Below are positions 1-62,468 of a stretch of DNA of 62,468 bases, in pieces. The position numbers were made by a program, and so were the translations under genes. The stretch lies in IMG/VR virus record IMGVR_UViG_3300006802_000003, positions 1-62,468 of that record. One strand, written 5' to 3'. How positions within the stretch are numbered: position 1 is the stretch's first letter; every line of letters begins with the position of its first letter. Source of the DNA: a virus. Under the pieces are notes generated by a model, which worked only from the letters and a program-made list of their open reading frames with translations, was not told the DNA's origin and did no database searches.

Positions 1-123
1 GGCAATGGCTCTGGAGGCGGTAGCCCCAATTCCCCAAGCTCTCCAGCACAGCAGGGGCAGCCACCGGCCAATGTCACGCTAGTGCAGCCGTCGATGCCGC
101 CAGCGTCGCCACAGGCTGATCCA
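1..123. repeat. Left copy of 123-bp terminal redundancy
   Basis: These bases are identical to the last 123 bases of the window and lie inside the portal gene in the same reading frame. The simplest reading is an assembly overlap from a circular or circularly permuted genome. A true short terminal repeat inside a coding gene would be unusual. Confidence 0.97.
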
Positions 124-423
124 TCGCAGCTAATGAACGCGACGCTGGCGGCTATCACCAACCAGAACCAACAGCTTGCCAGGCAGCAGCAACAATCAAC
201 TCAAGCGGTAATGATGGCGCTGCAAGCCACCATGCAGGGGCTGGATCGCATTCTGCAGCAGATCAATGCACCAAAGCAGACAGAAGTGATCCGAGACGAG
301 AATGGCAAGATCGTCGGCGCAAGACAGGTTACGTCGAGCGTTGAGCCCCAACCGCAAGAAATGTCCATGCAGCAGGAAGCGATGCCCGCAGACCTTCCAG
401 GCCGGTTGCAAGGAATCCTCTAA
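1..423 (+). CDS. Portal protein, C-terminal part (gene crosses the contig junction)
   Basis: This open frame enters from base 1 and continues the gene that starts at 60189. Joined across the 123-bp overlap, the product is 859 residues. The part here is Gln/Ser/Pro-rich and low in complexity, with runs such as NQNQQ and RQQQQ, and ends with a short conserved-looking tail (DLPGRLQGIL). It is the last part of the portal, after the coiled-coil section. An internal ATG at 82 gives an apparent 113-residue ORF, but that is an artefact of the break. Confidence 0.93.
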   Translation, partial: GNGSGGGSPNSPSSPAQQGQPPANVTLVQPSMPPASPQADPSQLMNATLAAITNQNQQLARQQQQSTQAVMMALQATMQGLDRILQQINAPKQTEVIRDENGKIVGARQVTSSVEPQPQEMSMQQEAMPADLPGRLQGIL

Positions 424-443
424 CTCTTTGAAAGGAGACACAA

Positions 444-881
444 ATGGCCACTTATACCAAGTATGAGAGTTTTGTGGAGGCACTGTTGGATGGCGGCGCT
501 GGCTCGATGGACCTGTTCGGCACCGTCGATACCATCAAAGCCGTTATTCACACCGATGCGCCGGTTGTTGCCACTGACAACGATCTGACGGACCTTACGC
601 AGATCACCGGAACCGGCTACACCGCCGGCGGCGACGACATCCAGAACGACTGCACCCGGTCGGGCGGCACGGCTACGCTTACCGGCGTTGACGTGGTTTG
701 GACGGCTGGTGCTGGTGACTGGACGACTACGGCCAGGTATGTGTCGATTCACGACGACACTGCCACTGTTCCGATTGCTGATCCCCTGATTGCCTCGTGG
801 GATTACGGTGCGACCTTCGCGCTCGGCAACGGCGAAACTTTCACGCTCGATTTTGGCGCGAGCGTGTTCACCCTGGCTTAA
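444..881 (+). CDS. Probable head-decoration or tail-associated structural protein
   Basis: This 145-residue protein directly follows the portal with a good Shine-Dalgarno (AAAGGAG). The sequence is acidic, rich in Thr, Gly and Asp, and looks like beta-strands throughout. It has no signal peptide or membrane segment. The position between portal and the receptor-binding cassette suggests a virion component. I do not recognise a specific family, so the structural role is inferred from composition and context. Confidence 0.55.
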   Translation: MATYTKYESFVEALLDGGAGSMDLFGTVDTIKAVIHTDAPVVATDNDLTDLTQITGTGYTAGGDDIQNDCTRSGGTATLTGVDVVWTAGAGDWTTTARYVSIHDDTATVPIADPLIASWDYGATFALGNGETFTLDFGASVFTLA

Positions 882-895
882 TCGGAGACTGAACT

Positions 896-1276
896 GTGGC
901 CAAGTCACAGAAGCGAACGGTGGAGGCGGAGCGCGTTGCTCCGCCATCGCCACTTAAAATCCGCCCTGAAACGCTCACCATTCCCTACAACGAGAACGGA
1001 AGGCGCATTTGCCCGCCCTATCCAGTGGCGAAGCTGATGAAGAAGGGCGCCGACGGAAAAATGAGGATTCCGTCAAAATACCTGGAGGCGCTGGAGCAAA
1101 ATCAGAAGATTTCCAGTTGCTGCCGACATCCCGAGAATCACACGGTAGAAGGGCTCAAAAGCAAGCCGGAGGAGCCCGCACCGGACATTTACATTTTCCA
1201 TTGCACCTGTGGGCGCCAGCACCGTCGATTCTGCATTGGCGGAGACGATGAGCGGCCAATCTGGATTGTGGGGTAA
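896..1276 (+). CDS. Hypothetical protein with Cys/His-rich C-terminal half
   Basis: The 126-residue product uses a GTG start about 15 bases after the previous stop. The N-terminal half is basic and Pro-rich. The C-terminal half has a CCRHPENH segment, then HCTCGRQH and a later FCIGG. This pattern is compatible with one bound zinc ion. Function is unknown. It sits at the head of the adhesin cassette and may be structural or a small accessory factor. Confidence 0.55.
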   Translation: MAKSQKRTVEAERVAPPSPLKIRPETLTIPYNENGRRICPPYPVAKLMKKGADGKMRIPSKYLEALEQNQKISSCCRHPENHTVEGLKSKPEEPAPDIYIFHCTCGRQHRRFCIGGDDERPIWIVG

Positions 1277-1295
1277 GCAAGGCGGGGTGAGCTAG

Positions 1296-3269
1296 ATGGC
1301 AGTTGTCTTAATAACGCATGATAAAGCTCATGTTAGCTCACCGTCCGATCCCCATACGTTTGCCAGTCTTTCTCTAGGCGGAACCGCAGACAGAACTGCT
1401 GCTGTTGTCTTTGTTTACCAAAGAGGCGCAACCCTTAACATCCCAACTTCTGTCAAAGTAGAGGACGTTGCATGCACCCGTGTGAACGGGACTCAATATG
1501 CTGGTGGCGCTGAAACCATTCGCATTGATGGCTATTACATCGATCTAACGTCAGAAACGGCAACAAATGGTGATATTGTCGTAGATTGGAATGGCACTCC
1601 CGACTCTGCGGCTGTCGCTATAAGCATCCTGAAATTTTCTGACACCGCCAATGCATCAGGGCCGAATTATACCAACGTCACGTCTAACGTAACAAACGTC
1701 GGCGCGTGGTATGGCTCTGGAATGCCTGATGGTGCAATCGCCATCATCGGCATGTGCAATGCTGATGGCACCGATCCAAATTTTGTTTCGGACGGAACAA
1801 ACTGGACCGCTCATCAAGAGGGTTATGAGGGCACGCAAGGCATTCAGTATGGGTCGGCCTACTACATAAACACCACCGGAAGCACGTTATCCAGTGCTCA
1901 CGCAAATACCAAGCCAGACATAACCAATGATGAATCCCGCATCATGGCTTGGACGGGTATGGGGATTGAAGAGGCTCTTGCCGCCTACACGCTAGACGCC
2001 ACGACTGGTGGCAGCTATTCGCTTTCCGGACAAACGGCAGCCCTGGAAGTGGGTTACGAAGTTGCTGCGGGACCTGGGAGCTACGCGGTTTCGGGAACCG
2101 ATGCATTACTAGAGCAGAGTCGGACATTCACGAACATCGAATGGGGCCTGTACTTCCTGCAGGCGCTTGGCGACAACCTTTACGTTGGACGCGCTGTAAT
2201 CGCAGAGGGTGGCTCCTACGCGGTCGGCGGTACGGCGGCAACACTACAGATCAACCTCACGCTGACTGCAGAAGCGGGCAGCTACGCCGTTACAGGAACC
2301 GATGCTGCCTTAACGATACCAACCGGAGTGGATCTTGTTGCCGATGGCGGAAGCTATTCGGTTGCTGGTACGGATGCGGCCCTTGAGGTCGGTTACGCGG
2401 TTGCTGGTGATGCGGGCTCGTACACCGTCAATGGTTCCGCCGCGACGTTGCAGCATGCCTGGGTGCTTTCTGCGGAGGCGGGAGCCTATTCTGTTTCAGG
2501 GACCGCCGCGACGTTCCTGCTTAACCGGCCTCTTACCGCCGAGGCAGGCTCGTATGCGCTAACAGGTACTGACGCCAATCTTGAAAGGTCGCGCAACTTT
2601 ACCGCCGAGGCAGGCAGTTATGCCGTGTCTGGCACCGATGCACTGCTAGAACAGGGATACGCCGTCACCGCGGAGGCAGGCAGTTATGCCGTTTCAGGGA
2701 CTGACGCGACATTGCAAATCGCGCTCGATGTCCTTGCTGAATCCGGCGCCTACTCGGTTTCGGGAACGGACGCTGCCCTAGAACAAGGCTACCTGGTCGG
2801 CGCCAACGCTGGCTCTTATGCTGTCACAGGGACTGCAGCAACGCCGTATCCATCGACGGTCCTATATCCAAACGCCGACGTGACGGACGGCTCCTGGCTG
2901 AACGAGCTGGGCAACAATACGAATCTGTATGCGTCGATCGATGAAATTGCCGCGAACGATACGGACTACATCGAGTCGCCGGCGCTTTCTTCTGGCAATT
3001 CGGACACCTGCGAGATTGCGCTGACGGCAAGCGGCGATCCGCAGCGTTCGTTTGGTCACAAGTTCGCCTACCGCTACCAGGCGCTAGGCGTGGCCACCAT
3101 GAACCTCACGGTGCGCCTGATCCAAGGAACGACGATCATTGCATCCAATACGCACAACAGCGTTGGCGGCACACTGGTCAATAGCGAACTTACGTTGAGC
3201 GCGGCAGAAGCGGACAGCATCACCGATTATAGTGATCTGCGCCTGCGGTTCACGGCGGAGGCAGCGTAA
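1296..3269 (+). CDS. Repeat-rich tail adhesin / fibre protein A
   Basis: This 657-residue protein has three parts. Residues 1-230 look like a beta-rich lectin-type domain (many Asn/Thr, no catalytic signature seen). Residues about 235-520 hold about 12 copies of a 21-22-residue repeat with core GSYAVSGTDA. Residues 525-657 form a different beta-rich domain. The same repeat recurs in the larger protein at 4039-8571, so both are probably parts of the receptor-binding apparatus. The stop overlaps the next start (TAATGG), so the cassette of three genes is translationally coupled. One repeat is interrupted by a WGLYFLQ-type insert that also appears in modified form in the larger protein. Confidence 0.7.
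   Translation: MAVVLITHDKAHVSSPSDPHTFASLSLGGTADRTAAVVFVYQRGATLNIPTSVKVEDVACTRVNGTQYAGGAETIRIDGYYIDLTSETATNGDIVVDWNGTPDSAAVAISILKFSDTANASGPNYTNVTSNVTNVGAWYGSGMPDGAIAIIGMCNADGTDPNFVSDGTNWTAHQEGYEGTQGIQYGSAYYINTTGSTLSSAHANTKPDITNDESRIMAWTGMGIEEALAAYTLDATTGGSYSLSGQTAALEVGYEVAAGPGSYAVSGTDALLEQSRTFTNIEWGLYFLQALGDNLYVGRAVIAEGGSYAVGGTAATLQINLTLTAEAGSYAVTGTDAALTIPTGVDLVADGGSYSVAGTDAALEVGYAVAGDAGSYTVNGSAATLQHAWVLSAEAGAYSVSGTAATFLLNRPLTAEAGSYALTGTDANLERSRNFTAEAGSYAVSGTDALLEQGYAVTAEAGSYAVSGTDATLQIALDVLAESGAYSVSGTDAALEQGYLVGANAGSYAVTGTAATPYPSTVLYPNADVTDGSWLNELGNNTNLYASIDEIAANDTDYIESPALSSGNSDTCEIALTASGDPQRSFGHKFAYRYQALGVATMNLTVRLIQGTTIIASNTHNSVGGTLVNSELTLSAAEADSITDYSDLRLRFTAEAA
1990..2850 (+). repeat. Coding repeat array A (about 12 units of 21-22 residues)
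   Basis: Tandem degenerate units of about 66 bases encode the core GSY-(A/S/T)-(V/I)-x-G-T-(D/A)-A. Units differ mostly by synonymous changes and in the variable tail of each unit (for example LEQGYAVTAEA or LQINLTLTAEA). The same family of units is found at 5500-8380. Confidence 0.92.
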
Positions 3270-4039
3270 TGGCAGTTACATGGGATAAAGCCACATTCGA
3301 TCAGTTATATCGCACAAAACCGTGGCATGCCGGTATTCGTCGCAATTCTGCGGAGGCGAGACTGCCGCCGTTTTTTCACTACAACTGGTTTGGCGTACAG
3401 AATGGGATGACAAGACAGCTAGACAGGTTCTTGTCTGTACCGGGAGCCGCGCAAATTTCAGACCTGTGCGTTATAGGCGGAGCATGGGGCTGGTTTGCTG
3501 AAATGCTCGAATCGCGCGGCATTAACACAATCAATGTCGATACCTCGACCTACGTCCTAGACAATCAGAACGTGTCAGAAGAGGGCGAGATTCGAGACAT
3601 ACTGACTGCCGGAGGAATGGATTGGGACAATCTTCCAGACTGCTTTGTTGATCCAAACGACTTTTCGCAGACGGTTGATCCTCGGCCATATTGGTTGCAT
3701 CCATCAGGCGGGCGAAGCGGCAAGCCGGTGATTGATGAGGATATGTCCACTAACACATCCCGCAAGAATGTGCGTCAGGCACTTGGCAATAACATGGATG
3801 CGATCTTGACCGAGTTTGTGTTGGACGGCTTCGACGTTGAAGCTGATGCCCTATCGTTTGTTGAGCGATGCGAACAGCTTCGACCAAATCCGAATTGCAA
3901 TGTTTTGCATTTCGTTTTGACAGTGAATGACCACCCACTTTTTCTTCCGTCAACACAAGCGGAGTGGAGGCAAAGACTAGACGCCAACGGATTTACGAAC
4001 CATTGGGTGATTAACCAGCTCGGTCAAGTGGTGACGTAA
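3269..4039 (+). CDS. Class I SAM-dependent methyltransferase-like protein in the adhesin cassette
   Basis: This 256-residue protein has a glycine-containing strand-turn-helix near residues 65-90 (LCVIGGAWGWFAEML followed by INTINVDTS). It resembles motif I and the acidic residue of motif II in class I methyltransferases. Downstream, ILTEFVLDGFD and the late beta-hairpin fit the end of such a fold. It overlaps both neighbours by one base in TAATGG arrangements, so it is made together with the two adhesins. The substrate is unknown: it could modify a tail protein or a host surface molecule, or act as a fold-only structural unit. The assignment rests on motif-level similarity. Confidence 0.5.
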   Translation: MAVTWDKATFDQLYRTKPWHAGIRRNSAEARLPPFFHYNWFGVQNGMTRQLDRFLSVPGAAQISDLCVIGGAWGWFAEMLESRGINTINVDTSTYVLDNQNVSEEGEIRDILTAGGMDWDNLPDCFVDPNDFSQTVDPRPYWLHPSGGRSGKPVIDEDMSTNTSRKNVRQALGNNMDAILTEFVLDGFDVEADALSFVERCEQLRPNPNCNVLHFVLTVNDHPLFLPSTQAEWRQRLDANGFTNHWVINQLGQVVT

Positions 4040-7000
4040 TGGCTCTCCCATACGCAACAGGCTTTCCAACTAACGCTGAAAAGTTTGCCAGCGTTGGACA
4101 GCACATGGCTCGCCTCGGGAGTTTTGAGTACGGTGGAGAAGTCTTTGTCGTCTACGTGACGCTCCTAGATGGAAGCATCTTTACCGCGCGATGCGTTGTT
4201 TCTTACGCATCGGACCCGACCGGAACTTGGACGCAAGTTATTTCAGGAAATATAAATGGAGGCGGCGCAAATTCACCCAACGGTGCGACAATTGGGGCGC
4301 AGGCTCTTTTTGTTGATACCACGAATGGCGTTGTCACCATTTCGATGGAGTGGGGCAGTAGATATGTAGGTCCTAGTATCGGGAATTATTCCGGTAACAA
4401 CCTAATCCAGTTTGATCTTGATACCCACACCTTCATCACTGGAAATGTCCAAGATCCATATCCAAAGCAAAGTTATGGCGCAACAGATGGCGAGTCTGAC
4501 CCGGCTCCGGATTTCTTTGGCCAATCACAACAAGGATGGACCGGGACATCTTGTATTCGTCGCTCTAATGGCGATGTCGTTATGCTGCACACGGCTTTTG
4601 GGCCGTCCAGCATGGGTGGTACATACGACACCATCGACTATGAGTTTTATGACGACTCGACTAACACTTGGACGACGCATGTTACGGTTTTTGATGGGGG
4701 CGCAAAAAGTGACAATTATCTTTCCCCGACAATTATTCAGGGTTCAAGCGATCAATGCCACCTTCTGGCGGTCAACGTTCTTAATGATGACAGGACGGTT
4801 GGCGGCAACGTAGCACTGCGCGCTTTAAGCAGCTCGAACACGCTTAGAACCGAAAGAACCACAAGCGGAACGACCTGCTACAGTATCACGCCGCCTTCTG
4901 GAGAGCCTGTTACTTTTACAAGAAGCTCAACTGAATATGTTGGGGTTGTTGTAGCAACAAGCACAGTTAATCTGTCTCGCCTGTACTACCAGCATTTTAC
5001 AGACGACTCGAGCCCAACATTCAATTTCAATACGATTATCTCTGGCGGCTCTGTTAGCCACCACATGGAGCGCAACAAGTGTGGGGGTTATTGCTTCGAC
5101 CCCGACAATGGCCACCACTACGTTTTCTTTGCCGACCGTTCCGACCATATTTACGGCTACACAGACCAAGGGAACCTATCGACATGGGCAACGCTGAACA
5201 GCGGATCGTCTATCGGAGCGCCATCGACTGATTCTGGAACCAGCCGTGATGCTTATCAATTCACCGCAAACTGCTTCCAAGTCGGAAGCGATATAGTAGT
5301 TGGTTACACATGGAACAATCTTTGGGCCGAAGAAGATGATGATGGTTCGGCAACCATTATTTATTTTGGTGAAGGCGGTAGATATAACGGATTCTTATGG
5401 TCCGTCAGTCCGCAACAAGATCTCGTTACCAATGAAATTGACGGCAATTCAAAAACGTATCCGGCGTATTATGACCAGTGGACAATCCGTAGCCTTGGCG
5501 TAACGCTCGACGCAACGACAGGAGGCAGCTACAGCGTAAGTGGCACGGCGGCCACGCTGCAGATTAACACCACGCTGGCCGCAAACGGTGGTTCGTATGC
5601 AGTCACTGGCACGGACGCAACGCTTACAAAAGCGGCGCCAAAACTTCTCACGGCGGATGCCGGCAGTTACTCGATCAGCGGCACTGATGCGACACTACTT
5701 CACGACCGGACGCTAGATGCGACGGTTGGCGGCTCGTATGCGATCAGTGGCACCGACGCGACGTTGCAGTTCGGCTTCACGCTGGACGCCACGACGCCCG
5801 GCAGTTACGCGGTGTCAGGCACCGATGCCAACCTGGAATGGGGCCACGTTCTCGCTGCAGAGGCGGGCTCCTACGCAGTTTCTGGTACAGACGCCAGCCT
5901 AGAGCAGGGATATGCCGTCACTGCAGAAGCTGGGGCCTATTCGGTAAGCGGTACTGATGCCACTTTCCAAATCGCGCTGACGCTGACTGCCGATCCAGGT
6001 AGCTACACAGTCGCTGGCACGGACGCTTCGCTAGAGCACGGTTATGTGCTCGATGCGACGGTTGGAGGGACATATAGCGTCTCCGGTACGGACGCCACGC
6101 TAACCAAGGCCAAGAAGATTGCAGCCGATGCCGGTTCGTATGCCGTCTCCGGAACAGACGCCAGTCTTGAGCATGGGCGGCTGGTCACGGCTGACGCGGG
6201 CTCATATGCCGTAACCGGCACTGACGCCACGCTCCAGATAGCATTGTCCCTGACTGCGGAGGCTGGGGCTTATGCGGTCACCGGCACTGACGCCACGCTG
6301 CAAATTGCCGTGGATGTCCTTGGCGAAGCGGGTTCGTATGCAATCAGCGGCACCGATGCGGCGCTGGAACAAGGCTATGTCCTGGCTGCCGAGGCTGGGG
6401 CCTACACGGTTTCTGGCACTGACGCAGCCTTGCTGCAGGGCTATGCGGTTACTGCTGAATCTGGTTCGTACAGTGTTTCAGGAACAGAAGCCGCGTTCCT
6501 ATGGGATCGCCTGGTAACGGCGGAGGCGGGTTCCTACGCCGTCACTGGAACCGATGCCACGCTTACCGTTGGGGGTGCTACCGGCTTCACGCTGCCTGCA
6601 GACGCTGGATCTTATGCAGTCACTGGAACTGCGGCGACATTCCAGATTGCGCTTACGATTGCGGGCGACGCCGGTTCCTATGCGGTTACCGGCACTGACG
6701 CCAATTTGGAATGGGGCCATGTTGTTGCGGCAGAAGCTGGAAGTTACGCGGTCACAGGCACCGACGCCACATTCCAGGTCGCACTGGCCGTCACTGCCGA
6801 GGCTGGCGCCTACACGGTGTCAGGCACCGACGCGACGCTGCAGATCAACCTTCCTCTCACTGCCGAGGCTGGTAGTTATGCGATCAGCGGCACTGATGCT
6901 GCTCTTGAGCATGGCCGCGTTGTGGCTGCCGAGGCTGGTAGTTATGTCGTTACGGGTACAGATGCCGCGCTGACGCTGATAAACGCCTTTGCGCTCATTG

Positions 7001-8571
7001 CGGAGACGGGCAGCTACACCGTTACGGGAACGGATGCCAATCTTGAATGGGGCCACATCCTCACTGCGGAGGCAGGCTCTTATGCGGTTAGCGGCACTGC
7101 GGCAAGCCTGTTCCAAGGCTACGCAGTGGCGGGCGATACCGGGTCTTACACGGTCACAGGCACCGACGCCAATCTTGAACATGGTTATGTGCTTGCTGCC
7201 GAGGCCGGTAGTTACTCTGTTACAGGCACGGATGCTACGCTAACAACGGGAGCGGCAACCGGCCAAATAAGGGTCACCTGGGCCGCCTTCTACTTGCCAG
7301 ACACTGCAGGAAACCTGCAACTTGCAGGGGATGCGGGCGCCTATACGATTACCGGCACCGACGCGAGCTTCCTTTACGGCTACGCCACAACGGCAGAGGC
7401 CGGCACCTACGCGGTCACTGGAACCGATGCGAGCCTTGAATACGGCTTTGCGGTCACAGCAGAGGCCGGTTCATACGCCGTAACCGGAACAGATGCGACG
7501 TTCCAAATTGCCTTGGCGGTCGTGGCGGAGTCGGGTGCCTACACCGTTTCCGGCGTCGATGCCAACCTCGAACAAGGATACGTTGTTGCTGCAGAAGCGG
7601 GCAGTTACGCCACATCCGGCACTGACGCGGCATTTAGCAGGGGCTACGCCGTTTTGGCGGAAAGTGGCTCCTACGCTGTCACCGGCACCGACGCCAGCCT
7701 GGAGCAAGGATATACAATCACAGCCGAGGCCGGATCGTATTCCGTCACTGGCACCGATGCGACGTTGTTGCAAGGGCTTGCAGTCACCGCCGAAGCTGGC
7801 AGCTATGCTATATCTGGCGTGGATGCAGCGACATTGCATGGCCGCGTCCTGGCCGCAGGGGCTGGCAGTTATACCATCACCGGCAGCGACGCATTGTTGC
7901 TCAAAACCGGCGCGTATGCGCTGCTGGCGGAAGCGGGCAGTTACGCTATCACCGGCACGGATGCTGCGCTCGAATACGGTTTTGCGGTTGCGGCAGAGGC
8001 TGGCAGCTATGCAGTTGTTGGAACCGACTCCACATTTGTGTGGAATCACGTTCTTGGCGCCGAGGCTGGCAGCTACGCAGTAACGGGTACAGATGCAAAT
8101 CTGACGCTCCTCAATGCCTTCACGCTGACGGCGGATGCCGGGTCTTACGCGGTTGGCGGAACAGATGCGGCGCTGGAGCATGGGTATGTAGTCGCCGCCA
8201 ACAGCGGTTCTTATGCGGTCAGCGGAACGGATGCTGGCCTGGCCATCGGAATTTCAGTGGTTGCCGAGGCCGGATCATATCTGACTGCAGGAACGGATGT
8301 CGCCTTCGTTCGGGCGGTGCGCGTTATCAGCGGCGAAAGCGGCACATACAATATCAGCGGCTCGGAAGCCGAGTTGAAGCTGCCCGTTTACGGTTCTGGT
8401 TACAACAAGCAGCGCAAGCGGCAGCCCAGGCCGTGGGTCATTGACTTCAATCAAGAGGAATACAATCGCCTGGTTGGTCGCCCGAATCCGCCGCGGCCAG
8501 CGACTGACAAGGAGCGTGCGGCGCTCAACGACGACGAAGAAGCCTTGTATTACATCCTTATGGCTAGTTGA
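4039..8571 (+). CDS. Giant repeat-rich tail adhesin / tailspike protein B
   Basis: The product has 1,510 residues. Residues 1-485 form a beta-rich, probably propeller-like head, with Asn/Thr/Trp strands such as GTWTQVISG and NTWTTHVTVF resembling BNR/sialidase-type blades. Residues about 490-1445 contain about 42 copies of a 21-22-residue repeat with core GSYAVTGTDA. A basic tail follows (residues about 1450-1510) with the segments KQRKRQPRPWV and NQEEYNRL, which may attach it to the virion or to a chaperone. The repeats match those of the protein at 1296-3269. I infer a long host-attachment fibre or spike. Confidence 0.75.
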   Translation: MALPYATGFPTNAEKFASVGQHMARLGSFEYGGEVFVVYVTLLDGSIFTARCVVSYASDPTGTWTQVISGNINGGGANSPNGATIGAQALFVDTTNGVVTISMEWGSRYVGPSIGNYSGNNLIQFDLDTHTFITGNVQDPYPKQSYGATDGESDPAPDFFGQSQQGWTGTSCIRRSNGDVVMLHTAFGPSSMGGTYDTIDYEFYDDSTNTWTTHVTVFDGGAKSDNYLSPTIIQGSSDQCHLLAVNVLNDDRTVGGNVALRALSSSNTLRTERTTSGTTCYSITPPSGEPVTFTRSSTEYVGVVVATSTVNLSRLYYQHFTDDSSPTFNFNTIISGGSVSHHMERNKCGGYCFDPDNGHHYVFFADRSDHIYGYTDQGNLSTWATLNSGSSIGAPSTDSGTSRDAYQFTANCFQVGSDIVVGYTWNNLWAEEDDDGSATIIYFGEGGRYNGFLWSVSPQQDLVTNEIDGNSKTYPAYYDQWTIRSLGVTLDATTGGSYSVSGTAATLQINTTLAANGGSYAVTGTDATLTKAAPKLLTADAGSYSISGTDATLLHDRTLDATVGGSYAISGTDATLQFGFTLDATTPGSYAVSGTDANLEWGHVLAAEAGSYAVSGTDASLEQGYAVTAEAGAYSVSGTDATFQIALTLTADPGSYTVAGTDASLEHGYVLDATVGGTYSVSGTDATLTKAKKIAADAGSYAVSGTDASLEHGRLVTADAGSYAVTGTDATLQIALSLTAEAGAYAVTGTDATLQIAVDVLGEAGSYAISGTDAALEQGYVLAAEAGAYTVSGTDAALLQGYAVTAESGSYSVSGTEAAFLWDRLVTAEAGSYAVTGTDATLTVGGATGFTLPADAGSYAVTGTAATFQIALTIAGDAGSYAVTGTDANLEWGHVVAAEAGSYAVTGTDATFQVALAVTAEAGAYTVSGTDATLQINLPLTAEAGSYAISGTDAALEHGRVVAAEAGSYVVTGTDAALTLINAFALIAETGSYTVTGTDANLEWGHILTAEAGSYAVSGTAASLFQGYAVAGDTGSYTVTGTDANLEHGYVLAAEAGSYSVTGTDATLTTGAATGQIRVTWAAFYLPDTAGNLQLAGDAGAYTITGTDASFLYGYATTAEAGTYAVTGTDASLEYGFAVTAEAGSYAVTGTDATFQIALAVVAESGAYTVSGVDANLEQGYVVAAEAGSYATSGTDAAFSRGYAVLAESGSYAVTGTDASLEQGYTITAEAGSYSVTGTDATLLQGLAVTAEAGSYAISGVDAATLHGRVLAAGAGSYTITGSDALLLKTGAYALLAEAGSYAITGTDAALEYGFAVAAEAGSYAVVGTDSTFVWNHVLGAEAGSYAVTGTDANLTLLNAFTLTADAGSYAVGGTDAALEHGYVVAANSGSYAVSGTDAGLAIGISVVAEAGSYLTAGTDVAFVRAVRVISGESGTYNISGSEAELKLPVYGSGYNKQRKRQPRPWVIDFNQEEYNRLVGRPNPPRPATDKERAALNDDEEALYYILMAS
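5500..8380 (+). repeat. Coding repeat array B (about 42 units of 21-22 residues)
   Basis: About 2.9 kb of uninterrupted degenerate 63-69-base units, hand-counted at about 42 from the SYxVxGTD core. One unit carries an insert around IRVTWAAFYLPD, reminiscent of the insert in array A. There is no stop or frameshift in the whole array, so the units are under selection as protein. Confidence 0.93.
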
Positions 8572-8581
8572 GGTGTGCAAA

Positions 8582-8935
8582 ATGACAGACCACGAACACG
8601 AGCAAATGGTGGAGGAAAAGATCAAGCGAGAAATTCGCAGCGGTTGGTTCCGAACGCTAGTGACGACTCTTGTTGGCGTTAGTGCGCTTGCCGGCTCAAC
8701 TTACACCGTGGTGGCCAACATCACTGAAATGCGAATTATGGTGGCACAGAACTCGAAGGGGATCACGAACAACCATGAGCGCCTTGAGAAGCTGGAGAGC
8801 AAACAGCTTCCAGACGGGCTGGAGCGCGGACAACTCCAAGCGGCTATAAAGTCCGTCCAAATCACGCTCGACAAGATCGAGCGACGAATGGAGCGATTAG
8901 AAGAGCTCCAAAGAAACATCAAGCCCCGCCAGTGA
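8582..8935 (+). CDS. Small membrane protein with C-terminal coiled coil
   Basis: This 117-residue protein starts with a charged segment (residues 1-22). A single hydrophobic segment follows at about 25-45 (TLVTTLVGVSALAGSTYTVVA), then a heptad-rich helix to the end (LEKLESKQL, IERRMERLEEL). The chosen ATG follows the adhesin stop closely; the longer upstream frame overlaps the adhesin and is unlikely. A comparable layout occurs in the protein at 38568-38909 next to the lysis genes. It could be a holin-like or tail-associated membrane protein. Function is not established. Confidence 0.65.
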   Translation: MTDHEHEQMVEEKIKREIRSGWFRTLVTTLVGVSALAGSTYTVVANITEMRIMVAQNSKGITNNHERLEKLESKQLPDGLERGQLQAAIKSVQITLDKIERRMERLEELQRNIKPRQ

Positions 8936-8947
8936 GCGGGGTTTTTT
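8924..8947 (+). terminator. Rho-independent terminator after the adhesin cassette
   Basis: A perfect 6-bp stem CCCCGC/GCGGGG with a 6-base loop is followed directly by six T. The stem overlaps the stop codon of the preceding membrane protein. It separates the adhesin cassette from the scaffold/capsid genes, so the latter may have their own promoter or rely on read-through. Confidence 0.88.
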
Positions 8948-8969
8948 AATGCCCACCGGAGACATGGGA

Positions 8970-9371
8970 ATGAGCATGGACGTTGAGGACTACGGCAATC
9001 AGCTCGATGAGAGCTACGGCCTGTCTGACGTACCTAAACTGCAGCACCTTTATCGTTTGGCCGCATCCAGCCGGTTCACGGTTCTGGAAATGCTCAATGA
9101 TGAAAGCCCGTTACGCCTCATCTTGGAGAAGGCCAAGAGCGAGGCAGATGCGGCGCTCGACAAGTTGATCGATGCCGATCTGCACACAGACGCAGGCATC
9201 GCCACCGCGCGCAAGCTACAGGCCACAGTGCATAGACACCTGGACCTGATGCGCTGGGTCGAGGAAATCACCACAGAAGGTGATGAGGCGGCCCAAACAC
9301 TCAAAACCGCGCCTATCGAGGATTTTGAAATCCAAGACGGCGAACCTGGAGACGAGACTTATGCCGACTGA
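8970..9371 (+). CDS. Hypothetical head-gene-cluster protein
   Basis: The product is about 133 residues, mostly helical and acidic toward its C terminus. Three in-frame ATG codons lie at 8949, 8964 and 8970. The last has GGAG eight bases upstream, so it is preferred. It overlaps the scaffold gene, which suggests co-translation. No motif is recognised. The location immediately before scaffold and capsid suggests an assembly-related role. Confidence 0.6.
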   Translation: MSMDVEDYGNQLDESYGLSDVPKLQHLYRLAASSRFTVLEMLNDESPLRLILEKAKSEADAALDKLIDADLHTDAGIATARKLQATVHRHLDLMRWVEEITTEGDEAAQTLKTAPIEDFEIQDGEPGDETYAD

Positions 9372-10515
9372 AAACCAGAAACCCGCAGACGAACGCCCGG
9401 AGGACGTAAACGATCCCAGCTTGGATGATGGCTACGAAGAGCTTGAAGCTGCCGAAGAGGCTGCCGCCGACAAGGTGGCGCCGGAAAAGGACAAGGAAGA
9501 GGACGAGAAAAAGCCTCTTGAGTATGAAGCCGATCCTCGCGACGAAATCGAGGAAAGCATTTCCGCCAAGAAAAACGACGGCGAACAGCAGGGCGAAGAG
9601 GAAGAAGAGCCCATTGCTGATGAGGCGGAACAGGACGATGAAGAGTTGGAGGCCAACATTGATGGCCAGAAGGTCAAGGTTAAGCCATCCGAGTTGGAGA
9701 AGCGCCTGGCCGAGTACCAGAAACACGAAACAGCAGATAAGCGCCTGCGCGAAGCATCCGAGTTGCTGCGCCAGGCCAAGGAATTGTCAGCGTCTACCAA
9801 ACCGGCGACAGTTGACAACGAAGGAGCCGAAAGCGAGAGCCAAACTCCTACCTCTGAATCAGACGAGAACATCGATGATTTATTGGCGAAGGTTGGTGAA
9901 AAGCTGCAGTACGGCGAAACCAAGGACGTTGTGGAAGCCCTCAAGACCGTGATTGAGCAAGCGAAGGCTCAAGTGCGGCCCCAGGAGCCACAATTGGACG
10001 AGGCGAAGCTGCAGGCAGCAATGCTGGAGGTTCAGGAGCGCCAACGCAGTGACGAGGCGCTTCGAGCGTTCAGTTCTGAAAACGAGGAACTGGGCAAAAA
10101 TGAAAGGCTCCAAGGGGTGTTTCGCGACGAAATTGGCCGCGTTCTGCGGTCAGAAGTTCGCGATGCCTTATCAGCCCAAGGAGCCAGCCAAGATCAACTT
10201 AATCAGGTTGATACCCTCTCCGAAGCACAGATCGTTCAGGCTCACCGCACGATGCGCGTTAATGGCGTCGTGAAAAGTGATACCGCACACGTCTTGCAAA
10301 CGGCGAAGGATAACCTTGTGAAAGCGACTCTTTGGCCAGGCGCTAGTGCCGTCAACCCCGATCGACAGGCACGGAAACAGAGCGCGCAACAGCAACCAGC
10401 CGCCCGATCCCGGCCCAATCCGCCAAATGCTCAACAACAGCGACGTACCGCAGCGCAGACCGTTGCGGACATTGTTGCCGAAGAGCAGGAGGCGCGTGGC
10501 AATCCGGTGATTTAA
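9361..10515 (+). CDS. Putative capsid scaffold protein
   Basis: This 384-residue protein is very rich in Glu, Asp, Lys, Gln and Ala and is predicted to be almost entirely helical. An acidic N-terminal half (residues 1-110) is followed by coiled-coil segments and a basic Gln/Pro-rich C-terminal tail (residues 335-384). This is typical of phage scaffolds, whose basic tail contacts the coat protein. It lies immediately upstream of the major capsid gene, the usual scaffold position. The start overlaps the previous gene and has GGAG upstream. Confidence 0.8.
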   Translation: MPTENQKPADERPEDVNDPSLDDGYEELEAAEEAAADKVAPEKDKEEDEKKPLEYEADPRDEIEESISAKKNDGEQQGEEEEEPIADEAEQDDEELEANIDGQKVKVKPSELEKRLAEYQKHETADKRLREASELLRQAKELSASTKPATVDNEGAESESQTPTSESDENIDDLLAKVGEKLQYGETKDVVEALKTVIEQAKAQVRPQEPQLDEAKLQAAMLEVQERQRSDEALRAFSSENEELGKNERLQGVFRDEIGRVLRSEVRDALSAQGASQDQLNQVDTLSEAQIVQAHRTMRVNGVVKSDTAHVLQTAKDNLVKATLWPGASAVNPDRQARKQSAQQQPAARSRPNPPNAQQQRRTAAQTVADIVAEEQEARGNPVI

Positions 10516-10550
10516 GCGGCCTTTCTCACTCTTGATAAAGGAAAAGACCA

Positions 10551-11546
10551 ATGGCCGTTGTCAATTGGACGACCAACAGTGAGGGTGGTTACACCTATGC
10601 GCCGGAGCTTTCAAAGGTCCTGCGCATGGCTGTCCGAGCCCTTACCAAGTTCCGCATGCTTTGCGATGCAAAAGACGCATCCGGCATGGGGCTGCGCAAG
10701 GGATCAACCTGGTACTGGAACGTTTACCAGCGTATGACCCCGCCGAGCTCGTACACGCTGTCCGAGTTCAACCCAATCCCGCAGGCAAACTTCACGATCC
10801 TGCAGAACAGCTTGACGATTCAGGAATACGGTCGTTCCGTGCCGTTCACCGAGCTCGTCACCAAGCTGGGCAAGCACGAAATCGTGGAAGTGATCGAGCA
10901 GGTCCTCAAGGACGATGCCGCTCACTGCTTTGATGCGGAGGCGTTTGATGCATTCAACACCACGCCGCTTCGCGTGGCGCCGACATCAGGCACCAGCACG
11001 ACTGCTGTCACGCTGACCACCAATAGCGCGACCGCAACCACCAACAACGTCGCGATGCGTAAGGATCACGTCAAGGCAATCGGTGATACGATGGCCGAGC
11101 GCAATATCCCGCCGTACCGTGGCGATGACTATGTGTCGATCTCGCACCCCACCACCTACCGGACCTTCAAGAACGATTTGGAGTCCATCAATCAGTATGT
11201 GGAGACTGGTTATGCGAAGATCATGCGCGGTGAAATCGGGCGTTTCGACAAGTTCCGCTTTGTTGAGCAGAACAACATCCCGAAGGGTGGCGCCAATGAC
11301 TCCACCACCTTCTCCGCGCAGTCGCGCACCGCAGATGCTTGGAACAACGGATTGTCGTCCTGGGCATTCTTCATGGGCCGCGACACCGTGAAAGAGGCCA
11401 TTGTCCACCCGCTTGAGCTTCGCGCCAAGATTCCGGGCGACTATGGTCGCGACCACGGTATGGCCTGGTACGCGCTGGAAGGTTTCGGGATCGTTCACCC
11501 CGACGCCGCGAACGCCCGCATAGTCAAGTGGGATTCGGCAGCCTAA
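10551..11546 (+). CDS. Major capsid protein, N4-gp56-like (HK97 fold)
   Basis: This 331-residue protein resembles the N4-gp56 family of capsid proteins. It has an N-terminal segment with KGSTWYWNVYQR, a conserved-looking QEYGRSVPFTEL followed by a helix ending in DDAAHCFD, and a later GEIGRFDKFRFVEQNNI region. It forms the icosahedral head. It follows scaffold with AAAGGAAAAG as ribosome-binding site and is followed by a UUCG-tetraloop hairpin. Family-level assignment is from remembered motif similarity. Confidence 0.85.
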   Translation: MAVVNWTTNSEGGYTYAPELSKVLRMAVRALTKFRMLCDAKDASGMGLRKGSTWYWNVYQRMTPPSSYTLSEFNPIPQANFTILQNSLTIQEYGRSVPFTELVTKLGKHEIVEVIEQVLKDDAAHCFDAEAFDAFNTTPLRVAPTSGTSTTAVTLTTNSATATTNNVAMRKDHVKAIGDTMAERNIPPYRGDDYVSISHPTTYRTFKNDLESINQYVETGYAKIMRGEIGRFDKFRFVEQNNIPKGGANDSTTFSAQSRTADAWNNGLSSWAFFMGRDTVKEAIVHPLELRAKIPGDYGRDHGMAWYALEGFGIVHPDAANARIVKWDSAA

Positions 11547-11557
11547 CGCCACCACTG

Positions 11558-11575
11558 GCTGGGCTTCGGCCCGGC
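11558..11575 (+). other. Stable UUCG-tetraloop hairpin after the capsid gene
   Basis: GCTGGGC and GCCCGGC form a 7-bp stem (one G-U) closed by the very stable cTTCGg tetraloop. No T tract follows, so it is more likely an mRNA 3'-end stabiliser or a partial attenuator than a full terminator. It would fit the need for abundant capsid mRNA. Confidence 0.6.
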
Positions 11576-11607
11576 TTCACAGCAACGCTCAATGAAAGGT
11601 CATTCCA

Positions 11608-11991
11608 ATGAGCTACAGCAACCCGAACCGGATGTGCTATTCATTCGGTGCTATCGACTTCGGTGCTGGCGGCGACGTGACTTCGATTCAGGGGCCAGCC
11701 GGTAAGGCCGGTCGCCTGGTTGAAATCATGGTGGCAGCTACCGAAACCTTCACCGCAACCACGACGCAGGCAGACGTTCAGGTTGGCACTGGTGCCGATC
11801 CTGACGCCAATGCACTGTTCCAGCTCGGCACCCTTGCCGACACGAATTCGGTGAGCGCCTACGGTACGTCGAGCATTATCGATGCCGACATTGCGGCTGA
11901 TACCCAGGTGGAGGTTACCTTCACCGCACCGACCGGCGGTACGCCGGCTGGTATCGCTGACGTGACTATCGTTATCGATTGGGATTGGTAA
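11608..11991 (+). CDS. Probable head decoration protein
   Basis: The 127-residue product is rich in Thr, Ala, Gly and Asp with few charged basic residues. It looks like an all-beta protein, for example ATETFTATTTQADVQVG. The size, composition and location directly after the major capsid protein match phage decoration (cement) proteins. The ribosome-binding site is AATGAAAGGTC upstream. The family is not identified. Confidence 0.6.
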   Translation: MSYSNPNRMCYSFGAIDFGAGGDVTSIQGPAGKAGRLVEIMVAATETFTATTTQADVQVGTGADPDANALFQLGTLADTNSVSAYGTSSIIDADIAADTQVEVTFTAPTGGTPAGIADVTIVIDWDW

Positions 11992-11999
11992 TCCCCGAC

Positions 12000-12194
12000 A
12001 TGGACCGAGAAGGTCGCTACCTGCAAATGGTAGAAGGCTCTGGCGGAGACGGTGACAACCCGATCCGCCAGGGTCGCCGGTCCAGTTCCCGCGAAGTCGC
12101 AGGCGCTGGTTACCGGACAGTGAGCTTGGCGGACGGAGCAGACGATTGCTGCATGACGGAGCTATCCGATCCGTTCTCCGACAAGGTGCTTTAA
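12000..12194 (+). CDS. Doubtful small ORF between decoration and head genes
   Basis: This 64-residue frame fills most of the gap after the decoration gene. It has no convincing ribosome-binding site, an unremarkable composition and no motif. A TTG start at 11979 would overlap the preceding gene. It may be a real small gene or non-coding spacer. Confidence 0.3.
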   Translation: MDREGRYLQMVEGSGGDGDNPIRQGRRSSSREVAGAGYRTVSLADGADDCCMTELSDPFSDKVL

Positions 12195-12228
12195 GCACTT
12201 CAACCCCCCGAAAATGAAAGGGAAAGCA

Positions 12229-12426
12229 ATGGCGTACAATCACGGTACGAAGTCCATGAAGGCCAAGTTGGGTAATTCCATCGAGACGCCTTATGGCATG
12301 GATCGCTCGGACCTTACCGGCCCGGCGAACATGGAGCGCGGCGCGGAACAGAAGTTCGGCGGCGGCGGTGCAGACCTTGGCGCATCCATCAAGGGTGCAA
12401 CGGCCAAGCAGGGAAACTCTAACTAA
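12229..12426 (+). CDS. Small Gly/Lys-rich hypothetical protein
   Basis: The 65-residue protein is basic and flexible in appearance, with many Gly, Lys, Asn and Ser (FGGGGADLGASIKGATAKQ). It has a good ribosome-binding site (AAAGGGAAAG) six bases before the chosen ATG; an ATG 15 bases upstream lies on top of that site. It is part of the head operon. It may be a minor head protein. No family is recognised. Confidence 0.55.
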   Translation: MAYNHGTKSMKAKLGNSIETPYGMDRSDLTGPANMERGAEQKFGGGGADLGASIKGATAKQGNSN

Positions 12427-12428
12427 CC

Positions 12429-12851
12429 ATGACTAAGAAACCCGCGATCAACCTAGCCGATCCAAACAACATTGGATTGGTTTCGCCCATGTATAAGGGA
12501 GCCACGCGCTCACAGTATGGGCATTATTACGGCCCCACCGGAAACTACCTTTTCAGCGTCCAGGAGGAAGTTGATTTGGCGATCCGGCTGGGTCACAACA
12601 AGCGAGCCGTACCCGAGTCTATCGTCGCAGACGACACGGTGGCCGAGGAGACAGTTCGCGGGGATGCAGAAGCAGAAGTTGATGACGAGGCAGAAGCCGA
12701 TGACATCGATCTTGTTGCTTGGGCAAAGGGTGAGGAGACTTACCCGTTTTTCAAAGTCAGATCAGCGGTGAACAAGCAGTTTGGCGTTACCGTCCAAAAT
12801 GCTGCCCAGGCGCGGGAAACCGTGCTTGAGCCGCCGAAACACGACATTTGA
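12429..12851 (+). CDS. Hypothetical head-operon protein with acidic centre
   Basis: This 140-residue protein begins two bases after the preceding stop. The N-terminal 60 residues contain a Tyr/Gly-rich segment (SQYGHYYGPTGNY). The centre (about 60-95) is a run of Asp/Glu/Ala, and the C-terminal part is a short predicted helical domain. It may be a head completion or minor structural protein. No motif is recognised. Confidence 0.55.
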   Translation: MTKKPAINLADPNNIGLVSPMYKGATRSQYGHYYGPTGNYLFSVQEEVDLAIRLGHNKRAVPESIVADDTVAEETVRGDAEAEVDDEAEADDIDLVAWAKGEETYPFFKVRSAVNKQFGVTVQNAAQARETVLEPPKHDI

Positions 12852-12866
12852 TAGGGAATCCCTAAC

Positions 12867-13511
12867 ATGAGTTACACCACGTTGACCGGCCTCAAGACAG
12901 TTGAGGGCTCGATAAAGAATTGGGCTAACAACACAACGATTCCGGCCAGCGTGGTGCTTGCCGAGGCCGAACAGTTAATGTTCACGAAACTACGCTGCCG
13001 CGAACAACAGGTGCTCTATACCGGCACCGTTGCCTCTGGTGTGTCGGCACTCACCCTTGCAACGGTTGCTCCGCGGTTCCTGGAGGCAATCTCTTTCCGG
13101 CGGGCAGGTGATGCCGCCGGCAAGATATATATCCGCGACAAGCAGTATTTCGAGGAGCGCCTGGCCACGGACACCGACGGCACACTGTTTACCGGCGTCC
13201 CGACCGAATGCACCATCGATGCAACGCAGATCAGGTTCAACATCGAGACAGACGACACTTACTATCTGCGACTTTGGTACTACGAGCGACCGGAGCCGCT
13301 TTCAGGCTCAAACGAGACGAATTTCATCACCGACAATCATCCTCGCCTGTTGCGCCACGCTTGCCTGGCTTCTGCCTACGACTTTCTCAAGGATACGGGC
13401 AACCGCGACTTCCACGAACAGATGATGGAACGCCTTATCTTTGAGGCAAACGCACAGACCGACATACAGCAGCAAGCCTTTGACGAGGACTTGTATTGGG
13501 ATGGGAGATAG
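12867..13511 (+). CDS. Head-to-tail adaptor (tail tubular A / gp4-like)
   Basis: This 214-residue protein has an N-terminal helical pair and a central beta-rich section. A C-terminal helical section follows (PRLLRHACLASAYDFLKDTGN). This layout and wording resemble podoviral adaptor proteins that form the first ring under the portal (T7 gp11- or P22 gp4-type). The position after the capsid genes and before the nozzle-like protein supports this. It is a family-level inference without alignment. Confidence 0.6.
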   Translation: MSYTTLTGLKTVEGSIKNWANNTTIPASVVLAEAEQLMFTKLRCREQQVLYTGTVASGVSALTLATVAPRFLEAISFRRAGDAAGKIYIRDKQYFEERLATDTDGTLFTGVPTECTIDATQIRFNIETDDTYYLRLWYYERPEPLSGSNETNFITDNHPRLLRHACLASAYDFLKDTGNRDFHEQMMERLIFEANAQTDIQQQAFDEDLYWDGR

Positions 13512-13514
13512 CAA

Positions 13515-14492
13515 ATGGTTTCAACAGCGCGCTTCGGCCTTGAGAAACAGGTCACAGGGACAAACAATAATACCTGGGGATCAGAGCTAAACACCGTGCT
13601 CGATAATATCGATTCGGCGTTGGGCGACATTCTCGCAAAGTCCTTCTCGTCTAGCGATGTCACGTTGAGCGCGGCTGAAAACCGCTCTCCAATCGTTGTC
13701 TGCAGCGGAACGCTGACAGCAAACGTCAACCTGATCGTTGCCAACGAGCGCCCATTGTTGGTCTACAACAACACATCTGGAGCCTTTACTCTCACGGTCA
13801 AGACCGCAGCAGGGACCGGCATTGCCGTAACGCAGGGAACCTGGCGCAAGGTGTACTGTGACGCGACGAACGTAAACGACATCGGCCCGGTCGGCGGTGC
13901 GCTTGGAGGGCTCGACAGCGTTGGGGCCGGTGAAATTGACACGGATGCCGTGACGACCGCCAAGATTGCCGCCAACAACGTAACGCTTGCCAAGATGGCG
14001 CAAATGGCTGCGAACGGCTTTATTGGCAACGACAACGGCGCCACGCAAGACCCACAACACTTGACCGTTGCCGAGGCGACCGCCTTGCTCAATGCGATGG
14101 TGGCTGACGGCGGTTCTGGCGGCACCAAGGGGCTCGTTCCGGCTCCAGCGGCTGGTGATTCAGTCAAGGCGTTGCTGGGCGATGCAGACTTCCATCTGGC
14201 CGAGGACATCGATGCGACCAAGAGCATTGGCACGAACGGTTACGTTTGGCTTCCTGGCGGCGTCTTGTTGCAATGGGGATACAAAACAATTTCCGCTAGC
14301 TCGACAACCGTGACGTATCCAATTGCATTCCCCACCGCCTGCTTAAACGTCCAAATCACAGACAGATATGACGGCGATACTGGCGGCGTGGCCGACAATG
14401 CCTCGGTCAGGGCGGCTCCCGGAACAACCAGTGTATCGGTTAGTTCGAACGCTGGCCTAGATGGTTTCTACTGGGTGGCAATAGGGTATTGA
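13515..14492 (+). CDS. Tail fibre-type protein with gp53-like C-terminal domain
   Basis: The 325-residue product has a small N-terminal domain (residues 1-115) that resembles virion-attachment regions. A helical, coiled-coil-like stretch of TAKIAANNVTLAKMAQM type follows at about 140-210. The C-terminal domain contains GYVWLPGGVLLQWGY and ends in GFYWVAIGY. That C-terminal pattern is like the gp53-like domain that caps many phage fibres. It is probably a second, smaller receptor-binding fibre. The start is three bases after the adaptor stop. Confidence 0.65.
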   Translation: MVSTARFGLEKQVTGTNNNTWGSELNTVLDNIDSALGDILAKSFSSSDVTLSAAENRSPIVVCSGTLTANVNLIVANERPLLVYNNTSGAFTLTVKTAAGTGIAVTQGTWRKVYCDATNVNDIGPVGGALGGLDSVGAGEIDTDAVTTAKIAANNVTLAKMAQMAANGFIGNDNGATQDPQHLTVAEATALLNAMVADGGSGGTKGLVPAPAAGDSVKALLGDADFHLAEDIDATKSIGTNGYVWLPGGVLLQWGYKTISASSTTVTYPIAFPTACLNVQITDRYDGDTGGVADNASVRAAPGTTSVSVSSNAGLDGFYWVAIGY

Positions 14493-14496
14493 GCCA

Positions 14497-16281
14497 ATGG
14501 CACCGCGCAAAGTTCCCATTCAAGTTCAGCCTGGTGTGATACGGGTCCAGTCTGACTATGCAGCCCCAGGTCGATACATCGACATGGACAAAATTCGCTT
14601 CAACGAAGGCTATCCGGAGAAGATTGGCGGCTGGACCGCGACTGGCTGGGATACTGTGACCGGCAGAGTTCGCTCGTCTATCGCTTGGCAGAACATTTCC
14701 GGCAACAGGTACATTGCAACAGGTTCATCGCAAAAGATCGAAGTCATCGATGATGATGGCGGCCTAACAAACATCACGCCCGTTCGGTCTAGCGGCACGC
14801 TCGGAACAGATCCATTCACCACGACGATTAGCAGCGCCGAGGTTACAGTAGCCCACACATCGCATGGGGCTGAACAAGGCGACTTCGTGACCTTTGGCGG
14901 AGCCAGCGCAGTCGGCGGCATCACCATTGACGGTGAGTATTCGATCACGCGCATCACCGACGCGAATAGCTATGTCATCACCCATTCGAGCGCAGCGACA
15001 TCGAGCGCGACGGGTGGCGGCGCGTCCGTCACATTTAGCTATGACATCAGCGTTGGCGAGGTAAATACGGTTTTCGGCGGCGGCTATGGTGTAGGCACCT
15101 ACGGCACTGGCACATGGGGTACGGAACGCACTGGAGGGTCGTATCTAATCCTTGCCTCACATTGGTCGTTAGACACCTACGGCGAAGATTTGGTCGCCAT
15201 GCGAAACAACAATGGAACCCTGTATCAGTGGGACTCTTCGGTTGGCGGACGCATGACGGCAATCGCCAACGCGCCGGTGGGCAATTATGCCTTTGTCACA
15301 TCAGAGCGCATCATTGTCGTGTTGGGCGCGGGCGGGAACCCGATGGCCATTCAAGGCTGTGACGATGAAGATAACACGGTTTGGTCAGCGAGCGTCACAA
15401 ACAAGGCTTTTGGGCGCACCTTGCAGACTGGATCGCGGCTGGTGGCGGCTTCTCAATTGGGCCAGGGCTTGAATTTGATCTGGTCCGATTCATGTTGTTA
15501 CATCCTGCAGTTCGCAAACAACAACGTCACCGTCTACGCGTCGCGCCTCATAGGCTATGGCGAGGACCTTGGTTTGATCGGCCAGGAGGCATTTGTTGTG
15601 GTCAGCGGCGTAGCCTATTGGATGAGTTCTTCTGACTTCAAGGCGTATGCCGGCGCCCCTGGGCGCATGCCAAACGTCGATGACATTCGCGATTATGTTT
15701 TTGACGACATCAACCTTGTGCAAGCTCAAAAGGTCAAGTGCCGCTACGATCCCATTAACCACGAAGTCTGGTGGCACTATCCGTCCGCCGATAGCAACGA
15801 AAACGATCGATATGTGATGTTTTCGATCAACGAGGCTCACTGGACGACCGGCACTATGGATCGATGCGCATTCGTCAATCAGCACGACCAGGCCTCGTCC
15901 ATCTATGGCTTCGATATAGATGGCACGAGCTATGCGCACGAAATGGGAGTTGACGATAATGGATCGGCACTGCCCTGGTATTTAGAGACAGGATATTCAG
16001 ACATCGAGGACGGCAATCAGCTGATGGATGTGTTTGCCTTTATCCCCGACTTCAAGCGTCACGCGGAGGACATCACCCTAACGCTTACCGCGATCGACTA
16101 TCCGCAAGACGGATCAACAATGGACAGCGTGACCACCACACTTTCCGAAGCCGAGGGAATCGATGATTTTCGCCTCAATGGCCGGGCCATCAAGTACCGC
16201 ATGGCTGGCAGCGCGGTTGGCAGCGACTTCCGGCTTGGCCGTATCCGCGCCGAAATACAAGAGGCTGGAGGCCGCAGGTAA
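14497..16281 (+). CDS. Tail nozzle / DNA-stabilisation-type protein
   Basis: This 594-residue beta-rich protein begins with an extended segment and then PGRYIDMDKIRFNEGYPEK. Residues about 100-190 form an inserted beta domain (VTVAHTSHGAEQGDFV). Repeated aromatic strands such as YVMFSINEAHWTTG follow in the body. The overall pattern resembles podoviral nozzle proteins (T7 gp12, P22 gp10 classes), which form a beta-propeller ring at the tail tip and keep DNA packaged. The stop overlaps the next start (TAATGG). The assignment is from architecture and position. Confidence 0.6.
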   Translation: MAPRKVPIQVQPGVIRVQSDYAAPGRYIDMDKIRFNEGYPEKIGGWTATGWDTVTGRVRSSIAWQNISGNRYIATGSSQKIEVIDDDGGLTNITPVRSSGTLGTDPFTTTISSAEVTVAHTSHGAEQGDFVTFGGASAVGGITIDGEYSITRITDANSYVITHSSAATSSATGGGASVTFSYDISVGEVNTVFGGGYGVGTYGTGTWGTERTGGSYLILASHWSLDTYGEDLVAMRNNNGTLYQWDSSVGGRMTAIANAPVGNYAFVTSERIIVVLGAGGNPMAIQGCDDEDNTVWSASVTNKAFGRTLQTGSRLVAASQLGQGLNLIWSDSCCYILQFANNNVTVYASRLIGYGEDLGLIGQEAFVVVSGVAYWMSSSDFKAYAGAPGRMPNVDDIRDYVFDDINLVQAQKVKCRYDPINHEVWWHYPSADSNENDRYVMFSINEAHWTTGTMDRCAFVNQHDQASSIYGFDIDGTSYAHEMGVDDNGSALPWYLETGYSDIEDGNQLMDVFAFIPDFKRHAEDITLTLTAIDYPQDGSTMDSVTTTLSEAEGIDDFRLNGRAIKYRMAGSAVGSDFRLGRIRAEIQEAGGRR

Positions 16282-17186
16282 TGGCGATCGAGCGCCCATA
16301 TGTCCTGACGCCTCGCGCGGTAGGCCAATCGTTTGAAGAATGGGTGGAGCAGGCGCTCTATGAATTGCACCGCACTTCGCAAGAAGAAGGCGCGTTGGCG
16401 CCGGTCAGCATCGATCTGGATAATCTGGCTGACGGCGATTACCTGAATTTCGACGCGACCAACCAGGTTTGGACGAACGGAAACGCGATCCCGGCGAACC
16501 TTGAGCCCAGCGACGGCGATAAGGGCGACATTACCGTAGCGAGCGGCACCTGGACGATTGATAGTGGCGTTGTCACTTATGCCAAGATACAGGATGTCAC
16601 CGCCGACCGGCTTCTAGGACGCACTGGAACCGGCGGATCAATCGAGGAATTAACGCTTGGCGCCGGGCTGGCATTTAGCGGCGATTCGCTGATCGTCACT
16701 CAAACCGGCTCCAAGATCATCAAGAATTGGGGGCCACATGAGGCCAGCTTCCCGGCCAGCAACTACGCCACGCTGGACACGCGGAATACTCACCCCATCC
16801 TCGACTTCGATACGACCACCCAGGAGACGGTCTACTTTCACGGCGTCATGCCAGATAACTACGCCAATGAAGGAATCACTGTTGAAGTCTGGTGGACGGT
16901 AACAACGGTGACATCTGGCACAGTTGGCTGGGACGTGAGCCTGGAGCTTATGGACGGGCTAGACGTGGATTCTGACAGCTTTGCCACGGCGCAAACCATC
17001 ACCGCGACCACCGTTTCAGGAACCAATGGGACGCTGCAAAGCTCCACGGTAAATATTTCCGATGGGGCAAACATGGATAGCATCGATGCCGGCGATATGT
17101 TTCGCATCCGCATCCGTCGCGATGTAGCCAGCGACACGGCAGCCGATGATGCCGAGTTGCACATGGTCGAAATGAGGATTCAGTGA
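16281..17186 (+). CDS. Tail or fibre-associated structural protein
   Basis: The 301-residue protein has an N-terminal helical segment (SFEEWVEQALYEL). A repeat-like fibre motif follows (DGDKGDITVASGTWTID, then YAKIQDVTADRLLGR), then a C-terminal beta-sandwich with no catalytic signature. The GDITVxxGxWxID-type motif is common in phage tail fibres. It is coupled to both neighbours by one-base overlaps. Confidence 0.6.
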   Translation: MAIERPYVLTPRAVGQSFEEWVEQALYELHRTSQEEGALAPVSIDLDNLADGDYLNFDATNQVWTNGNAIPANLEPSDGDKGDITVASGTWTIDSGVVTYAKIQDVTADRLLGRTGTGGSIEELTLGAGLAFSGDSLIVTQTGSKIIKNWGPHEASFPASNYATLDTRNTHPILDFDTTTQETVYFHGVMPDNYANEGITVEVWWTVTTVTSGTVGWDVSLELMDGLDVDSDSFATAQTITATTVSGTNGTLQSSTVNISDGANMDSIDAGDMFRIRIRRDVASDTAADDAELHMVEMRIQ

Positions 17187-17851
17187 TGGCTAGGGGAAAC
17201 CACACCGATGATGTGGGCTACTTTGAAGTAGCTGTCTCGCTGGATTTTCCTTTTACTCTTGCGGGATGGGTGAGAAGGAGCGACGTTTCAGTTGCTACGT
17301 TTACGACCTTGATAAACAAGGCGAATGCTTCCGCGCGAGGTTTTTATATTCGCCACAACACTTCTGGCGGAGGTGACTTTGTAACTCTCAATGTTGGCGG
17401 CTCGCCTGGGTCTGTGACTGTTACTCCCACTGGGACGGCGAGCTCTTTAGGGTGGAACCATGTAGGGGCTGTCGTCACTGCGACAAATGCCCGTTCTGTG
17501 TGGCTAAATGGGCAAGGCAAGGTCAGCGACACAACCAGTATTTCGACCGATCCAACTACGATGACTTTTCTCCAGCCAGGATCGTTTGTCTACAATGGCG
17601 GCGCTACTATCAGCTACGGCGATGGCTGGGTCGCAGAGACTGGATTGTGGGATGTTGCTTTGAGCGATGGCGAAATGGAGGCTCTAGGCAAGGGCTTCCC
17701 ATGCCATCTTATCCGCCCCGACAATTTGCTTGTGCATTTACCTATGGTGCGTGGGGCCACCGACTTAATCAATGGTGTTGAAGCCACCACTACGGGCAAC
17801 GCTGTAGGGACATACGATCACCCGCCAGTTATGGCGGCAATCCCTGTTTAG
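17186..17851 (+). CDS. LamG / concanavalin-like tail protein
   Basis: This 221-residue protein looks like a single jelly-roll domain. Residues 20-75 contain FTLAGWVRRSD and ARGFYIRH, with GWNHVGAVV at about 90 and a C-terminal GDGWVAETGLWDVALSDGEMEAL. The latter is the characteristic last segment of laminin-G-like/LamGL domains (W...D.ALS..E). Such domains bind glycans, which suggests a receptor-binding or virion surface role. The ATG overlaps the previous stop (TGATG). Confidence 0.75.
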   Translation: MARGNHTDDVGYFEVAVSLDFPFTLAGWVRRSDVSVATFTTLINKANASARGFYIRHNTSGGGDFVTLNVGGSPGSVTVTPTGTASSLGWNHVGAVVTATNARSVWLNGQGKVSDTTSISTDPTTMTFLQPGSFVYNGGATISYGDGWVAETGLWDVALSDGEMEALGKGFPCHLIRPDNLLVHLPMVRGATDLINGVEATTTGNAVGTYDHPPVMAAIPV

Positions 17852-17865
17852 GAAAGGAATAGGTC

Positions 17866-18651
17866 ATGGGTATTTTCGATTGGCTATTTGGCTCGAACCA
17901 AGAAAAAACCGGGAGTACCAAGGTCGAGATTCCAAAGTGGATCGAGGACGCCGGCAAGTCCAATTACCAGTTTGCCCAATCCATCGCCAACAAGCCCTAC
18001 GAGGCCTACGGCGGGCCGGGCGTGGCCGACTTTAGCGGCCTTTCCAACAAGGCGTTTGACCTGATGGGCGGCATGTCCTTGCCCGCGCTTCTAGCGGGCG
18101 GCGGCGGTTTTGATATGTCTCGCCTGGGCGAGTTTATGAACCCGTTTACGCAATCGGTGATCGATAGCTCCATCAGCGACATGATTAAGGGCTCGCAGAT
18201 CGCGGGCGAAAACATGGACAACGCCTTTCACCAGGGCGGTGCGTTCGGTGACATGCGGCAAGGCGCGTTCGACGCCGAAAACTTGTCGAATCTGCGCCAG
18301 GACATCGGCAGGATGTCGAGTGGCCTCAACATGCAGAATTTCAATCAGGCGATGGACAGCCTGTTCAAGCTGCCGCAGTTCGAGAACCAGCAGCAACAGA
18401 ACGCCTTCTCGTTCCTTGATGCGCTACTCGGCGGAGGCGGCCTGCAAGAGAACAAGGCGCAGCAGGGCATCAATTGGGACTATGGCCAGTGGCAGGAAAA
18501 GCAGGGTGATGACATCAACAAGCTCAATATCCTTTCGTCGGCTCTGTCTGCAACGCCTTACTCCAAGGAGCAAACCACTTATGAGGCTGCACCATCTACG
18601 GGCGCCAAGGTTCTTGGCACCGGCCTGAATATCGCATCAATGTTCATCTAG
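17866..18651 (+). CDS. Probable internal virion / ejection protein
   Basis: This 261-residue protein has N-terminal MGIFDWLFGS, which looks amphipathic. A Gly-rich hydrophobic stretch follows around 60-80, then helices rich in Gln, Asn and Met with recurring RQ/QD/FE patterns. The wording and position just before the giant protein match small ejection proteins of podoviruses that assemble inside the portal channel. It has no catalytic motif. It is followed after ten bases by a second helical protein of the same module. Confidence 0.6.
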   Translation: MGIFDWLFGSNQEKTGSTKVEIPKWIEDAGKSNYQFAQSIANKPYEAYGGPGVADFSGLSNKAFDLMGGMSLPALLAGGGGFDMSRLGEFMNPFTQSVIDSSISDMIKGSQIAGENMDNAFHQGGAFGDMRQGAFDAENLSNLRQDIGRMSSGLNMQNFNQAMDSLFKLPQFENQQQQNAFSFLDALLGGGGLQENKAQQGINWDYGQWQEKQGDDINKLNILSSALSATPYSKEQTTYEAAPSTGAKVLGTGLNIASMFI

Positions 18652-18661
18652 GGAGGCATCC

Positions 18662-19633
18662 ATGTACGACCAAATCCAGGCAATGTTTAGCCGACCAGAG
18701 GTTCAAAAACTTTTGCAGCAGCGCGTCATGGAGACGCTGCAGGGACCGGCGGCGCCTGATCCTATGGCAGAAGGCATGCGGGCCGCAGGGAGCGCGCTTA
18801 TCAACACGCCGGGCAATTTTCTGTCTGGCATTGCCGCGGCTTCTGGAGCTGGTGCCAGCGCGGCTGACAAGGCTGCCAGAACGCCACCGCCCGGCGGCAA
18901 GGACGCCATTGCAATAATCAACAGCCTCATCAATGCGGGCAAGGCAACGGACCTGGACAGGTACAGGATGAACAACTTGGATCGTATGGCCGAACGCGAC
19001 CGCGCTCGTGGCGCATACGAGTCAGGAAACCTCGCGCTGCGCGAAACGCTTATGTTACTTAGAGACGCGCTTGGCAACCGCAACGCGGCCAACGCAGAGG
19101 CGCGCACCGGCATCGCCCAGCAACAAGCAGACACCACCGCGAGCAATGTTCAAAGCCAGATCGCGACACGCCAAGGGCAGCTAGAGCAGGGCGACCGCCG
19201 TCTTGACCAGGGCGACCGCAGATTGAGCGCGACGGTTGAGCATTGGAATCAGCAATATGATCTAGGCGTGAAAAGGCTGGAGAACGAGCTCAAGAGAGCG
19301 AACCAGTCGAAGGCCGATCCGGACACGGTTTACAATACGAGTTGGCGCATCATTCAGGACATGGAAAAGTCCCTGCCCGATCCGGAGTTGGTTTCGGAAG
19401 AAGTTTACAACGCTGCGGCCAACAAGCTGGAGGCGCTTAAACAGCAGTTCATTTCCGGGATGTCTCCAGACCAGCAGAGGCGGTTTGGCGTAAGTGAGGC
19501 TAAAAATGCTGGCACAGCCGGCACAGTTAGCGGTTCTGGAACCGGCGGCCCGCCGAAAGGCTACGTCGATCCGAAAACAGGCCTTCGCTTCCTGGGCGGA
19601 GACTGGAGAGACAAGAACAATTGGGTGAAGTGA
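18662..19633 (+). CDS. Coiled-coil internal virion / ejection protein
   Basis: The 323-residue product has a Gly/Ala-rich amphipathic stretch at about 30-80. A long Arg/Glu/Gln helix follows, with an in-frame duplication (LEQGDRRLDQGDRRL) at about 177-191. The C terminus is flexible and Gly-rich and ends in a short GYVDPKTGLRFLGGDW motif. It lies between the small candidate ejection protein and the giant polyvalent protein, which suggests that the three are packaged together. No enzyme signature is seen. Confidence 0.6.
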   Translation: MYDQIQAMFSRPEVQKLLQQRVMETLQGPAAPDPMAEGMRAAGSALINTPGNFLSGIAAASGAGASAADKAARTPPPGGKDAIAIINSLINAGKATDLDRYRMNNLDRMAERDRARGAYESGNLALRETLMLLRDALGNRNAANAEARTGIAQQQADTTASNVQSQIATRQGQLEQGDRRLDQGDRRLSATVEHWNQQYDLGVKRLENELKRANQSKADPDTVYNTSWRIIQDMEKSLPDPELVSEEVYNAAANKLEALKQQFISGMSPDQQRRFGVSEAKNAGTAGTVSGSGTGGPPKGYVDPKTGLRFLGGDWRDKNNWVK

Positions 19634-19646
19634 AGGATTAAATCAC

Positions 19647-22600
19647 ATGGCTGAAAAAGTCTTGATGCCGTGGGAACGCGACTGGAGCAACTTCCAGGCG
19701 GAACCCACGACACCTGATGAAACACAAGCGGCCCCTGCGGAAGATCAGGGTGACATGCCGTGGCAGCGCGATTGGTCGAACTACAAATTCATTGACGATC
19801 GCTTGCCGGGGATGGAGAAGGGCGACAAGCCAGAACCACCTACGCGCACGATCCAAGAGAAGGCCGCCGAGAAGGCCGGCATTTCCACGTCAGGTCGCCC
19901 AGTATGGCAGACGCCGGAAGGTGAACAGTACAGCGAGAAAACCGTCACCTTCCCGCTCGATGATGAAGGGAAGTCGTGGGCAACATTTCCGTCGGTCGAT
20001 GCCAGCGGCAAGGAAATGTCCGAGGACAAGGTTAAGCAATACGTTCTCCAGAACGGTTTGATTGACCCGATCACTGGTGAGAAGTTCCCGACATTTAACA
20101 GCCGCGAAGAAGCCTTGGCGTATGCTAAAGAACGCAGCGCCACGCGCCTCAAGGGCGAACCGTGGATGGAAGCTCCGGAAGTTAGCCCATTCAATCCACC
20201 GGCACCGAGCGCACCGGGCGAAGCGCCAACGACAGCAGAACGTGTCTCCAACTTTGGCGAGGGCGTTGTGCGCGGCGGCATAGACACCACCGGGCTCGCA
20301 GCTAAAGGCCTGGCCACCCTTGGCATGGTGAAGGACATCGAAGGCGTCACCGGCCTATTCAAATCTCTCGACAGCGCCAAGGATTGGACGCCGCAGCAAC
20401 GCAAGGACTTCCGTTGGGCCGTTCGCAACCAGCTCACCGAATCGCCCGGCCTTGGCATGGCCATGATCGACGCGGCGGACAAGATGCGTCGCGGCGAAAT
20501 TAAGTCGATCCAAGACGATCCGGAGCTAGTCAAGAAGTTCCAGGCCGCAATTCAGGACCCGCGCGAACGCCAAGCGTTTGCATTGGGTGAATGGCTGAAA
20601 GCCTACGGCCAAGAGAACTTCGGCGGCGATCCCCGGCTGCAAGAGGCTTGGGACACCAAGATTGCGCAGGGCTTTGGCTCGACGCTGCCGTTTCTCGCTC
20701 TTGGCCTGATGCCCGGCGGACAGGTTCTAGGTCCGATGGCCGGCACGTTCATGGGCCGCGGGGAGGCGCTGGAAAACGCTCTTGATGCGCAGCGCCAGGG
20801 CAAGAAGGTCGATCGCCAGCAGTTGCTCGATGCCGTTGGCTGGGGAACAATCCCCGGCGCGTCCGAATCGATCCCGATCGAGAACCTGCTGGGCCGTCTC
20901 CCCGGCGGCAAGGCGCTCGAAGCGATGGGCGCCATTGGCCGCATTGGCATGCAGGTGCTTGTCGAAGGCGGACAAGAGGCATTCCAGCAGTTCGCGCAAA
21001 ACGTCATTCAAAACTATGTCTACGACCCCAAGAAGGATTTGACCGAGGGCATCCTCGAATCAGCAGCGATCGGCGGTATTGTCGGCGGCGGCATGGGCGC
21101 CGTCACCGAGGGCGTCAAGGCTACAGGCTCTGCCGTGCTTGGAAAGGGCGACCGCGAGGAAGGTCCGCCGGAAGGCGACGCCACCATTTCCGCCGAGGCC
21201 ACGGCGACCGGCCAGACATCCACCGGCCCGGTCAAGACCAAAGAAGATGCTGTCCCGCCCGGCCCGCGCGCCGATCAGGTTTTGAAAGATGCAGGCTGGA
21301 CGGAAGAAGAAATCGCAGGCATGGCTCCACAGGCCCGCGCCCGCGCGGTGGAAGAGGCAATACAAACTGGCGTCAAGCCAGCCCCACAGCCCGGCCCCGC
21401 ACCTGGTACAGCTCCAGCAGCCCCGCCCATTCAGCGTGAGCAGCCCACCCGCGAGCCTACCAGCGACATCGATGCGCAGCTACGGGACCTCAAGGACCCG
21501 AACAACGCGCGCACGGCTGTCTACCTCTCCCCGACTACCGTTCAGCAGGCCATAGACACCGGCAAGCTGGACGCGATGAAAGCCGCAGGCGTTGCGATCG
21601 AGGACTTCGATGGCAAAGGCGGCATTCTAATCGCTGAAAACGACCAGTTCGCGCAAATGGCCACCCAGGCCAAGGCAGATGGCGTCCCGACCGACCAGAT
21701 CATCGGCATACTTACTGGATCAGGTCAGGGCAAGCCGGAAGGCGGCGATACCGTTGTCCAGCAGCGCGATGAGCAGGGCAATGTCACGCGCGAAACCGTC
21801 ACCACTGCCGATCAGGCGCAGCAGACGGCGCAGGCAATGCAAGAGTCCGGTCGCGGAACCACTGTCCTGTCGCCAGAGCAGGCGCTGGACGAGCGGGAAG
21901 CCCGCGCGGCTGCCGAAGTACCGGAGCCCGGCAAAGCCCCTGCAGCGCCCCCGCGCGTGGGCTCCAAGGACAAGCCGATTGATCTGGATCAAGTCGGAAA
22001 GCAGTTTGGCGGTGTGTTTGGTGCGCGCGAGGATGCCCGCGAAGCAGTCGAAGAGCCCAAGTCTGACGCCCAGGCCGAGGCTGGCAACTACAAGCATGCC
22101 CATGTCAGCGTAAACGGCTTTGGCATTGCGATGGAGACGCCAAAGGGTGGCCGGCGTACTGGCACCAATGAGGACGGGCAGCGGTGGGCCGTCAAGATGC
22201 CTGCCGATTATGGGCGCCTCAAAGGCACGAAGGGCATGGACGGCGACCAGATCGACGTTTACCTGGGCGAAAACACCCAAGCCTCTACGGTCTATATCAT
22301 CAACCAGCGCAACCTCGACGGATCGCCCGACGAGCATAAGGTGATGATGGGCTTTGACTCCGAGAAGGAAGCCCGCGACACTTACTTCAAGGGATTTAGT
22401 GACGGCAGCGGCCAGGCACGGCTTGACTCGATGGTGCCGATGTCGCTGGAAGAGTTTCAGGATTGGATCGACAATGGCGATCATACCAAATTCGTAGGAC
22501 CTTCCGATGAAGCAACACAAGTGCAGAGAGGCGAGGATAATCAGGGCGATGTGGGTGCATCGCCGGTATCTCCAGAGCCAACACCGGAAGGCGGTGAGCC

Positions 22601-25600
22601 CCGAGCACAAGGAAGTATGGAAAGTAGCGATCAGGTCGGCGGACGTGGCGCTGGCGACCGCGTTCAGCCTGATCCGGAACAACTAAGAGCTTTCCGCAAC
22701 TACCTTGTCGGCCCAGGCTCGATTGCCGACATCGACAAGCTGGCAAAACAACTCAAAATGCCTCGCGATGTTGTGGCCGCGATGTTGCAGGACGCCGCGA
22801 AAGACGGCGCGGTGATCGCCACGAAATCGGGCTCGTTCCGCCGGGCGCCGAAAGAAAAGAAGCCAGTGGACCTTATACGGTTCGTCGCTCACATCGGCGG
22901 CATTGCCGACCCTGACGGCGACGTGTCGGCCTTGACCGGCGGCACCAATCCCCTCGTTCCTGGCAAGGGCAAGCTCATTCGCGCCAAGGGCAATCGTCCA
23001 GACAAGGTGCGCGAGTTGGCCGTTGAGGCTGGTTATCTCCCCGAAGGCGCAAGCATCCGTGACCTGTACGACGCGATGGACCGCAACATGCGCGGCGATC
23101 GTGTCATTCGCGATGAGGATGCGGAATGGGAACAGGAGCTGCAGGCCCAGCAAGAGCAGGATGCGCTCAACGAAGAGTTTCCGACTGACGCTGAAAAGGA
23201 CCTGGTTCGCAAGCACGGCATCGGCGCGGCGCGCAAGCTCATCGCATTCCAGCAGGAAACCGGCCTTGGCGTTGGCGGCATGTCCGACGAAGAGGTTGCC
23301 AGGGCGGCGTCTTACATCGATCAGGGCATGGACGTGGATTCAGCAATTGAGCGCGCCGCGATCGAATACGCTGACGAAGGCCACATCAACGGCTATGATG
23401 ACATTACGGAGATTCCAGTCGATGAAATTTACCCGGACACAGCACCTGCAGATGGCGAAACGATCGAAGCAGATTTCGGCAGGGACGAAGGACCAGAAGA
23501 AGAAGGCCAAGTACAACGGCCTCGCCAAGACGTTCCGCGCACTAGCGAAAAGAGCGAAAAACTAGACAACAAGGCATTTGATCTAAGCATCAAGAAAGCC
23601 AAGGAAGCTGGCATAATTGGCGACTGGGAAACAAACACCACCATGTCGCCAGACAAGGTGTTTCCAAAACTTACAGGTAAAGTCGTTCGGGCCGAGGATG
23701 TGGCTGGTGACTATCTGCCGCCCGCCGAGGCCAAGTCCCGCGTGAAGGAATGGAAGGATTTTGCCAAGGCGCAGGGCGACACGATGCAAAATAGCAATCG
23801 CGTGATCCTGTCGTTGTTCGACTACACCGGAAACTGGTCAAAGCCGTTTGTCGATGCTGGCTTCACGGTCGTTCAGTACGACATCGAGTTGATGAAGGAG
23901 GACCCAGAATACGCCCCTGGCGACGAGAGGTTTGGGGAAATCTTGTCGCGCATGCCTACGGCTGACATTATCGCTTTGCGCAGCGCGGGTTATGAAATTT
24001 ATGGCGTCATGTCTGCCTGTCCATGCACCACGTTTGCGTCGTCCGGCGCTAGGTGGTGGGAGAGCTTGCATGACGTGGAATCGCGCGAGGCGGTGGAAAA
24101 GGTGTTTGGCGAATGGGTGCCGCAAGGCTTTGAGAGCCCGTTCGAGTACAACAAGGCGCTGGTTGCTGCCACCGAGGTCATTATTGAGTTTGCCAATCCG
24201 ACCGGCTTCCATGTGCTGGAAAATCCCGTTGGACGGCTTGGCCGCGCGACTGGGCTCGACAAACCTCAATATCGCTTCGACCCGAATAATTTTGGCGATC
24301 CGTACACCAAGAAAACGCAGCTTTGGGGTGATTTTGGAACGGAATTGCCGACCGCAAATGTGGAGCCAACCGAGGGCTCATTGATTCACAAGAAATCAGG
24401 CAAGGACCGTAGCCGCAGCGATACGCCGCTTGGCTTCGCCTATGCGTTCTTCATGGCCAACAATCCGGATGTGCGTAAGCCGTCGCGCGTTGTCGAGGAC
24501 CGTAGCGAAATGGACCCCGAAAAGCGGGCCGCGCGGGAGGAATATTGGGGTTGGCCAAATCCGATAGACGGCAAGATTGTCCAACGCAAGGATTTGTTGC
24601 CTGCCATTGAGGAGCAGGACGCCGATGCCTGGCCGCCCTACCGCGGCGACGTTCCAGAGTTTGGCAAGTTCGATGAAGAGCAAGAACTGGAAAACGGCAA
24701 CAAGGTTGCCTATTCCCGCTTGTCGTCTCTCAAGAAGGATGGCCAATGGCGAACCCACAGCATCTACAAGGAAATGCTGCCGAAGGGTGCGCCCATCTGG
24801 AGCAAGTCTGCTTCGGTCGTTGCGAAAGACAAGGAGGCCGCCGAGAAGCTGGCGTATGACATCCTGCACGGCGACGTTCAGCCCGACCTGTCTGGCACGG
24901 CAACCGAACGGCTCAACCAGTTCATGGATTGGGCGCTTGAGCACAGATACGATTCGTACAAAGGCAAACGCACCGGCGCTAATCCATACAATCTCGAAGT
25001 GCATTCCTGGAAGGATGAACCTCAAACGGATTTGCCAGATCAGGTGCAGTTTAGTTGGGGAGGGCCGAAAGAAAACGAGTTCGAGCACCAGAATAAAATC
25101 AAGTTCGTTCGTGAGGGCGACACATGGGCGATTGACCGCTTCACGCTTGCGGACAAGCCGCTTCGCAAAGCCGAATACAAGAACCGCTTGAATGACGTTG
25201 CCGAGCAAATCCTGTCCTTACCAGGCCTAGTGCCTGGCGCAATGCCGCAAGCGACAGACCTGTTCGCCACAGAGGCTGGCGCGGACGGCAAAGGGCAGAC
25301 AGTTATGCCCGGCATGGAGAAGATTAGCGACAAGGAGCTCGCAGAGCGCAAGGCCAAGGGCAAGAAGAAAGCCGCCGTTGCGCAGAAGGACATGGACGAG
25401 GGCTTGTTCGGAACGGACAAGGACCAAGTGGACATTGCAGACGTTGAGCAGCCTTCCGGCCTGTGGTCAGGTGACGACGATCCCCGCATTCCAGAAGGGC
25501 GCAAGGCGACCGCAGAGGTCAAGAAGCCGGTTGGCTACACGGAGATTTTTGGCCATGACCTAAACTTGAGTCCTACTTTCCAACCACCAAAAGAGCACCT

Positions 25601-28600
25601 GGTTCGCATCACAAACGAAACGCTCATTCACTATGCCAAGCGATACGATGTGCCGTGGGAAGGGCGGACGCGCGGCGAAGTATGGGCCGACATGCAGGCA
25701 AAAGGTGCAAAGAATGCAGGCTACGGCCAGATCATTCTCACACCGCACAAGGCCAAGGCCGCGGTGCAGTTGCTGCAAAACGCTGGCTACGGCGAAGGCG
25801 CCAAGATCAGCCACCAGCTATTTGCTAAGTTCAAGAAGGTACTTTTTGAAAACCTCGACCTCGTAAGGACAGAGGGCGAGTCGAACAGTGAAAAGCTAGG
25901 CGGAAACTGGACAGTTGGACACCTTCGGCAGCGCAAAGGCAACTATTCAATAAGCTGGGGTGCATACGGTCCCGATACGGTACTTCTCACCAGCATTACT
26001 GATCCCGAAAACGGCGTGGGCTATTCGGGCAGCACTGCAGGCGCAGCCAGAGTCAAGCGAGCTATCGAGGCGTTCATCGAGGAGAACAAGGACCGTAAGG
26101 GCGGCCCAGCTCCAGCGCCCCAGGAGCCAGCGAAGCCAGAGACTGAAATTCCGTCGCAGGAGCCAGCGCCGATCGCGGACATGGGAATTAGCATATTTTT
26201 CCGCGACGACGGCAAGCTGTCCAGGGACGTGAAGCAGGTTATTGTCGAAGTCGGCATGCACATGAATCCGAACGCGACCGCCGACGAGCGCAAGCGGGTG
26301 ATTGTGGACGGCTATTTCAAGTCTCCAAGGGCAGCCGGTTTCGCTTTTGACAGCGATCAAGGCGCCGGTATTCGCGTTGTCGATTACAATGGGAAGCCCT
26401 CGTTTGTCTCGGCACGGCAGGTGCGCGATGGCACCGTTCGCATTCGCGAGGACAAGTCTCCACCGCCATTGCCAACACAGCCAGAACAGGATGAGGATGC
26501 GTTTCTGGACGACATCATCAGCCAGGAACTGGGTGAACAACCCGCAGCAACCCCGCTTGCCAAGATCAAATCCCAGTTGATTGCCTATGCTTCTGGCATG
26601 ACTCGTACCAAGGATTTCGCTGCAGGCGCATATGCGTGGGGCAAGGAAAAGAACCTTGGCCTGGGTGTCGATGCAACCGAGCTCACCACAGAGGCAATCA
26701 AGGCTATCGCAGAGCGTCACGTCAACATGCAGACCAACTTGTTTGTTGATTCTGGCGCGTTCGGTGTGTTCCGGCGCAACATGCGCGCGGTTACGGAATA
26801 CCGCAAGGCCGCAGGCGATCTATTCCGGCAGCAAGGGCTCCCCACCCCGAAGCTGGAGAAAATGGACTTTGACAACGTAATTGCCCGTTACGAGCATCTG
26901 CAACTCGCCATCGAGAATGAGAATGTTGCCGAGGACCAGGATGTGCCGGCACCGTTGTTTGTTGCGCCTGACATTGTTGGCGACCAGCAGGGCAGCCTCG
27001 ATCTGCTGCGCCAGTTCGCGCCATCGATGCGATTCATTGGCAAGGGGCAGGTGGTCGTTCCTCTCCAGAAAGGAGACATGACGCTTGCCGAGGCTTACGC
27101 CAAGGCCAAGGCAATCATGGGCGGCAAGCCGTTCATTGCAGGCATTCCGTCCAATGCAAAGGCTGTAAGCGCCGAGGAGTTCCGGCAGTTCGTTCGCGAA
27201 TCTGACGCGACTGCCTTCCACTTCCTGGGCGCACTTTCTCCCAAGACGCTCGATCCAAAGCTGCAGGTGCTTGCGGATGAGAACGTGGACATCACGCACG
27301 TTTCTGCCGACGCCAATCTGCTGCGGTCAGCCCTCTATGGCAGCGCCGTAGCAAAAGAGCTTGGCCGTCCGGATGCAATCGTCAAGACGCTCGATGAGCA
27401 ACGCACGATTGGCCAGGCAGCCGCATCAGCAGCCAAAAACATTGGCGAGGGATTGAAAGACGTTGGCGACGCCTTCAACACCCTATTCAACGACCCAAAC
27501 AAGCTGAAATCCGGCATAGGCTTTGACGAAGAAACCTACGCCCGCGCAAAGCCCATTTTCAAAGCGGGCGCCGCTCATTTCTACGAAGCAGGCATGGATA
27601 TTGCCGAGGTTCTGCAAAAACTGGTACGTTGGCTCATGGCAAAGGACGGCGGCAACCAGCCGCCGGAAGCCATTAACCGGGCTCGACCGTACCTCAAGCA
27701 ATTCGTCAAAGACGTTCGAGACGGCAAGGAGCAAATCGATGTACCAGATCGACAGCCAGATATGGAACCAGGTCGCGGAGGCGAGCCCGCTCAAGACCGG
27801 CTTCGCGAAACGAATGTTCCCGCTGCCGCAGGACCAGATGGAGAAGGAGCTGGAGGCGGAAGAGGCCAGACTGGTGAAACTCAAGAGGGTGGACCCGGTA
27901 GTGGTGGCGGCATATCTGGCAGTAATGCCTCTCCTATGGGAAGCCGAATCGATCAGCGCATTTCTCGACCAGAGGCCGGGATTAGCGACTTCAATCCAAC
28001 CGATACCGACACTGACGGAGGCGTTGAGGGCGGCCAGCCAAGACTACCCATTGACAACGGCAGACCAGACAGCACTTCGGAATTTGCTACAGATAGCCCC
28101 GGAATAAAGGATCGCCAGAAAGCCCAGGCTGCCGCCGAATCCATTGAGGTCAAGGACGCTGACCTAGACAACATTCGCGAAACGCTCCCGATGCTGTATC
28201 CAAAGCAGCAGGAGGACGTTTACAAGATCGAGCAGCGTTTCACCAAGGGCGCCGGTATGCTCATCACCAACGGCACCGGCACTGGCAAGACGTTTTCCGG
28301 CCTTGGTGTCATCAAGCGGTTTGCCAAGAAGGGCAAGGGCAACATCCTGATCGTTGCTCCTTCTGACGGCATCCTGCGGGCGTGGATCACGTCTGGCAAG
28401 CTCCTTGGCATCGACATAAACAAGCTGGACGACACCAAGAGTGTAGGCGAGGGCATAGTTGCTACCACCTACGCCAACCTTGCCAACAACGAGACGCTGG
28501 CCGATCGCGAGTGGGATTTGGTCGTCACGGACGAGGCCCATAACCTTTCGTCCAACAAGGACGGCGCCGAAACTGCAAACCTCTCCACCTTCCGCGCCAT

Positions 28601-31600
28601 CACCCGCCACCCGCGCGCCGTGGTTAAGCGGACACAAATGCTGCATCGCGACCTGATGGAGAAGATTCGGAAGGTCAAAAGCGATCTGGAAGTTGCACGG
28701 ACTGCTGACGATCAACGCTGGTGGGCTCAAATTGAAGGGTACGAACGCCAACTCAAAGAGTATTGGAACCAATACCAGGAGCTCCAGAAGGCCGTTGAGG
28801 CCGACATGAAGGCCAAGCCGCGGCCCAAGGCGCTCTTCCTGTCTGCAACGCCGTTCGCGCATGTGTTCTCGGTGGACTACGCAGAGGGTTACCTGTTCGA
28901 CTACCCAGCCGACAAGCCCGGCGGCGGCTACAATTCCGCAGACGGTCGCAATGCGTTCTTTGTCGAAAACTTCGGCTTCCGCATGCGCTACAACAAGCTG
29001 ACGCGGCCAGAAGCGGAAGTGGATAGTTCGGTCATGGAGCGCCAGTTCCATGAGAAGCTGAAAAAGGAAGGCGCTCTTTCCGGTCGCAAGCTCGATGTCG
29101 AGCACGACTATGACCGCCGCTTCCAGACGGTCAACGACAAGGAAGGCGCCCGCATCGATGAGGGCTTCAAGTGGCTCCGCGATCAGGGCAAGGGCTTCCA
29201 TGCCGTAGCCGACATTTACCAGAAGAATTTCGACTACCTATCTCGCATGCGCTTGCTTGAGGCCATGAAGGCCAAGGCGGCAATTCCTTACATCCAGGCC
29301 CACCTTGATGCTGGCCGCAAGGTCATGGTGTTCAACAACTTCAACGAGGGTGGCGGCTTCACCGTATTCCCGAAGCTCATATCAGACGACGAAGTGTTCT
29401 GGTACGACGACAACATGAAACAACAGAGCGCCAAGCTCAAAGATCTGTATCAGGCATTCGAGGATGCCAATCCGTGGATCACCAAACTGGACTTCTCCGA
29501 CTATGACGCGCCGCGCCACACCCTGCGGGCAGCGTTTGGTGATCGGTTTGGTGAGTATAACGGCACCGTCACCGCGAAGAAGCGCGCCGAGAACCTGGAG
29601 CGGTTCAATAAGCCGGAAAGCGGCCTTGATGTCCTTGGCGTTCAGGCGGACGCCGGCGGAGCTGGGCTGTCTGGTCACGACACGCTGGGCATAGCGGAAG
29701 GCGGCAGGCAGCGCGTCCTTATGAACCTGGGTATGCCTGTGCGCCCGGTCACTGCAATCCAGCAGGAAGGCCGCATCTATCGCGATGGGCAGATGTCCAA
29801 TGCCATGTTCCGCTATTTCACGACCGGAACCACATGGGAGCGCATGGCCTTTGCGGGCTCGATCGCTGAAAAATCGGAAACGGTCGAGAACCTGGGCATG
29901 GGCGACATGGCCAGATCGTTGCGCGATTCGTTTGTCGATGCCTACGAAGAGGCAGGAGACTTCCAGCCTGGCCATGAAGATGAAGGGGTGGGTGGCAAGG
30001 AGCGCGACGCGCCGATCACCAACAATATGTCTGACTTTGAGCGCGCCAAGACGCATTATTGGGCGATCCAAAAGAACACTAGCAAACGCGAAAGCCGCGG
30101 TGAGTATTACGCTACGCCAGAGCCGGTCGGCGTCAAGATGGTGGAATGGGCCAACATCAAGGGAAATGAGCGCGTTCTGGAGCCGTCCGCCGGTCATGGC
30201 GCTATCTCCAGGTACATCCCGGCTAACACCAGCACGACCATTATCGACACCAACGAGGACCTGCTTTCGTCGGCAATGCTGCGGACCCAGCATGCCAAGG
30301 CGATCCGCAGTCAGTTTGAGGGCCACAACATCGTCAACAAATATGATGCTGTGGTGATGAACCCGCCGTTCGGCCAGGGCGGCAGTCTCGCAATCGCTCA
30401 CTTGGAAAAGGCTGTGAAGCACCTTCGCAATGGCGGTCGTGTCGTGGCCTTGATTCCGACCGGGCCTGCTGCCGATGCAAAATTCGACAAGTGGTGGCAC
30501 AACACCGATGGCAGCCTTGGCATGGTGGCCGAAATCAAACTTCCAAGCGTGACGTTCGCCCGCGCTGGCACCGGCGTTATGACCCGTATTGTCGTGATCG
30601 AGAAGCAGACGGATAAGGAAGTCGGGACGCCGATGGGGCCGCGCGCCGATCTGTCAGGCGCCCAGGACATCAATACGCTGTTCGATGCGCTCGACAATAT
30701 CACTTTGCCGCCTCGCGCGGAGCCGCTGACCAAGGACATCGACGCGCCGGCCATTGGGGAGTTCCGTATTGCTGGCATCGATGTAAACCTGCAAGAAAAT
30801 GTTGTGGGGCTTGCGAAGGGCGTAAAGCTGTCCAAGGAGCAATTCAAGCATTGGGCTCGGCTGGGCGAGGCCGCGCAAGGCACATACCTTAAAAGCCTTC
30901 GCGGATGGATGTTTGACAACCAGGAAATGCGCGACGCATTCCTTGCAAGCGTCGAGAAGAACCCCGAGCCCGCAATCATGGCGGAACCTGCCCCAGCCAC
31001 CCTGGACTTCGAGAAGAAGAAGGCGTGGCATGCGGTCAAGCAGCGCGACACGTTCGTTGCCGTTCCAAACCAACGCATCAGCACCGATGATTATGCCCGC
31101 GTGAAGCGCGTAGCGCAGGCCAATGGCGGATACTGGAGCAAGTACGCACAGAATGGTGCGATCCCTGGGTGGCAGTTTGAATCGGAAGCCGCTCGCGACA
31201 AGTTCATCGATGAAATCAAGGCAGCCCGGCCAAAGGACCTGGGCGCCCGCACCGAAGTGCCACTTTGGTATTCGCGCTTGGCTCGTTTTGTCCAGACGAT
31301 TCCGATGGCGAAGGGAACGCCAGATCAGTTTGCGGCCATGATCCAGAAAGGTCCGCTCAAGCCCAGCGAAATCGCCTGGAGTGGCGTCATAGAGTGGCTG
31401 GAGACGGAAAAGAACCTTGGCCGCCAAGTGGAGCGCGACCGACTGCTGGAATGGCTGAACGATAACCAGATCGCCATTGATGAGAATGTGCGTCAAGGCG
31501 GTTCGCCACTTGCCGAAGAGTTTTGGGTGAGCGACTTCGAGCGCGAAGAGCCAGGCCAAGAGTATGTCGATGACATTGCTCAAGACTACTTGCCAGATGA

Positions 31601-34600
31601 ATTGCAACGGCTGGCCGACGACAAGGGCGTTGCCGTCGATGAGCTCGATGATGCGGACGAGGAAGCTGCATTCGATGCTGCACGGCAACAGGCCTACGAC
31701 CACGCATCGGAAATGGCGAGTCAGAGGGCCAACGGCACCTATACCGGCTTCGCTGGGGATCAAGACTTCGAGGTTACGCAAGACGCGGACACCGGCGAAA
31801 TGATGCTCTACATGACCATCGAAGGAGTTCACTATTCCGAAAGCCTTCGCCGGTTTGCCGACAGTGCTGAAATCAAGCAGGCCGTCAGGGAAATGTACTC
31901 CGAGCATTACCGCCGCAATGATGAGGATTACAAGGAGACACTGCATGCCGAGCACACGGAGCCCGGCGGCGAGGACTATACGGAACTGACACTCACGCTT
32001 CCCTACGACACCGTAAAGATTCCGCAATGGGCGGTCACCGTCGCCACTGCAACACCCGGCGTCAGGCGTGTAATTTCTCGCTATACGGATCGCCAGAACG
32101 CGGAATGGTGGATCAAGGAAAACAAGCCAGATGATGCCGAAGTTGAATTGCAGTGGGTAAACCGCACCCACCTGGTCGAAGATCACTGGCCGGATGAAGA
32201 GAATGTCATTGCCCACCTGCGCTTCAAGACCCGCTATATCGATGGCAAAAAGGTCATGGCCATTGAGGAGGTTCAGGGTGATCTAGGCCAAGAGCTACGC
32301 GACAAGAAAAAGGAATTGGCTCGCCTCGAAGGCAATCCGGCTGTCAACAAGGACTACCTGGCTGTCAACAAGCGCGACATCGACTTCCTTGAGAAATTCC
32401 CGTTTACCCCGTCCGAGGAATGGAGCGCGCTTGCGATCCGCCGGGCGCTGCGCTGGGCCGTGGACAATGGCTTCGATCGTGTCGCATGGACGCCGGGCGT
32501 TGTCCAGGCGAAGCGGTGGAAAGCGGATCACTACATTAACGCTTTCACCGTGCTCAACCGCAGTGAATATGCCGGCACACCCACCTTCCAGCTCACCCTT
32601 GAAGCCGACACCGGCCTGCACATCCTAGAATTTGATGATCGACAGACCATCATTTCTGCCAAGGGCTGGGTGATGTCCAAGAACCTTGGAAAAAACCTCA
32701 AGGAAGTGTTTGGTGAGCAGATGGCCGCCGACATTGTGGCCGCCATCAAGCCGAAGGATGGCACCGGCTTCAAGCAGTACAAAGAACCGATCCGCTGGGG
32801 CGGCGAAGGTCATCGCTTCTATTACGACACCCTGCTGCCAAAGCTGGTTGGCAAGATCGCCAAGCCGTTTGGAGCGAAAGTTGAAGCCTTGCAAATGGCC
32901 GACCTTCCAACGCCGGTTACTGATGCGGACGTGATCGCTTATCACGATATGAGCGTAGAGTTTTGGCGCTCCCTCACGACGCGACAGAAAATGGACTTGT
33001 CCAATGAGGCAATGAAAGGCAACGCTGGCGGCTACCAAAAATGGTGGTCGCTCGACGTAAACGACGCCATGCGCCAGGAAGTCAGCCAGGGCATTCCTCT
33101 TTGGCAGAAGAAATACCTAAAGGCCGCCAATCCAAACGAAGGGCGCCGCCTGACGACACGCGAGCAGGTGCGCATCAAGGAAATGGTGGACGAAGTGGCC
33201 CAGCGCGTCCTTGGTCGGTCATTGCGCGGCGTGAAGCTGTTCACGCGCCTCTATGACGAGGCCAATAGCGGCGCTTACGAGCACGGCACCGGCGTAATCA
33301 AGCTGGCGCTGGAAGGTTGGCTGAACCCGTTGGTGGGCATTCGCCACGAATCGATCCACGCTTTGCTGCGCACTGGCGTCATTTCCAAGCCTGAATTTGG
33401 CGTCCTTCGCCGCAACGCCGCCCGCTGGCGCCGGGACTACAGTATCGAGGAACGCTATCGCGACTTCTTTGAGGAGAATTACCCGCAAGACATGCCTGGC
33501 CGCAATGCTGCGATTGAGCTATCGATGGACGAGGAAGCCATTGCCGAAGCGTTTGCGCGTCATTGGATGCTGCAAGAAGAGCGCGGCATCATCGCTCGCA
33601 TCTTCAACAAGATGAAGAATTTCCTGGAAGCCTTGCGCAACGGGCTAACTGGGCTGGGCTACGAATCGGCGGAACAGATATTTAGCCGCATCGAGGAGGG
33701 CGAGGTTGGCGAGCGCACCCCACGCATTCCCCGCAGCGTTAGCGCGCCCACCACGCACCTGTACGCTTCGGGCAAGCCGGCGCCTGCACGGTCTATCGAA
33801 ATGGGCGATACGCCGAGCATTACGCTGGCGAAACCGCCCAGGCTATTCGCCAAAGACCCTCGCTTCAACTTTGAAGAGGGGGCCGATGGCAAGCCGCAGT
33901 CAATGATTCCCGGCTCCGAATCTATGACTAAGGCGCAGCTCGACATTATCAAATCGCGTGAAGCCAAGCGCCGTGCCGAGTTGACATATAAATCAACTCT
34001 CAAGCCAACGGTCGAGCAGGAAAAGATTGGCGGCCTGTTTGAGCAGGTGGAGAAAGACGACGATCCACAAGGCTCACTGTTCGTTCGCAACGTGTTGCAA
34101 GGCAGCCATGCCGTGTCGATTCCGCAGCGCACCAGGCGCATGCTCCAGCACCTTCGCCAAGGCGCCAGCGAATACACGGTTCTATGGCGTCGCCGCATGC
34201 AGGACAGGTTCATTGACTGGAAAAACCTGGAGCGCAAGATGGCGCTGCCAGAATATCTGTCCGTATATCGCGCGGAAGAGCTCTATTATGGCAAGGTCGG
34301 CGGGCGCATGGATGATATGCGCTGGACTCACTTCGAGCCCATCATGCGCGCGATTCGCGACAAGAAAATCAAGGTGGACGAGTTCAACAAGTTCCTGATG
34401 GCCATGCATGCCAAGGAGCGCAACGACTTCATCGCCACGCGCAACCCGAAAATGCCGGATGCCGGTTCTGGTATCGCTACCCAAGACGCACTGGACTACC
34501 TCAACATGCTCCGTCGTCATGGCAAACTGCGCGACATGATGGATGTGGGCCGCATGGTATGGGCCATGAACCAGGCTGCGCTTGATGAGCGACTGGCGGA

Positions 34601-36806
34601 CGGCTTGATTAGCGCCCAGCTCCATAATGACCTTTCTACACGGTGGAATTATTACGTTCCGCTGCGCGGATGGGCCGTTGACCTCGATCCAGACGCTGAT
34701 CCCGAATTGCCGCGTGTAGGCAAGGGATTTTCGGTAATGGGCAAGGAATGGAAGGCCGCCCTTGGCCGCGAGTCCGTGGCTGACGATCCGCTTGCCTATT
34801 CCTTCACGCAAATGCAGGAGGCAATTGTTCGCGGCGAAAAGAACCGCGTCTCGACCACGTTCCTACGTCTAATGCGCCGTTATCCCGCGCCCGACACATG
34901 GGAAGAGATTAAGGGCCACATGCGCCGTCACCTGGACAAGAAAACCGGCACGGTAAAGGAGATTTGGGAACCGGAAACCGGCTACGATAAGGATGTGCTG
35001 ACGATCAAGGTCAATGGCAAGCCGGTCTATGTAAAGATCAAGGACAAGAATCTGCGCAAGTCGATGCTTGAAATGGGATCGACCGACATGGGGTGGGTGC
35101 AACGGCACCTTCACAAGCTGAATAGGTTCCTGGCCGCGGTCAATACATCGCACAACCCCGAGTTCATTCTCACCAACCTCGCTCGCGACATTCAGACCGC
35201 AGCAATCAACGTGACCCAGGCCGACATCAAGGGGCTGGAAAAGGCGATGCTCATGGACATGCCCAAGGCCTTCAAGGGTGCCTTGCGCGGATCGCGCGGC
35301 GACTTCTCAACGCAATGGGCGCAGCACTACAAGGAGTTCAACGAGGACGGCGGCAAGATTGCGTTTTTCGCCATTGACGACATCGAGGCCCAAAAGAAAA
35401 AGATGGTGGCCGAAATGCATCGGATCGCTCCCGGCAATCCGGCGCGAGCCGCCTTCAACTATGTGATGAAGTTGGACGGCATCATTCAAGATTACAATAT
35501 GGCGGTCGAAAACACGCTCCGCCTGTCCGCTTATGTGAATGCCCGCCGTCTTGGCGCCAGCCGGTCCAGGGCCGCCAGCCTGGCCCGCAACCTGACCGTC
35601 AACTTCAACAAGCGCGGTGAGTGGGGAACCGCGATGAATGCCTGGTACTTGTTCTATAACGCTGGCATTCAGGGCTCGTTCCGGATGCTGCAGGCTCTTC
35701 GCTATAGCCGTAAGGCGCAAATCGCCGCCGGCATACTGGTGGCAAGCGGCATGTTGCTCGACATTTTCAATCGCTGGATAGGTTCTGATGATGATGAGGA
35801 GGAAATGCCGAACAGGTACGACCAGATTCCGGCATGGGAGAAAGAGCGCAACTGGATTCTGATGGTCCCTGGCGCGGACAACGGACACTACATCAAGATT
35901 CCTATGCCTTGGGGCTACAACACGTTCCATGTTCTCGGTCAACAGATTGGTCGGCTCATGCCGGTACTGGGTGATCCAAAGGCAGAGGTTTCCGACGCCC
36001 TGAACACCATTCTTGTCACGTCGATGAACGCCTTTAACCCAGTCGGCGGGTCGGATCGCATCACCCGCATGCTCTCGCCAACCATTGGCGATCCGTTCTT
36101 TGACATTGGCGAAAACCTGACCTGGTTCGACTCGCCGCTAATGCCTGACTATGGCAACGGCGACAAGCGTCCGGACTCGCAAAAGGCTTGGAACAGCACC
36201 CCGCAAAAGTGGAAAGACCTTGCGACGTTCCTCAATGAACAAACAGGCGGCAATCAGTGGCGGCCTGGAGGGATCGATGTTTCACCTGAAACGCTGCAGT
36301 ATTGGTATGAGTTTGCAACCGGCGGAGCGGGCGCGTTCGCCAATCGCACGGCCAACTTTGCCGAGCGCATGGCCGCCGGGCAATGGGACAAGATTGAAAT
36401 GTTCCAGGTTCCGTTTGCGCGGCGCTTCTATGGCACACCTAACGACCGGCAGTTAGCAAACGACTTCTACAACCTTCTGGACGAGGCGCGCATCGTTGAG
36501 AAGGAAATCAAGGGCTTTCATGCCGAAGGGAAGCACGAACTGGCCAAGGAAATTGCCAGTACGCCAGCCGGGGCGACCTACAAGCGCATCAAAAAAGCCC
36601 ACAACACCATTGCGCAACTGAAATCGCGCATGAAGGAAATACAGGGCAATGGCAGCTTGACCGAGGAACAAAAGGACGAACGGCTCAAGCCCTACGTCGA
36701 TAAGGTCGAGCACAACATGCGCAATGCCGTCAAGGCCTACTACAATGCGGCCAAAGAAGCGTCAGGAGACACGCTCACGGACAATCTGCTGGACGTGTTC
36801 AGATGA
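19647..36806 (+). CDS. Giant polyvalent virion protein: PPase, C5-MTase, TGT/DpdA-like, helicase, N6-MTase, zincin, LPD38-type domains
   Basis: One uninterrupted 5,719-residue frame. Domains seen, with approximate residues: duplicated MPWxRDWSN motifs at 7-17 and 37-47; a Gly-rich hydrophobic section 340-500; inorganic-pyrophosphatase-like domain 813-950 (GMDGDQIDVYLG); helical/HTH-like section 1010-1170; C5-cytosine-methyltransferase-like domain 1383-1607 (SACPCTTFASSG, VLENP); tRNA-guanine-transglycosylase/DpdA-like barrel 2305-2575 (FVDSGAF, APDIVGD); DEAH superfamily-2 helicase 2830-3440 (GTGTGKT, DEAH, QQEGRIYRDG); N6-adenine methyltransferase 3480-3660 (LEPSAGHG, NPPF); a conserved region 4118-4470 with EEVQGDLGQ; zincin-like domain about 4500-4690 (HESIH at 4567); and a C-terminal LPD38-type region 4790-5670 with a membrane-like segment near 5357-5380. 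Such proteins are known to be packaged and injected. The helicase-methyltransferase pair resembles phage P1 DarB, so protection from restriction is the likely core role. The C-terminal family name is from memory. Confidence 0.9.
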   Translation: MAEKVLMPWERDWSNFQAEPTTPDETQAAPAEDQGDMPWQRDWSNYKFIDDRLPGMEKGDKPEPPTRTIQEKAAEKAGISTSGRPVWQTPEGEQYSEKTVTFPLDDEGKSWATFPSVDASGKEMSEDKVKQYVLQNGLIDPITGEKFPTFNSREEALAYAKERSATRLKGEPWMEAPEVSPFNPPAPSAPGEAPTTAERVSNFGEGVVRGGIDTTGLAAKGLATLGMVKDIEGVTGLFKSLDSAKDWTPQQRKDFRWAVRNQLTESPGLGMAMIDAADKMRRGEIKSIQDDPELVKKFQAAIQDPRERQAFALGEWLKAYGQENFGGDPRLQEAWDTKIAQGFGSTLPFLALGLMPGGQVLGPMAGTFMGRGEALENALDAQRQGKKVDRQQLLDAVGWGTIPGASESIPIENLLGRLPGGKALEAMGAIGRIGMQVLVEGGQEAFQQFAQNVIQNYVYDPKKDLTEGILESAAIGGIVGGGMGAVTEGVKATGSAVLGKGDREEGPPEGDATISAEATATGQTSTGPVKTKEDAVPPGPRADQVLKDAGWTEEEIAGMAPQARARAVEEAIQTGVKPAPQPGPAPGTAPAAPPIQREQPTREPTSDIDAQLRDLKDPNNARTAVYLSPTTVQQAIDTGKLDAMKAAGVAIEDFDGKGGILIAENDQFAQMATQAKADGVPTDQIIGILTGSGQGKPEGGDTVVQQRDEQGNVTRETVTTADQAQQTAQAMQESGRGTTVLSPEQALDEREARAAAEVPEPGKAPAAPPRVGSKDKPIDLDQVGKQFGGVFGAREDAREAVEEPKSDAQAEAGNYKHAHVSVNGFGIAMETPKGGRRTGTNEDGQRWAVKMPADYGRLKGTKGMDGDQIDVYLGENTQASTVYIINQRNLDGSPDEHKVMMGFDSEKEARDTYFKGFSDGSGQARLDSMVPMSLEEFQDWIDNGDHTKFVGPSDEATQVQRGEDNQGDVGASPVSPEPTPEGGEPRAQGSMESSDQVGGRGAGDRVQPDPEQLRAFRNYLVGPGSIADIDKLAKQLKMPRDVVAAMLQDAAKDGAVIATKSGSFRRAPKEKKPVDLIRFVAHIGGIADPDGDVSALTGGTNPLVPGKGKLIRAKGNRPDKVRELAVEAGYLPEGASIRDLYDAMDRNMRGDRVIRDEDAEWEQELQAQQEQDALNEEFPTDAEKDLVRKHGIGAARKLIAFQQETGLGVGGMSDEEVARAASYIDQGMDVDSAIERAAIEYADEGHINGYDDITEIPVDEIYPDTAPADGETIEADFGRDEGPEEEGQVQRPRQDVPRTSEKSEKLDNKAFDLSIKKAKEAGIIGDWETNTTMSPDKVFPKLTGKVVRAEDVAGDYLPPAEAKSRVKEWKDFAKAQGDTMQNSNRVILSLFDYTGNWSKPFVDAGFTVVQYDIELMKEDPEYAPGDERFGEILSRMPTADIIALRSAGYEIYGVMSACPCTTFASSGARWWESLHDVESREAVEKVFGEWVPQGFESPFEYNKALVAATEVIIEFANPTGFHVLENPVGRLGRATGLDKPQYRFDPNNFGDPYTKKTQLWGDFGTELPTANVEPTEGSLIHKKSGKDRSRSDTPLGFAYAFFMANNPDVRKPSRVVEDRSEMDPEKRAAREEYWGWPNPIDGKIVQRKDLLPAIEEQDADAWPPYRGDVPEFGKFDEEQELENGNKVAYSRLSSLKKDGQWRTHSIYKEMLPKGAPIWSKSASVVAKDKEAAEKLAYDILHGDVQPDLSGTATERLNQFMDWALEHRYDSYKGKRTGANPYNLEVHSWKDEPQTDLPDQVQFSWGGPKENEFEHQNKIKFVREGDTWAIDRFTLADKPLRKAEYKNRLNDVAEQILSLPGLVPGAMPQATDLFATEAGADGKGQTVMPGMEKISDKELAERKAKGKKKAAVAQKDMDEGLFGTDKDQVDIADVEQPSGLWSGDDDPRIPEGRKATAEVKKPVGYTEIFGHDLNLSPTFQPPKEHLVRITNETLIHYAKRYDVPWEGRTRGEVWADMQAKGAKNAGYGQIILTPHKAKAAVQLLQNAGYGEGAKISHQLFAKFKKVLFENLDLVRTEGESNSEKLGGNWTVGHLRQRKGNYSISWGAYGPDTVLLTSITDPENGVGYSGSTAGAARVKRAIEAFIEENKDRKGGPAPAPQEPAKPETEIPSQEPAPIADMGISIFFRDDGKLSRDVKQVIVEVGMHMNPNATADERKRVIVDGYFKSPRAAGFAFDSDQGAGIRVVDYNGKPSFVSARQVRDGTVRIREDKSPPPLPTQPEQDEDAFLDDIISQELGEQPAATPLAKIKSQLIAYASGMTRTKDFAAGAYAWGKEKNLGLGVDATELTTEAIKAIAERHVNMQTNLFVDSGAFGVFRRNMRAVTEYRKAAGDLFRQQGLPTPKLEKMDFDNVIARYEHLQLAIENENVAEDQDVPAPLFVAPDIVGDQQGSLDLLRQFAPSMRFIGKGQVVVPLQKGDMTLAEAYAKAKAIMGGKPFIAGIPSNAKAVSAEEFRQFVRESDATAFHFLGALSPKTLDPKLQVLADENVDITHVSADANLLRSALYGSAVAKELGRPDAIVKTLDEQRTIGQAAASAAKNIGEGLKDVGDAFNTLFNDPNKLKSGIGFDEETYARAKPIFKAGAAHFYEAGMDIAEVLQKLVRWLMAKDGGNQPPEAINRARPYLKQFVKDVRDGKEQIDVPDRQPDMEPGRGGEPAQDRLRETNVPAAAGPDGEGAGGGRGQTGETQEGGPGSGGGISGSNASPMGSRIDQRISRPEAGISDFNPTDTDTDGGVEGGQPRLPIDNGRPDSTSEFATDSPGIKDRQKAQAAAESIEVKDADLDNIRETLPMLYPKQQEDVYKIEQRFTKGAGMLITNGTGTGKTFSGLGVIKRFAKKGKGNILIVAPSDGILRAWITSGKLLGIDINKLDDTKSVGEGIVATTYANLANNETLADREWDLVVTDEAHNLSSNKDGAETANLSTFRAITRHPRAVVKRTQMLHRDLMEKIRKVKSDLEVARTADDQRWWAQIEGYERQLKEYWNQYQELQKAVEADMKAKPRPKALFLSATPFAHVFSVDYAEGYLFDYPADKPGGGYNSADGRNAFFVENFGFRMRYNKLTRPEAEVDSSVMERQFHEKLKKEGALSGRKLDVEHDYDRRFQTVNDKEGARIDEGFKWLRDQGKGFHAVADIYQKNFDYLSRMRLLEAMKAKAAIPYIQAHLDAGRKVMVFNNFNEGGGFTVFPKLISDDEVFWYDDNMKQQSAKLKDLYQAFEDANPWITKLDFSDYDAPRHTLRAAFGDRFGEYNGTVTAKKRAENLERFNKPESGLDVLGVQADAGGAGLSGHDTLGIAEGGRQRVLMNLGMPVRPVTAIQQEGRIYRDGQMSNAMFRYFTTGTTWERMAFAGSIAEKSETVENLGMGDMARSLRDSFVDAYEEAGDFQPGHEDEGVGGKERDAPITNNMSDFERAKTHYWAIQKNTSKRESRGEYYATPEPVGVKMVEWANIKGNERVLEPSAGHGAISRYIPANTSTTIIDTNEDLLSSAMLRTQHAKAIRSQFEGHNIVNKYDAVVMNPPFGQGGSLAIAHLEKAVKHLRNGGRVVALIPTGPAADAKFDKWWHNTDGSLGMVAEIKLPSVTFARAGTGVMTRIVVIEKQTDKEVGTPMGPRADLSGAQDINTLFDALDNITLPPRAEPLTKDIDAPAIGEFRIAGIDVNLQENVVGLAKGVKLSKEQFKHWARLGEAAQGTYLKSLRGWMFDNQEMRDAFLASVEKNPEPAIMAEPAPATLDFEKKKAWHAVKQRDTFVAVPNQRISTDDYARVKRVAQANGGYWSKYAQNGAIPGWQFESEAARDKFIDEIKAARPKDLGARTEVPLWYSRLARFVQTIPMAKGTPDQFAAMIQKGPLKPSEIAWSGVIEWLETEKNLGRQVERDRLLEWLNDNQIAIDENVRQGGSPLAEEFWVSDFEREEPGQEYVDDIAQDYLPDELQRLADDKGVAVDELDDADEEAAFDAARQQAYDHASEMASQRANGTYTGFAGDQDFEVTQDADTGEMMLYMTIEGVHYSESLRRFADSAEIKQAVREMYSEHYRRNDEDYKETLHAEHTEPGGEDYTELTLTLPYDTVKIPQWAVTVATATPGVRRVISRYTDRQNAEWWIKENKPDDAEVELQWVNRTHLVEDHWPDEENVIAHLRFKTRYIDGKKVMAIEEVQGDLGQELRDKKKELARLEGNPAVNKDYLAVNKRDIDFLEKFPFTPSEEWSALAIRRALRWAVDNGFDRVAWTPGVVQAKRWKADHYINAFTVLNRSEYAGTPTFQLTLEADTGLHILEFDDRQTIISAKGWVMSKNLGKNLKEVFGEQMAADIVAAIKPKDGTGFKQYKEPIRWGGEGHRFYYDTLLPKLVGKIAKPFGAKVEALQMADLPTPVTDADVIAYHDMSVEFWRSLTTRQKMDLSNEAMKGNAGGYQKWWSLDVNDAMRQEVSQGIPLWQKKYLKAANPNEGRRLTTREQVRIKEMVDEVAQRVLGRSLRGVKLFTRLYDEANSGAYEHGTGVIKLALEGWLNPLVGIRHESIHALLRTGVISKPEFGVLRRNAARWRRDYSIEERYRDFFEENYPQDMPGRNAAIELSMDEEAIAEAFARHWMLQEERGIIARIFNKMKNFLEALRNGLTGLGYESAEQIFSRIEEGEVGERTPRIPRSVSAPTTHLYASGKPAPARSIEMGDTPSITLAKPPRLFAKDPRFNFEEGADGKPQSMIPGSESMTKAQLDIIKSREAKRRAELTYKSTLKPTVEQEKIGGLFEQVEKDDDPQGSLFVRNVLQGSHAVSIPQRTRRMLQHLRQGASEYTVLWRRRMQDRFIDWKNLERKMALPEYLSVYRAEELYYGKVGGRMDDMRWTHFEPIMRAIRDKKIKVDEFNKFLMAMHAKERNDFIATRNPKMPDAGSGIATQDALDYLNMLRRHGKLRDMMDVGRMVWAMNQAALDERLADGLISAQLHNDLSTRWNYYVPLRGWAVDLDPDADPELPRVGKGFSVMGKEWKAALGRESVADDPLAYSFTQMQEAIVRGEKNRVSTTFLRLMRRYPAPDTWEEIKGHMRRHLDKKTGTVKEIWEPETGYDKDVLTIKVNGKPVYVKIKDKNLRKSMLEMGSTDMGWVQRHLHKLNRFLAAVNTSHNPEFILTNLARDIQTAAINVTQADIKGLEKAMLMDMPKAFKGALRGSRGDFSTQWAQHYKEFNEDGGKIAFFAIDDIEAQKKKMVAEMHRIAPGNPARAAFNYVMKLDGIIQDYNMAVENTLRLSAYVNARRLGASRSRAASLARNLTVNFNKRGEWGTAMNAWYLFYNAGIQGSFRMLQALRYSRKAQIAAGILVASGMLLDIFNRWIGSDDDEEEMPNRYDQIPAWEKERNWILMVPGADNGHYIKIPMPWGYNTFHVLGQQIGRLMPVLGDPKAEVSDALNTILVTSMNAFNPVGGSDRITRMLSPTIGDPFFDIGENLTWFDSPLMPDYGNGDKRPDSQKAWNSTPQKWKDLATFLNEQTGGNQWRPGGIDVSPETLQYWYEFATGGAGAFANRTANFAERMAAGQWDKIEMFQVPFARRFYGTPNDRQLANDFYNLLDEARIVEKEIKGFHAEGKHELAKEIASTPAGATYKRIKKAHNTIAQLKSRMKEIQGNGSLTEEQKDERLKPYVDKVEHNMRNAVKAYYNAAKEASGDTLTDNLLDVFR

Positions 36807-36925
36807 GCGACAAGATGGTGTTGGTAATCATCATCAGTGCCATCCTCTCAATCGTCTTTGACCTACAGCCCTCGATAGATCAGGGCTTGCGAATCCCCGA
36901 TGGACCTATGGAGGAATGGAAATGA
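36803..36925 (+). CDS. Tiny single-span membrane protein, possible holin
   Basis: This 40-residue protein is translationally coupled on both sides: its ATG overlaps the stop of the giant gene and its stop overlaps the endolysin start (ATGA in both cases). Residues 5-20 are strongly hydrophobic (MVLVIIISAILSIVF), followed by a polar tail. Its place directly before the endolysin makes a holin or pinholin role attractive. A structural role is also possible. Confidence 0.6.
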   Translation: MSDKMVLVIIISAILSIVFDLQPSIDQGLRIPDGPMEEWK

Positions 36926-38148
36926 CCGAGTTCCAGGCAGGCGCCGCCTTGCAGCGCACCAAGGGCGCCGTTGAGCGCGCCGCAGCGATGGTGCCATGCC
37001 ACCCGGCGATGATTGCTGCATTCATCGATGTGGAGGCTGGCGGGACCGGCTATTACGCCAACAACATGCTCAAGGTGCTGCCAGAGCCTCACTGGCTTTA
37101 CCGCCTGCTGCCAACCGGCCAGCGCAACAAGGCGCTAATGCTGGGACTGGCAATCAAGAGCTGGTCGCGATCCACCTACAGGCGCATGTTTCCAACCGCG
37201 ATGTCGCGCTACGATTACCTGAATGACGTGGCTAGTCGCTGGGGCAAGGAAATCGCCGTTGACACGGCGTCCTGGGGCGCCGGGCAGGTCATGGGCTTCA
37301 ATGCGGAGAAGTGCGGCTATGGCTCCGCCGTTGAAATGTATGATGCATTCGCCGGGTCGGAAGATGAGCAAATCATTGCAATCGTCAAGTACCTGATCCG
37401 CTCCGGTGGACGTGACGAGTTGCAGCGCGAGGACTGCCAAGGCTTGGCGAGGATCTACAATGGATCTGGACAAGTGGCCATCTATGCGCCGCGCCTTGAA
37501 GAGGCCTTGAAGCGCCGCAAACGTCAAAAGTGGCAAAAAACACCTAATTCGCGTTTGCCTGCCAAGCGAGACAAAGATTGGATAGGCATGGGCGACAGCG
37601 GCGCCCAGGTCAAAGTCCTGCAGGAGCAGCTAGTCGCGCTGGGTTACTTTGTCGAAGTGGACGGCGACTTCGGGCCAGCGACCAGGAGGGCGGTGCGCAA
37701 CTTCCAGCATGACCGCGGGCTAAAGGTCGATGGATACGCTGGATCGGACACTATGGCCGAGCTCATTCGCGCCAAGCCGGTCCCTGCGGTCTATCAAGGC
37801 AATCCAACCGAGCGCGAGGAGGCGACCGGCGACGATCTGCTGGCCAAGGGATCGAGCACGGTGCGTCGCGCCCGGCAGGGAAAACTTACCAATGTCGTCA
37901 CTGGGAGTCTAGCTGGGGCAGGCGCTATAGGGAGCGTTATCGAGGCTGGCGAGACGGCACAAAGTAACGCAGAGCGCGCCGGCGGATTGTTGGAGTGGAT
38001 TCTACCAAACAGCCTGTCAGGCTATGTGGTTTGGATCATGGCCGTGGTCGCAGGGCTGTCCATCATCGGCTGGATCGTCAACAACAAGATCGAGCGCCGC
38101 CGCGTGGAAGAACACAGGCGGGGCAAAAACCTATCGATTGGAGGGTAG
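36922..38148 (+). CDS. Endolysin: N-acetylmuramidase with peptidoglycan-binding and C-terminal membrane segment
   Basis: This 408-residue protein has a DUF3380-type N-acetylmuramidase domain at residues 1-190. The catalytic glutamate is probably in FIDVEAGG, and SWGAGQVMGFNAEKCGY matches the family's glutamine-glycine motif. A PG_binding_1 domain follows at about 215-285 (GDSGAQVKVLQEQL, FGPATRRAVRNFQ). A linker and a hydrophobic helix at about 360-385 (YVVWIMAVVAGLSIIGWIV) precede a basic tail. The membrane segment would tether the enzyme to the inner membrane, or act as a built-in holin-like unit. The start with GGAGG seven bases upstream was preferred over ATG 36916. Confidence 0.88.
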   Translation: MTEFQAGAALQRTKGAVERAAAMVPCHPAMIAAFIDVEAGGTGYYANNMLKVLPEPHWLYRLLPTGQRNKALMLGLAIKSWSRSTYRRMFPTAMSRYDYLNDVASRWGKEIAVDTASWGAGQVMGFNAEKCGYGSAVEMYDAFAGSEDEQIIAIVKYLIRSGGRDELQREDCQGLARIYNGSGQVAIYAPRLEEALKRRKRQKWQKTPNSRLPAKRDKDWIGMGDSGAQVKVLQEQLVALGYFVEVDGDFGPATRRAVRNFQHDRGLKVDGYAGSDTMAELIRAKPVPAVYQGNPTEREEATGDDLLAKGSSTVRRARQGKLTNVVTGSLAGAGAIGSVIEAGETAQSNAERAGGLLEWILPNSLSGYVVWIMAVVAGLSIIGWIVNNKIERRRVEEHRRGKNLSIGG

Positions 38149-38150
38149 CT

Positions 38151-38417
38151 ATGCTTCAAATCATATCGTGGGCGAAGAGCCTCGTGCTCGGATCGATGTC
38201 CAAAATCTATATCTACGCCGGGATTGCGGTGGCCGGGATCATTGCCGTTGCCTCGATCTTGGCAGGCGCCCGCAAGGCTGGCCGGGATGCTGAACGTGCT
38301 CGCCAAGCCAAGGCTCGCCTGGAAGCCATAGCGCACAAGAACAAGCTGGATCGCGAAATAGATGCTTTGGATGATGATCGACTGATGGAAAGGGCAAAGC
38401 GATGGGCAAGGGACTAA
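38151..38417 (+). CDS. Rz-like inner-membrane spanin
   Basis: The 88-residue product has an N-terminal membrane segment at about 19-42 (YIYAGIAVAGIIAVASILAGA). A charged coiled-coil periplasmic domain rich in Ala, Arg and Glu follows. The 3' end overlaps the start of a lipoprotein gene in another frame. This is the classic Rz/Rz1 arrangement, in which the pair fuses inner and outer membranes after endolysin action. The longer upstream frame starts inside the endolysin gene and was not used. Confidence 0.72.
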   Translation: MLQIISWAKSLVLGSMSKIYIYAGIAVAGIIAVASILAGARKAGRDAERARQAKARLEAIAHKNKLDREIDALDDDRLMERAKRWARD

Positions 38418-38614
38418 TGCTTTTGGTGGCCATGCTGACATTGGCCGGATGCGATGCGTGGAAGCAGGCCTATGGCGACTTCTGCGACGTGGCAGAGCCT
38501 CATTTTCACACCACTGCAGCCCTCAAGGCTATGAAGCCGAAACAGGTTGCAACGGAGGTCAAGCACAATGAATACGGTGAAGCAAAGTGCGGATGGAAAG
38601 CCAACAGTAATTGA
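38402..38614 (+). CDS. Rz1-like outer-membrane spanin lipoprotein
   Basis: The 70-residue product begins with a short signal ending in a lipobox, LTLAGC, with the acylated cysteine at position 17. The mature part has CDVAEPH, a helical PKQVATEV segment and HNEYGEAKCGW, a pattern I associate with phage Rz1-like lysis proteins. It overlaps the Rz-like gene and sits in the lysis module. It should act in the outer membrane as partner of the i-spanin. Confidence 0.75.
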   Translation: MGKGLMLLVAMLTLAGCDAWKQAYGDFCDVAEPHFHTTAALKAMKPKQVATEVKHNEYGEAKCGWKANSN

Positions 38615-38909
38615 TCGCCTCAAGGCCATCACGGTTGGCGAGATTTGCGCGGTCGTCATTCCGTTGGGTGCCGTTATCGGCGGCATATGGTGGCTGTTCG
38701 AGCCCGCCGTGGCCGGGCAGATCGAGCGCGTTATCAAAAAATACGGCGTGGACAAGGATAGCTTTCAGCGCGTCCAGGGCGAGATTGAGGACATCAAGAC
38801 CAAACAACGCCGGGTTCTCGACCAGAACGCCACCATCATTTTCCAACTGCAGCAATTGCGCGACGAGCTCAAAAAAAAGCCCGCCGCCGGGGCCGACAAC
38901 GGGCAGTAA
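38568..38909 (+). CDS. Membrane/coiled-coil protein in the lysis module
   Basis: The 113-residue protein has a soluble N-terminal segment (residues 1-25). A hydrophobic segment follows at about 29-52 (AVVIPLGAVIGGIWWLFEP), then an amphipathic helix with regular Gln/Leu heptads and a short Ala/Gly tail. It overlaps the lipoprotein gene in a different frame. A holin-like or antiholin role is possible from context. The layout is similar to the protein at 8582-8935, but I cannot establish homology. Confidence 0.62.
   Translation: MNTVKQSADGKPTVIDRLKAITVGEICAVVIPLGAVIGGIWWLFEPAVAGQIERVIKKYGVDKDSFQRVQGEIEDIKTKQRRVLDQNATIIFQLQQLRDELKKKPAAGADNGQ
38871..38904 (-). terminator. Terminator for the minus-strand early operon
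   Basis: On the minus strand GCCCG, a 16-base GC-rich interior, then CGGGC, is followed by eight T. It lies about 30 bases beyond the XRE gene stop and within the 3' end of the convergent plus-strand gene. It is the expected stop for leftward transcription. The stem is only 5 bp plus possible internal pairs, so the call is moderate. Confidence 0.6.
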
Positions 38910-38932
38910 GTTTGGAGAAATGCGTATGTCAT

Positions 38933-39184
38933 TTACGCAGGCTCTAATCTGCTCTCAACGTCAGCAAAAAGCAAGATATAAGGCACCTGGATTGTTTTGG
39001 CGATCAGGTAAAGCGTAGGAGCACTTATGCGCCTTTTTCCCGCTTCCCATTGCTGGACCGTCTGCTGGGCAACGTCCAGTTTCTCCGACAAAGCGGCTTG
39101 AGACATTCCCACTTCCGTTCTCCAATATTGGATCGCCTTGCCGATCTGCTTGGCAACAACGGCCTCTTCCTCTTTGCGGTTCAT
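38933..39184 (-). CDS. XRE-family DNA-binding regulator (candidate repressor)
   Basis: This 83-residue protein is a single helix-turn-helix domain. The recognition helix region is MSQAALSEKLDVAQQTVQQW followed by EAGKRRIS, the classic XRE/Cro pattern. It is the last gene of the leftward operon and starts by overlapping the preceding gene. It may control the divergent promoters at 43.15-43.24 kb or the repeated ACGCAAC sites. The absence of an integrase means lysogeny cannot be concluded. Confidence 0.8.
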   Translation of the reverse strand: MNRKEEEAVVAKQIGKAIQYWRTEVGMSQAALSEKLDVAQQTVQQWEAGKRRISAPTLYLIAKTIQVPYILLFADVESRLEPA

Positions 39185-39555
39185 ACCTTGGTTCCCCCAC
39201 CACCCCTGCGCACCGGCCCCTTCACAATTTCCGGCGGCACTTCCCCCTCTCCCTCATCGACTGAATCAGGAATCACGTCACCAACGATGTTTTGCACATC
39301 GCTGTACGCCGCTTGAATTGCCTCGTGCATTGCGTCGAGCCTTAATTCCAAGGTGTTTAATGCTTCGAGGTCCTTCTCATACCTCTGCCGCAGGTTTTCT
39401 TTCGCCGCGACAATTTCCCCTTTCATGGTGCTGGCCCAATCCGCACTCCCCTTTCTGCCATCATTCATGGCGTTCCATATTGCATCAAACGCATTGTAAA
39501 CAGCGTCCGCAGCCTGGCTCGCTGCGAGGATTACCGGGTTATTGAAATCAGTCAT
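39181..39555 (-). CDS. Hypothetical helical early protein
   Basis: The 124-residue acidic protein is predicted to be largely helical (residues 1-95), with a Gly/Arg-rich flexible C-terminal end (VRRGGGGTKV). The ribosome-binding site is AAAGGAGCAAG, typical of this phage's early genes. It overlaps the neighbours on both sides. No family is recognised. Confidence 0.6.
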   Translation of the reverse strand: MTDFNNPVILAASQAADAVYNAFDAIWNAMNDGRKGSADWASTMKGEIVAAKENLRQRYEKDLEALNTLELRLDAMHEAIQAAYSDVQNIVGDVIPDSVDEGEGEVPPEIVKGPVRRGGGGTKV

Positions 39556-39961
39556 TTGCTTGCTCCTTTAGGTTCGGCTTCTCGCCGTTCATCATGTCTG
39601 CGATCCGCACCAGGTACTCGGTGCGGCGCGGCATATAGATCGCCACCAGCTCCTGCAGCATCCACGGATCGTTGGTATGCTCATACAGGTGCGCCGCGAA
39701 GGCGATCACATCAACTCCCACATACTCCCACCATAGCCGTTCGTTGTGATTGTGCTGCGCGCCTGAATGCATGGTGTGCAGCTCTGGACACAAGGGAACG
39801 GCCCATCGGTCGTCTGGCTTCTCGCCCATGCCGGTTGGCCTTTTGCCCGCAGGCTCCCAGCCAAACCTCACATGGGCCGCGTGGACGCCTGGGCGGGCCG
39901 TCAGGACGCATGGAAGCGCCCTGATCCGGTTTAGGTGGCCTTCGTCACGAACACGCTTCAT
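39548..39961 (-). CDS. HNH-type nuclease-like protein (DUF968/Ref-like)
   Basis: This 137-residue protein begins with IRALPCVL and continues with AAHVRFG, then GEKPDDRWAVPLCPELHTMHS. This spacing of Cys and His residues (PC...H...D...PLC..H..MH) is typical of DUF968-like HNH proteins, including Ref-type RecA-linked nucleases. It sits directly after the Bet-like annealase and overlaps it (ATGA). This suggests a role in recombination-dependent DNA processing. The longer upstream ORF start was rejected because it lies inside the recombinase gene. Confidence 0.65.
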   Translation of the reverse strand: MKRVRDEGHLNRIRALPCVLTARPGVHAAHVRFGWEPAGKRPTGMGEKPDDRWAVPLCPELHTMHSGAQHNHNERLWWEYVGVDVIAFAAHLYEHTNDPWMLQELVAIYMPRRTEYLVRIADMMNGEKPNLKEQAND

Positions 39962-41088
39962 CGCTGCTGCATTTCCTGCATGCGCTTCTTGGCGGAGTCC
40001 AGTAGCCCCTTCGGGTCTTTGTAATCGTCTGGCCATGCTTCCAGCGCCTCACAAATCTCCTGCAGCCTCTCCAGCGTGGCGTTTCGATCCATCAGGATGC
40101 GAACCACCTGCATATCCTTGTGGCTGGTTTCTGCCTGCTCTTCCTTGGGCTTTGGAACTTCCTTCTCTGCCACCTTCTCTTTTTCCGGCGGCGCTGGCGG
40201 CTCCTCTTTGGCGGTCAATTCCTTATCCGCCTTATCCCAACCAAGCTGCCACGCGCGAAACGCCTCGGAGTCTAGCTCGTCCGGACACGCGGAGATGTCC
40301 TCTCCATCCTGGCGCGCCGCATATCCGTCTCGAAACGGATCAGGCACATGGCCGCCGCCTTCTGGCCGGCGCGGCGGTGGTGCTCCAACCGTGTCATGGT
40401 CAATGACGACGCCCCCTGCCTCGACGATCTGCCCATGCATTTCTTCTGCCACCAGGTCGCCACCAAACTCTTCGGGGAAGGCTCGGCGCAAAGCGGCAGC
40501 CTCGGCGCATTTCTCAAGCTGGCCACGCGGGCGCTGTTGCCACATCGAGTTCGGTAAGAGGCTCTTCCCGCTCGCCTTGGCGTAGGTTTCACCCCAATAG
40601 ACTTTTGGCCCCGCGAAAAGAACCCTTTCACCGCCAACCATGCGATAGACACGAACCTGCGCCCATTCCGGATAGGTGAGCTCGATTTCGGCGTCCCTTT
40701 TGAGTTTCTTGCCGTTCTCATAATACGTCTCCTGCCCATTGAATTTCCTGGTGCGATCCGGCCCCCAAACCGTGTCGTCTATCCCGGCAAACTCGCCCGT
40801 TCGCATGGCGGTCGTGCGCAGCTCTCCAATGCCCGGCCAGATCGTCTCGACCATCCCCCGCTTCTCGCTACTCCAGACCGGAACGATGTGAACTGGTTTT
40901 TTCATGATGTCGAAGCGGCGGGCGGCACAATATTCCAGCGCCATTGCGATCGACTCGACTGATTGCGCGGACGGGAATATCGTGTCTAACAGCACTTTCC
41001 ATCGGCTCTGATCGAGCTCGTATTTCTTGGCCAACCTTGAATCCAGCGGTAGACGCGGACGGGCCAACACTATTTCATTTTCGCTCAT
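39958..41088 (-). CDS. bet: Bet/Red-beta-type single-strand annealing protein
   Basis: The 376-residue protein has a Bet-family core at about residues 35-220. It includes a central VWSSEKRGMVETIWPGIGE strand region and the typical helix MWQQRPRGQLEKCAEAAALR followed by AFPEEFGG. The C-terminal 150 residues are a charged Pro/Glu/Lys linker and a small helical domain that may recruit partners. It catalyses annealing of single-stranded DNA during phage replication and recombination. The adjacent HNH protein and RuvC-like resolvase complete a recombination set, but no exonuclease is recognised next to it. Confidence 0.82.
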   Translation of the reverse strand: MSENEIVLARPRLPLDSRLAKKYELDQSRWKVLLDTIFPSAQSVESIAMALEYCAARRFDIMKKPVHIVPVWSSEKRGMVETIWPGIGELRTTAMRTGEFAGIDDTVWGPDRTRKFNGQETYYENGKKLKRDAEIELTYPEWAQVRVYRMVGGERVLFAGPKVYWGETYAKASGKSLLPNSMWQQRPRGQLEKCAEAAALRRAFPEEFGGDLVAEEMHGQIVEAGGVVIDHDTVGAPPPRRPEGGGHVPDPFRDGYAARQDGEDISACPDELDSEAFRAWQLGWDKADKELTAKEEPPAPPEKEKVAEKEVPKPKEEQAETSHKDMQVVRILMDRNATLERLQEICEALEAWPDDYKDPKGLLDSAKKRMQEMQQR

Positions 41089-41091
41089 GGC

Positions 41092-42327
41092 TTACCTCAC
41101 AATGGTTTGGGTTTCATATTCAATGATGCAGCCGGGGATCGCATTGCGGTGGCGATGCTTCTCGTCTGCTTGAAGCGTCTGCATGTAGCGCCACGCGGCG
41201 GCTTCGATTGCATCCTCATTCAAATACGGCCACAGGGCTTCCACATCACACTTGGTTGGATCAATCAGGGTCAGCTTCCATCGCCGTTGCTGGGTGGCCA
41301 GCGCGCCTCGATCCGACCGGGTACGCGCCATGCCAGCCTCGTCTTTAGCTTGGGCAGCGGCCCGATCAGCATGCTTCTCGGCCCGTTCAGCCGCCGCCAG
41401 GTTCAACTTTTCATCCTTGGCGGCTTCTGCCTGCTCGGTCTTTCGCTGCTTTTCCTCTTCTTCCCACCTGCGGCGCTCTTCGAGGCGCTGCTTTTCTTCC
41501 TCGCGATGGCGCCGGCGGGCTTCCTCGGCTTCAATTTCTTGCTTGCGCATTTCCTCGATGCGCTTGCGGTTCTCTTCCTCGGCCTTGGCGCGGGCTTCGG
41601 CCTCTGCCTTCTCGCGCTCTGCCGCTACGGCCCTTTCTTCCTCGGCCCGTTCAGCGGCTTCGGCCTCGCGCTTCTTGCGCTCTTCCTCGGCCCTCTTGCG
41701 CTCTTCCGCCATCTTGCGTTCGAGCTCGATACGCTCCTGGCGCAAGCGTTCGGCCCTCTCGGCCTCTTCCTTGGCCTTGCGGGCAGCCTCTTCCCGTTCC
41801 GCTTGCGCTCGGGCGGCGGCCTCTTCTGCCTTCCTACGCTCTTCCTCGGCCCTCAAGCGAGCATCTTCCGCTTCCCTGGCCTTGCGCAGCCGTTCCTCGG
41901 CTTCCTCGCGCTCTTTCCTCTCCTTCTCCAGACGTGCTTGCCGTTCCTGTTCCTTCTTGGCCTCGGTGTACTTGGTCAATCCATCGCGCACCGCATCCAT
42001 TGCCTTGCTCAATCGCTCTTGCGGCTTTACGAACGTCGCGTTGATTTCGGCCACCTGGTCCTTGAGGGGCTTGGTGTAGTGGGCTTGAACCTCTTTCAGC
42101 TCCTTGACCAGCGCGCGGGCGATCTTGATGTTTTCCGCAACCAGCCCGGCGGTATCTTCATCATCGACGGGGATCGAGGTCGGTGTGCGCTCGATGGCGT
42201 CGAGGATTTTGGCGAACCGATCAAACAGTTCGGATTGCTCCTGCTTTATCATGTCGCCAAGCGATTCTGGCGGCCTGTTGTGGCCGATGTCGATATTTTC
42301 GACCGCGTTTGAGGTTTGTTCAGTCAT
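41092..42327 (-). CDS. Long charged single-helix/coiled-coil protein beside the annealase
   Basis: The 411-residue product has an N-terminal domain (residues 1-125) with GHNRPPESLGDMIKQEQ. Residues about 130-330 are a continuous E/K/R/A-rich helix with the pattern EEERRKAEEAAARAQ. The C-terminal domain (345-411) contains RRWKLTLIDPTKCDVEAL and ends IPGCIIEYETQTIVR. The helix could be a stable rigid single alpha-helix. The C-terminal domain resembles a family that is common next to phage recombinases (DUF1351-like layout), but I cannot confirm it. ATG 42327 has a strong AAAGGAGCAAGAC upstream. Confidence 0.7.
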   Translation of the reverse strand: MTEQTSNAVENIDIGHNRPPESLGDMIKQEQSELFDRFAKILDAIERTPTSIPVDDEDTAGLVAENIKIARALVKELKEVQAHYTKPLKDQVAEINATFVKPQERLSKAMDAVRDGLTKYTEAKKEQERQARLEKERKEREEAEERLRKAREAEDARLRAEEERRKAEEAAARAQAEREEAARKAKEEAERAERLRQERIELERKMAEERKRAEEERKKREAEAAERAEEERAVAAEREKAEAEARAKAEEENRKRIEEMRKQEIEAEEARRRHREEEKQRLEERRRWEEEEKQRKTEQAEAAKDEKLNLAAAERAEKHADRAAAQAKDEAGMARTRSDRGALATQQRRWKLTLIDPTKCDVEALWPYLNEDAIEAAAWRYMQTLQADEKHRHRNAIPGCIIEYETQTIVR

Positions 42328-42739
42328 TGTCTTGCTCCTTTGTGAACCTGTGCGGGGCGATCTTGCCCCATTGGATTGTGAAATCCGGATTGGCTTCCGG
42401 GCTGTCAGGCTCATGAATGGCCGCCCATTCGAGTTTCTGGTACAGGTACAGGTAGGCCGATTCCGTGATGGGATCGTGAGCGAGCCACGTCCACGCCGTC
42501 ATGGGGTCAAAGACCTTCCTGTAGATTTTGCACTTGAACACTTCATCATCGGTGAGCCGCCCGCTTTGATCGACGGGTTGATGGCACCAGATCACCGCTG
42601 GCACATAGGGGCCGCCCTTCACTAGCCTGGTTCTGTACCAGCCGCATTGCGGATCGCCGTCATGTATTTCTGGATGTCCGCCCAAAATCGCGGACGTGTG
42701 CCATTTGTATAGCTCGCGCCGGGGTGTTGGCCGTCTCAC
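42320..42739 (-). CDS. Hypothetical early protein
   Basis: This 139-residue protein uses a GTG start that overlaps the preceding stop (GTGA). It is rich in Trp, His and Tyr, with DPQCGWYRTRL, VIWCHQPVDQS and AWTWLAHDPI. It could be a small globular beta/alpha protein. The ribosome-binding site of the next gene lies within its 3' end, so the operon is tightly coupled. No family is recognised. Confidence 0.6.
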   Translation of the reverse strand: MRRPTPRRELYKWHTSAILGGHPEIHDGDPQCGWYRTRLVKGGPYVPAVIWCHQPVDQSGRLTDDEVFKCKIYRKVFDPMTAWTWLAHDPITESAYLYLYQKLEWAAIHEPDSPEANPDFTIQWGKIAPHRFTKEQDND

Positions 42740-42927
42740 GAGTGTTCCTCGCAGATGATGATGTCCCGCAGCTTAAACCGGGGCTTGATCTTGCAGTGCG
42801 TCTTGCCCGCGTTCTTGCAACGAAAACAGGAAACGACCACGGCCTTGTTCTTGTTGTCGTGGGAGGGCTTTCCGCCAAGGCGGCGCACCTGGGCGGCCAT
42901 TCGCGTTGCGCTAGGTGGCATTTTCAT
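42736..42927 (-). CDS. Small Cys/His protein, probable zinc-binding
   Basis: The 63-residue basic product has SCFRCKN, HCKIKPRF and CEEHS, consistent with one zinc site of CxxC...C...CxxH type. The GAGAGGAAAG sequence before the chosen ATG supports this start rather than the upstream ATG at 42954. It may bind nucleic acid. No family is recognised. Confidence 0.55.
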   Translation of the reverse strand: MKMPPSATRMAAQVRRLGGKPSHDNKNKAVVVSCFRCKNAGKTHCKIKPRFKLRDIIICEEHS

Positions 42928-43144
42928 TTGCTTTCCTCTCCATGTTGATCCCATCTTCCATCGCTCGGCTCACGGTTTGCTCCATCATTCGCGTGTCGTG
43001 CCGCTTTAGTTGGTCGTGATACCGCAAAGCGTGGTACAGGGCGTTGAAAAGAAGTTTCTCGCGGTCTGTCCAGCCGCTTGAATTGTATGCCCGTAAAGAA
43101 TTTTCCAGATAGTCGGGGAAGCCCTCAATGTGGGTTTTCGCCAT
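42911..43144 (-). CDS. First gene of the leftward operon, hypothetical
   Basis: The 77-residue product has an N-terminal MAKTHIEGFPDYLEN and a helical remainder with WTDREKLLFNALYHALRY. AAAGGAGCATG precedes the chosen ATG. As the promoter-proximal gene of the minus-strand operon it is probably an early-expressed host-takeover or regulatory factor. No motif is found. Confidence 0.58.
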   Translation of the reverse strand: MAKTHIEGFPDYLENSLRAYNSSGWTDREKLLFNALYHALRYHDQLKRHDTRMMEQTVSRAMEDGINMERKANENAT

Positions 43145-43241
43145 AACATGCTCCTTTGTTGTTGGCGACGCAACGCTACAGCTATTTGTGTGTGGCTGCA
43201 ACAGGTCTGCTGCGATAATGTCGATTTTGGAGACAGATTTG
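43145..43241. promoter_or_regulatory. Divergent early promoter/operator region
   Basis: This 97-base region separates the leftward and rightward operons. On the minus strand TTGCAG and TAGCGT are spaced by 17 bases. On the plus strand GATAAT lies close to the rightward HTH gene, with no clear -35. TTGnnn-ACGCAACnC at 43162-43176 resembles the TTGACAAACGCAACAC sequence found at three other sites. These elements fit a genetic switch read by the XRE and HTH proteins, but regulator binding is inference. Confidence 0.6.
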
Positions 43242-43532
43242 ATGCATCCCCTAGTATTCATTCGCGATTATGTTTTGAAATGCACGACCGCGCGATTTGC
43301 GCGAATAGCCGGGGTGCATCGCATGACAGCTTACCGTTGGTTTCTGGAGGAAACTCAACCGACGTTAGACCAATTGGGCCGTATCCGTGCGCATATACGG
43401 GCAAATCACATCCCTTTCGACGCCGACTGGTTTTTTGCGATTCCGCCCGGTTTTCTACAGGAGAATGACGAAGATGGTCGAAGTGGCGAAGATCGAGTAC
43501 GAAGCGGAGAATATCATTCCGGACCTGTCTAA
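43242..43532 (+). CDS. Small HTH protein, Cro-like, first gene of rightward operon
   Basis: The 96-residue protein has a helix-turn-helix near residues 12-40 (ARFARIAGVHRMTAYRWF). A short linker and a Pro/Phe-rich C-terminal segment follow. GGAG lies nine bases upstream of the selected ATG; an in-frame ATG at 43218 would also be possible. Its divergent position relative to the operon that ends with the XRE protein resembles a cI/cro layout. Confidence 0.65.
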   Translation: MHPLVFIRDYVLKCTTARFARIAGVHRMTAYRWFLEETQPTLDQLGRIRAHIRANHIPFDADWFFAIPPGFLQENDEDGRSGEDRVRSGEYHSGPV

Positions 43533-43995
43533 TCAGATGGGAAAAGGTGAGTTTCTTCATTTCATGGCTTTGCACAGCAAGGTCGAAAATGAACTCCAAT
43601 TGGTGAAGGATAAGCGCAAAAAGCTGCGTCACTACATGGAGCGGCAGGGCATCGAACTGCAGCTATTCGACCAGGTTCGCAAGGACATGGATGTGGCGAT
43701 TGAGGTTCTGCGCGAACGGCAGCAGACTTTGGAGCTCTATCGCAATTACGCATCCTTGCCGGTTGGAACGCAGGGCGAAATGTTTACGCCCGACGAAGAA
43801 GGGCCGACCGATGAGATTAGTGCCGATGAGCAGGGCTATTTGGCGGTCATGACGGGCCGCGGCGCGACTTCCGACGAGAACCCATTTGAGGCTCAAACCG
43901 ATGAGGCCAACGATTGGCATCAGGGCTGGTTGCGTGGCCAGCAGGAGTTGGCAAAACAAATGCAGAAGTCGGGGCCGGAAATTGGCTGGTCTTGA
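43474..43995 (+). CDS. Hypothetical early protein with helical core and acidic C-terminus
   Basis: About 173 residues. Residues 10-95 form predicted helices (DKRKKLRHYMERQGIELQ). Residues 100-150 are acidic. The end, NDWHQGWLRGQQELAKQ, resembles the W-x-x-G-W-x-x-G motif seen in ribosome-modulation-factor-like tails. AGGAG is ten bases before ATG 43474 and only one base before ATG 43465, so the shorter start is favoured. Function unknown. Confidence 0.6.
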   Translation: MVEVAKIEYEAENIIPDLSNQMGKGEFLHFMALHSKVENELQLVKDKRKKLRHYMERQGIELQLFDQVRKDMDVAIEVLRERQQTLELYRNYASLPVGTQGEMFTPDEEGPTDEISADEQGYLAVMTGRGATSDENPFEAQTDEANDWHQGWLRGQQELAKQMQKSGPEIGWS

Positions 43996-44251
43996 GAGTT
44001 TTGAGACAGAACAAGAGGAGTTTCCCTGGCGCCCGGTAGAGCGGTGCGCCAGCGGACACTTTGTTGAGCTTGCGAGCATTCCCGACGATGAACTGCTGAT
44101 CGGGATAATCCGATGCACACGCTGCGGTGACGAGCTCGATTTCAATGCGATTAAGCGCCGGTGGTGGGTGTATTTTGAAATGCGCCAGGAGCGACATCGC
44201 TTGCAAGCTGACGCCGAAAACTTGTGGAACAAGTACCGATGGTCCGTGTAG
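43982..44251 (+). CDS. Small zinc-ribbon-like protein
   Basis: The product is 89 residues if the TTG start overlapping the previous gene is used; no ATG lies in a useful position. It contains ERCASGHFVEL and, 20 residues later, RCTRCGDELDF. This suggests a zinc ribbon. The stop overlaps the RuvC-like gene. The start is uncertain and the frame may extend upstream to 43886. Confidence 0.5.
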   Translation: MAGLESFETEQEEFPWRPVERCASGHFVELASIPDDELLIGIIRCTRCGDELDFNAIKRRWWVYFEMRQERHRLQADAENLWNKYRWSV

Positions 44252-44802
44252 CCGGGATCGATCAATCGAGAAATGGTTTTGGGTGGGCGATTGGTTCAGA
44301 TGAGCCAGACGCCATTCCGCGCTGGGGAACGGACAACCTATCGAGCGCCGGCAATAACGAGGGGTTGATGTATCACCTGGCCGCCAAGCGCGTCCGCCAA
44401 CTTATCAAGGACGGCGCGCAGAAAGTGTTTTTCGAGAAGCCTATCAAGCTCCGCACTGATAAGCTGGAGGGCGATTTAATCACGGTGGGCATCCCGGCAA
44501 TCATTCTCCATGTTTGTTATGAGCACAAGGTTCCGTGCGCCTGGGTGCCGGTCGATGAGTGGAGGTCTAGGTTCCTGGGCTTTCACAAGCCGCCGCCGGG
44601 CATTGTGGAGGCTAAGGCCCGTCGCGCCTGGTACAAGGAAACGGCGATTCAGCAGTGTTTGGCGCGCGGTTGGTTGGTTCAGGATGACAACAGCGCCGAG
44701 GCGCTTGGCATACTGGACTTTGGCTTGTCCTGTGTGTCTAATTCATACCGCAGACGAGTGGGGCCAGTGATCCGGCGAGCGCAACTTAGGAGGTTGCTAT
44801 GA
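44239..44802 (+). CDS. RuvC-like Holliday junction resolvase
   Basis: The 187-residue protein has an RNase H-fold signature. The first acidic residue is in GIDQSRNGFGWAIG, a second strand carries KVFFEKPI (Glu), and NSAEALGILDFGL near the C-terminus provides further carboxylates. Lys/Arg-rich segments between them fit DNA binding. It would cleave branched intermediates left by annealase-driven replication before packaging. The ATG overlaps the previous stop; a GTG at 44224 is the alternative. Confidence 0.78.
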   Translation: MVRVAGIDQSRNGFGWAIGSDEPDAIPRWGTDNLSSAGNNEGLMYHLAAKRVRQLIKDGAQKVFFEKPIKLRTDKLEGDLITVGIPAIILHVCYEHKVPCAWVPVDEWRSRFLGFHKPPPGIVEAKARRAWYKETAIQQCLARGWLVQDDNSAEALGILDFGLSCVSNSYRRRVGPVIRRAQLRRLL

Positions 44803-45230
44803 GGCTCCCGGCAAATCGTTTTGAGTGGATCACTGTTGCGTTGGTCGCCGTTGTGGCGGCCATTTTTCTTTTGATGATGATGGGATGGCAGGCCCTCGCG
44901 CACACCACGATTTGGAGGGCAGAAACAAGCGATCCTCAAATCCTCGACTTCCAGCGATGGGAGAACCCCAAGAGCAGGGCAGGATGTTGTGGTGAGGACG
45001 ATTGCCGTCCTATCGATTCTGGCTTGATTGTGTGGGGATCTGATGCGGTGTCGTTTGTTCACGACAAGACGGGGCAGCCAAAACGCTATTGGATTCCGCG
45101 CGATGAAATCGATGGAAGCCCAAATCAAACTACATATGGCTGTGTGGTCGGAAGCGGTAACGCGGCAGAACATCCAGAATTTCCAGGTCAGCGAAGGGCT
45201 CGATGTCTGATGCTTTCGGGTGGTACATAA
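44799..45230 (+). CDS. Exported Cys-rich protein of rhizobial type
   Basis: The 143-residue protein has a membrane/signal segment at residues 11-33 (TVALVAVVAAIFLLMMMGW). Then come GCCGEDDCRPI, a KRYWIPRDEI segment and a late YGCV...RCLML pair, giving five cysteines likely to form disulfides in the periplasm. I remember similar CCxxxDC exported proteins as common in Rhizobiales genomes. The ribosome-binding site is an excellent TAGGAGG. Function unknown. It could act at the envelope, for example in superinfection exclusion. Confidence 0.65.
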   Translation: MRLPANRFEWITVALVAVVAAIFLLMMMGWQALAHTTIWRAETSDPQILDFQRWENPKSRAGCCGEDDCRPIDSGLIVWGSDAVSFVHDKTGQPKRYWIPRDEIDGSPNQTTYGCVVGSGNAAEHPEFPGQRRARCLMLSGGT

Positions 45231-45253
45231 AAGTTGCCGTCTTGACGAATAAA

Positions 45254-45333
45254 GCTGCATAGTTGTTACATATTGCCATGCGGACTCGAAATCCGCATCT
45301 GACCCAGCTCGACGGAGCTGTTAGCAATGCGGC
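45254..45333 (+). ncRNA. Cloverleaf-like structured leader (tRNA-like, not a canonical tRNA)
   Basis: Three nested elements are visible. A 7-bp closing helix pairs GCTGCAT with ATGCGGC (one G-U). A 7-bp hairpin with loop CTCGAAA lies at 45278-45298. A 6-bp hairpin lies at 45305-45320. The central loop mimics a tRNA-Ser CGA anticodon loop. However, there is no D-loop GG, no TTCRA T-loop and no CCA. A promoter-like TTGACG at 45242 lies just upstream. It may be a leader RNA for the GcrA-like gene. Confidence 0.3.
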
Positions 45334-45389
45334 AGGGGTGCGCGCCGAGACGTTCGGAAGGCGGCCCCGTAAGCAGGGGAGCAAGCGCG

Positions 45390-45827
45390 ATGTGGGATCG
45401 CCAATCTATCGACTTGATGAAACGCCTGTTGGACATGGGAGACTACACAGCCGCGGAGGTAGCCCGCGCGTTGACGCGGAAGATCGGACGCCCATTCCGA
45501 ACGGACATGGTGCAAACCAAGATTGCCCGAATGCGCGCCGCCGGCGACCTGCCAAAAAGCACAAGCCGCGATCTGCGCCGCTTTATCAAGCCAGAGTTGA
45601 GAACCGGCAACCTTCCCCCGCCTTCTAAGGTCGATGAATGTATTGGCGAGCTGTTCACCTATTGCCAGTGGATTGACGACCACGGCAAGAAGTGCGGCTG
45701 CAAGATCGAGAAGCGATACCCTGGCGTGAAAAACTATTGCGGCTGGCACCAGGTTGTCGCGGTGCGCTCGATCCTTCGCCCAAAGGTAGCCGCTTTTCAC
45801 AATATCGAAATGGAGTCCGCCGAGTGA
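45390..45827 (+). CDS. GcrA-like cell-cycle transcription regulator
   Basis: The 145-residue product matches GcrA layout. An N-terminal HTH (residues 1-48, MWDRQSIDLMKRLLDMG and TAAEVARAL) is followed by a linker. The C-terminal module has CQW, CGCK and NYCGWH, spaced like the family's CRWP...CG...YCxxH. GcrA is an alphaproteobacterial regulator that binds RNA polymerase sigma70 and GANTC-methylated promoters. A phage copy could redirect host or phage promoters according to adenine methylation. GGGGAGCAAG precedes the start. Longer upstream starts lack a ribosome-binding site. Confidence 0.75.
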   Translation: MWDRQSIDLMKRLLDMGDYTAAEVARALTRKIGRPFRTDMVQTKIARMRAAGDLPKSTSRDLRRFIKPELRTGNLPPPSKVDECIGELFTYCQWIDDHGKKCGCKIEKRYPGVKNYCGWHQVVAVRSILRPKVAAFHNIEMESAE

Positions 45828-46570
45828 GTTTTCCATACATTCCATTTTACCCGGCGGACTATTTAAGCAAGGCGCATTGGTTGTCGCTGGGCGAGCACGG
45901 CGCGTATTTCAAGCTGATGCTGTTATGCTGGGAGACGCCCGGCTGCAAAATACCTGCCGAACGGGAGTGGATTCAACGTCGTTTGAGTGTGTCGGATCAG
46001 GAGTACGAGACAACCGTTCAGCCGGTCCTAAATGAGTTTTTCAAACGAGAAACCGAGTGGTTTTTTAATGCGCGACTTTTAGATGAATTTGAGAAGCTAA
46101 AAACACTGTATGAATCGCGCAAAAACAATGGGAAAAAGGGTGGTCGTCCAGCCAAAAAAACTAAGTCACTGAAAAACAACAAAAAGAGCAAAACCACTAG
46201 GTTAGTTTTAGGTTCCGAAAATCAAAACCTAAACGAAACCGAAACGGCCTATAACCAGAACCAGAACCAGAACCATAATAAACCCTCTGTATCTCCCTTA
46301 CCGCCTGCTGGTGAGAGTGTGGTAACTTGGAACTTCGAGTTTGAGGAGTGGTGGAAAGATCAATATCCACAGCGCCTCAATGGCAGGCAGGGATCGAAGG
46401 TCAAGGCGAGGGAGTATTACGTCAGGTTCAGAAAGGAAGGGGTCACCAAGAAACAGATATGGGACGCGACCGAGGAGTATTTTCAGGAGCTGGTGCAGAT
46501 CGACCGGCTCAACACCGAGTATGTCAAACACGCATCGAGCTGGTTGTTTAGCCAGCCGTGGGAAAAATAG
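45824..46570 (+). CDS. DUF1376-type replication initiator-like protein
   Basis: The 248-residue protein starts at GTG overlapping the GcrA-like stop (GTGA). Residues 1-90 match the DUF1376 layout (FPYIPFYPADYL, LSLGEHGAYFKLML and CWETPGC). A Lys/Asn-rich linker follows, including an NQNQNQN run from a six-base DNA repeat. The C-terminal domain (165-248) has a Trp-rich start, EEWWKDQYPQR, and resembles N-terminal-type DNA-binding partners of phage replication proteins. It probably initiates phage DNA replication with host helicase and polymerase. Confidence 0.68.
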   Translation: MSFPYIPFYPADYLSKAHWLSLGEHGAYFKLMLLCWETPGCKIPAEREWIQRRLSVSDQEYETTVQPVLNEFFKRETEWFFNARLLDEFEKLKTLYESRKNNGKKGGRPAKKTKSLKNNKKSKTTRLVLGSENQNLNETETAYNQNQNQNHNKPSVSPLPPAGESVVTWNFEFEEWWKDQYPQRLNGRQGSKVKAREYYVRFRKEGVTKKQIWDATEEYFQELVQIDRLNTEYVKHASSWLFSQPWEK

Positions 46571-46580
46571 GAGCAAGAGA

Positions 46581-46673
46581 ATGACAGCAGAAATCGCAGG
46601 AATAATCGGCCAGGTCGTGTTCATGGTGTGCATGGCCGCCGTTCTAATCGCTGCCATAAAGTCGATGGGGTGA
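46581..46673 (+). CDS. Thirty-residue membrane peptide
   Basis: GGAGCAAGAG precedes the ATG, and the product is nearly all one membrane-spanning helix (VVFMVCMAAVLIAAI). It lies between two replication-region genes in the same direction, with very short spacers. It may be a small membrane regulator. Confidence 0.55.
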   Translation: MTAEIAGIIGQVVFMVCMAAVLIAAIKSMG

Positions 46674-46676
46674 GTC

Positions 46677-47225
46677 ATGGCTAGGAGCAACAAAAGGGAA
46701 ATGCCAGCGGACAAGGCGAGGTTGGCGCTGGATGCGTCCGAGAAGGCAACGGGTGTGACGGAATCGAATTTCTATCGGCTGTTTCGCGCTTATTGCTATG
46801 CCCGCGGAGGAACGTCGGACGATTTGGGCGCCATTCAGGTCAATCCAATCGATTCTCCGTCCGAGTGGGGCGCGTGGCTTGGATATGCCAAGGCCCGGCA
46901 CTTGGGCGCGCTTCATCGGTTTATGCTGGCGCGTGGAAAGATGCTGTCAGACATGGGTCATGGATTGCGCAATCAGCGGGTAGCCATCTTGGTTCCCGCG
47001 ACCTGGCCGGCGGACTTCGATGCGGAGTGGGAAGCGCAGAACGATACCTATAATGCCGACCGTTTCGTGCGCAAGCAGTCTGAAAGGCGCGCGGTGGCTG
47101 ATATGGATCAATCGCAACGCGATAAGCTCAATGTCGTCTTAGGGGCGTTTGTGCGCCACAGGGGCGAGGCACCAAAGTGGGTGCGCGACAAGATGGAGGA
47201 GCTGAAACATGCCGATGAGAGCTAA
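46677..47225 (+). CDS. Hypothetical replication-region protein
   Basis: The 182-residue basic protein is largely helical, with EWGAWLGYAKARHLGALHRFM, RGKMLSDMGHG and a C-terminal APKWVRDKMEEL. The location immediately after the replication initiator-like gene suggests a helper in replication, such as a loader. There is no P-loop, so it is not a typical ATPase. No family is recognised. Confidence 0.58.
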   Translation: MARSNKREMPADKARLALDASEKATGVTESNFYRLFRAYCYARGGTSDDLGAIQVNPIDSPSEWGAWLGYAKARHLGALHRFMLARGKMLSDMGHGLRNQRVAILVPATWPADFDAEWEAQNDTYNADRFVRKQSERRAVADMDQSQRDKLNVVLGAFVRHRGEAPKWVRDKMEELKHADES

Positions 47226-47403
47226 GTGGTTCAACGGGAAGCCGCCGTGGCACCAGCGGATGGTGTTGATTGAGTCGATGATGAATCTCTGCCTGCAGGG
47301 GTATGCGAAGCCCACCACGCCGCTTATCGCACAGTTGGTTGAAGATGCGCAGAAAGCCGATGAAATGGCTAAGAGGTTGAGGAAGTCAGTGCGCAAGCGT
47401 TGA
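47209..47403 (+). CDS. Small basic hypothetical protein
   Basis: The 64-residue protein overlaps the previous gene and has GGAGGAG upstream. It is basic and helical, with a KRLRKSVRKR tail that could bind nucleic acid. A promoter-like TTGACA begins inside its last codon region. Confidence 0.52.
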   Translation: MPMRAKWFNGKPPWHQRMVLIESMMNLCLQGYAKPTTPLIAQLVEDAQKADEMAKRLRKSVRKR

Positions 47404-47428
47404 CAAACGCAACACCATAATTGAGTAT
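47400..47428 (+). promoter_or_regulatory. Repeated TTGACAAACGCAACAC promoter/operator, copy 1
   Basis: The 17-base sequence TTGACAAACGCAACACC starts about 60 bases before the next start codon. TTGACA is a perfect -35. A -10 at the right distance (GAGTAT) is poor, so activation by another factor is possible. The same sequence is at 48989 and 50318. Confidence 0.6.
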
Positions 47429-47459
47429 TGATCCGTTCAATCACAAAGGAGCAAGTGAA

Positions 47460-47912
47460 ATGAGCGAGCTAACAGACAAACAACGCGCCGATTGGGTGCG
47501 CCAGGTGGTCAAGGACACGCGCCGCCGCTTTCGAGGGGAGAAAAACCAGCCGTTTAACAACACGGTGGCAATCTGCAATCTTGCAAACGTGCATTGGTCG
47601 ATAAATGAACGGGCAGAATGGCGTCGCGCTTTTTCAAAGTTTGAGGAGGGTGGCAAGGTCGCGTTTGTTCGATCAGGGATGGATTGCGACTCCACACAAT
47701 ACTTCGATGTCCATTTTATCGACGTGCCGGTGAACCTGGTTGACTGGGTGAAATCCGAGGAAGAACGGAGATATTGGCTCGATGGACCGGAAAGAGCATG
47801 GCTGGAGAAGCCGAGCGCGTTTCCAGACGGGGAGGAACACCGCAGCGCGGATCGGGCGCTGGAGGCCTTCGAGGATGGCCACCCGCATTCGGTTCGATGG
47901 GGCAGCCTGTGA
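47460..47912 (+). CDS. Hypothetical early protein
   Basis: The 150-residue protein is led by AAAGGAGCAAGTG and the promoter-like repeat. It has LTDKQRADWVRQVVKDTRR at the N terminus, a beta-rich centre, DVHFIDVPVNLVDW, and an acidic C-terminal section. The stop overlaps the next ATG (TGATG). No family is recognised. Confidence 0.58.
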   Translation: MSELTDKQRADWVRQVVKDTRRRFRGEKNQPFNNTVAICNLANVHWSINERAEWRRAFSKFEEGGKVAFVRSGMDCDSTQYFDVHFIDVPVNLVDWVKSEEERRYWLDGPERAWLEKPSAFPDGEEHRSADRALEAFEDGHPHSVRWGSL

Positions 47913-48091
47913 TGTTTCCGCAGCGATTCACCACTAACAGTGACGCGATCATCAGAGCAACGCCCGATCTTGGCGGCTATTTGATCCAGATCAACAATCC
48001 GATCAACGAGGGCGGCGCGGTAATGAACAGGCTAGACCTTATTCAGGCCGCGCGCTACTTGTTGAAGCTGGCGGAGGAGGTTAATGCCTGA
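47912..48091 (+). CDS. Small hypothetical protein
   Basis: The 59-residue product starts at the overlapping TGATG. It has a short beta section (GGYLIQINNPI) followed by a helix (RLDLIQAARYLLKLAEEV). The stop overlaps the next gene, consistent with coupling. The upstream 46 residues of the open frame lie in a different gene and are not used. Confidence 0.52.
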   Translation: MFPQRFTTNSDAIIRATPDLGGYLIQINNPINEGGAVMNRLDLIQAARYLLKLAEEVNA

Positions 48092-48662
48092 TCCGCTGGC
48101 CCACCTTAATCAAGGCTACTCATATGCGGCTGACGATTCGCGGTTTCTTGACTATGCGGCCAGAAGCGAGCCTTGGCGGTTTGCGGTTGTTACCCACCTG
48201 GAGGCAATCGGGGAGAGGCTAAAGGTCAAGCCGATGCAGCTTCGCCCACACCATTCGCAGCGCCGCAAGTTCAAGGACGGCGGAGACATATGGACCGAGG
48301 ACGGGAGATTGATCGAGGTCAAGGGTATGTTTACGGCCCATTGGAACGACCGGCGCAACTTCCCCAAGTCGGAGGGCCACCAGCCGCAAGCCGGCCACAT
48401 GATAATCGATGATGTCTATAAGGTTCACGAGAAGCCAGTTTTCCCGTGGGCATATTTCCGCGTCAACGCCTGCAAATCGCTCGCGCTTGTTGCCTATGAC
48501 ACATCGCGCCCGCAGTGGATTCAAAAAGAGGTCTACACCAGAGTATCGAAGCGGTGGAACACGCTGTATCTGTGTCCGCTTAAATGGACCCACCTGGTCC
48601 CACTACATGGCGCGACATCGATGTGTCCGCGCTGCACACCAAGAGGAGCAAGACATGACTAA
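48084..48662 (+). CDS. Restriction-endonuclease-fold-like protein
   Basis: This 192-residue protein contains GGDIWTEDGRLIEVKGM around residues 66-82. This resembles the D...(D/E)xK active-site core of PD-(D/E)XK nucleases (Asp then EVK). A basic HHSQRRKFK segment precedes it. Near the C terminus CPLKW, HGATSMCPRC and THL suggest a small zinc site. It may process DNA in replication or degrade host DNA. It is a motif-level suggestion. Confidence 0.45.
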   Translation: MPDPLAHLNQGYSYAADDSRFLDYAARSEPWRFAVVTHLEAIGERLKVKPMQLRPHHSQRRKFKDGGDIWTEDGRLIEVKGMFTAHWNDRRNFPKSEGHQPQAGHMIIDDVYKVHEKPVFPWAYFRVNACKSLALVAYDTSRPQWIQKEVYTRVSKRWNTLYLCPLKWTHLVPLHGATSMCPRCTPRGARHD

Positions 48663-48828
48663 AGAGGAACTAAAGCTGCAGCGTCAGGAACTGATGTATT
48701 CGCAGCGAATGCTGGGCGAGGCGCTGGGAGCGTCGCGTAACACGGTCGTTGCATGGGAGAGTGGCCGCCGTCCGGTGCCGAAGTGGATGAAATGGGCAAT
48801 CATCGGATTGCGGGCGGTGAAAGCATGA
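48655..48828 (+). CDS. Small helix-turn-helix protein
   Basis: The 57-residue protein is basically one HTH: LMYSQRMLGEALGASRNTVV followed by AWESGRRPVP, a typical XRE recognition helix. AGGAGCAAGAC precedes the ATG. Another small regulator in the middle of the rightward operon. Confidence 0.68.
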   Translation: MTKEELKLQRQELMYSQRMLGEALGASRNTVVAWESGRRPVPKWMKWAIIGLRAVKA

Positions 48829-48992
48829 TCGCGCTAGGTGTGACCATTTGTATTGTTGGGCAACTTGTCGGGATCGTCGGCGGGTTCATCGCCGGGCAGA
48901 GCGATGAGCACAACAATCTGGCCTTGGCGTTAATGGTTGGTGCGCTGGCAATGGCTGGAGCTGGTGTTGCGCTGGTGGAGATAGGGGGTTGA
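48825..48992 (+). CDS. Two-span membrane protein
   Basis: The 55-residue product overlaps the HTH gene (ATGA). It has two hydrophobic segments, ITICIVGQLVGIVGGFIAG-like and ALALMVGALAMAGAGVALV, joined by a short polar turn. It may be a small holin-like or membrane-stress protein. Its 3' end overlaps the next promoter-like repeat. Confidence 0.55.
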   Translation: MIALGVTICIVGQLVGIVGGFIAGQSDEHNNLALALMVGALAMAGAGVALVEIGG

Positions 48993-49018
48993 CAAACGCA
49001 ACACCATGAACGCATGAT
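48989..49018 (+). promoter_or_regulatory. Repeated TTGACAAACGCAACAC promoter/operator, copy 2
   Basis: The sequence TTGACAAACGCAACACC is identical to copy 1 and starts 67 bases before the next start codon. An 18-base spacer leads to CATGAT as a possible -10. The element sits after a stop codon and before a GGAGCAAG-led gene, like the other copies. Confidence 0.6.
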
Positions 49019-49055
49019 CGCGCTTGTCACTAGCCAACTGAAAGGAGCAAGACAG

Positions 49056-49319
49056 ATGGCAGACAAGCTCAAAATCAAGTTCATTGCCGACCCAGGGCAT
49101 GGATGGCTGCAAGTACACCGCGGCGAATTGGTGAAGTACGGGATTGAAGCGAAGATTTCGTCCTTTAGCTACCAGCACGGCGAAACGGTGTATCTCGAGG
49201 AGGACTGCGACGCAGCTCACTACCTCAACGCGCTGAAAGCGGACGGGATTGATGTTGAGTTCATCGAGGTGTTTCAGGACCCGACACCGATCCGCAACTA
49301 CCCCTCATACACTCACTAA
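49056..49319 (+). CDS. Small hypothetical protein
   Basis: The 87-residue protein has a strong AAAGGAGCAAGACAG leader. The sequence has alternating beta/alpha segments with LKIKFIADPGHGWLQV and VYLEEDCDAAHYL. It is followed by an 8-bp GC hairpin. No family is recognised. Confidence 0.58.
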   Translation: MADKLKIKFIADPGHGWLQVHRGELVKYGIEAKISSFSYQHGETVYLEEDCDAAHYLNALKADGIDVEFIEVFQDPTPIRNYPSYTH

Positions 49320-49328
49320 AACCTGACG

Positions 49329-49351
49329 GGCCGGGCCTCACAAGCCCGGCC
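49329..49351 (+). other. GC-rich hairpin between two small genes
   Basis: GGCCGGGC and GCCCGGCC form a perfect 8-bp stem with a 7-base loop. No T tract follows, so it may act as an mRNA stabiliser or a Rho-dependent/attenuating element. Confidence 0.6.
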
Positions 49352-49371
49352 TAACCCATTGGAGCAAAGCA

Positions 49372-49607
49372 ATGGCCGATAAATTCTATCTCTTCGACGT
49401 GAAACTGTTCGCATCGGTTCGCGTCAAGGCGACGTCGGAAGCGGACGCGCGCCGCCAACTGAAAGAACAGATCGACCACGCCGAATGCAATTTCGGCTCA
49501 TGGGAGAACGGCGAGCTGATCATTGCAATGTCAACGATCGACGACGGTATCCTGCTTTGGTCGAGGTTATGGACGAGAACAACAACTTCATTGAGGAGTT
49601 CGCCTGA
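49372..49607 (+). pseudogene. Small protein gene with probable one-base frameshift
   Basis: The frame from ATG 49372 reads well as far as STIDDGI, near codon 60. It then runs as a basic, Arg-rich string to 49710 through the next gene. If one C were added in the ATCCTG run at 49549-49554, the protein would continue PALVEVMDENNNFIEEFA and stop in TGATG exactly at the next start, the same coupling used elsewhere. Either the assembly has an indel error, the gene is broken, or there is programmed slippage. The ribosome-binding site is GGAGCAAAG. Confidence 0.6.
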
Positions 49608-49813
49608 TGCCAACGATCCGGATCATCCTTGGAGAAGATGCCTGCCACGCCTACACGCACGAAAACGTGCGAGACAGCGCCAAGCTGGGCGATCTAGGCG
49701 GCGAGGTTAAGCGCAAGCACTTCGCAACCGGCGCAGAGCTGGCCGCATACATCGAAGGCCTTGACGATGGGCAAGGCTATTTTGACTACATTTACGAAAC
49801 CCTAAACGACTGA
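49607..49813 (+). CDS. Small acidic hypothetical protein
   Basis: The 68-residue product has PTIRIILGEDACHAY and a C-terminal DDGQGYFDYIYETLND. It looks like a compact alpha/beta domain. It shares the TGATG junction with the repaired frame of the previous gene. No family is recognised. Confidence 0.55.
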   Translation: MPTIRIILGEDACHAYTHENVRDSAKLGDLGGEVKRKHFATGAELAAYIEGLDDGQGYFDYIYETLND

Positions 49814-49834
49814 CCAGCGCGAAAGGAGCAAGAC

Positions 49835-50305
49835 ATGAGCGCGTTTTATGTAGGGACTGACCATATCAATGCCATGCTGACGATACTGCAGCACACCGGC
49901 TATAACAGCGGGCGCAATGGCTACTGGATCGACAAGCCCACCAGAGCTCAATTGACCGATCTAGGTAAGGTGCTGATTGCCGAAAATCTCAAGAGCCTTG
50001 AATACCGTTATCCAACCGATCCCGACAACAAGCACAATGGGGGAGAGGTCGAGGGCTTCACATATGAGCCCGACCTGCGTGTAATGTCTGACATGAGCAC
50101 CCGCACGATGTCCGATCTGTTCCTGTGCTACGAATATCAGGCTTGCGAGCACGATGCATTTGAACAGTCGTGGGCGCAGCGGATTGTCAACGGCGCAATC
50201 AAGAGCATTGCCCGGCGCAATCCCGAACAGAAGCACATCAGCGCTTGGCCATATCAGCGCGACAAGAAGCAGCCAAAGATGGTTCTATTATCTGAACCAG
50301 CCTAA
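49835..50305 (+). CDS. Hypothetical protein
   Basis: The 156-residue protein is led by AAAGGAGCAAGAC. It has YVGTDHINAMLTILQHTG, a central EGFTYEPDLRV and a basic C-terminal KHISAWPYQRDKKQ. It is predicted to be mainly helical. No known motif. Confidence 0.6.
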   Translation: MSAFYVGTDHINAMLTILQHTGYNSGRNGYWIDKPTRAQLTDLGKVLIAENLKSLEYRYPTDPDNKHNGGEVEGFTYEPDLRVMSDMSTRTMSDLFLCYEYQACEHDAFEQSWAQRIVNGAIKSIARRNPEQKHISAWPYQRDKKQPKMVLLSEPA

Positions 50306-50317
50306 GCCAGAACCAGG

Positions 50318-50358
50318 TTGACAAACGCAACACATTGGAGGACGATGTGTTGCGTTTT
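50318..50358 (+). promoter_or_regulatory. Repeated TTGACAAACGCAACAC element, copy 3, extended into a perfect dyad
   Basis: The repeat TTGACAAACGCAACACA is followed by an inverted copy. AAACGCAACACA at 50323-50334 pairs perfectly with TGTGTTGCGTTT at 50346-50357 (12 bp, 11-base loop). It could be a two-half-site operator or a terminator/attenuator (T tract after the stem). It precedes a GGAGCAAG-led gene by about 24 bases. That the same unit is used as a half-site elsewhere favours a DNA-binding role. Confidence 0.6.
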
Positions 50359-50381
50359 CATATGTGAAAGGAGCAAGTCAC

Positions 50382-50699
50382 ATGAAACTCACGCAGACAA
50401 CAGCACCTGTGCAATTCAGTGTAAGCAGCAACTACTTGAACGATCCGGCACCTACAGATTTCACGCTGCAGGACCTCGAACTGTGCCGGATCATATCTGG
50501 TAAGTCGGACGAAAAGGAACGCTGCCCAGTGTTCCATGATTTGATACCGTGGAAAAGCTGTACTGTGATCGTACCCCTCAAGCACGAGCAAGACGCGCTT
50601 TATTGGCTGGATTTCATACACGGCGCTGACTCGATCCAATGGCGCAAGCCTATCGATGATCGCAGCGTCGCGATCCGCAGCAATTACATGGCATGGTGA
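50382..50699 (+). CDS. Hypothetical protein
   Basis: The 105-residue protein has AAAGGAGCAAGTCAC upstream. N-terminal residues 1-40 are polar; VPLKHEQDALYWLDFIHG sits in the later half. It looks like a globular alpha/beta protein with no obvious active site. Confidence 0.58.
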   Translation: MKLTQTTAPVQFSVSSNYLNDPAPTDFTLQDLELCRIISGKSDEKERCPVFHDLIPWKSCTVIVPLKHEQDALYWLDFIHGADSIQWRKPIDDRSVAIRSNYMAW

Positions 50700-50704
50700 G
50701 AGAC

Positions 50705-50941
50705 ATGGCTAAAATTCCAGAAGAAAGAACGGCGGAACAGATCGCCAAGGCAATCGACTTTGGCCAACTGAATTACGGGCAGAGCATCGACCTGAACGCC
50801 GCGTTGGTGAAGGCTATCAACGCAATGGCCTATTGGTCAGGATCGGATAGCTGTCTCCATATGATCGCAGCATTGCAGGCAGAGGTCCAAGTCAGGCAAG
50901 CCGAGTGTTTTCGCGAGACGGAAGGAAAGGAGAAAGCATAA
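50705..50941 (+). CDS. Small helical hypothetical protein
   Basis: About 78 residues. The ATG at 50705 is favoured over 50693 because GGTGAG lies just before it. The sequence is a sequence of amphipathic helices (AEQIAKAIDFGQLN, IAALQAEVQVRQAE). The stop overlaps the next ATG (TAATGG). Confidence 0.5.
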   Translation: MAKIPEERTAEQIAKAIDFGQLNYGQSIDLNAALVKAINAMAYWSGSDSCLHMIAALQAEVQVRQAECFRETEGKEKA

Positions 50942-51135
50942 TGGCAAAACATATTGTGTTCACCCTTCACGTTGATTCAAGCAACCATGCCTTCCAAGAG
51001 GATCACGCGCACGAGATTGCCCGCATTCTCAAAGAGGTTGTCGCCAAGCTGGACGCAGGCAAGGTCGTGAACCGCTTGCATGATGTCAACGGCAACTTTG
51101 TGGGATCGGCCACCATGTATGTGAGTGACGTATAA
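50941..51135 (+). CDS. Small hypothetical protein
   Basis: The 64-residue product starts at a TAATGG overlap with AAGGAGAAAG upstream. It has KHIVFTLHVDSSNHAFQED and a C-terminal NGNFVGSATMYVSDV, predicted alpha/beta. No family. Confidence 0.55.
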   Translation: MAKHIVFTLHVDSSNHAFQEDHAHEIARILKEVVAKLDAGKVVNRLHDVNGNFVGSATMYVSDV

Positions 51136-51332
51136 TGGTGTGGGTCGTCATATGTCGCGACAACGGTTATCCAACCGACGAGTGTCGCAAACCCACATGG
51201 GATGAGGCGCTGCACCTTGCCCGTAAATGGGCAGAGTGCCTAACATCAGAGGACTTCCCTAGCCTCAAAGCCGGGGAACAGGTTGAAATTGGAGACTGTG
51301 AAACCATCGAGATACAGGAGCAAGCACGATGA
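51135..51332 (+). CDS. Small hypothetical protein
   Basis: The 65-residue protein again starts at a one-base TAATGG overlap. It has WVVICRDNG, EALHLARKWAECL and an acidic C terminus with QVEIGDCETIEI. Three cysteines are not arranged as a clear zinc site. Confidence 0.52.
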   Translation: MVWVVICRDNGYPTDECRKPTWDEALHLARKWAECLTSEDFPSLKAGEQVEIGDCETIEIQEQAR

Positions 51333-51847
51333 ACCTCGAAATGAAATCCATCAAATACGCCGCATTCGCTTCACAAGAGACAAATTGCTTCGAGGCCGTC
51401 ATATGGAAGGACGGACAACCGTGGGCGCACGTCTCTAACGAGGGACACGGCGGACCAGATCGGTTTGAACCCATATATCCAGAAGCGCAACCAAACTTCT
51501 ATGACGATGTGAAGGTGGTGAACGATGCACTGGCATCCTCACCAGAAGGCATCAGATACACCGCAAGATGCAAAAAAGATTACAAGATGAACCTCACATT
51601 CGATCTTGAAGCATGGTGTGGCGAGCGCCTAGAGGATCACCTACAGAAACAGAAGCTGAAAAGAACGCTGCGCAACAAAGTGGTGTTTATCGACAAGGGC
51701 AAGCTGTTTCAGATCGGTTACAACAATAAGCGCAAGGTCGATACGTTGCTGGTGGAGCATGTGAGACAGAAATATCCAGAGGCCGTCGTGCTTAACACGA
51801 TGAAACCAGACATGGCTTTTGAGGCTTGGCAGACAGTCGCGGACTGA
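51329..51847 (+). CDS. Hypothetical protein, last gene before an operon terminator
   Basis: The 172-residue protein has CAGGAGCAAGCAC upstream and overlaps the previous gene. A beta-rich N-terminal half (AVIWKDGQPWAHVSNEGHGG) is followed by a helical, basic half with LEDHLQKQKLKRTLR. It is followed by a strong terminator. Function unknown. Confidence 0.58.
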   Translation: MNLEMKSIKYAAFASQETNCFEAVIWKDGQPWAHVSNEGHGGPDRFEPIYPEAQPNFYDDVKVVNDALASSPEGIRYTARCKKDYKMNLTFDLEAWCGERLEDHLQKQKLKRTLRNKVVFIDKGKLFQIGYNNKRKVDTLLVEHVRQKYPEAVVLNTMKPDMAFEAWQTVAD

Positions 51848-51870
51848 TCCAGCCAAATCAGCTAGGCAGG

Positions 51871-51897
51871 AGCCCGGTGCAAGCCGGGCTTTTGTTT
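51871..51897 (+). terminator. Rho-independent terminator
   Basis: AGCCCGG and CCGGGCT form a perfect 7-bp stem with a 6-base loop, followed by TTTGTTT. It ends the first rightward early operon before the TGCGCA-rich control region. Confidence 0.85.
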
Positions 51898-51914
51898 GCC
51901 TTGATGCACACACA

Positions 51915-52007
51915 GATGCGCACCTGCGACGCAATGGGCGGGTTATCCGATGCGCATATGTGACGGCCCGTCCGAGTATTGCGCAAATGCGCAGTGACGC
52001 ATACACT
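51915..52007. promoter_or_regulatory. TGCGCA cluster and promoter ahead of the winged-helix operon
   Basis: Four palindromic TGCGCA hexamers occur at about 51917, 51951, 51980 and 51988, the first two in GATGCGCA context. The third overlaps TTGCGC, which is 17 bases upstream of TACACT. This looks like a promoter with operators. An autoregulatory role of the winged-helix protein encoded just downstream is a natural guess. A replication-iteron role is another. Confidence 0.55.
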
Positions 52008-52033
52008 GCACACCCATTGTAGGGCTAGGCACA

Positions 52034-52600
52034 ATGGACAACTGCAGGATGGCGCGCACCAGAGGTCCAAAAGGCCTGATACCCTATCGCAAGAAGCGCA
52101 AGAGCGGCGCGCAAAAGCGCAAGGCGACCATCGATCCGACACCAGAATTGTTGAAGCGCAAGGCGGACGCGCTAGGGCGATCCCCATCGAGCGCAACACG
52201 CAATCAATCCATCGAGCCCCTAGATGTTATGCTGTTTCATGGCCTGATCGACCCCGGCGCCCACCGTGCCGGGGTTATGTTTGGCTACTTGCGGTTCGTC
52301 GTTTACGGCCGCCAGCGCGAGTGTGCGCACCTGGTCGCCGTCATTCACGGCCACCTATCGAGCGAGGACGCGCGGGATCGCCTGCTAACTGATGATGAGC
52401 TGATCGACAAGCGCGAGCGCGAGGAGGCCTCTTACAACAAGGCTTGTGCGCTGCTGAAATCGCTAGATCGAAGCTGGTTGGCCGCGGCCCAGTCGGTGCT
52501 GATCGATGGGCGCTGGCCCGACTATCTCACGCGAGTGAGGGCGATCCGTGCATTCAAGGCGCTGGCCCAGGTGTGGGGGATACGGGAGGGCGATCTATGA
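52034..52600 (+). CDS. Hypothetical basic protein upstream of the winged-helix gene
   Basis: The 188-residue protein is basic at its N terminus (RKKRKSGAQKRKA) and helical in the remainder, with DDELIDKREREEASYNKA. It is the first gene after the TGCGCA-rich promoter. The stop overlaps the next ATG (ATGA). It may be a DNA-binding or partner protein. No family is recognised. Confidence 0.6.
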   Translation: MDNCRMARTRGPKGLIPYRKKRKSGAQKRKATIDPTPELLKRKADALGRSPSSATRNQSIEPLDVMLFHGLIDPGAHRAGVMFGYLRFVVYGRQRECAHLVAVIHGHLSSEDARDRLLTDDELIDKREREEASYNKACALLKSLDRSWLAAAQSVLIDGRWPDYLTRVRAIRAFKALAQVWGIREGDL

Positions 52601-52962
52601 GCATGTGCCGGGACTGCGCTCAAATGCGGCGGGAACTGGAATTGATCCGCCTAGAGCTGTATCTCCTGCGCAAGGCAATAAGCCGTGAGCGGCGCTTTGA
52701 TCCCAAGCTGTGCTTAACGCCGGCCCAGTCGCGGGTGCTATCGCTGATGTTGCGGCGTCCCGTAGTCGCAAACGATGCGCTGGCCGCCGTGACTTGCGGG
52801 CATATGCGGGAAGGATCTGTTGATAGTGTCAAAACGCAAATGTGCCGGTTGCGCCGTGTGCTCAAGCAACACGACATCCACATCAAGACCATGCGGGCCG
52901 TAGGGTATTACCTAGAGGGCGAGGACAAGAAGAAGCTCGCAAGGCTGGCGGTATGGTCATAA
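52597..52962 (+). CDS. Orphan OmpR/CtrA-type winged-helix regulator
   Basis: The 121-residue protein has an N-terminal CxxC-helix (MCRDCAQMRRELELIRLEL, possible dimerising coil). A trans_reg_C-like winged helix follows at residues about 42-115: LTPAQSRVLSLMLRR, DSVKTQMCRLRRVLKQH, IHIKTMRAVGYYLEG. The V..Q.CRLRRVL...I.T....GYYL wing pattern is diagnostic of OmpR-type DNA-binding domains, including CtrA. There is no receiver domain, so activity would not depend on phosphorylation. It may mimic or compete with host CtrA-like regulators. Confidence 0.78.
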   Translation: MSMCRDCAQMRRELELIRLELYLLRKAISRERRFDPKLCLTPAQSRVLSLMLRRPVVANDALAAVTCGHMREGSVDSVKTQMCRLRRVLKQHDIHIKTMRAVGYYLEGEDKKKLARLAVWS

Positions 52963-53192
52963 ATCAAAATAAACGGCCCACCACGCCGCCGAATGGCATC
53001 GCGATACACTACGATGAAATAACGTACAAATGGTCGTTCACTAGCTGCCCAGGTGGATTGTTGACCGACGAAAACGGCAAGCCGATCACCCTTGACGCAT
53101 CGGTTGGCCGACAATCCCGCTACGCATACGATGAGCTGCAGAAGGAAGGTGAACGCATTATGCGCTGCATGGCGATCTGCAGGCAATTATGA
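52953..53192 (+). CDS. Small hypothetical protein
   Basis: The 79-residue product overlaps the winged-helix gene. It has NGIAIHYDEITYKWSF, GRQSRYAYDELQKEGE and a C-terminal Cys pair. The start is chosen by the overlap, with only a weak GGCGG upstream. Confidence 0.5.
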   Translation: MVINQNKRPTTPPNGIAIHYDEITYKWSFTSCPGGLLTDENGKPITLDASVGRQSRYAYDELQKEGERIMRCMAICRQL

Positions 53193-53207
53193 GAGGAGAG
53201 CAAGACG

Positions 53208-53936
53208 ATGAACACTGGCAAGATCACCCAAGCGGAAATGGTGGAGCTGTTTGGCGAGAAAGCCCCGATTGAGGCTATCACCCTGCTATTCGACGCAAAG
53301 CCTACCGAAACCGTGGGCGAGATACGCGCCAAGCTACGAGCCATAGCGGAGGCCAACAAGCCGCCAAAGCTGGAGGGCATTCCAAACGACACGGCCGCCA
53401 TGCGGATCATGGCAGAATACGTGGAGTTCGGCACCATCAAGGACTTGGAGACAGCCACCCAAATCATGCGCAACCTGTCGTGGATACGTGATCAGATGGA
53501 AATCAACACAGGAAGCGACGCAATGGACCGCCAACTGCAGGATATAGCGCAGATCGGCGCGTTCATGGCCTATTGCCAGGCTGTGGGAGCCGTCACGCCA
53601 GAGGTTCGCGGCTCACGCATAGGGCTGGAGATTTGTGTCGATGATACCGCGGGCGAAGAGACGAACTGTTGCGTGGGTGATTGTATCATGCTGGACGAGA
53701 CAAAAGGCACACCTCTTGATTTGTGGTTCTGCCTGAAAGTGATTGACCTTTGTTATGCGGAAGGCCGGGCGGTTCACAAGCATGCACCACGGCAGATGGA
53801 ACGCATTCGTGGCATGATCGATGACCTACTGACCGATGGGACTTGGCCAACCAGTGGCCACGGTTATCACAAGATCAGAAGGAAGTGGTTGCAGGCATGC
53901 AGAGCGGACCTGGACAAGCAGGAGGCTACGCAATGA
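53208..53936 (+). CDS. Hypothetical protein
   Basis: The 242-residue protein is led by GAGAGGAGAGCAAG. The N-terminal 120 residues are helical (VGEIRAKLRAIAEANKPP); the central part has TNCCVGDCIML with three close cysteines; the C-terminal part is helical and basic. It overlaps the next gene. Not recognised. Confidence 0.58.
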   Translation: MNTGKITQAEMVELFGEKAPIEAITLLFDAKPTETVGEIRAKLRAIAEANKPPKLEGIPNDTAAMRIMAEYVEFGTIKDLETATQIMRNLSWIRDQMEINTGSDAMDRQLQDIAQIGAFMAYCQAVGAVTPEVRGSRIGLEICVDDTAGEETNCCVGDCIMLDETKGTPLDLWFCLKVIDLCYAEGRAVHKHAPRQMERIRGMIDDLLTDGTWPTSGHGYHKIRRKWLQACRADLDKQEATQ

Positions 53937-54103
53937 ATGCCCAGATACAGCTAATGCGGTCCCTGCTGGTGCTGATGCGCGACGTTCGCGGCCACATCGA
54001 TCCCACCAATCAGGCCTTTCTGCACATGAGCCACGCCATTGAGAGCGTTGAACGCGCTTGCATACAGGAGCAACAGGACCATGAAGGACAAGGCCAAGAA
54101 TGA
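53933..54103 (+). CDS. Small helical protein
   Basis: The 56-residue product begins at an ATGA overlap. It is one or two amphipathic helices (MRSLLVLMRDVRGHID) with a polar tail. The stop overlaps the following small gene (ATGA). Confidence 0.5.
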   Translation: MNAQIQLMRSLLVLMRDVRGHIDPTNQAFLHMSHAIESVERACIQEQQDHEGQGQE

Positions 54104-54270
54104 CTGAATGGCTGCTGATAATGATACTTGTCTGGCGTGGATCGGCCATCGAGCAAGTGCTATTCGCCAACCAGCAGGAATGCCTGGCGGCAAAGGCTCG
54201 GATCGAACAAGGGTTTGAGGACGGCGGGTTGACGATGATGTGCGTCCAGAGGACGTGGACCTATGACTAA
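54100..54270 (+). CDS. Small exported or membrane protein
   Basis: The 56-residue protein is coupled at both ends by overlap. The N-terminal segment MTEWLLIMILVWRGSA is hydrophobic, like a short signal or membrane anchor. Two cysteines follow in QECLAA and MMCVQR. Similar short phage proteins are often periplasmic. Confidence 0.55.
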   Translation: MTEWLLIMILVWRGSAIEQVLFANQQECLAAKARIEQGFEDGGLTMMCVQRTWTYD

Positions 54271-54496
54271 GGGCAACCATACAAAGTGGATCGCTGTCAG
54301 TGCTGACGGGGAGATTTTGGCAGACAAGTGCCGCTGGGCAGACAATGGCGACCTAGTGTTCGAGATTAAGCGGGCAGGCACGCTCCACGCAGTTATGCCG
54401 CTCATCGAGGCATACACCTACCATCACATCGACAAGCACCAGTGCCACGTTAATCCGGGCGATACCGTGTCGCTGTCTTTCCGGCCCGAGAACTAG
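54263..54496 (+). CDS. Small hypothetical protein
   Basis: The 77-residue protein overlaps the previous gene by eight bases. It has a beta-rich layout with KWIAVSADGEILADKCRW and GDTVSLSFRPEN. No family is known. Confidence 0.52.
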   Translation: MTKGNHTKWIAVSADGEILADKCRWADNGDLVFEIKRAGTLHAVMPLIEAYTYHHIDKHQCHVNPGDTVSLSFRPEN

Positions 54497-54508
54497 GGAC
54501 TTAATCGA

Positions 54509-55045
54509 ATGCCGTATGACATACAGGAGGGGAAAGCGGTGATCTGCCCGCCTAAGTGCGCCACAACGATGATAATGCATGTATGGCGCTACCTGGGCTT
54601 TGAGGAGCGCATGCCAGACCACGTTCCGGCGTGGGTAATGCTTTCTGATCTGCAGAAGGCAGGCAATCCACCGATGCAATGGGCTATGAACGTCCGCCAT
54701 CCAGAGGAGAGACTGGCCAGCATGGTCAATAGCCAGCTCTACGGGCGCAACGGCAATCCAGACCACATCCTCGACCGCGTAATGCTTGGCGAGTGGATAT
54801 TGGTGAAGCCGCAAAGCTGGTTTTTGGAGAACACACCCGACGATCTGGACCTGACATTGTTCCCATTCGCACCTCACATGCCCATAGTTAAGTGGCTAGG
54901 CTACATCGATCCACGCGGCGACGTGCCGGTTGCGAACAGGAGCATGGGGGAGCTCACCATCGAGGAGCTGCGCGCATTGCCTGGATGGAAGGATGCACTG
55001 GCCATGTACGATAGCGACTGGGCATTATGGGAGAAGGTCAAGTGA
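54509..55045 (+). CDS. Sulfotransferase-like protein
   Basis: The 178-residue protein has GKAVICPPKCATTMIMHVWR at residues 8-27. This resembles the 5'-phosphosulfate-binding loop (PK-x-A/G-T-T/S) of sulfotransferases. Around residue 62 NVRHPEERLASMVN matches the 3'-phosphate site (RxPxxRxxS). It is shorter than most family members. If active it would transfer sulfate from PAPS to a surface glycan or another substrate. It may equally be an enzyme-derived, PAPS-binding fold. The stop overlaps the next GTG start. Confidence 0.62.
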   Translation: MPYDIQEGKAVICPPKCATTMIMHVWRYLGFEERMPDHVPAWVMLSDLQKAGNPPMQWAMNVRHPEERLASMVNSQLYGRNGNPDHILDRVMLGEWILVKPQSWFLENTPDDLDLTLFPFAPHMPIVKWLGYIDPRGDVPVANRSMGELTIEELRALPGWKDALAMYDSDWALWEKVK

Positions 55046-55275
55046 CGCTAGGAATGGGCAAAATGCACGAAAAGCCTGGGGTTTTTAGTCCAGAAGAAAA
55101 CAACTGGTTAGGATCGCTGGCCAGCTACCTAGATGAATTTGACGAGCACACCGCTGCAGAACTGGTGCGGGTTGTTGATCGTATGATAACAATTCTGCAG
55201 CAAAACCACCGCGAGGACGTGGACATTGCGTATCATCAGGCGCTACAAGAGGTTAGAGAGGAGCAAGACACATGA
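55042..55275 (+). CDS. Small hypothetical protein
   Basis: About 77 residues with a GTG start overlapping the previous stop (GTGA) and GGGAG upstream. Largely helical, with NNWLGSLASYLDEFDEHTAA. A downstream ATG at 55054 or 55063 is possible. No family. Confidence 0.5.
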   Translation: MTLGMGKMHEKPGVFSPEENNWLGSLASYLDEFDEHTAAELVRVVDRMITILQQNHREDVDIAYHQALQEVREEQDT

Positions 55276-55541
55276 CATTGAGTTTAATGGATGAACTGGA
55301 TGCAGCCTTCCGCACGGTGCAACGCCTATTGGCCGACATCGAAACAGAGGATGGCAGCCCGGCACACGCCCAGGTTCTCATGGTTGTATCGCTTGAACTG
55401 GGCGATCCCCAAAAGAAGGTGATTATGGTCCCGAACGGGCTCACCAAGGGGCAGGCGCAGCTTGAATTGGAGCAGACCATCGAAATCCTCAAGGCAGGCA
55501 AAGAGAGGAGTGCTGTCAGTGGCGAATTACAGCCGGTTTAG
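55272..55541 (+). CDS. Small hypothetical protein
   Basis: The 89-residue product has AGGAGCAAGACAC upstream. Sequence pattern: DAAFRTVQRLLADIE, then a beta-hairpin ending in GDPQKKVIMVPNG, then a helix. It could be a small alpha/beta protein. The stop is inside the next gene. Confidence 0.55.
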   Translation: MTLSLMDELDAAFRTVQRLLADIETEDGSPAHAQVLMVVSLELGDPQKKVIMVPNGLTKGQAQLELEQTIEILKAGKERSAVSGELQPV

Positions 55542-55695
55542 ACGGTGGAGACGTGAGCCGATGCTAAAGGATGCCGCGGCATTGTGGGCATTGAGCAAGT
55601 CAACGCTTGAGATTGCGCAGATGCTGCGTGTGTCGGAGCATTTCATTTGGAACAACATGGAAGAGATAAGGGACCTGGCCCATGACAATCGTTGA
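55519..55695 (+). CDS. Small HTH-like protein
   Basis: About 58 residues with a GTG start eight bases after AGGAG. The part KSTLEIAQMLRVSEHFIWNN looks like a helix-turn-helix. The Arg-rich N terminus may contact DNA. It overlaps genes on both sides. Confidence 0.48.
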   Translation: MANYSRFRRWRREPMLKDAAALWALSKSTLEIAQMLRVSEHFIWNNMEEIRDLAHDNR

Positions 55696-55942
55696 CAATC
55701 CCGATCCTGTCTTATTGCAGGCGATCACGCTCAAGCATGCGTTGAGGCTCTACGCCAAGACCGGGCTCCTGCCGAATAGGCAGACCAGCGCAACCAAACT
55801 TTTGCAGATCGCCACTAGAGTGACCGGCAAAAGCTACAAGCGCGGGCAACACGCCAAGGCAGCCGAGGACATTGAAAAGATACTCAAGGCCGGCACCGAT
55901 CCAATCAATCACAGCCAGCAATTGAGCGAAGAACACCACTAG
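55682..55942 (+). CDS. Small hypothetical protein
   Basis: The 86-residue basic protein has LKHALRLYAKTGLLPNRQ and KSYKRGQHAKAAEDIEKI, all helical. It may be a nucleic-acid-binding protein. The start overlaps the previous gene. Confidence 0.52.
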   Translation: MTIVDNPDPVLLQAITLKHALRLYAKTGLLPNRQTSATKLLQIATRVTGKSYKRGQHAKAAEDIEKILKAGTDPINHSQQLSEEHH

Positions 55943-55956
55943 AGGAGGCCCGCAGT

Positions 55957-56172
55957 ATGGCAACCGTCACCAAATCGATCCTATGGAGCAAGCGGCTGGA
56001 GAAGTATGTCGCTAGAGTTTCGGTCCTGGCCGAGAGCTGGGCCGTGGATCGCGACGTTTACAGCTATGCCAACGACAAGGAATCGCTGCAGAAGTGGGCA
56101 AAGCGCCAGCAGGAGGCTTGGGCCATCGATCCGCTTGCGCAAATCGTGTTTAACCTTGAGAAGGCAAAGTGA
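55957..56172 (+). CDS. Small hypothetical protein
   Basis: The 71-residue product has AGAGGAGG upstream. The sequence contains WSKRLEKYVARVSVLAE and an aromatic/basic end with LQKWAKRQQEAW. A very short ATG frame (10 codons) follows before the next ribosome-binding site. No family. Confidence 0.52.
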   Translation: MATVTKSILWSKRLEKYVARVSVLAESWAVDRDVYSYANDKESLQKWAKRQQEAWAIDPLAQIVFNLEKAK

Positions 56173-56196
56173 TGGCAGCAATACGAGGAGAAGGCG

Positions 56197-56490
56197 ATGA
56201 GTGAAAATGTTAGAATTTGGGAAAGGAAGGTCGGAAAACATAGGACGGAAGACGACGAAAACAAATGGCAAGCCGACATTTTTTGGGGAAACGAAGATCA
56301 TCATGGCATAGGGAAAACACCGTCTGAAGCATTGGTTAGAGCAGCAACGCACTGGGCTTCCCGAAGCCGCTCAATCTCTGCTGCCTGCGCGGCTCTTCAG
56401 GAAGTGGCCGACTTGAGTACGGGGTATGATGACCTCGTTGACGCCCTTAAAATAGCCCGCGCAGCCCTAGAAGAAAAAAGAGTCAGATGA
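56197..56490 (+). CDS. Hypothetical protein
   Basis: The 97-residue protein has CGAGGAGAAGG upstream. An aromatic N-terminal half (NKWQADIFWGNEDHHG) is followed by a helical half containing DLVDALKIARAALEE. No family is recognised. Confidence 0.52.
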   Translation: MSENVRIWERKVGKHRTEDDENKWQADIFWGNEDHHGIGKTPSEALVRAATHWASRSRSISAACAALQEVADLSTGYDDLVDALKIARAALEEKRVR

Positions 56491-56493
56491 GTG

Positions 56494-56685
56494 ATGAGTA
56501 GTTGGCAATCAGACATGACACGAGCGCCTATTGGAGAGCGTGTGCTGGTGAAAAACCGTGAAGATGGCACGCCGTACTATGCGGTCAAAGGAAACGACGG
56601 GGAATGGCGGAATCCGGTAGTTCATTCCTGCGTGTATGATCCGCAGTTGTGGAGCAAAGAAAGAATAATTGTTTCAATGACTTAA
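56494..56685 (+). CDS. DUF551-like small protein
   Basis: The 63-residue product is like small phage proteins of DUF551 type: TRAPIGERVLVKNREDG then a Tyr/Trp-rich tail (PYYAVKGNDGEWRNP). The GTG at 56491 gives a three-base longer form. It is the last gene of the rightward early operon. Confidence 0.55.
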   Translation: MSSWQSDMTRAPIGERVLVKNREDGTPYYAVKGNDGEWRNPVVHSCVYDPQLWSKERIIVSMT

Positions 56686-57055
56686 TGCTTCTAATCACCC
56701 AGTTTTCACCATAGAAAAAGCATTTAGCAAAGAACGTCCTGGCAGGGTTTGAGTAACATCCAGCTCTATGATACAAGATTGATGTCGGAAGTATGCACCC
56801 CTCGATCCCCTGCAACGGATCACGGTCCCACAGGCATATTTCTGACACTTGCTCCAGAGGGCGGTTGTACTGATGTGCAGCCGCCCTCATTGCGTTGTGC
56901 TGCAAATTCGTATATAGGGACCACTTAGGCAGTTTCGACTTTTGCCGGTGCGCGTCCTCGCCGTCGCCTGCAGTTCTCATCCGAATCGAGAACCGGCCTG
57001 TCAACTGCCCGTAGCCTGGACCGACTTGCTCCCCTAAGCGGCCCATCTAAATAGC
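56686..57055. other. About 370 bp without a convincing gene upstream of the terminase
   Basis: No plus-strand gene is visible here. A 153-codon open frame on the minus strand (56585-57046) covers it but lacks any familiar motif and also overlaps the preceding coding gene in antisense. A GC hairpin, GAGGGCGG with CCGCCCTC, lies near 56845-56887 without a T tract. The minus strand has TTGACA near 57000. The region could contain the packaging signal, the late promoter or a decayed gene. Confidence 0.5.
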
Positions 57056-57099
57056 AACCCCTGGTCACGACGGAAAGCCCGCGGCCAGGGGTTTGCTTT
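57056..57099 (+). terminator. Hairpin with T-rich tail before the terminase genes
   Basis: AACCCCTGG pairs perfectly with CCAGGGGTT over 9 bp around a 20-base loop, then TGCTTTA. It probably ends the early rightward transcription unit. The long loop and imperfect T tract keep this moderate. A role as DNA recognition site for packaging cannot be excluded. Confidence 0.6.
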
Positions 57100-57114
57100 A
57101 CGGGAGACACTTCA

Positions 57115-57675
57115 ATGGCCAAGATCACCCGCGAGCACTTCACCAAAAAGAATTGCGATCCGGAGGAGCTGTATAAGCTCTATCTAAACCTGCCCCACAA
57201 GAAGCGCAGCCACGCCGAAACCGCGCGCCAGTGGAATGCCAAGGTCGATCTGGACAAGGACAAAATCAGCGCCGCCTATGTCAGTACCCAAAGCAAAAAG
57301 CACGGCTGGCAGAGCAGGCTCTACCACGACCTGGGCGAACAAGGCGTTGCTGGATTTGCAGGCGTTCAGAAATTGCGCATCAAGACGATGTGGGAGGACA
57401 TCGAGGCTGATATGCAGCACCTGTCCAGCGAGTTTATGAAATCGATCGAGGGCAAAATGCTTGCCAAGGTCAAGTACGAGCTCGACAGCATCAAGCTGGA
57501 CAGCACGGAAAAGCTGGACGCTATGCTCGACATCATTATGAAGCTGACCGAAGTGGAGCACCGCATTCGAGGCCTTAACATCGACAAGAGCGACAACAAA
57601 CCACCAGAAGCGCCGAGCAAGCCTATTCCAGACTGGGATAAGATCATAAACGCCGCGCCTGTAAAGCCGAATTGA
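57115..57675 (+). CDS. Putative small terminase subunit
   Basis: The 186-residue protein is helical throughout. An N-terminal helix bundle (PEELYKLYLNLPHKKRSHAE) may be DNA-binding, followed by a QSKKHGWQSRLYHDL segment and long helices KVKYELDSIKLDS. A Pro/Lys-rich tail ends the protein (PEAPSKPIPDWDKI). It precedes the large terminase with a four-base gap, the usual small-subunit position. Motif-level identity is not proven. It would select the packaging site. Confidence 0.68.
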   Translation: MAKITREHFTKKNCDPEELYKLYLNLPHKKRSHAETARQWNAKVDLDKDKISAAYVSTQSKKHGWQSRLYHDLGEQGVAGFAGVQKLRIKTMWEDIEADMQHLSSEFMKSIEGKMLAKVKYELDSIKLDSTEKLDAMLDIIMKLTEVEHRIRGLNIDKSDNKPPEAPSKPIPDWDKIINAAPVKPN

Positions 57676-57679
57676 ACCG

Positions 57680-59410
57680 ATGGCCAGGCCTGTTTACGGA
57701 ACCCGGTACATTTCCGAGAGAAACCAACGGCTGCGAGAGCAGATCGAAAGCGGCCAGGTATTCAACAAGGATTTTCAGGAGATTCAGGGCTTCTACAACG
57801 AGTTCAACGAGAAAGCCGATCCCAATGACAAGGCGCTGTTGGCCTGCAATGATCGCTACTACCTGCTGGTGGAATTACTGCACCGCCGCGACGCGCTGCA
57901 GCCGTGGGTGTATGATCGGTGCCGAGAGGTCGAGGAGAATCCGGACGGCTACCTCGATCTGTGGGCGCGCTACCACTACAAAACATCAATCATCACATCC
58001 GCCGGCATCATTCAGGAGATATGCCGCGATCCGGAAGTGACCATCGCGATTTTCAGTGGCACGTTGAAGATCGCCAGCAAGTTTTTCACGCAGATACAGG
58101 AAGAACTCGAATCCAACCTTGAACTGCAGCAGGCCTTTGCGGATGTACTCTATATCAGCCCGCGCACCGAAGCCAAGCGGTGGTCACGCTCCGCCGGTCT
58201 TGTGGTCAAGCGTAAATCCAACCCCAAAGAGGCGACGCTGGAGTGTTTTGGCTTGGTCGAAGGCATGCCGACTGGATCGCACTTCAAGCTGCTGGTGTAC
58301 GATGATCTGGTGACGGTCGAGCTTGTCTCCAATAAGGACATGGTGGAGAAGGTCACGGAACGCTGGGAGCTATCCGACAACCTGGGCGTAGGGGAAAAGA
58401 CGCGCAAGTGGCATGTTGGAACGCGCTACTCATATCAGGACACCTACGGCACCTTACTGGAGCGCAAGATACTCAAGTCCCGCCTTTACCCGGCCACGGA
58501 CACTGGATTGCTAGACGGCACCCCGGTTCTGATGACACCTGCGGCATGGGAAAAGGTGAAGATGACGCAACCCGGCACCGTTGGTGCGCAAATGCTGCAG
58601 AACCCGGTTGCTGGACACGAATCGACGTTCCGCATGGAATGGCTCAAGAACTTTGAAATTCTCCCGGCAACCCTCAATATCTACATCATGGGCGACCCGT
58701 CGAAGGGTAGGACCAGGGAGAGCGACCACACCGCCATTGCCGTCGTTGCGATGGATTCGGCGGAAAATATGTACTTGGTCGATGGCTTCTCGCATCGCAT
58801 GAACCTTGACGAACGATGGATGCGACTCAAAGAGCTCAAGAGGCGTTGGGATCATGTGCCGGGCGTCCAGTCCGTCCGCGTCGGCTGGGAACAGTATGGC
58901 CTCACCACGGACATCGAGCACTTCCAGAAGATGATGCGGATCGAAAAGGATTCGTGGCCAATCGAAGAACTGAACTGGGTGCGAGAAGGCAGGCAATCGA
59001 AAGAGGATCGTGTGCAGCGCCTGCAGCCAGACTTTTTGCAATCTAGGTTCTATCTCCCGCAAGTGGTTTGGCACGAGGTCAACGCTGGTGGCGGTCATGC
59101 CGTTTGGACCGTCAATGTCGGAACCAACAAGATCGAATACCGCCCGTTGCTTAACGAAACAAAGCCCCAGCGCATGATGAAGGCAGCCGGGCAGGCTTGG
59201 CGCATCCAAGAGCCGATCACGCGCAAGGACGAAGATGGCAAGCTCTACGACCTTACGCGCCGGTTCATAGAACAGTATCTAGCCTTTCCAAAATCCAGGC
59301 TTCGCGACCTGATCGACGCCACGAGCCGCGTGTATGACATGCAGCCCGTTCCGCCTTCGGTATGGGAGGCTGCGATAGAAGATGAGCCGGTCTACTATCC
59401 CGACGCTTGA
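57680..59410 (+). CDS. terL: Terminase large subunit (packaging ATPase/nuclease)
   Basis: The 576-residue protein has an N-terminal ATPase at about residues 80-270. The Walker A-like site is LWARYHYKTSIIT and the Walker B is KLLVYDDLV. The C-terminal RNase H-like nuclease begins with YIMGDPSKGRTRESDHT (catalytic Asp) and ends around DLIDATSRVYD. It translocates DNA into the prohead and cuts concatemers. The start follows the small subunit by five bases. The variant Walker A (HYKTS) is typical of a subset of podoviral terminases. Confidence 0.9.
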   Translation: MARPVYGTRYISERNQRLREQIESGQVFNKDFQEIQGFYNEFNEKADPNDKALLACNDRYYLLVELLHRRDALQPWVYDRCREVEENPDGYLDLWARYHYKTSIITSAGIIQEICRDPEVTIAIFSGTLKIASKFFTQIQEELESNLELQQAFADVLYISPRTEAKRWSRSAGLVVKRKSNPKEATLECFGLVEGMPTGSHFKLLVYDDLVTVELVSNKDMVEKVTERWELSDNLGVGEKTRKWHVGTRYSYQDTYGTLLERKILKSRLYPATDTGLLDGTPVLMTPAAWEKVKMTQPGTVGAQMLQNPVAGHESTFRMEWLKNFEILPATLNIYIMGDPSKGRTRESDHTAIAVVAMDSAENMYLVDGFSHRMNLDERWMRLKELKRRWDHVPGVQSVRVGWEQYGLTTDIEHFQKMMRIEKDSWPIEELNWVREGRQSKEDRVQRLQPDFLQSRFYLPQVVWHEVNAGGGHAVWTVNVGTNKIEYRPLLNETKPQRMMKAAGQAWRIQEPITRKDEDGKLYDLTRRFIEQYLAFPKSRLRDLIDATSRVYDMQPVPPSVWEAAIEDEPVYYPDA

Positions 59411-59609
59411 GGAGGAAATCGAGTTTGATCAAAAGCTAAAGGCGTTCGAGCTCAACTGGTCGCAATGGTGCGGATTCTGCGGCAAGCGCATCCGCGACAA
59501 CGATTACGACATCTACCTGGTTCAAGAAATCTATTACCACGGCTGCTGCATCCATTTTCTATGCGGTGCGGACGGAAAGACGTTGGCTAAGACGAGGAAA
59601 CCGAACTGA
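59382..59609 (+). CDS. Small Cys-rich protein after terminase
   Basis: The 75-residue product overlaps the 3' end of the terminase gene. It has QWCGFCGKRI and GCCIHFLC, consistent with a zinc-binding loop. The stop overlaps the next ATG (TGATG). Unknown function; it may help packaging. Confidence 0.52.
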   Translation: MSRSTIPTLEEEIEFDQKLKAFELNWSQWCGFCGKRIRDNDYDIYLVQEIYYHGCCIHFLCGADGKTLAKTRKPN

Positions 59610-59776
59610 TGCCTGCTACCAAGCAAATCGTCACGACATGGATGGCCGAAGTTCTCCAGGCCGATCCAGAGTGGCACAACAAGTATTATGTCTGCGATGA
59701 ATACAAGTTCTCGAACGGACGCATATTCGAGGCTAAGTACAATACACGCGGCGCGTATGGACCGGACTATGATTGA
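59609..59776 (+). CDS. Small aromatic-rich protein
   Basis: The 55-residue protein lies exactly between two overlapping genes. It has PEWHNKYYVCDEYKFSNG and a C-terminal NTRGAYGPDYD. Strict stop/start coupling on the left supports a real gene. No family is recognised. Confidence 0.52.
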   Translation: MPATKQIVTTWMAEVLQADPEWHNKYYVCDEYKFSNGRIFEAKYNTRGAYGPDYD

Positions 59777-60185
59777 TCCGAGCGAGCTCTACCTAGAAAA
59801 CTTGATCGCCCGCGCCCAGGCCAAGATGAAGGCCGACAAGGTGATGGACACGTTCGACAAGCGCGTGAACATGCCGTTGGCCCAGCAGGCTACCAACCTT
59901 CTCTACACCAAATACCCAGCACCCAAGGGCTTTTGGGAGGTCGAGGTGCGGCTGGAGAACAAGCTGGTTGAGGTTCGCGCGCCCATGCTCGAAGTGGGCG
60001 GCTACTACATCGATCCAGACAAGCACCTGGACGATCCCAAGATGAAATGGGTTATCACCGCCGGCGGCGAGCTCTTGGAGCGTTACCGCGTCAAGCGCGG
60101 CATGTTGGACAGAGACACCGTGGAGGAGGCAATCGCCCATTGGGGCGAGCCAGACAGCCGCGCGGATGTTCATGTGGAGGGCTAA
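59769..60185 (+). CDS. Hypothetical protein preceding portal
   Basis: About 138 residues. An N-terminal helical part (IDPSELYLENLIARAQAKMK) precedes a beta-rich domain (WEVEVRLENKLVEVRAP). The ATG 59769 overlaps the previous stop; ATG 59757 is an alternative. It is followed by the portal after three bases. It may be a packaging or portal-associated factor. Confidence 0.58.
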   Translation: MIDPSELYLENLIARAQAKMKADKVMDTFDKRVNMPLAQQATNLLYTKYPAPKGFWEVEVRLENKLVEVRAPMLEVGGYYIDPDKHLDDPKMKWVITAGGELLERYRVKRGMLDRDTVEEAIAHWGEPDSRADVHVEG

Positions 60186-60188
60186 CGT

Positions 60189-62468
60189 ATGTCCGATTCG
60201 ATTGTCGCGGCACAAGGATTTGTTGGAAACAACATCGAGGAGGACGTGGTTTCTCGTGCGAATGAAGGTCGCGACCGCGCTGGAAATGTTCAGCATCCAG
60301 ATGATGAGTTTTTTCAAGCGGGCATCAACGCCATCAGCACCGGCCAGTCTCATCTTGCGAACGGTGTTCGAGCACGTTGGATTGCCTCGCAGCAGGCTTA
60401 CAACAACAAGCATTTTGACGGCTCCAAGTACAACTCCAAGCGGTTTAGAGGCCGCACACACCTGTTCCGCCCCAAGACGCGCAGCGCAGTTCGAGCGGTT
60501 ATGCAGACAGCGGCGAACGCCTTGTTTGCCAATCCGGACGTTGTTTCTGTTTCGGCGGGCGACGATCAGGACCAGGTGCAGCGCGCAAGTGCGGCGATCA
60601 AGCAGGAGTTGATTAACTACCGGCTGGATTCAGGATCAGGGCGCAATTCAGTGCAATGGTTCGTGACGGCAATGGGGGCCGCGCAATCTGCAACAGTGAC
60701 CGGCCTGTGCGTTTCCAAGCAGTATTGGGAGTACCGTGAGCGCGAGGTCGAGGTTCAAGTGGAGCGCACTACTCCACGCGAGGTCCAGCCCGGCTTTTCC
60801 GTGATGGACAAGGAAACCGTCACCGAAACGCGCAAGATCATCGAGCGTGATCGACCCATGATCGAGCTCTACCCGATTGAGCAGGTGGGCCGCGATCCGG
60901 CTGCAGACTGGACGGACCAAGCCAGCGGATCGTTCATCTACCTGTCAAAGCCAATCACCGTTGACGACCTCAAAACCCTGATGGCGCAGCCCGGCCCGGT
61001 CAAATGGCGCGAGCTAGGCGATCAGGAACTGAAAAAGTCGATCATCGACTATGAGGCTTCCGCAGTTCGCCGGTCGCGTGAAGAAGGCCAGGACCGCCTC
61101 GATAGAGCCCGCCCGGCCCGCGGTCACGACCTGACGTGGATACACGAAATGTTCATTCGTTTGGATGGGCAGGAATGGCATTACTGGATGCTAGGCAAGC
61201 ACCAGGTTCTATCCGAGCCAATGCCGCTAGAAGAAGCCTACCCGCACCTGGAAGGAGAGCGCCCGGTGATCGTCGGCCTTGGTGCGCTCGACGCTTTCAC
61301 GGTGAACCCGATGTCGCCGGTCGAAAGCTGGCAGCCGATGCAGCAGGAAATCAACGACCTGGTGAACCTGCGCCTCGACAACCTCAAGCAGAATATTTCC
61401 CCACTGACCAAGGTTCGCCGGGGCCGCCGCGTATCGGTATCGGCCATCCAGAACCGTTCTCCCGATTCGATCCTGTACCTCGATGAGCTCGATGATGTCG
61501 AGTTCGACCGGCCACCATCCTTTGGCACCGAGGCATATGCCGAAATGGATCGCCTCAACGCCGACTTTGACGATCTGGCAGGCAAGTTCAACGGCGCGTC
61601 CGTCCAGTCCAATCGTCAACTGAATGAAACGGTCGGCGGCATGAAGCTGTTGAACCAAGCGGCCATGTCCATGTCCGAGTTCGATCTGACCGTGTGGATC
61701 GAGACGTGGGTGGAGCCGGTCATGCGGCAAATCCTCAAGCTGGAGGAGTATTACGAATCCGACGAGGTTGTGCTGGCACTGGCCGCCAAGAAAGCAAAAC
61801 TGCTGCAGAAGTTCGGCGTCAACGATGTGTCGGACGACCTGCTGAATCGCCAGGTGACGTGCCGCGTCAATGTTGGCAAGGGCGCCGCCGATCCAGTCGC
61901 GAGCCTGCAACGCTTTGGCATGGCGCTCGAAATGTTCATCAAATACACCGGCGAAGTGGGCATGATGAAGCTCAATGTGGACGAGATTGGCGACGAGATA
62001 TTCGGCAAGGCCGGCCACAAGGATGCAGATCGGTTCATCAAGAAAGATGATGGCGAAAACGATCCGCGCATGATGCAGATGCAAAAGCAACTGCAGGAAA
62101 TGCAGAAGGTCATTGAACAGAAGCAGATCGAGAACAAGGCCAAGGTGGACGTTGCCCAAATCAACGCCCAGGCGAAGCTCAAAGAGCAGGCAATGGAGAA
62201 CCAAGGCGATCTGCAGGTTGAGCAGATGCGGGCGCAGCAGAAGCAGATGGAAATGCGCCAAGCCAGCAACATGAAGGTCATTGACCATATGTTCCAGTCG
62301 CAGCAACCGAGAAACGGCGCACAGCAACCGTCAGGGGCGGGGCAGGGCAATGGCTCTGGAGGCGGTAGCCCCAATTCCCCAAGCTCTCCAGCACAGCAGG
62401 GGCAGCCACCGGCCAATGTCACGCTAGTGCAGCCGTCGATGCCGCCAGCGTCGCCACAGGCTGATCCA
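60189..62468 (+). CDS. Portal protein, N-terminal and central parts (continues at base 1)
   Basis: Joined across the circle, the protein has 859 residues, similar in size class to P22-type portals. The N-terminal part has DDEFFQAGINAISTGQS. The central wing and crown region includes REREVEVQVERTTP and RPMIELYPIEQVGRDPAADW. The stem/clip region is rich in LVNLRLDNLKQN. The part around residues 600-700 is a coiled coil (MQMQKQLQEMQKVIEQKQIE), and the end is Gln/Ser/Gly/Pro-rich. It forms the dodecameric DNA channel and docks terminase. It follows the terminase module. Confidence 0.9.
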   Translation, partial: MSDSIVAAQGFVGNNIEEDVVSRANEGRDRAGNVQHPDDEFFQAGINAISTGQSHLANGVRARWIASQQAYNNKHFDGSKYNSKRFRGRTHLFRPKTRSAVRAVMQTAANALFANPDVVSVSAGDDQDQVQRASAAIKQELINYRLDSGSGRNSVQWFVTAMGAAQSATVTGLCVSKQYWEYREREVEVQVERTTPREVQPGFSVMDKETVTETRKIIERDRPMIELYPIEQVGRDPAADWTDQASGSFIYLSKPITVDDLKTLMAQPGPVKWRELGDQELKKSIIDYEASAVRRSREEGQDRLDRARPARGHDLTWIHEMFIRLDGQEWHYWMLGKHQVLSEPMPLEEAYPHLEGERPVIVGLGALDAFTVNPMSPVESWQPMQQEINDLVNLRLDNLKQNISPLTKVRRGRRVSVSAIQNRSPDSILYLDELDDVEFDRPPSFGTEAYAEMDRLNADFDDLAGKFNGASVQSNRQLNETVGGMKLLNQAAMSMSEFDLTVWIETWVEPVMRQILKLEEYYESDEVVLALAAKKAKLLQKFGVNDVSDDLLNRQVTCRVNVGKGAADPVASLQRFGMALEMFIKYTGEVGMMKLNVDEIGDEIFGKAGHKDADRFIKKDDGENDPRMMQMQKQLQEMQKVIEQKQIENKAKVDVAQINAQAKLKEQAMENQGDLQVEQMRAQQKQMEMRQASNMKVIDHMFQSQQPRNGAQQPSGAGQGNGSGGGSPNSPSSPAQQGQPPANVTLVQPSMPPASPQADP
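62346..62468. repeat. Right copy of 123-bp terminal redundancy
   Basis: Identical to bases 1-123 and in frame with the portal gene. Removing one copy gives a circle of about 62,345 bp. Confidence 0.97.

Follow-up and report, generated by a model that had tools for sequence, protein, structure and literature searches.

DarB-type protection of phage DNA is known genetically, and how a virion protein shields the entering DNA is unsettled. The phage polyvalent proteins described by Iyer et al. in 2017 (PMC5512222) were proposed to be packaged, injected and split by a zincin, and their SNF2–methylase dyad was proposed to modify the entering DNA, as DarB does. DarB of phage P1 is a head protein present at about 40 copies per head, and its first 30 residues are enough for capsid targeting (PMC9024508). 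The DarB-like giant gp69 of JC1 was found with 51 unique peptides in CsCl-purified virions (PMC9144972). DarB-like giants of 3,700–5,000 aa are present in the podoviruses Bcep22/JC1, Atu_ph08, PBC5, Skulduggery, Parlo and Lastavirus ('PLxRFG').

The window studied here is a stretch of 62,468 nt that represents the entire virus record IMGVR_UViG_3300006802_000003 of IMG/VR. A direct terminal repeat of 123 bp is found at positions 1–123 and 62346–62468, which indicates that the record is a circularly assembled, complete genome of about 62.3 kb. The portal gene spans the two record ends. The giant gene and its neighbours are located as follows.

17866..18651, + strand: neighbouring DNA ejection-protein-like gene (PHROG 4287, 6e-8)
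19647..36806, + strand: giant polyvalent protein gene, one ATG-to-stop frame, with relatives in isolated phages and IMG/VR
36916..38148, + strand: neighbouring gene of an N-acetylmuramidase endolysin with a peptidoglycan-binding domain (PF11860 4e-30, PF01471 1e-19)

A sequence-only reading had described the giant as a single uninterrupted frame of 5,719 residues occupying over a quarter of the genome. Translation of 19647–36806 agrees with both statements. The 5,719 codons start with ATG and contain zero internal stops, and the 17,160 bases correspond to 27.5% of the approximately 62,345 unique bases. Given its base composition, a frame this long would stay free of stops by chance with a log10 P of about -92. 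The GC content at the three codon positions (63/42/68%) shows a codon-position bias, and a Shine-Dalgarno-like GAAGGA is found 5' of the ATG. The genes on the same strand are ordered as terminase, portal, major head protein, tail-fibre and structural genes, ejection-protein-like gene, giant and muramidase, which places the giant gene among late virion genes. Elsewhere in the genome, an ORF of 1,510 aa between portal and major head protein (4039–8571) is without Pfam, PHROG or PDB match. The C-terminal part of a RecT-like annealing protein (39958–41088, - strand) weakly matches ribosome modulation factor (0.0013, under the Pfam cut-off).

A comparison of the window protein with the phage polyvalent proteins (PMC5512222) shows many common features, namely a large enzyme chain, an inorganic pyrophosphatase (InPase), SNF2 helicase plus N6-adenine methyltransferase (N6-MTase), a zincin, LPD38 and a neighbourhood of virion genes. 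The earlier identification as a polyvalent protein is borne out by these signature domains together with the unrelated enzyme domains. The window protein differs by an additional C5-cytosine methylase (C5-MTase) and a domain similar to DpdA/tRNA-guanine transglycosylase (TGT). As in P1 DarB, the N6-MTase is fused to a SNF2-type helicase. However, the order in DarB is LPD36, methyltransferase, helicase, whereas the helicase comes first in the window protein, which has no LPD36 match. The helicase and N6-MTase are also shared with the DarB-like giants, and the helicase–methyltransferase region of 45A6, ZX1, Skulduggery and Parlo has about 45–51% identity to that of the window protein. The position before the lysis genes is likewise shared with the DarB-like giants, and it is the same for the giants of ZX1, Skulduggery, Parlo and 8P. 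In contrast, the DarB-like protein of Bcep22 reportedly has an N-terminal lytic transglycosylase (PMC6630229), which is absent from the window protein. None of the DarB-like giants compared combines all seven modules (InPase, C5-MTase, DpdA-like, helicase, N6-MTase, GNAT-like, zincin). The features along the chain are listed below.

19665..19787, + strand: duplicated N-terminal motif MPW[EQ]RDWSN[FY] at residues 7 and 37, seen in the sequence
20574..21059, + strand: N-terminal glycine-rich helical module, residues 310–471, common to other phage giants
22065..22478, + strand: predicted InPase domain, residues 807–944 (PF18823, 2.5e-45)
23712..24464, + strand: predicted C5-cytosine DNA methyltransferase domain, residues 1356–1606 (PHROG 757, 3e-34)
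26637..27446, + strand: DpdA/TGT-like domain, residues 2331–2600, by remote homology, conserved in several giants
28161..29915, + strand: predicted SWI2/SNF2-type SF2 helicase/translocase, residues 2839–3423 (Pfam ResIII 1.5e-11, PHROG 10691 2e-235)
30057..30716, + strand: predicted N6-adenine DNA methyltransferase, residues 3471–3690 (MTS 1e-5, PHROG 10691 1e-202)
30825..31484, + strand: conserved domain of unknown function, residues 3727–3946, in 51 of 156 non-redundant giants, without a family match
31461..33092, + strand: tentative GNAT-like acetyltransferase fold with insertions, residues 3939–4482 (AF2 model)
33321..33716, + strand: zincin-like metallopeptidase, residues 4559–4690, HESIH at 33345–33359, third ligand E4630
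34185..36740, + strand: C-terminal polyvalent module, residues 4847–5698, including LPD38 (35811–36416; 3.6e-41)

The motif MPW[EQ]RDWSN[FY] is absent from the remaining ORFs of the window and from the other giants compared. By analogy with the N-terminal 30 residues of DarB (PMC9024508), the duplicated motif is a candidate capsid-targeting signal. The glycine-rich module that follows is found in 39 of the 156 non-redundant giant ORFs. Residues 429–731 match the virion RNA polymerase family PHROG 2206 (4e-9), and residues 431–950 match the DarB-like PHROG 10089 (3.3e-30).

Four enzymes named in the earlier reading are supported by profile search of the chain. For the predicted InPase, the profile match is accompanied by intact catalytic residues, Asp865, Asp870, Asp895, Glu896 and Lys898, all invariant across 46 relatives. 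The putative C5-MTase is likewise supported by its profile and by catalytic PC (Pro1459, Cys1460) and ENP (Glu1525, Asn1526, Pro1527) motifs that are invariant in 28 relatives. PF00145 (DNA_methylase) is matched by 14 of 15 aligned members, although the window copy by itself gives no match. A PDB profile search with the C5-MTase alignment returned weak cytosine-methyltransferase matches ranked below spurious coiled-coil ones. In the predicted SWI2/SNF2 helicase, the Walker A Lys2881, the DE at 2962–2963, the SAT at 3066–3068 and QxEGRxxR are invariant or nearly so in 90 relatives. The N6-MTase motifs TP, LEPSAGxG (here LEPSAGHG) and NPPFG are conserved in 109 relatives. For both, profile matches and intact catalytic residues agree with the assignment. 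A single-sequence IMG/VR search with the helicase–methyltransferase region found no relatives.

The zincin-like domain has no Pfam, NCBIfam or PHROG match. Its earlier assignment holds through the HExxH...E signature, with His4567, Glu4568, His4571 and Glu4630 invariant in 77 relatives, which points to a putative metallopeptidase. The region preceding it was modelled by AF2 with low confidence (mean pLDDT 57). VIA-align of this low-confidence model placed acetyltransferase-fold chains or the like in its top rows (Z 9.7, rmsd 3.4, 140 aligned), and Foldseek against the PDB reached an E-value of 0.16 only. A GNAT-like fold before the zincin is proposed tentatively. The large polyvalent C-terminal region, also named earlier, stands with matches to LPD38, PHROG 14770 (5e-163) and PHROG 616 (2e-128), and this module is present in 113 of the 156 giants. 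A linker of the form GADGKxQxx[IVM]PGxE...GLF occurs twice in the giant, at residues 1878 and 4745 (window positions 25278 and 33879). A similar GADGKxQ linker is found in the giants L010, L082, L134 and L171, in L171 directly after the C5-methylase. It is possibly a spacer or a processing signal. A role as a general processing signal was dropped, since the regular expression matches just five giants.

The shared N- and C-terminal structural sequence is a large part of the chain. From this it could be argued that the giant is mainly a structural or ejection protein, with enzyme domains that are vestigial or aimed at host targets instead of phage DNA. However, the catalytic residues argue for selection on activity, since in the InPase, the two methylases, the helicase and the zincin they are invariant or nearly so among tens of divergent relatives. 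We consider such a mainly structural role very improbable.

The DpdA-like domain follows the C5-methylase and precedes the helicase. In the list of domains given by the sequence-only reading, a 'transglycosylase-like' one stands at this same place. The term is retained in the sense of base exchange, by remote homology to DpdA/TGT only, and not in the sense of a peptidoglycan enzyme. A lytic transglycosylase of SLT or lysozyme type was considered and rejected, with no Pfam or NCBIfam match anywhere in the chain. The DpdA-like domain was first recovered in two giants (L180 and L187) by phmmer across the collected giants. An alignment-based scan gave eleven loci. After merging repeats, the domain is present in 9 of the 156 non-redundant giants, the window protein counted, and six of these nine have a C5-methylase in the same chain. 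Copies in small ORFs were not found, and in this comparison only giant phage proteins carry the domain.

Phage DpdA, as known from Enterobacteria phage 9g (PMC6884629), is a free-standing protein, roughly 300 aa long, that in 9g is encoded beside preQ0 genes, whereas here the similar sequence is a domain of a giant. The two are alike in motif order, in a conserved D, D, H, D pattern and in a remote profile match. The DpdA-like motifs are, in order, FVDSGAF, PD[IV][IV]GDQ, PLQxGE, a conserved His and VSADAN. In phage DpdA they are FLDSGAF, LDVIGD, FHxGE, His196 and SVDSSSW. The D, S, G and A of DSGAF and the later H and D are invariant in the 11 DpdA-like copies, and the pattern is the same in 8 DpdAs. 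Alignment of the two profiles by hhalign gives a probability of 70 and an E-value of 3.9e-5.

It could also be that residues 2331–2600 are unrelated to DpdA/TGT and share the DSGAF motif by chance, which would be compatible with the preferred explanation elsewhere in the chain. In line with this, no Pfam family matches residues 2331–2600, the Pfam DpdA model PF23859 included, and no single-sequence match is significant. No homologues of residues 1641–2600 were found by tblastn in 50,697 phage records, and a single-sequence search with the same region found no relatives in IMG/VR or GTDB genomes. A PDB profile search with the DpdA-like alignment gave no useful match. The AF2 model of residues 1621–2700, made from the single sequence without an alignment, has a pLDDT of 38 and is uninformative on the fold. 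PHROG 887 matches the short DSGAF stretch alone, in relatives of the domain. Against a chance resemblance, the profile–profile score of 41.5 lies above those of all 200 column shuffles, which reach at most 24.9, and above those of the controls with four unrelated alignments and one reversed alignment, which reach at most 21.3. The common motif order (DSGAF, D[IV][IV]GD, PLQxGE or FHxGE, His, SADAN or SVDSS) argues in the same direction. In a rank test with the DpdA-like domain, 6 of 8 DpdAs rank among the first 24 of 2,764 sequences. In the reciprocal test, 10 of 11 DpdA-like copies are in the top 19; single E-values are not significant in either. We regard an unrelated domain as unlikely. Judged from these comparisons, residues 2331–2600 are probably a remote homologue of the DpdA/TGT superfamily, which performs 7-deazaguanine insertion, short of family membership. 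The DpdA/TGT-like family would thereby be extended to a new context, a giant phage protein.

The preQ0 genes QueC and FolE are absent from this genome. The DpdA-like domain, if active, must therefore be supplied by the host with preQ0 or a similar base. DpdA of phage 9g is by itself sufficient for preQ0 insertion into E. coli DNA (PMC6884629), so that a phage lacking preQ0 genes could draw on what the host makes.

The chain, its domains, the intact catalytic residues and the late-gene setting are established computationally. The chain had been said to look like a DNA-protection and modification kit, and this stands as a strong bias to DNA modification read from sequence (m5C, m6A, a probable 7-deazaguanine-type exchange, translocase and pyrophosphatase). 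The giant is quite probably a late, virion-associated polyvalent protein that is ejected with the genome and acts in cis on the DNA as it enters. That it is packaged and modifies the DNA in cis upon entry appears likely from the gene position, the shared N-terminal module and the homologous giants in virions of other phages (PMC9144972, PMC9024508). Another possibility is that the chain, produced late, modifies progeny DNA in the infected cell before packaging, with no or incidental presence in the virion. As in phage 9g (PMC6884629), the usual substrate of methylases and DpdA-type enzymes is phage DNA that is replicating inside the cell, and the giant gene is in a late operon. However, it lies among ejection and virion genes, its N-terminal and LPD38 modules are typical of phage-type polyvalent proteins, and the homologous giants are present in particles. 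Modification of progeny DNA is a distinctly unlikely explanation.

For a protein ejected with the genome, the following mechanism may be proposed. The N-terminal region would place the chain in the capsid, and the glycine-rich N-terminal and LPD38/C-terminal modules would serve packaging and ejection. As Iyer et al. proposed, the zincin may cleave at sites between the modules, either inside the particle or upon entry, and free the enzymes. The SNF2 motor would track the DNA, and the two methylases (N6-adenine and C5-cytosine), together with the DpdA-like domain, would mark it. The combined marks would block restriction enzymes of differing specificities. The pyrophosphatase and the GNAT-like domain could act on nucleotide or protein targets. 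The incoming DNA would be predicted to be disguised from bacterial defences from entry onward. In the family of the window protein, predicted enzymes for as many as three different base modifications lie beside one DNA motor. It is possible, although doubtful, that one injected chain with m6A, m5C and 7-deazaguanine base-exchange enzymes and a translocase marks the genome during entry. If true, phage DNA would be protected in a new way, by a DpdA-type base-exchange enzyme delivered in the virion.

Relatives in IMG/VR were found as 337 candidate stretches by the helicase–methyltransferase and 394 by the C-terminal region. Relatives in isolated phages include those of Ruegeria phage 45A6, Pseudomonas phages Skulduggery and 8P, Serratia phage Parlo, Klebsiella phage ZX1 and many Vibrio phages. 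The closest isolated relative is the 45A6 giant (ANH49087.1, 3,912 aa). It shares the N-terminal module, the helicase–methyltransferase (45%), the zincin (30%) and the C-terminal region (32%), but it has no InPase, C5-MTase or DpdA-like match, and the C5-methylase is a separate gene in the 45A6 genome. The 8P giant (QIW89234.1, 5,145 aa), annotated as 'structural protein', has a C5-MTase (41%) and an N6-MTase in one chain, but does not match the window protein in InPase, helicase or C-terminal region.

The polyvalent class and four of its enzyme types are already known. The main text of the Iyer et al. paper (PMC5512222) mentions neither a C5-methylase nor a DpdA-like domain in polyvalent chains. 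Among the titles and abstracts listed by literature searches, none describes a polyvalent protein combined with a cytosine methyltransferase or DpdA. All seven modules are found in the window protein only (1 of 156 non-redundant giants), a count that is a lower bound as many of the giants end at the edge of their sequence stretch. Six giants extended past their stretch ends gained no helicase match. The earlier description of the domain set as remarkable is overstated for the class, since phages commonly encode giants of 3,000–7,100 aa whose domain sets overlap. Two chains of 6,028 and 5,928 aa among the 156 giants are longer than the window protein. A 7,100-aa open frame (L198, record G006) contains InPase, C5-MTase, DpdA-like and N6-MTase domains. 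In another related giant (L172:5891-9490), an SLT lytic transglycosylase, an InPase and a C5-methylase are found in one chain, and this SLT module suggests that wall-degrading modules are swapped in and out among these giants.
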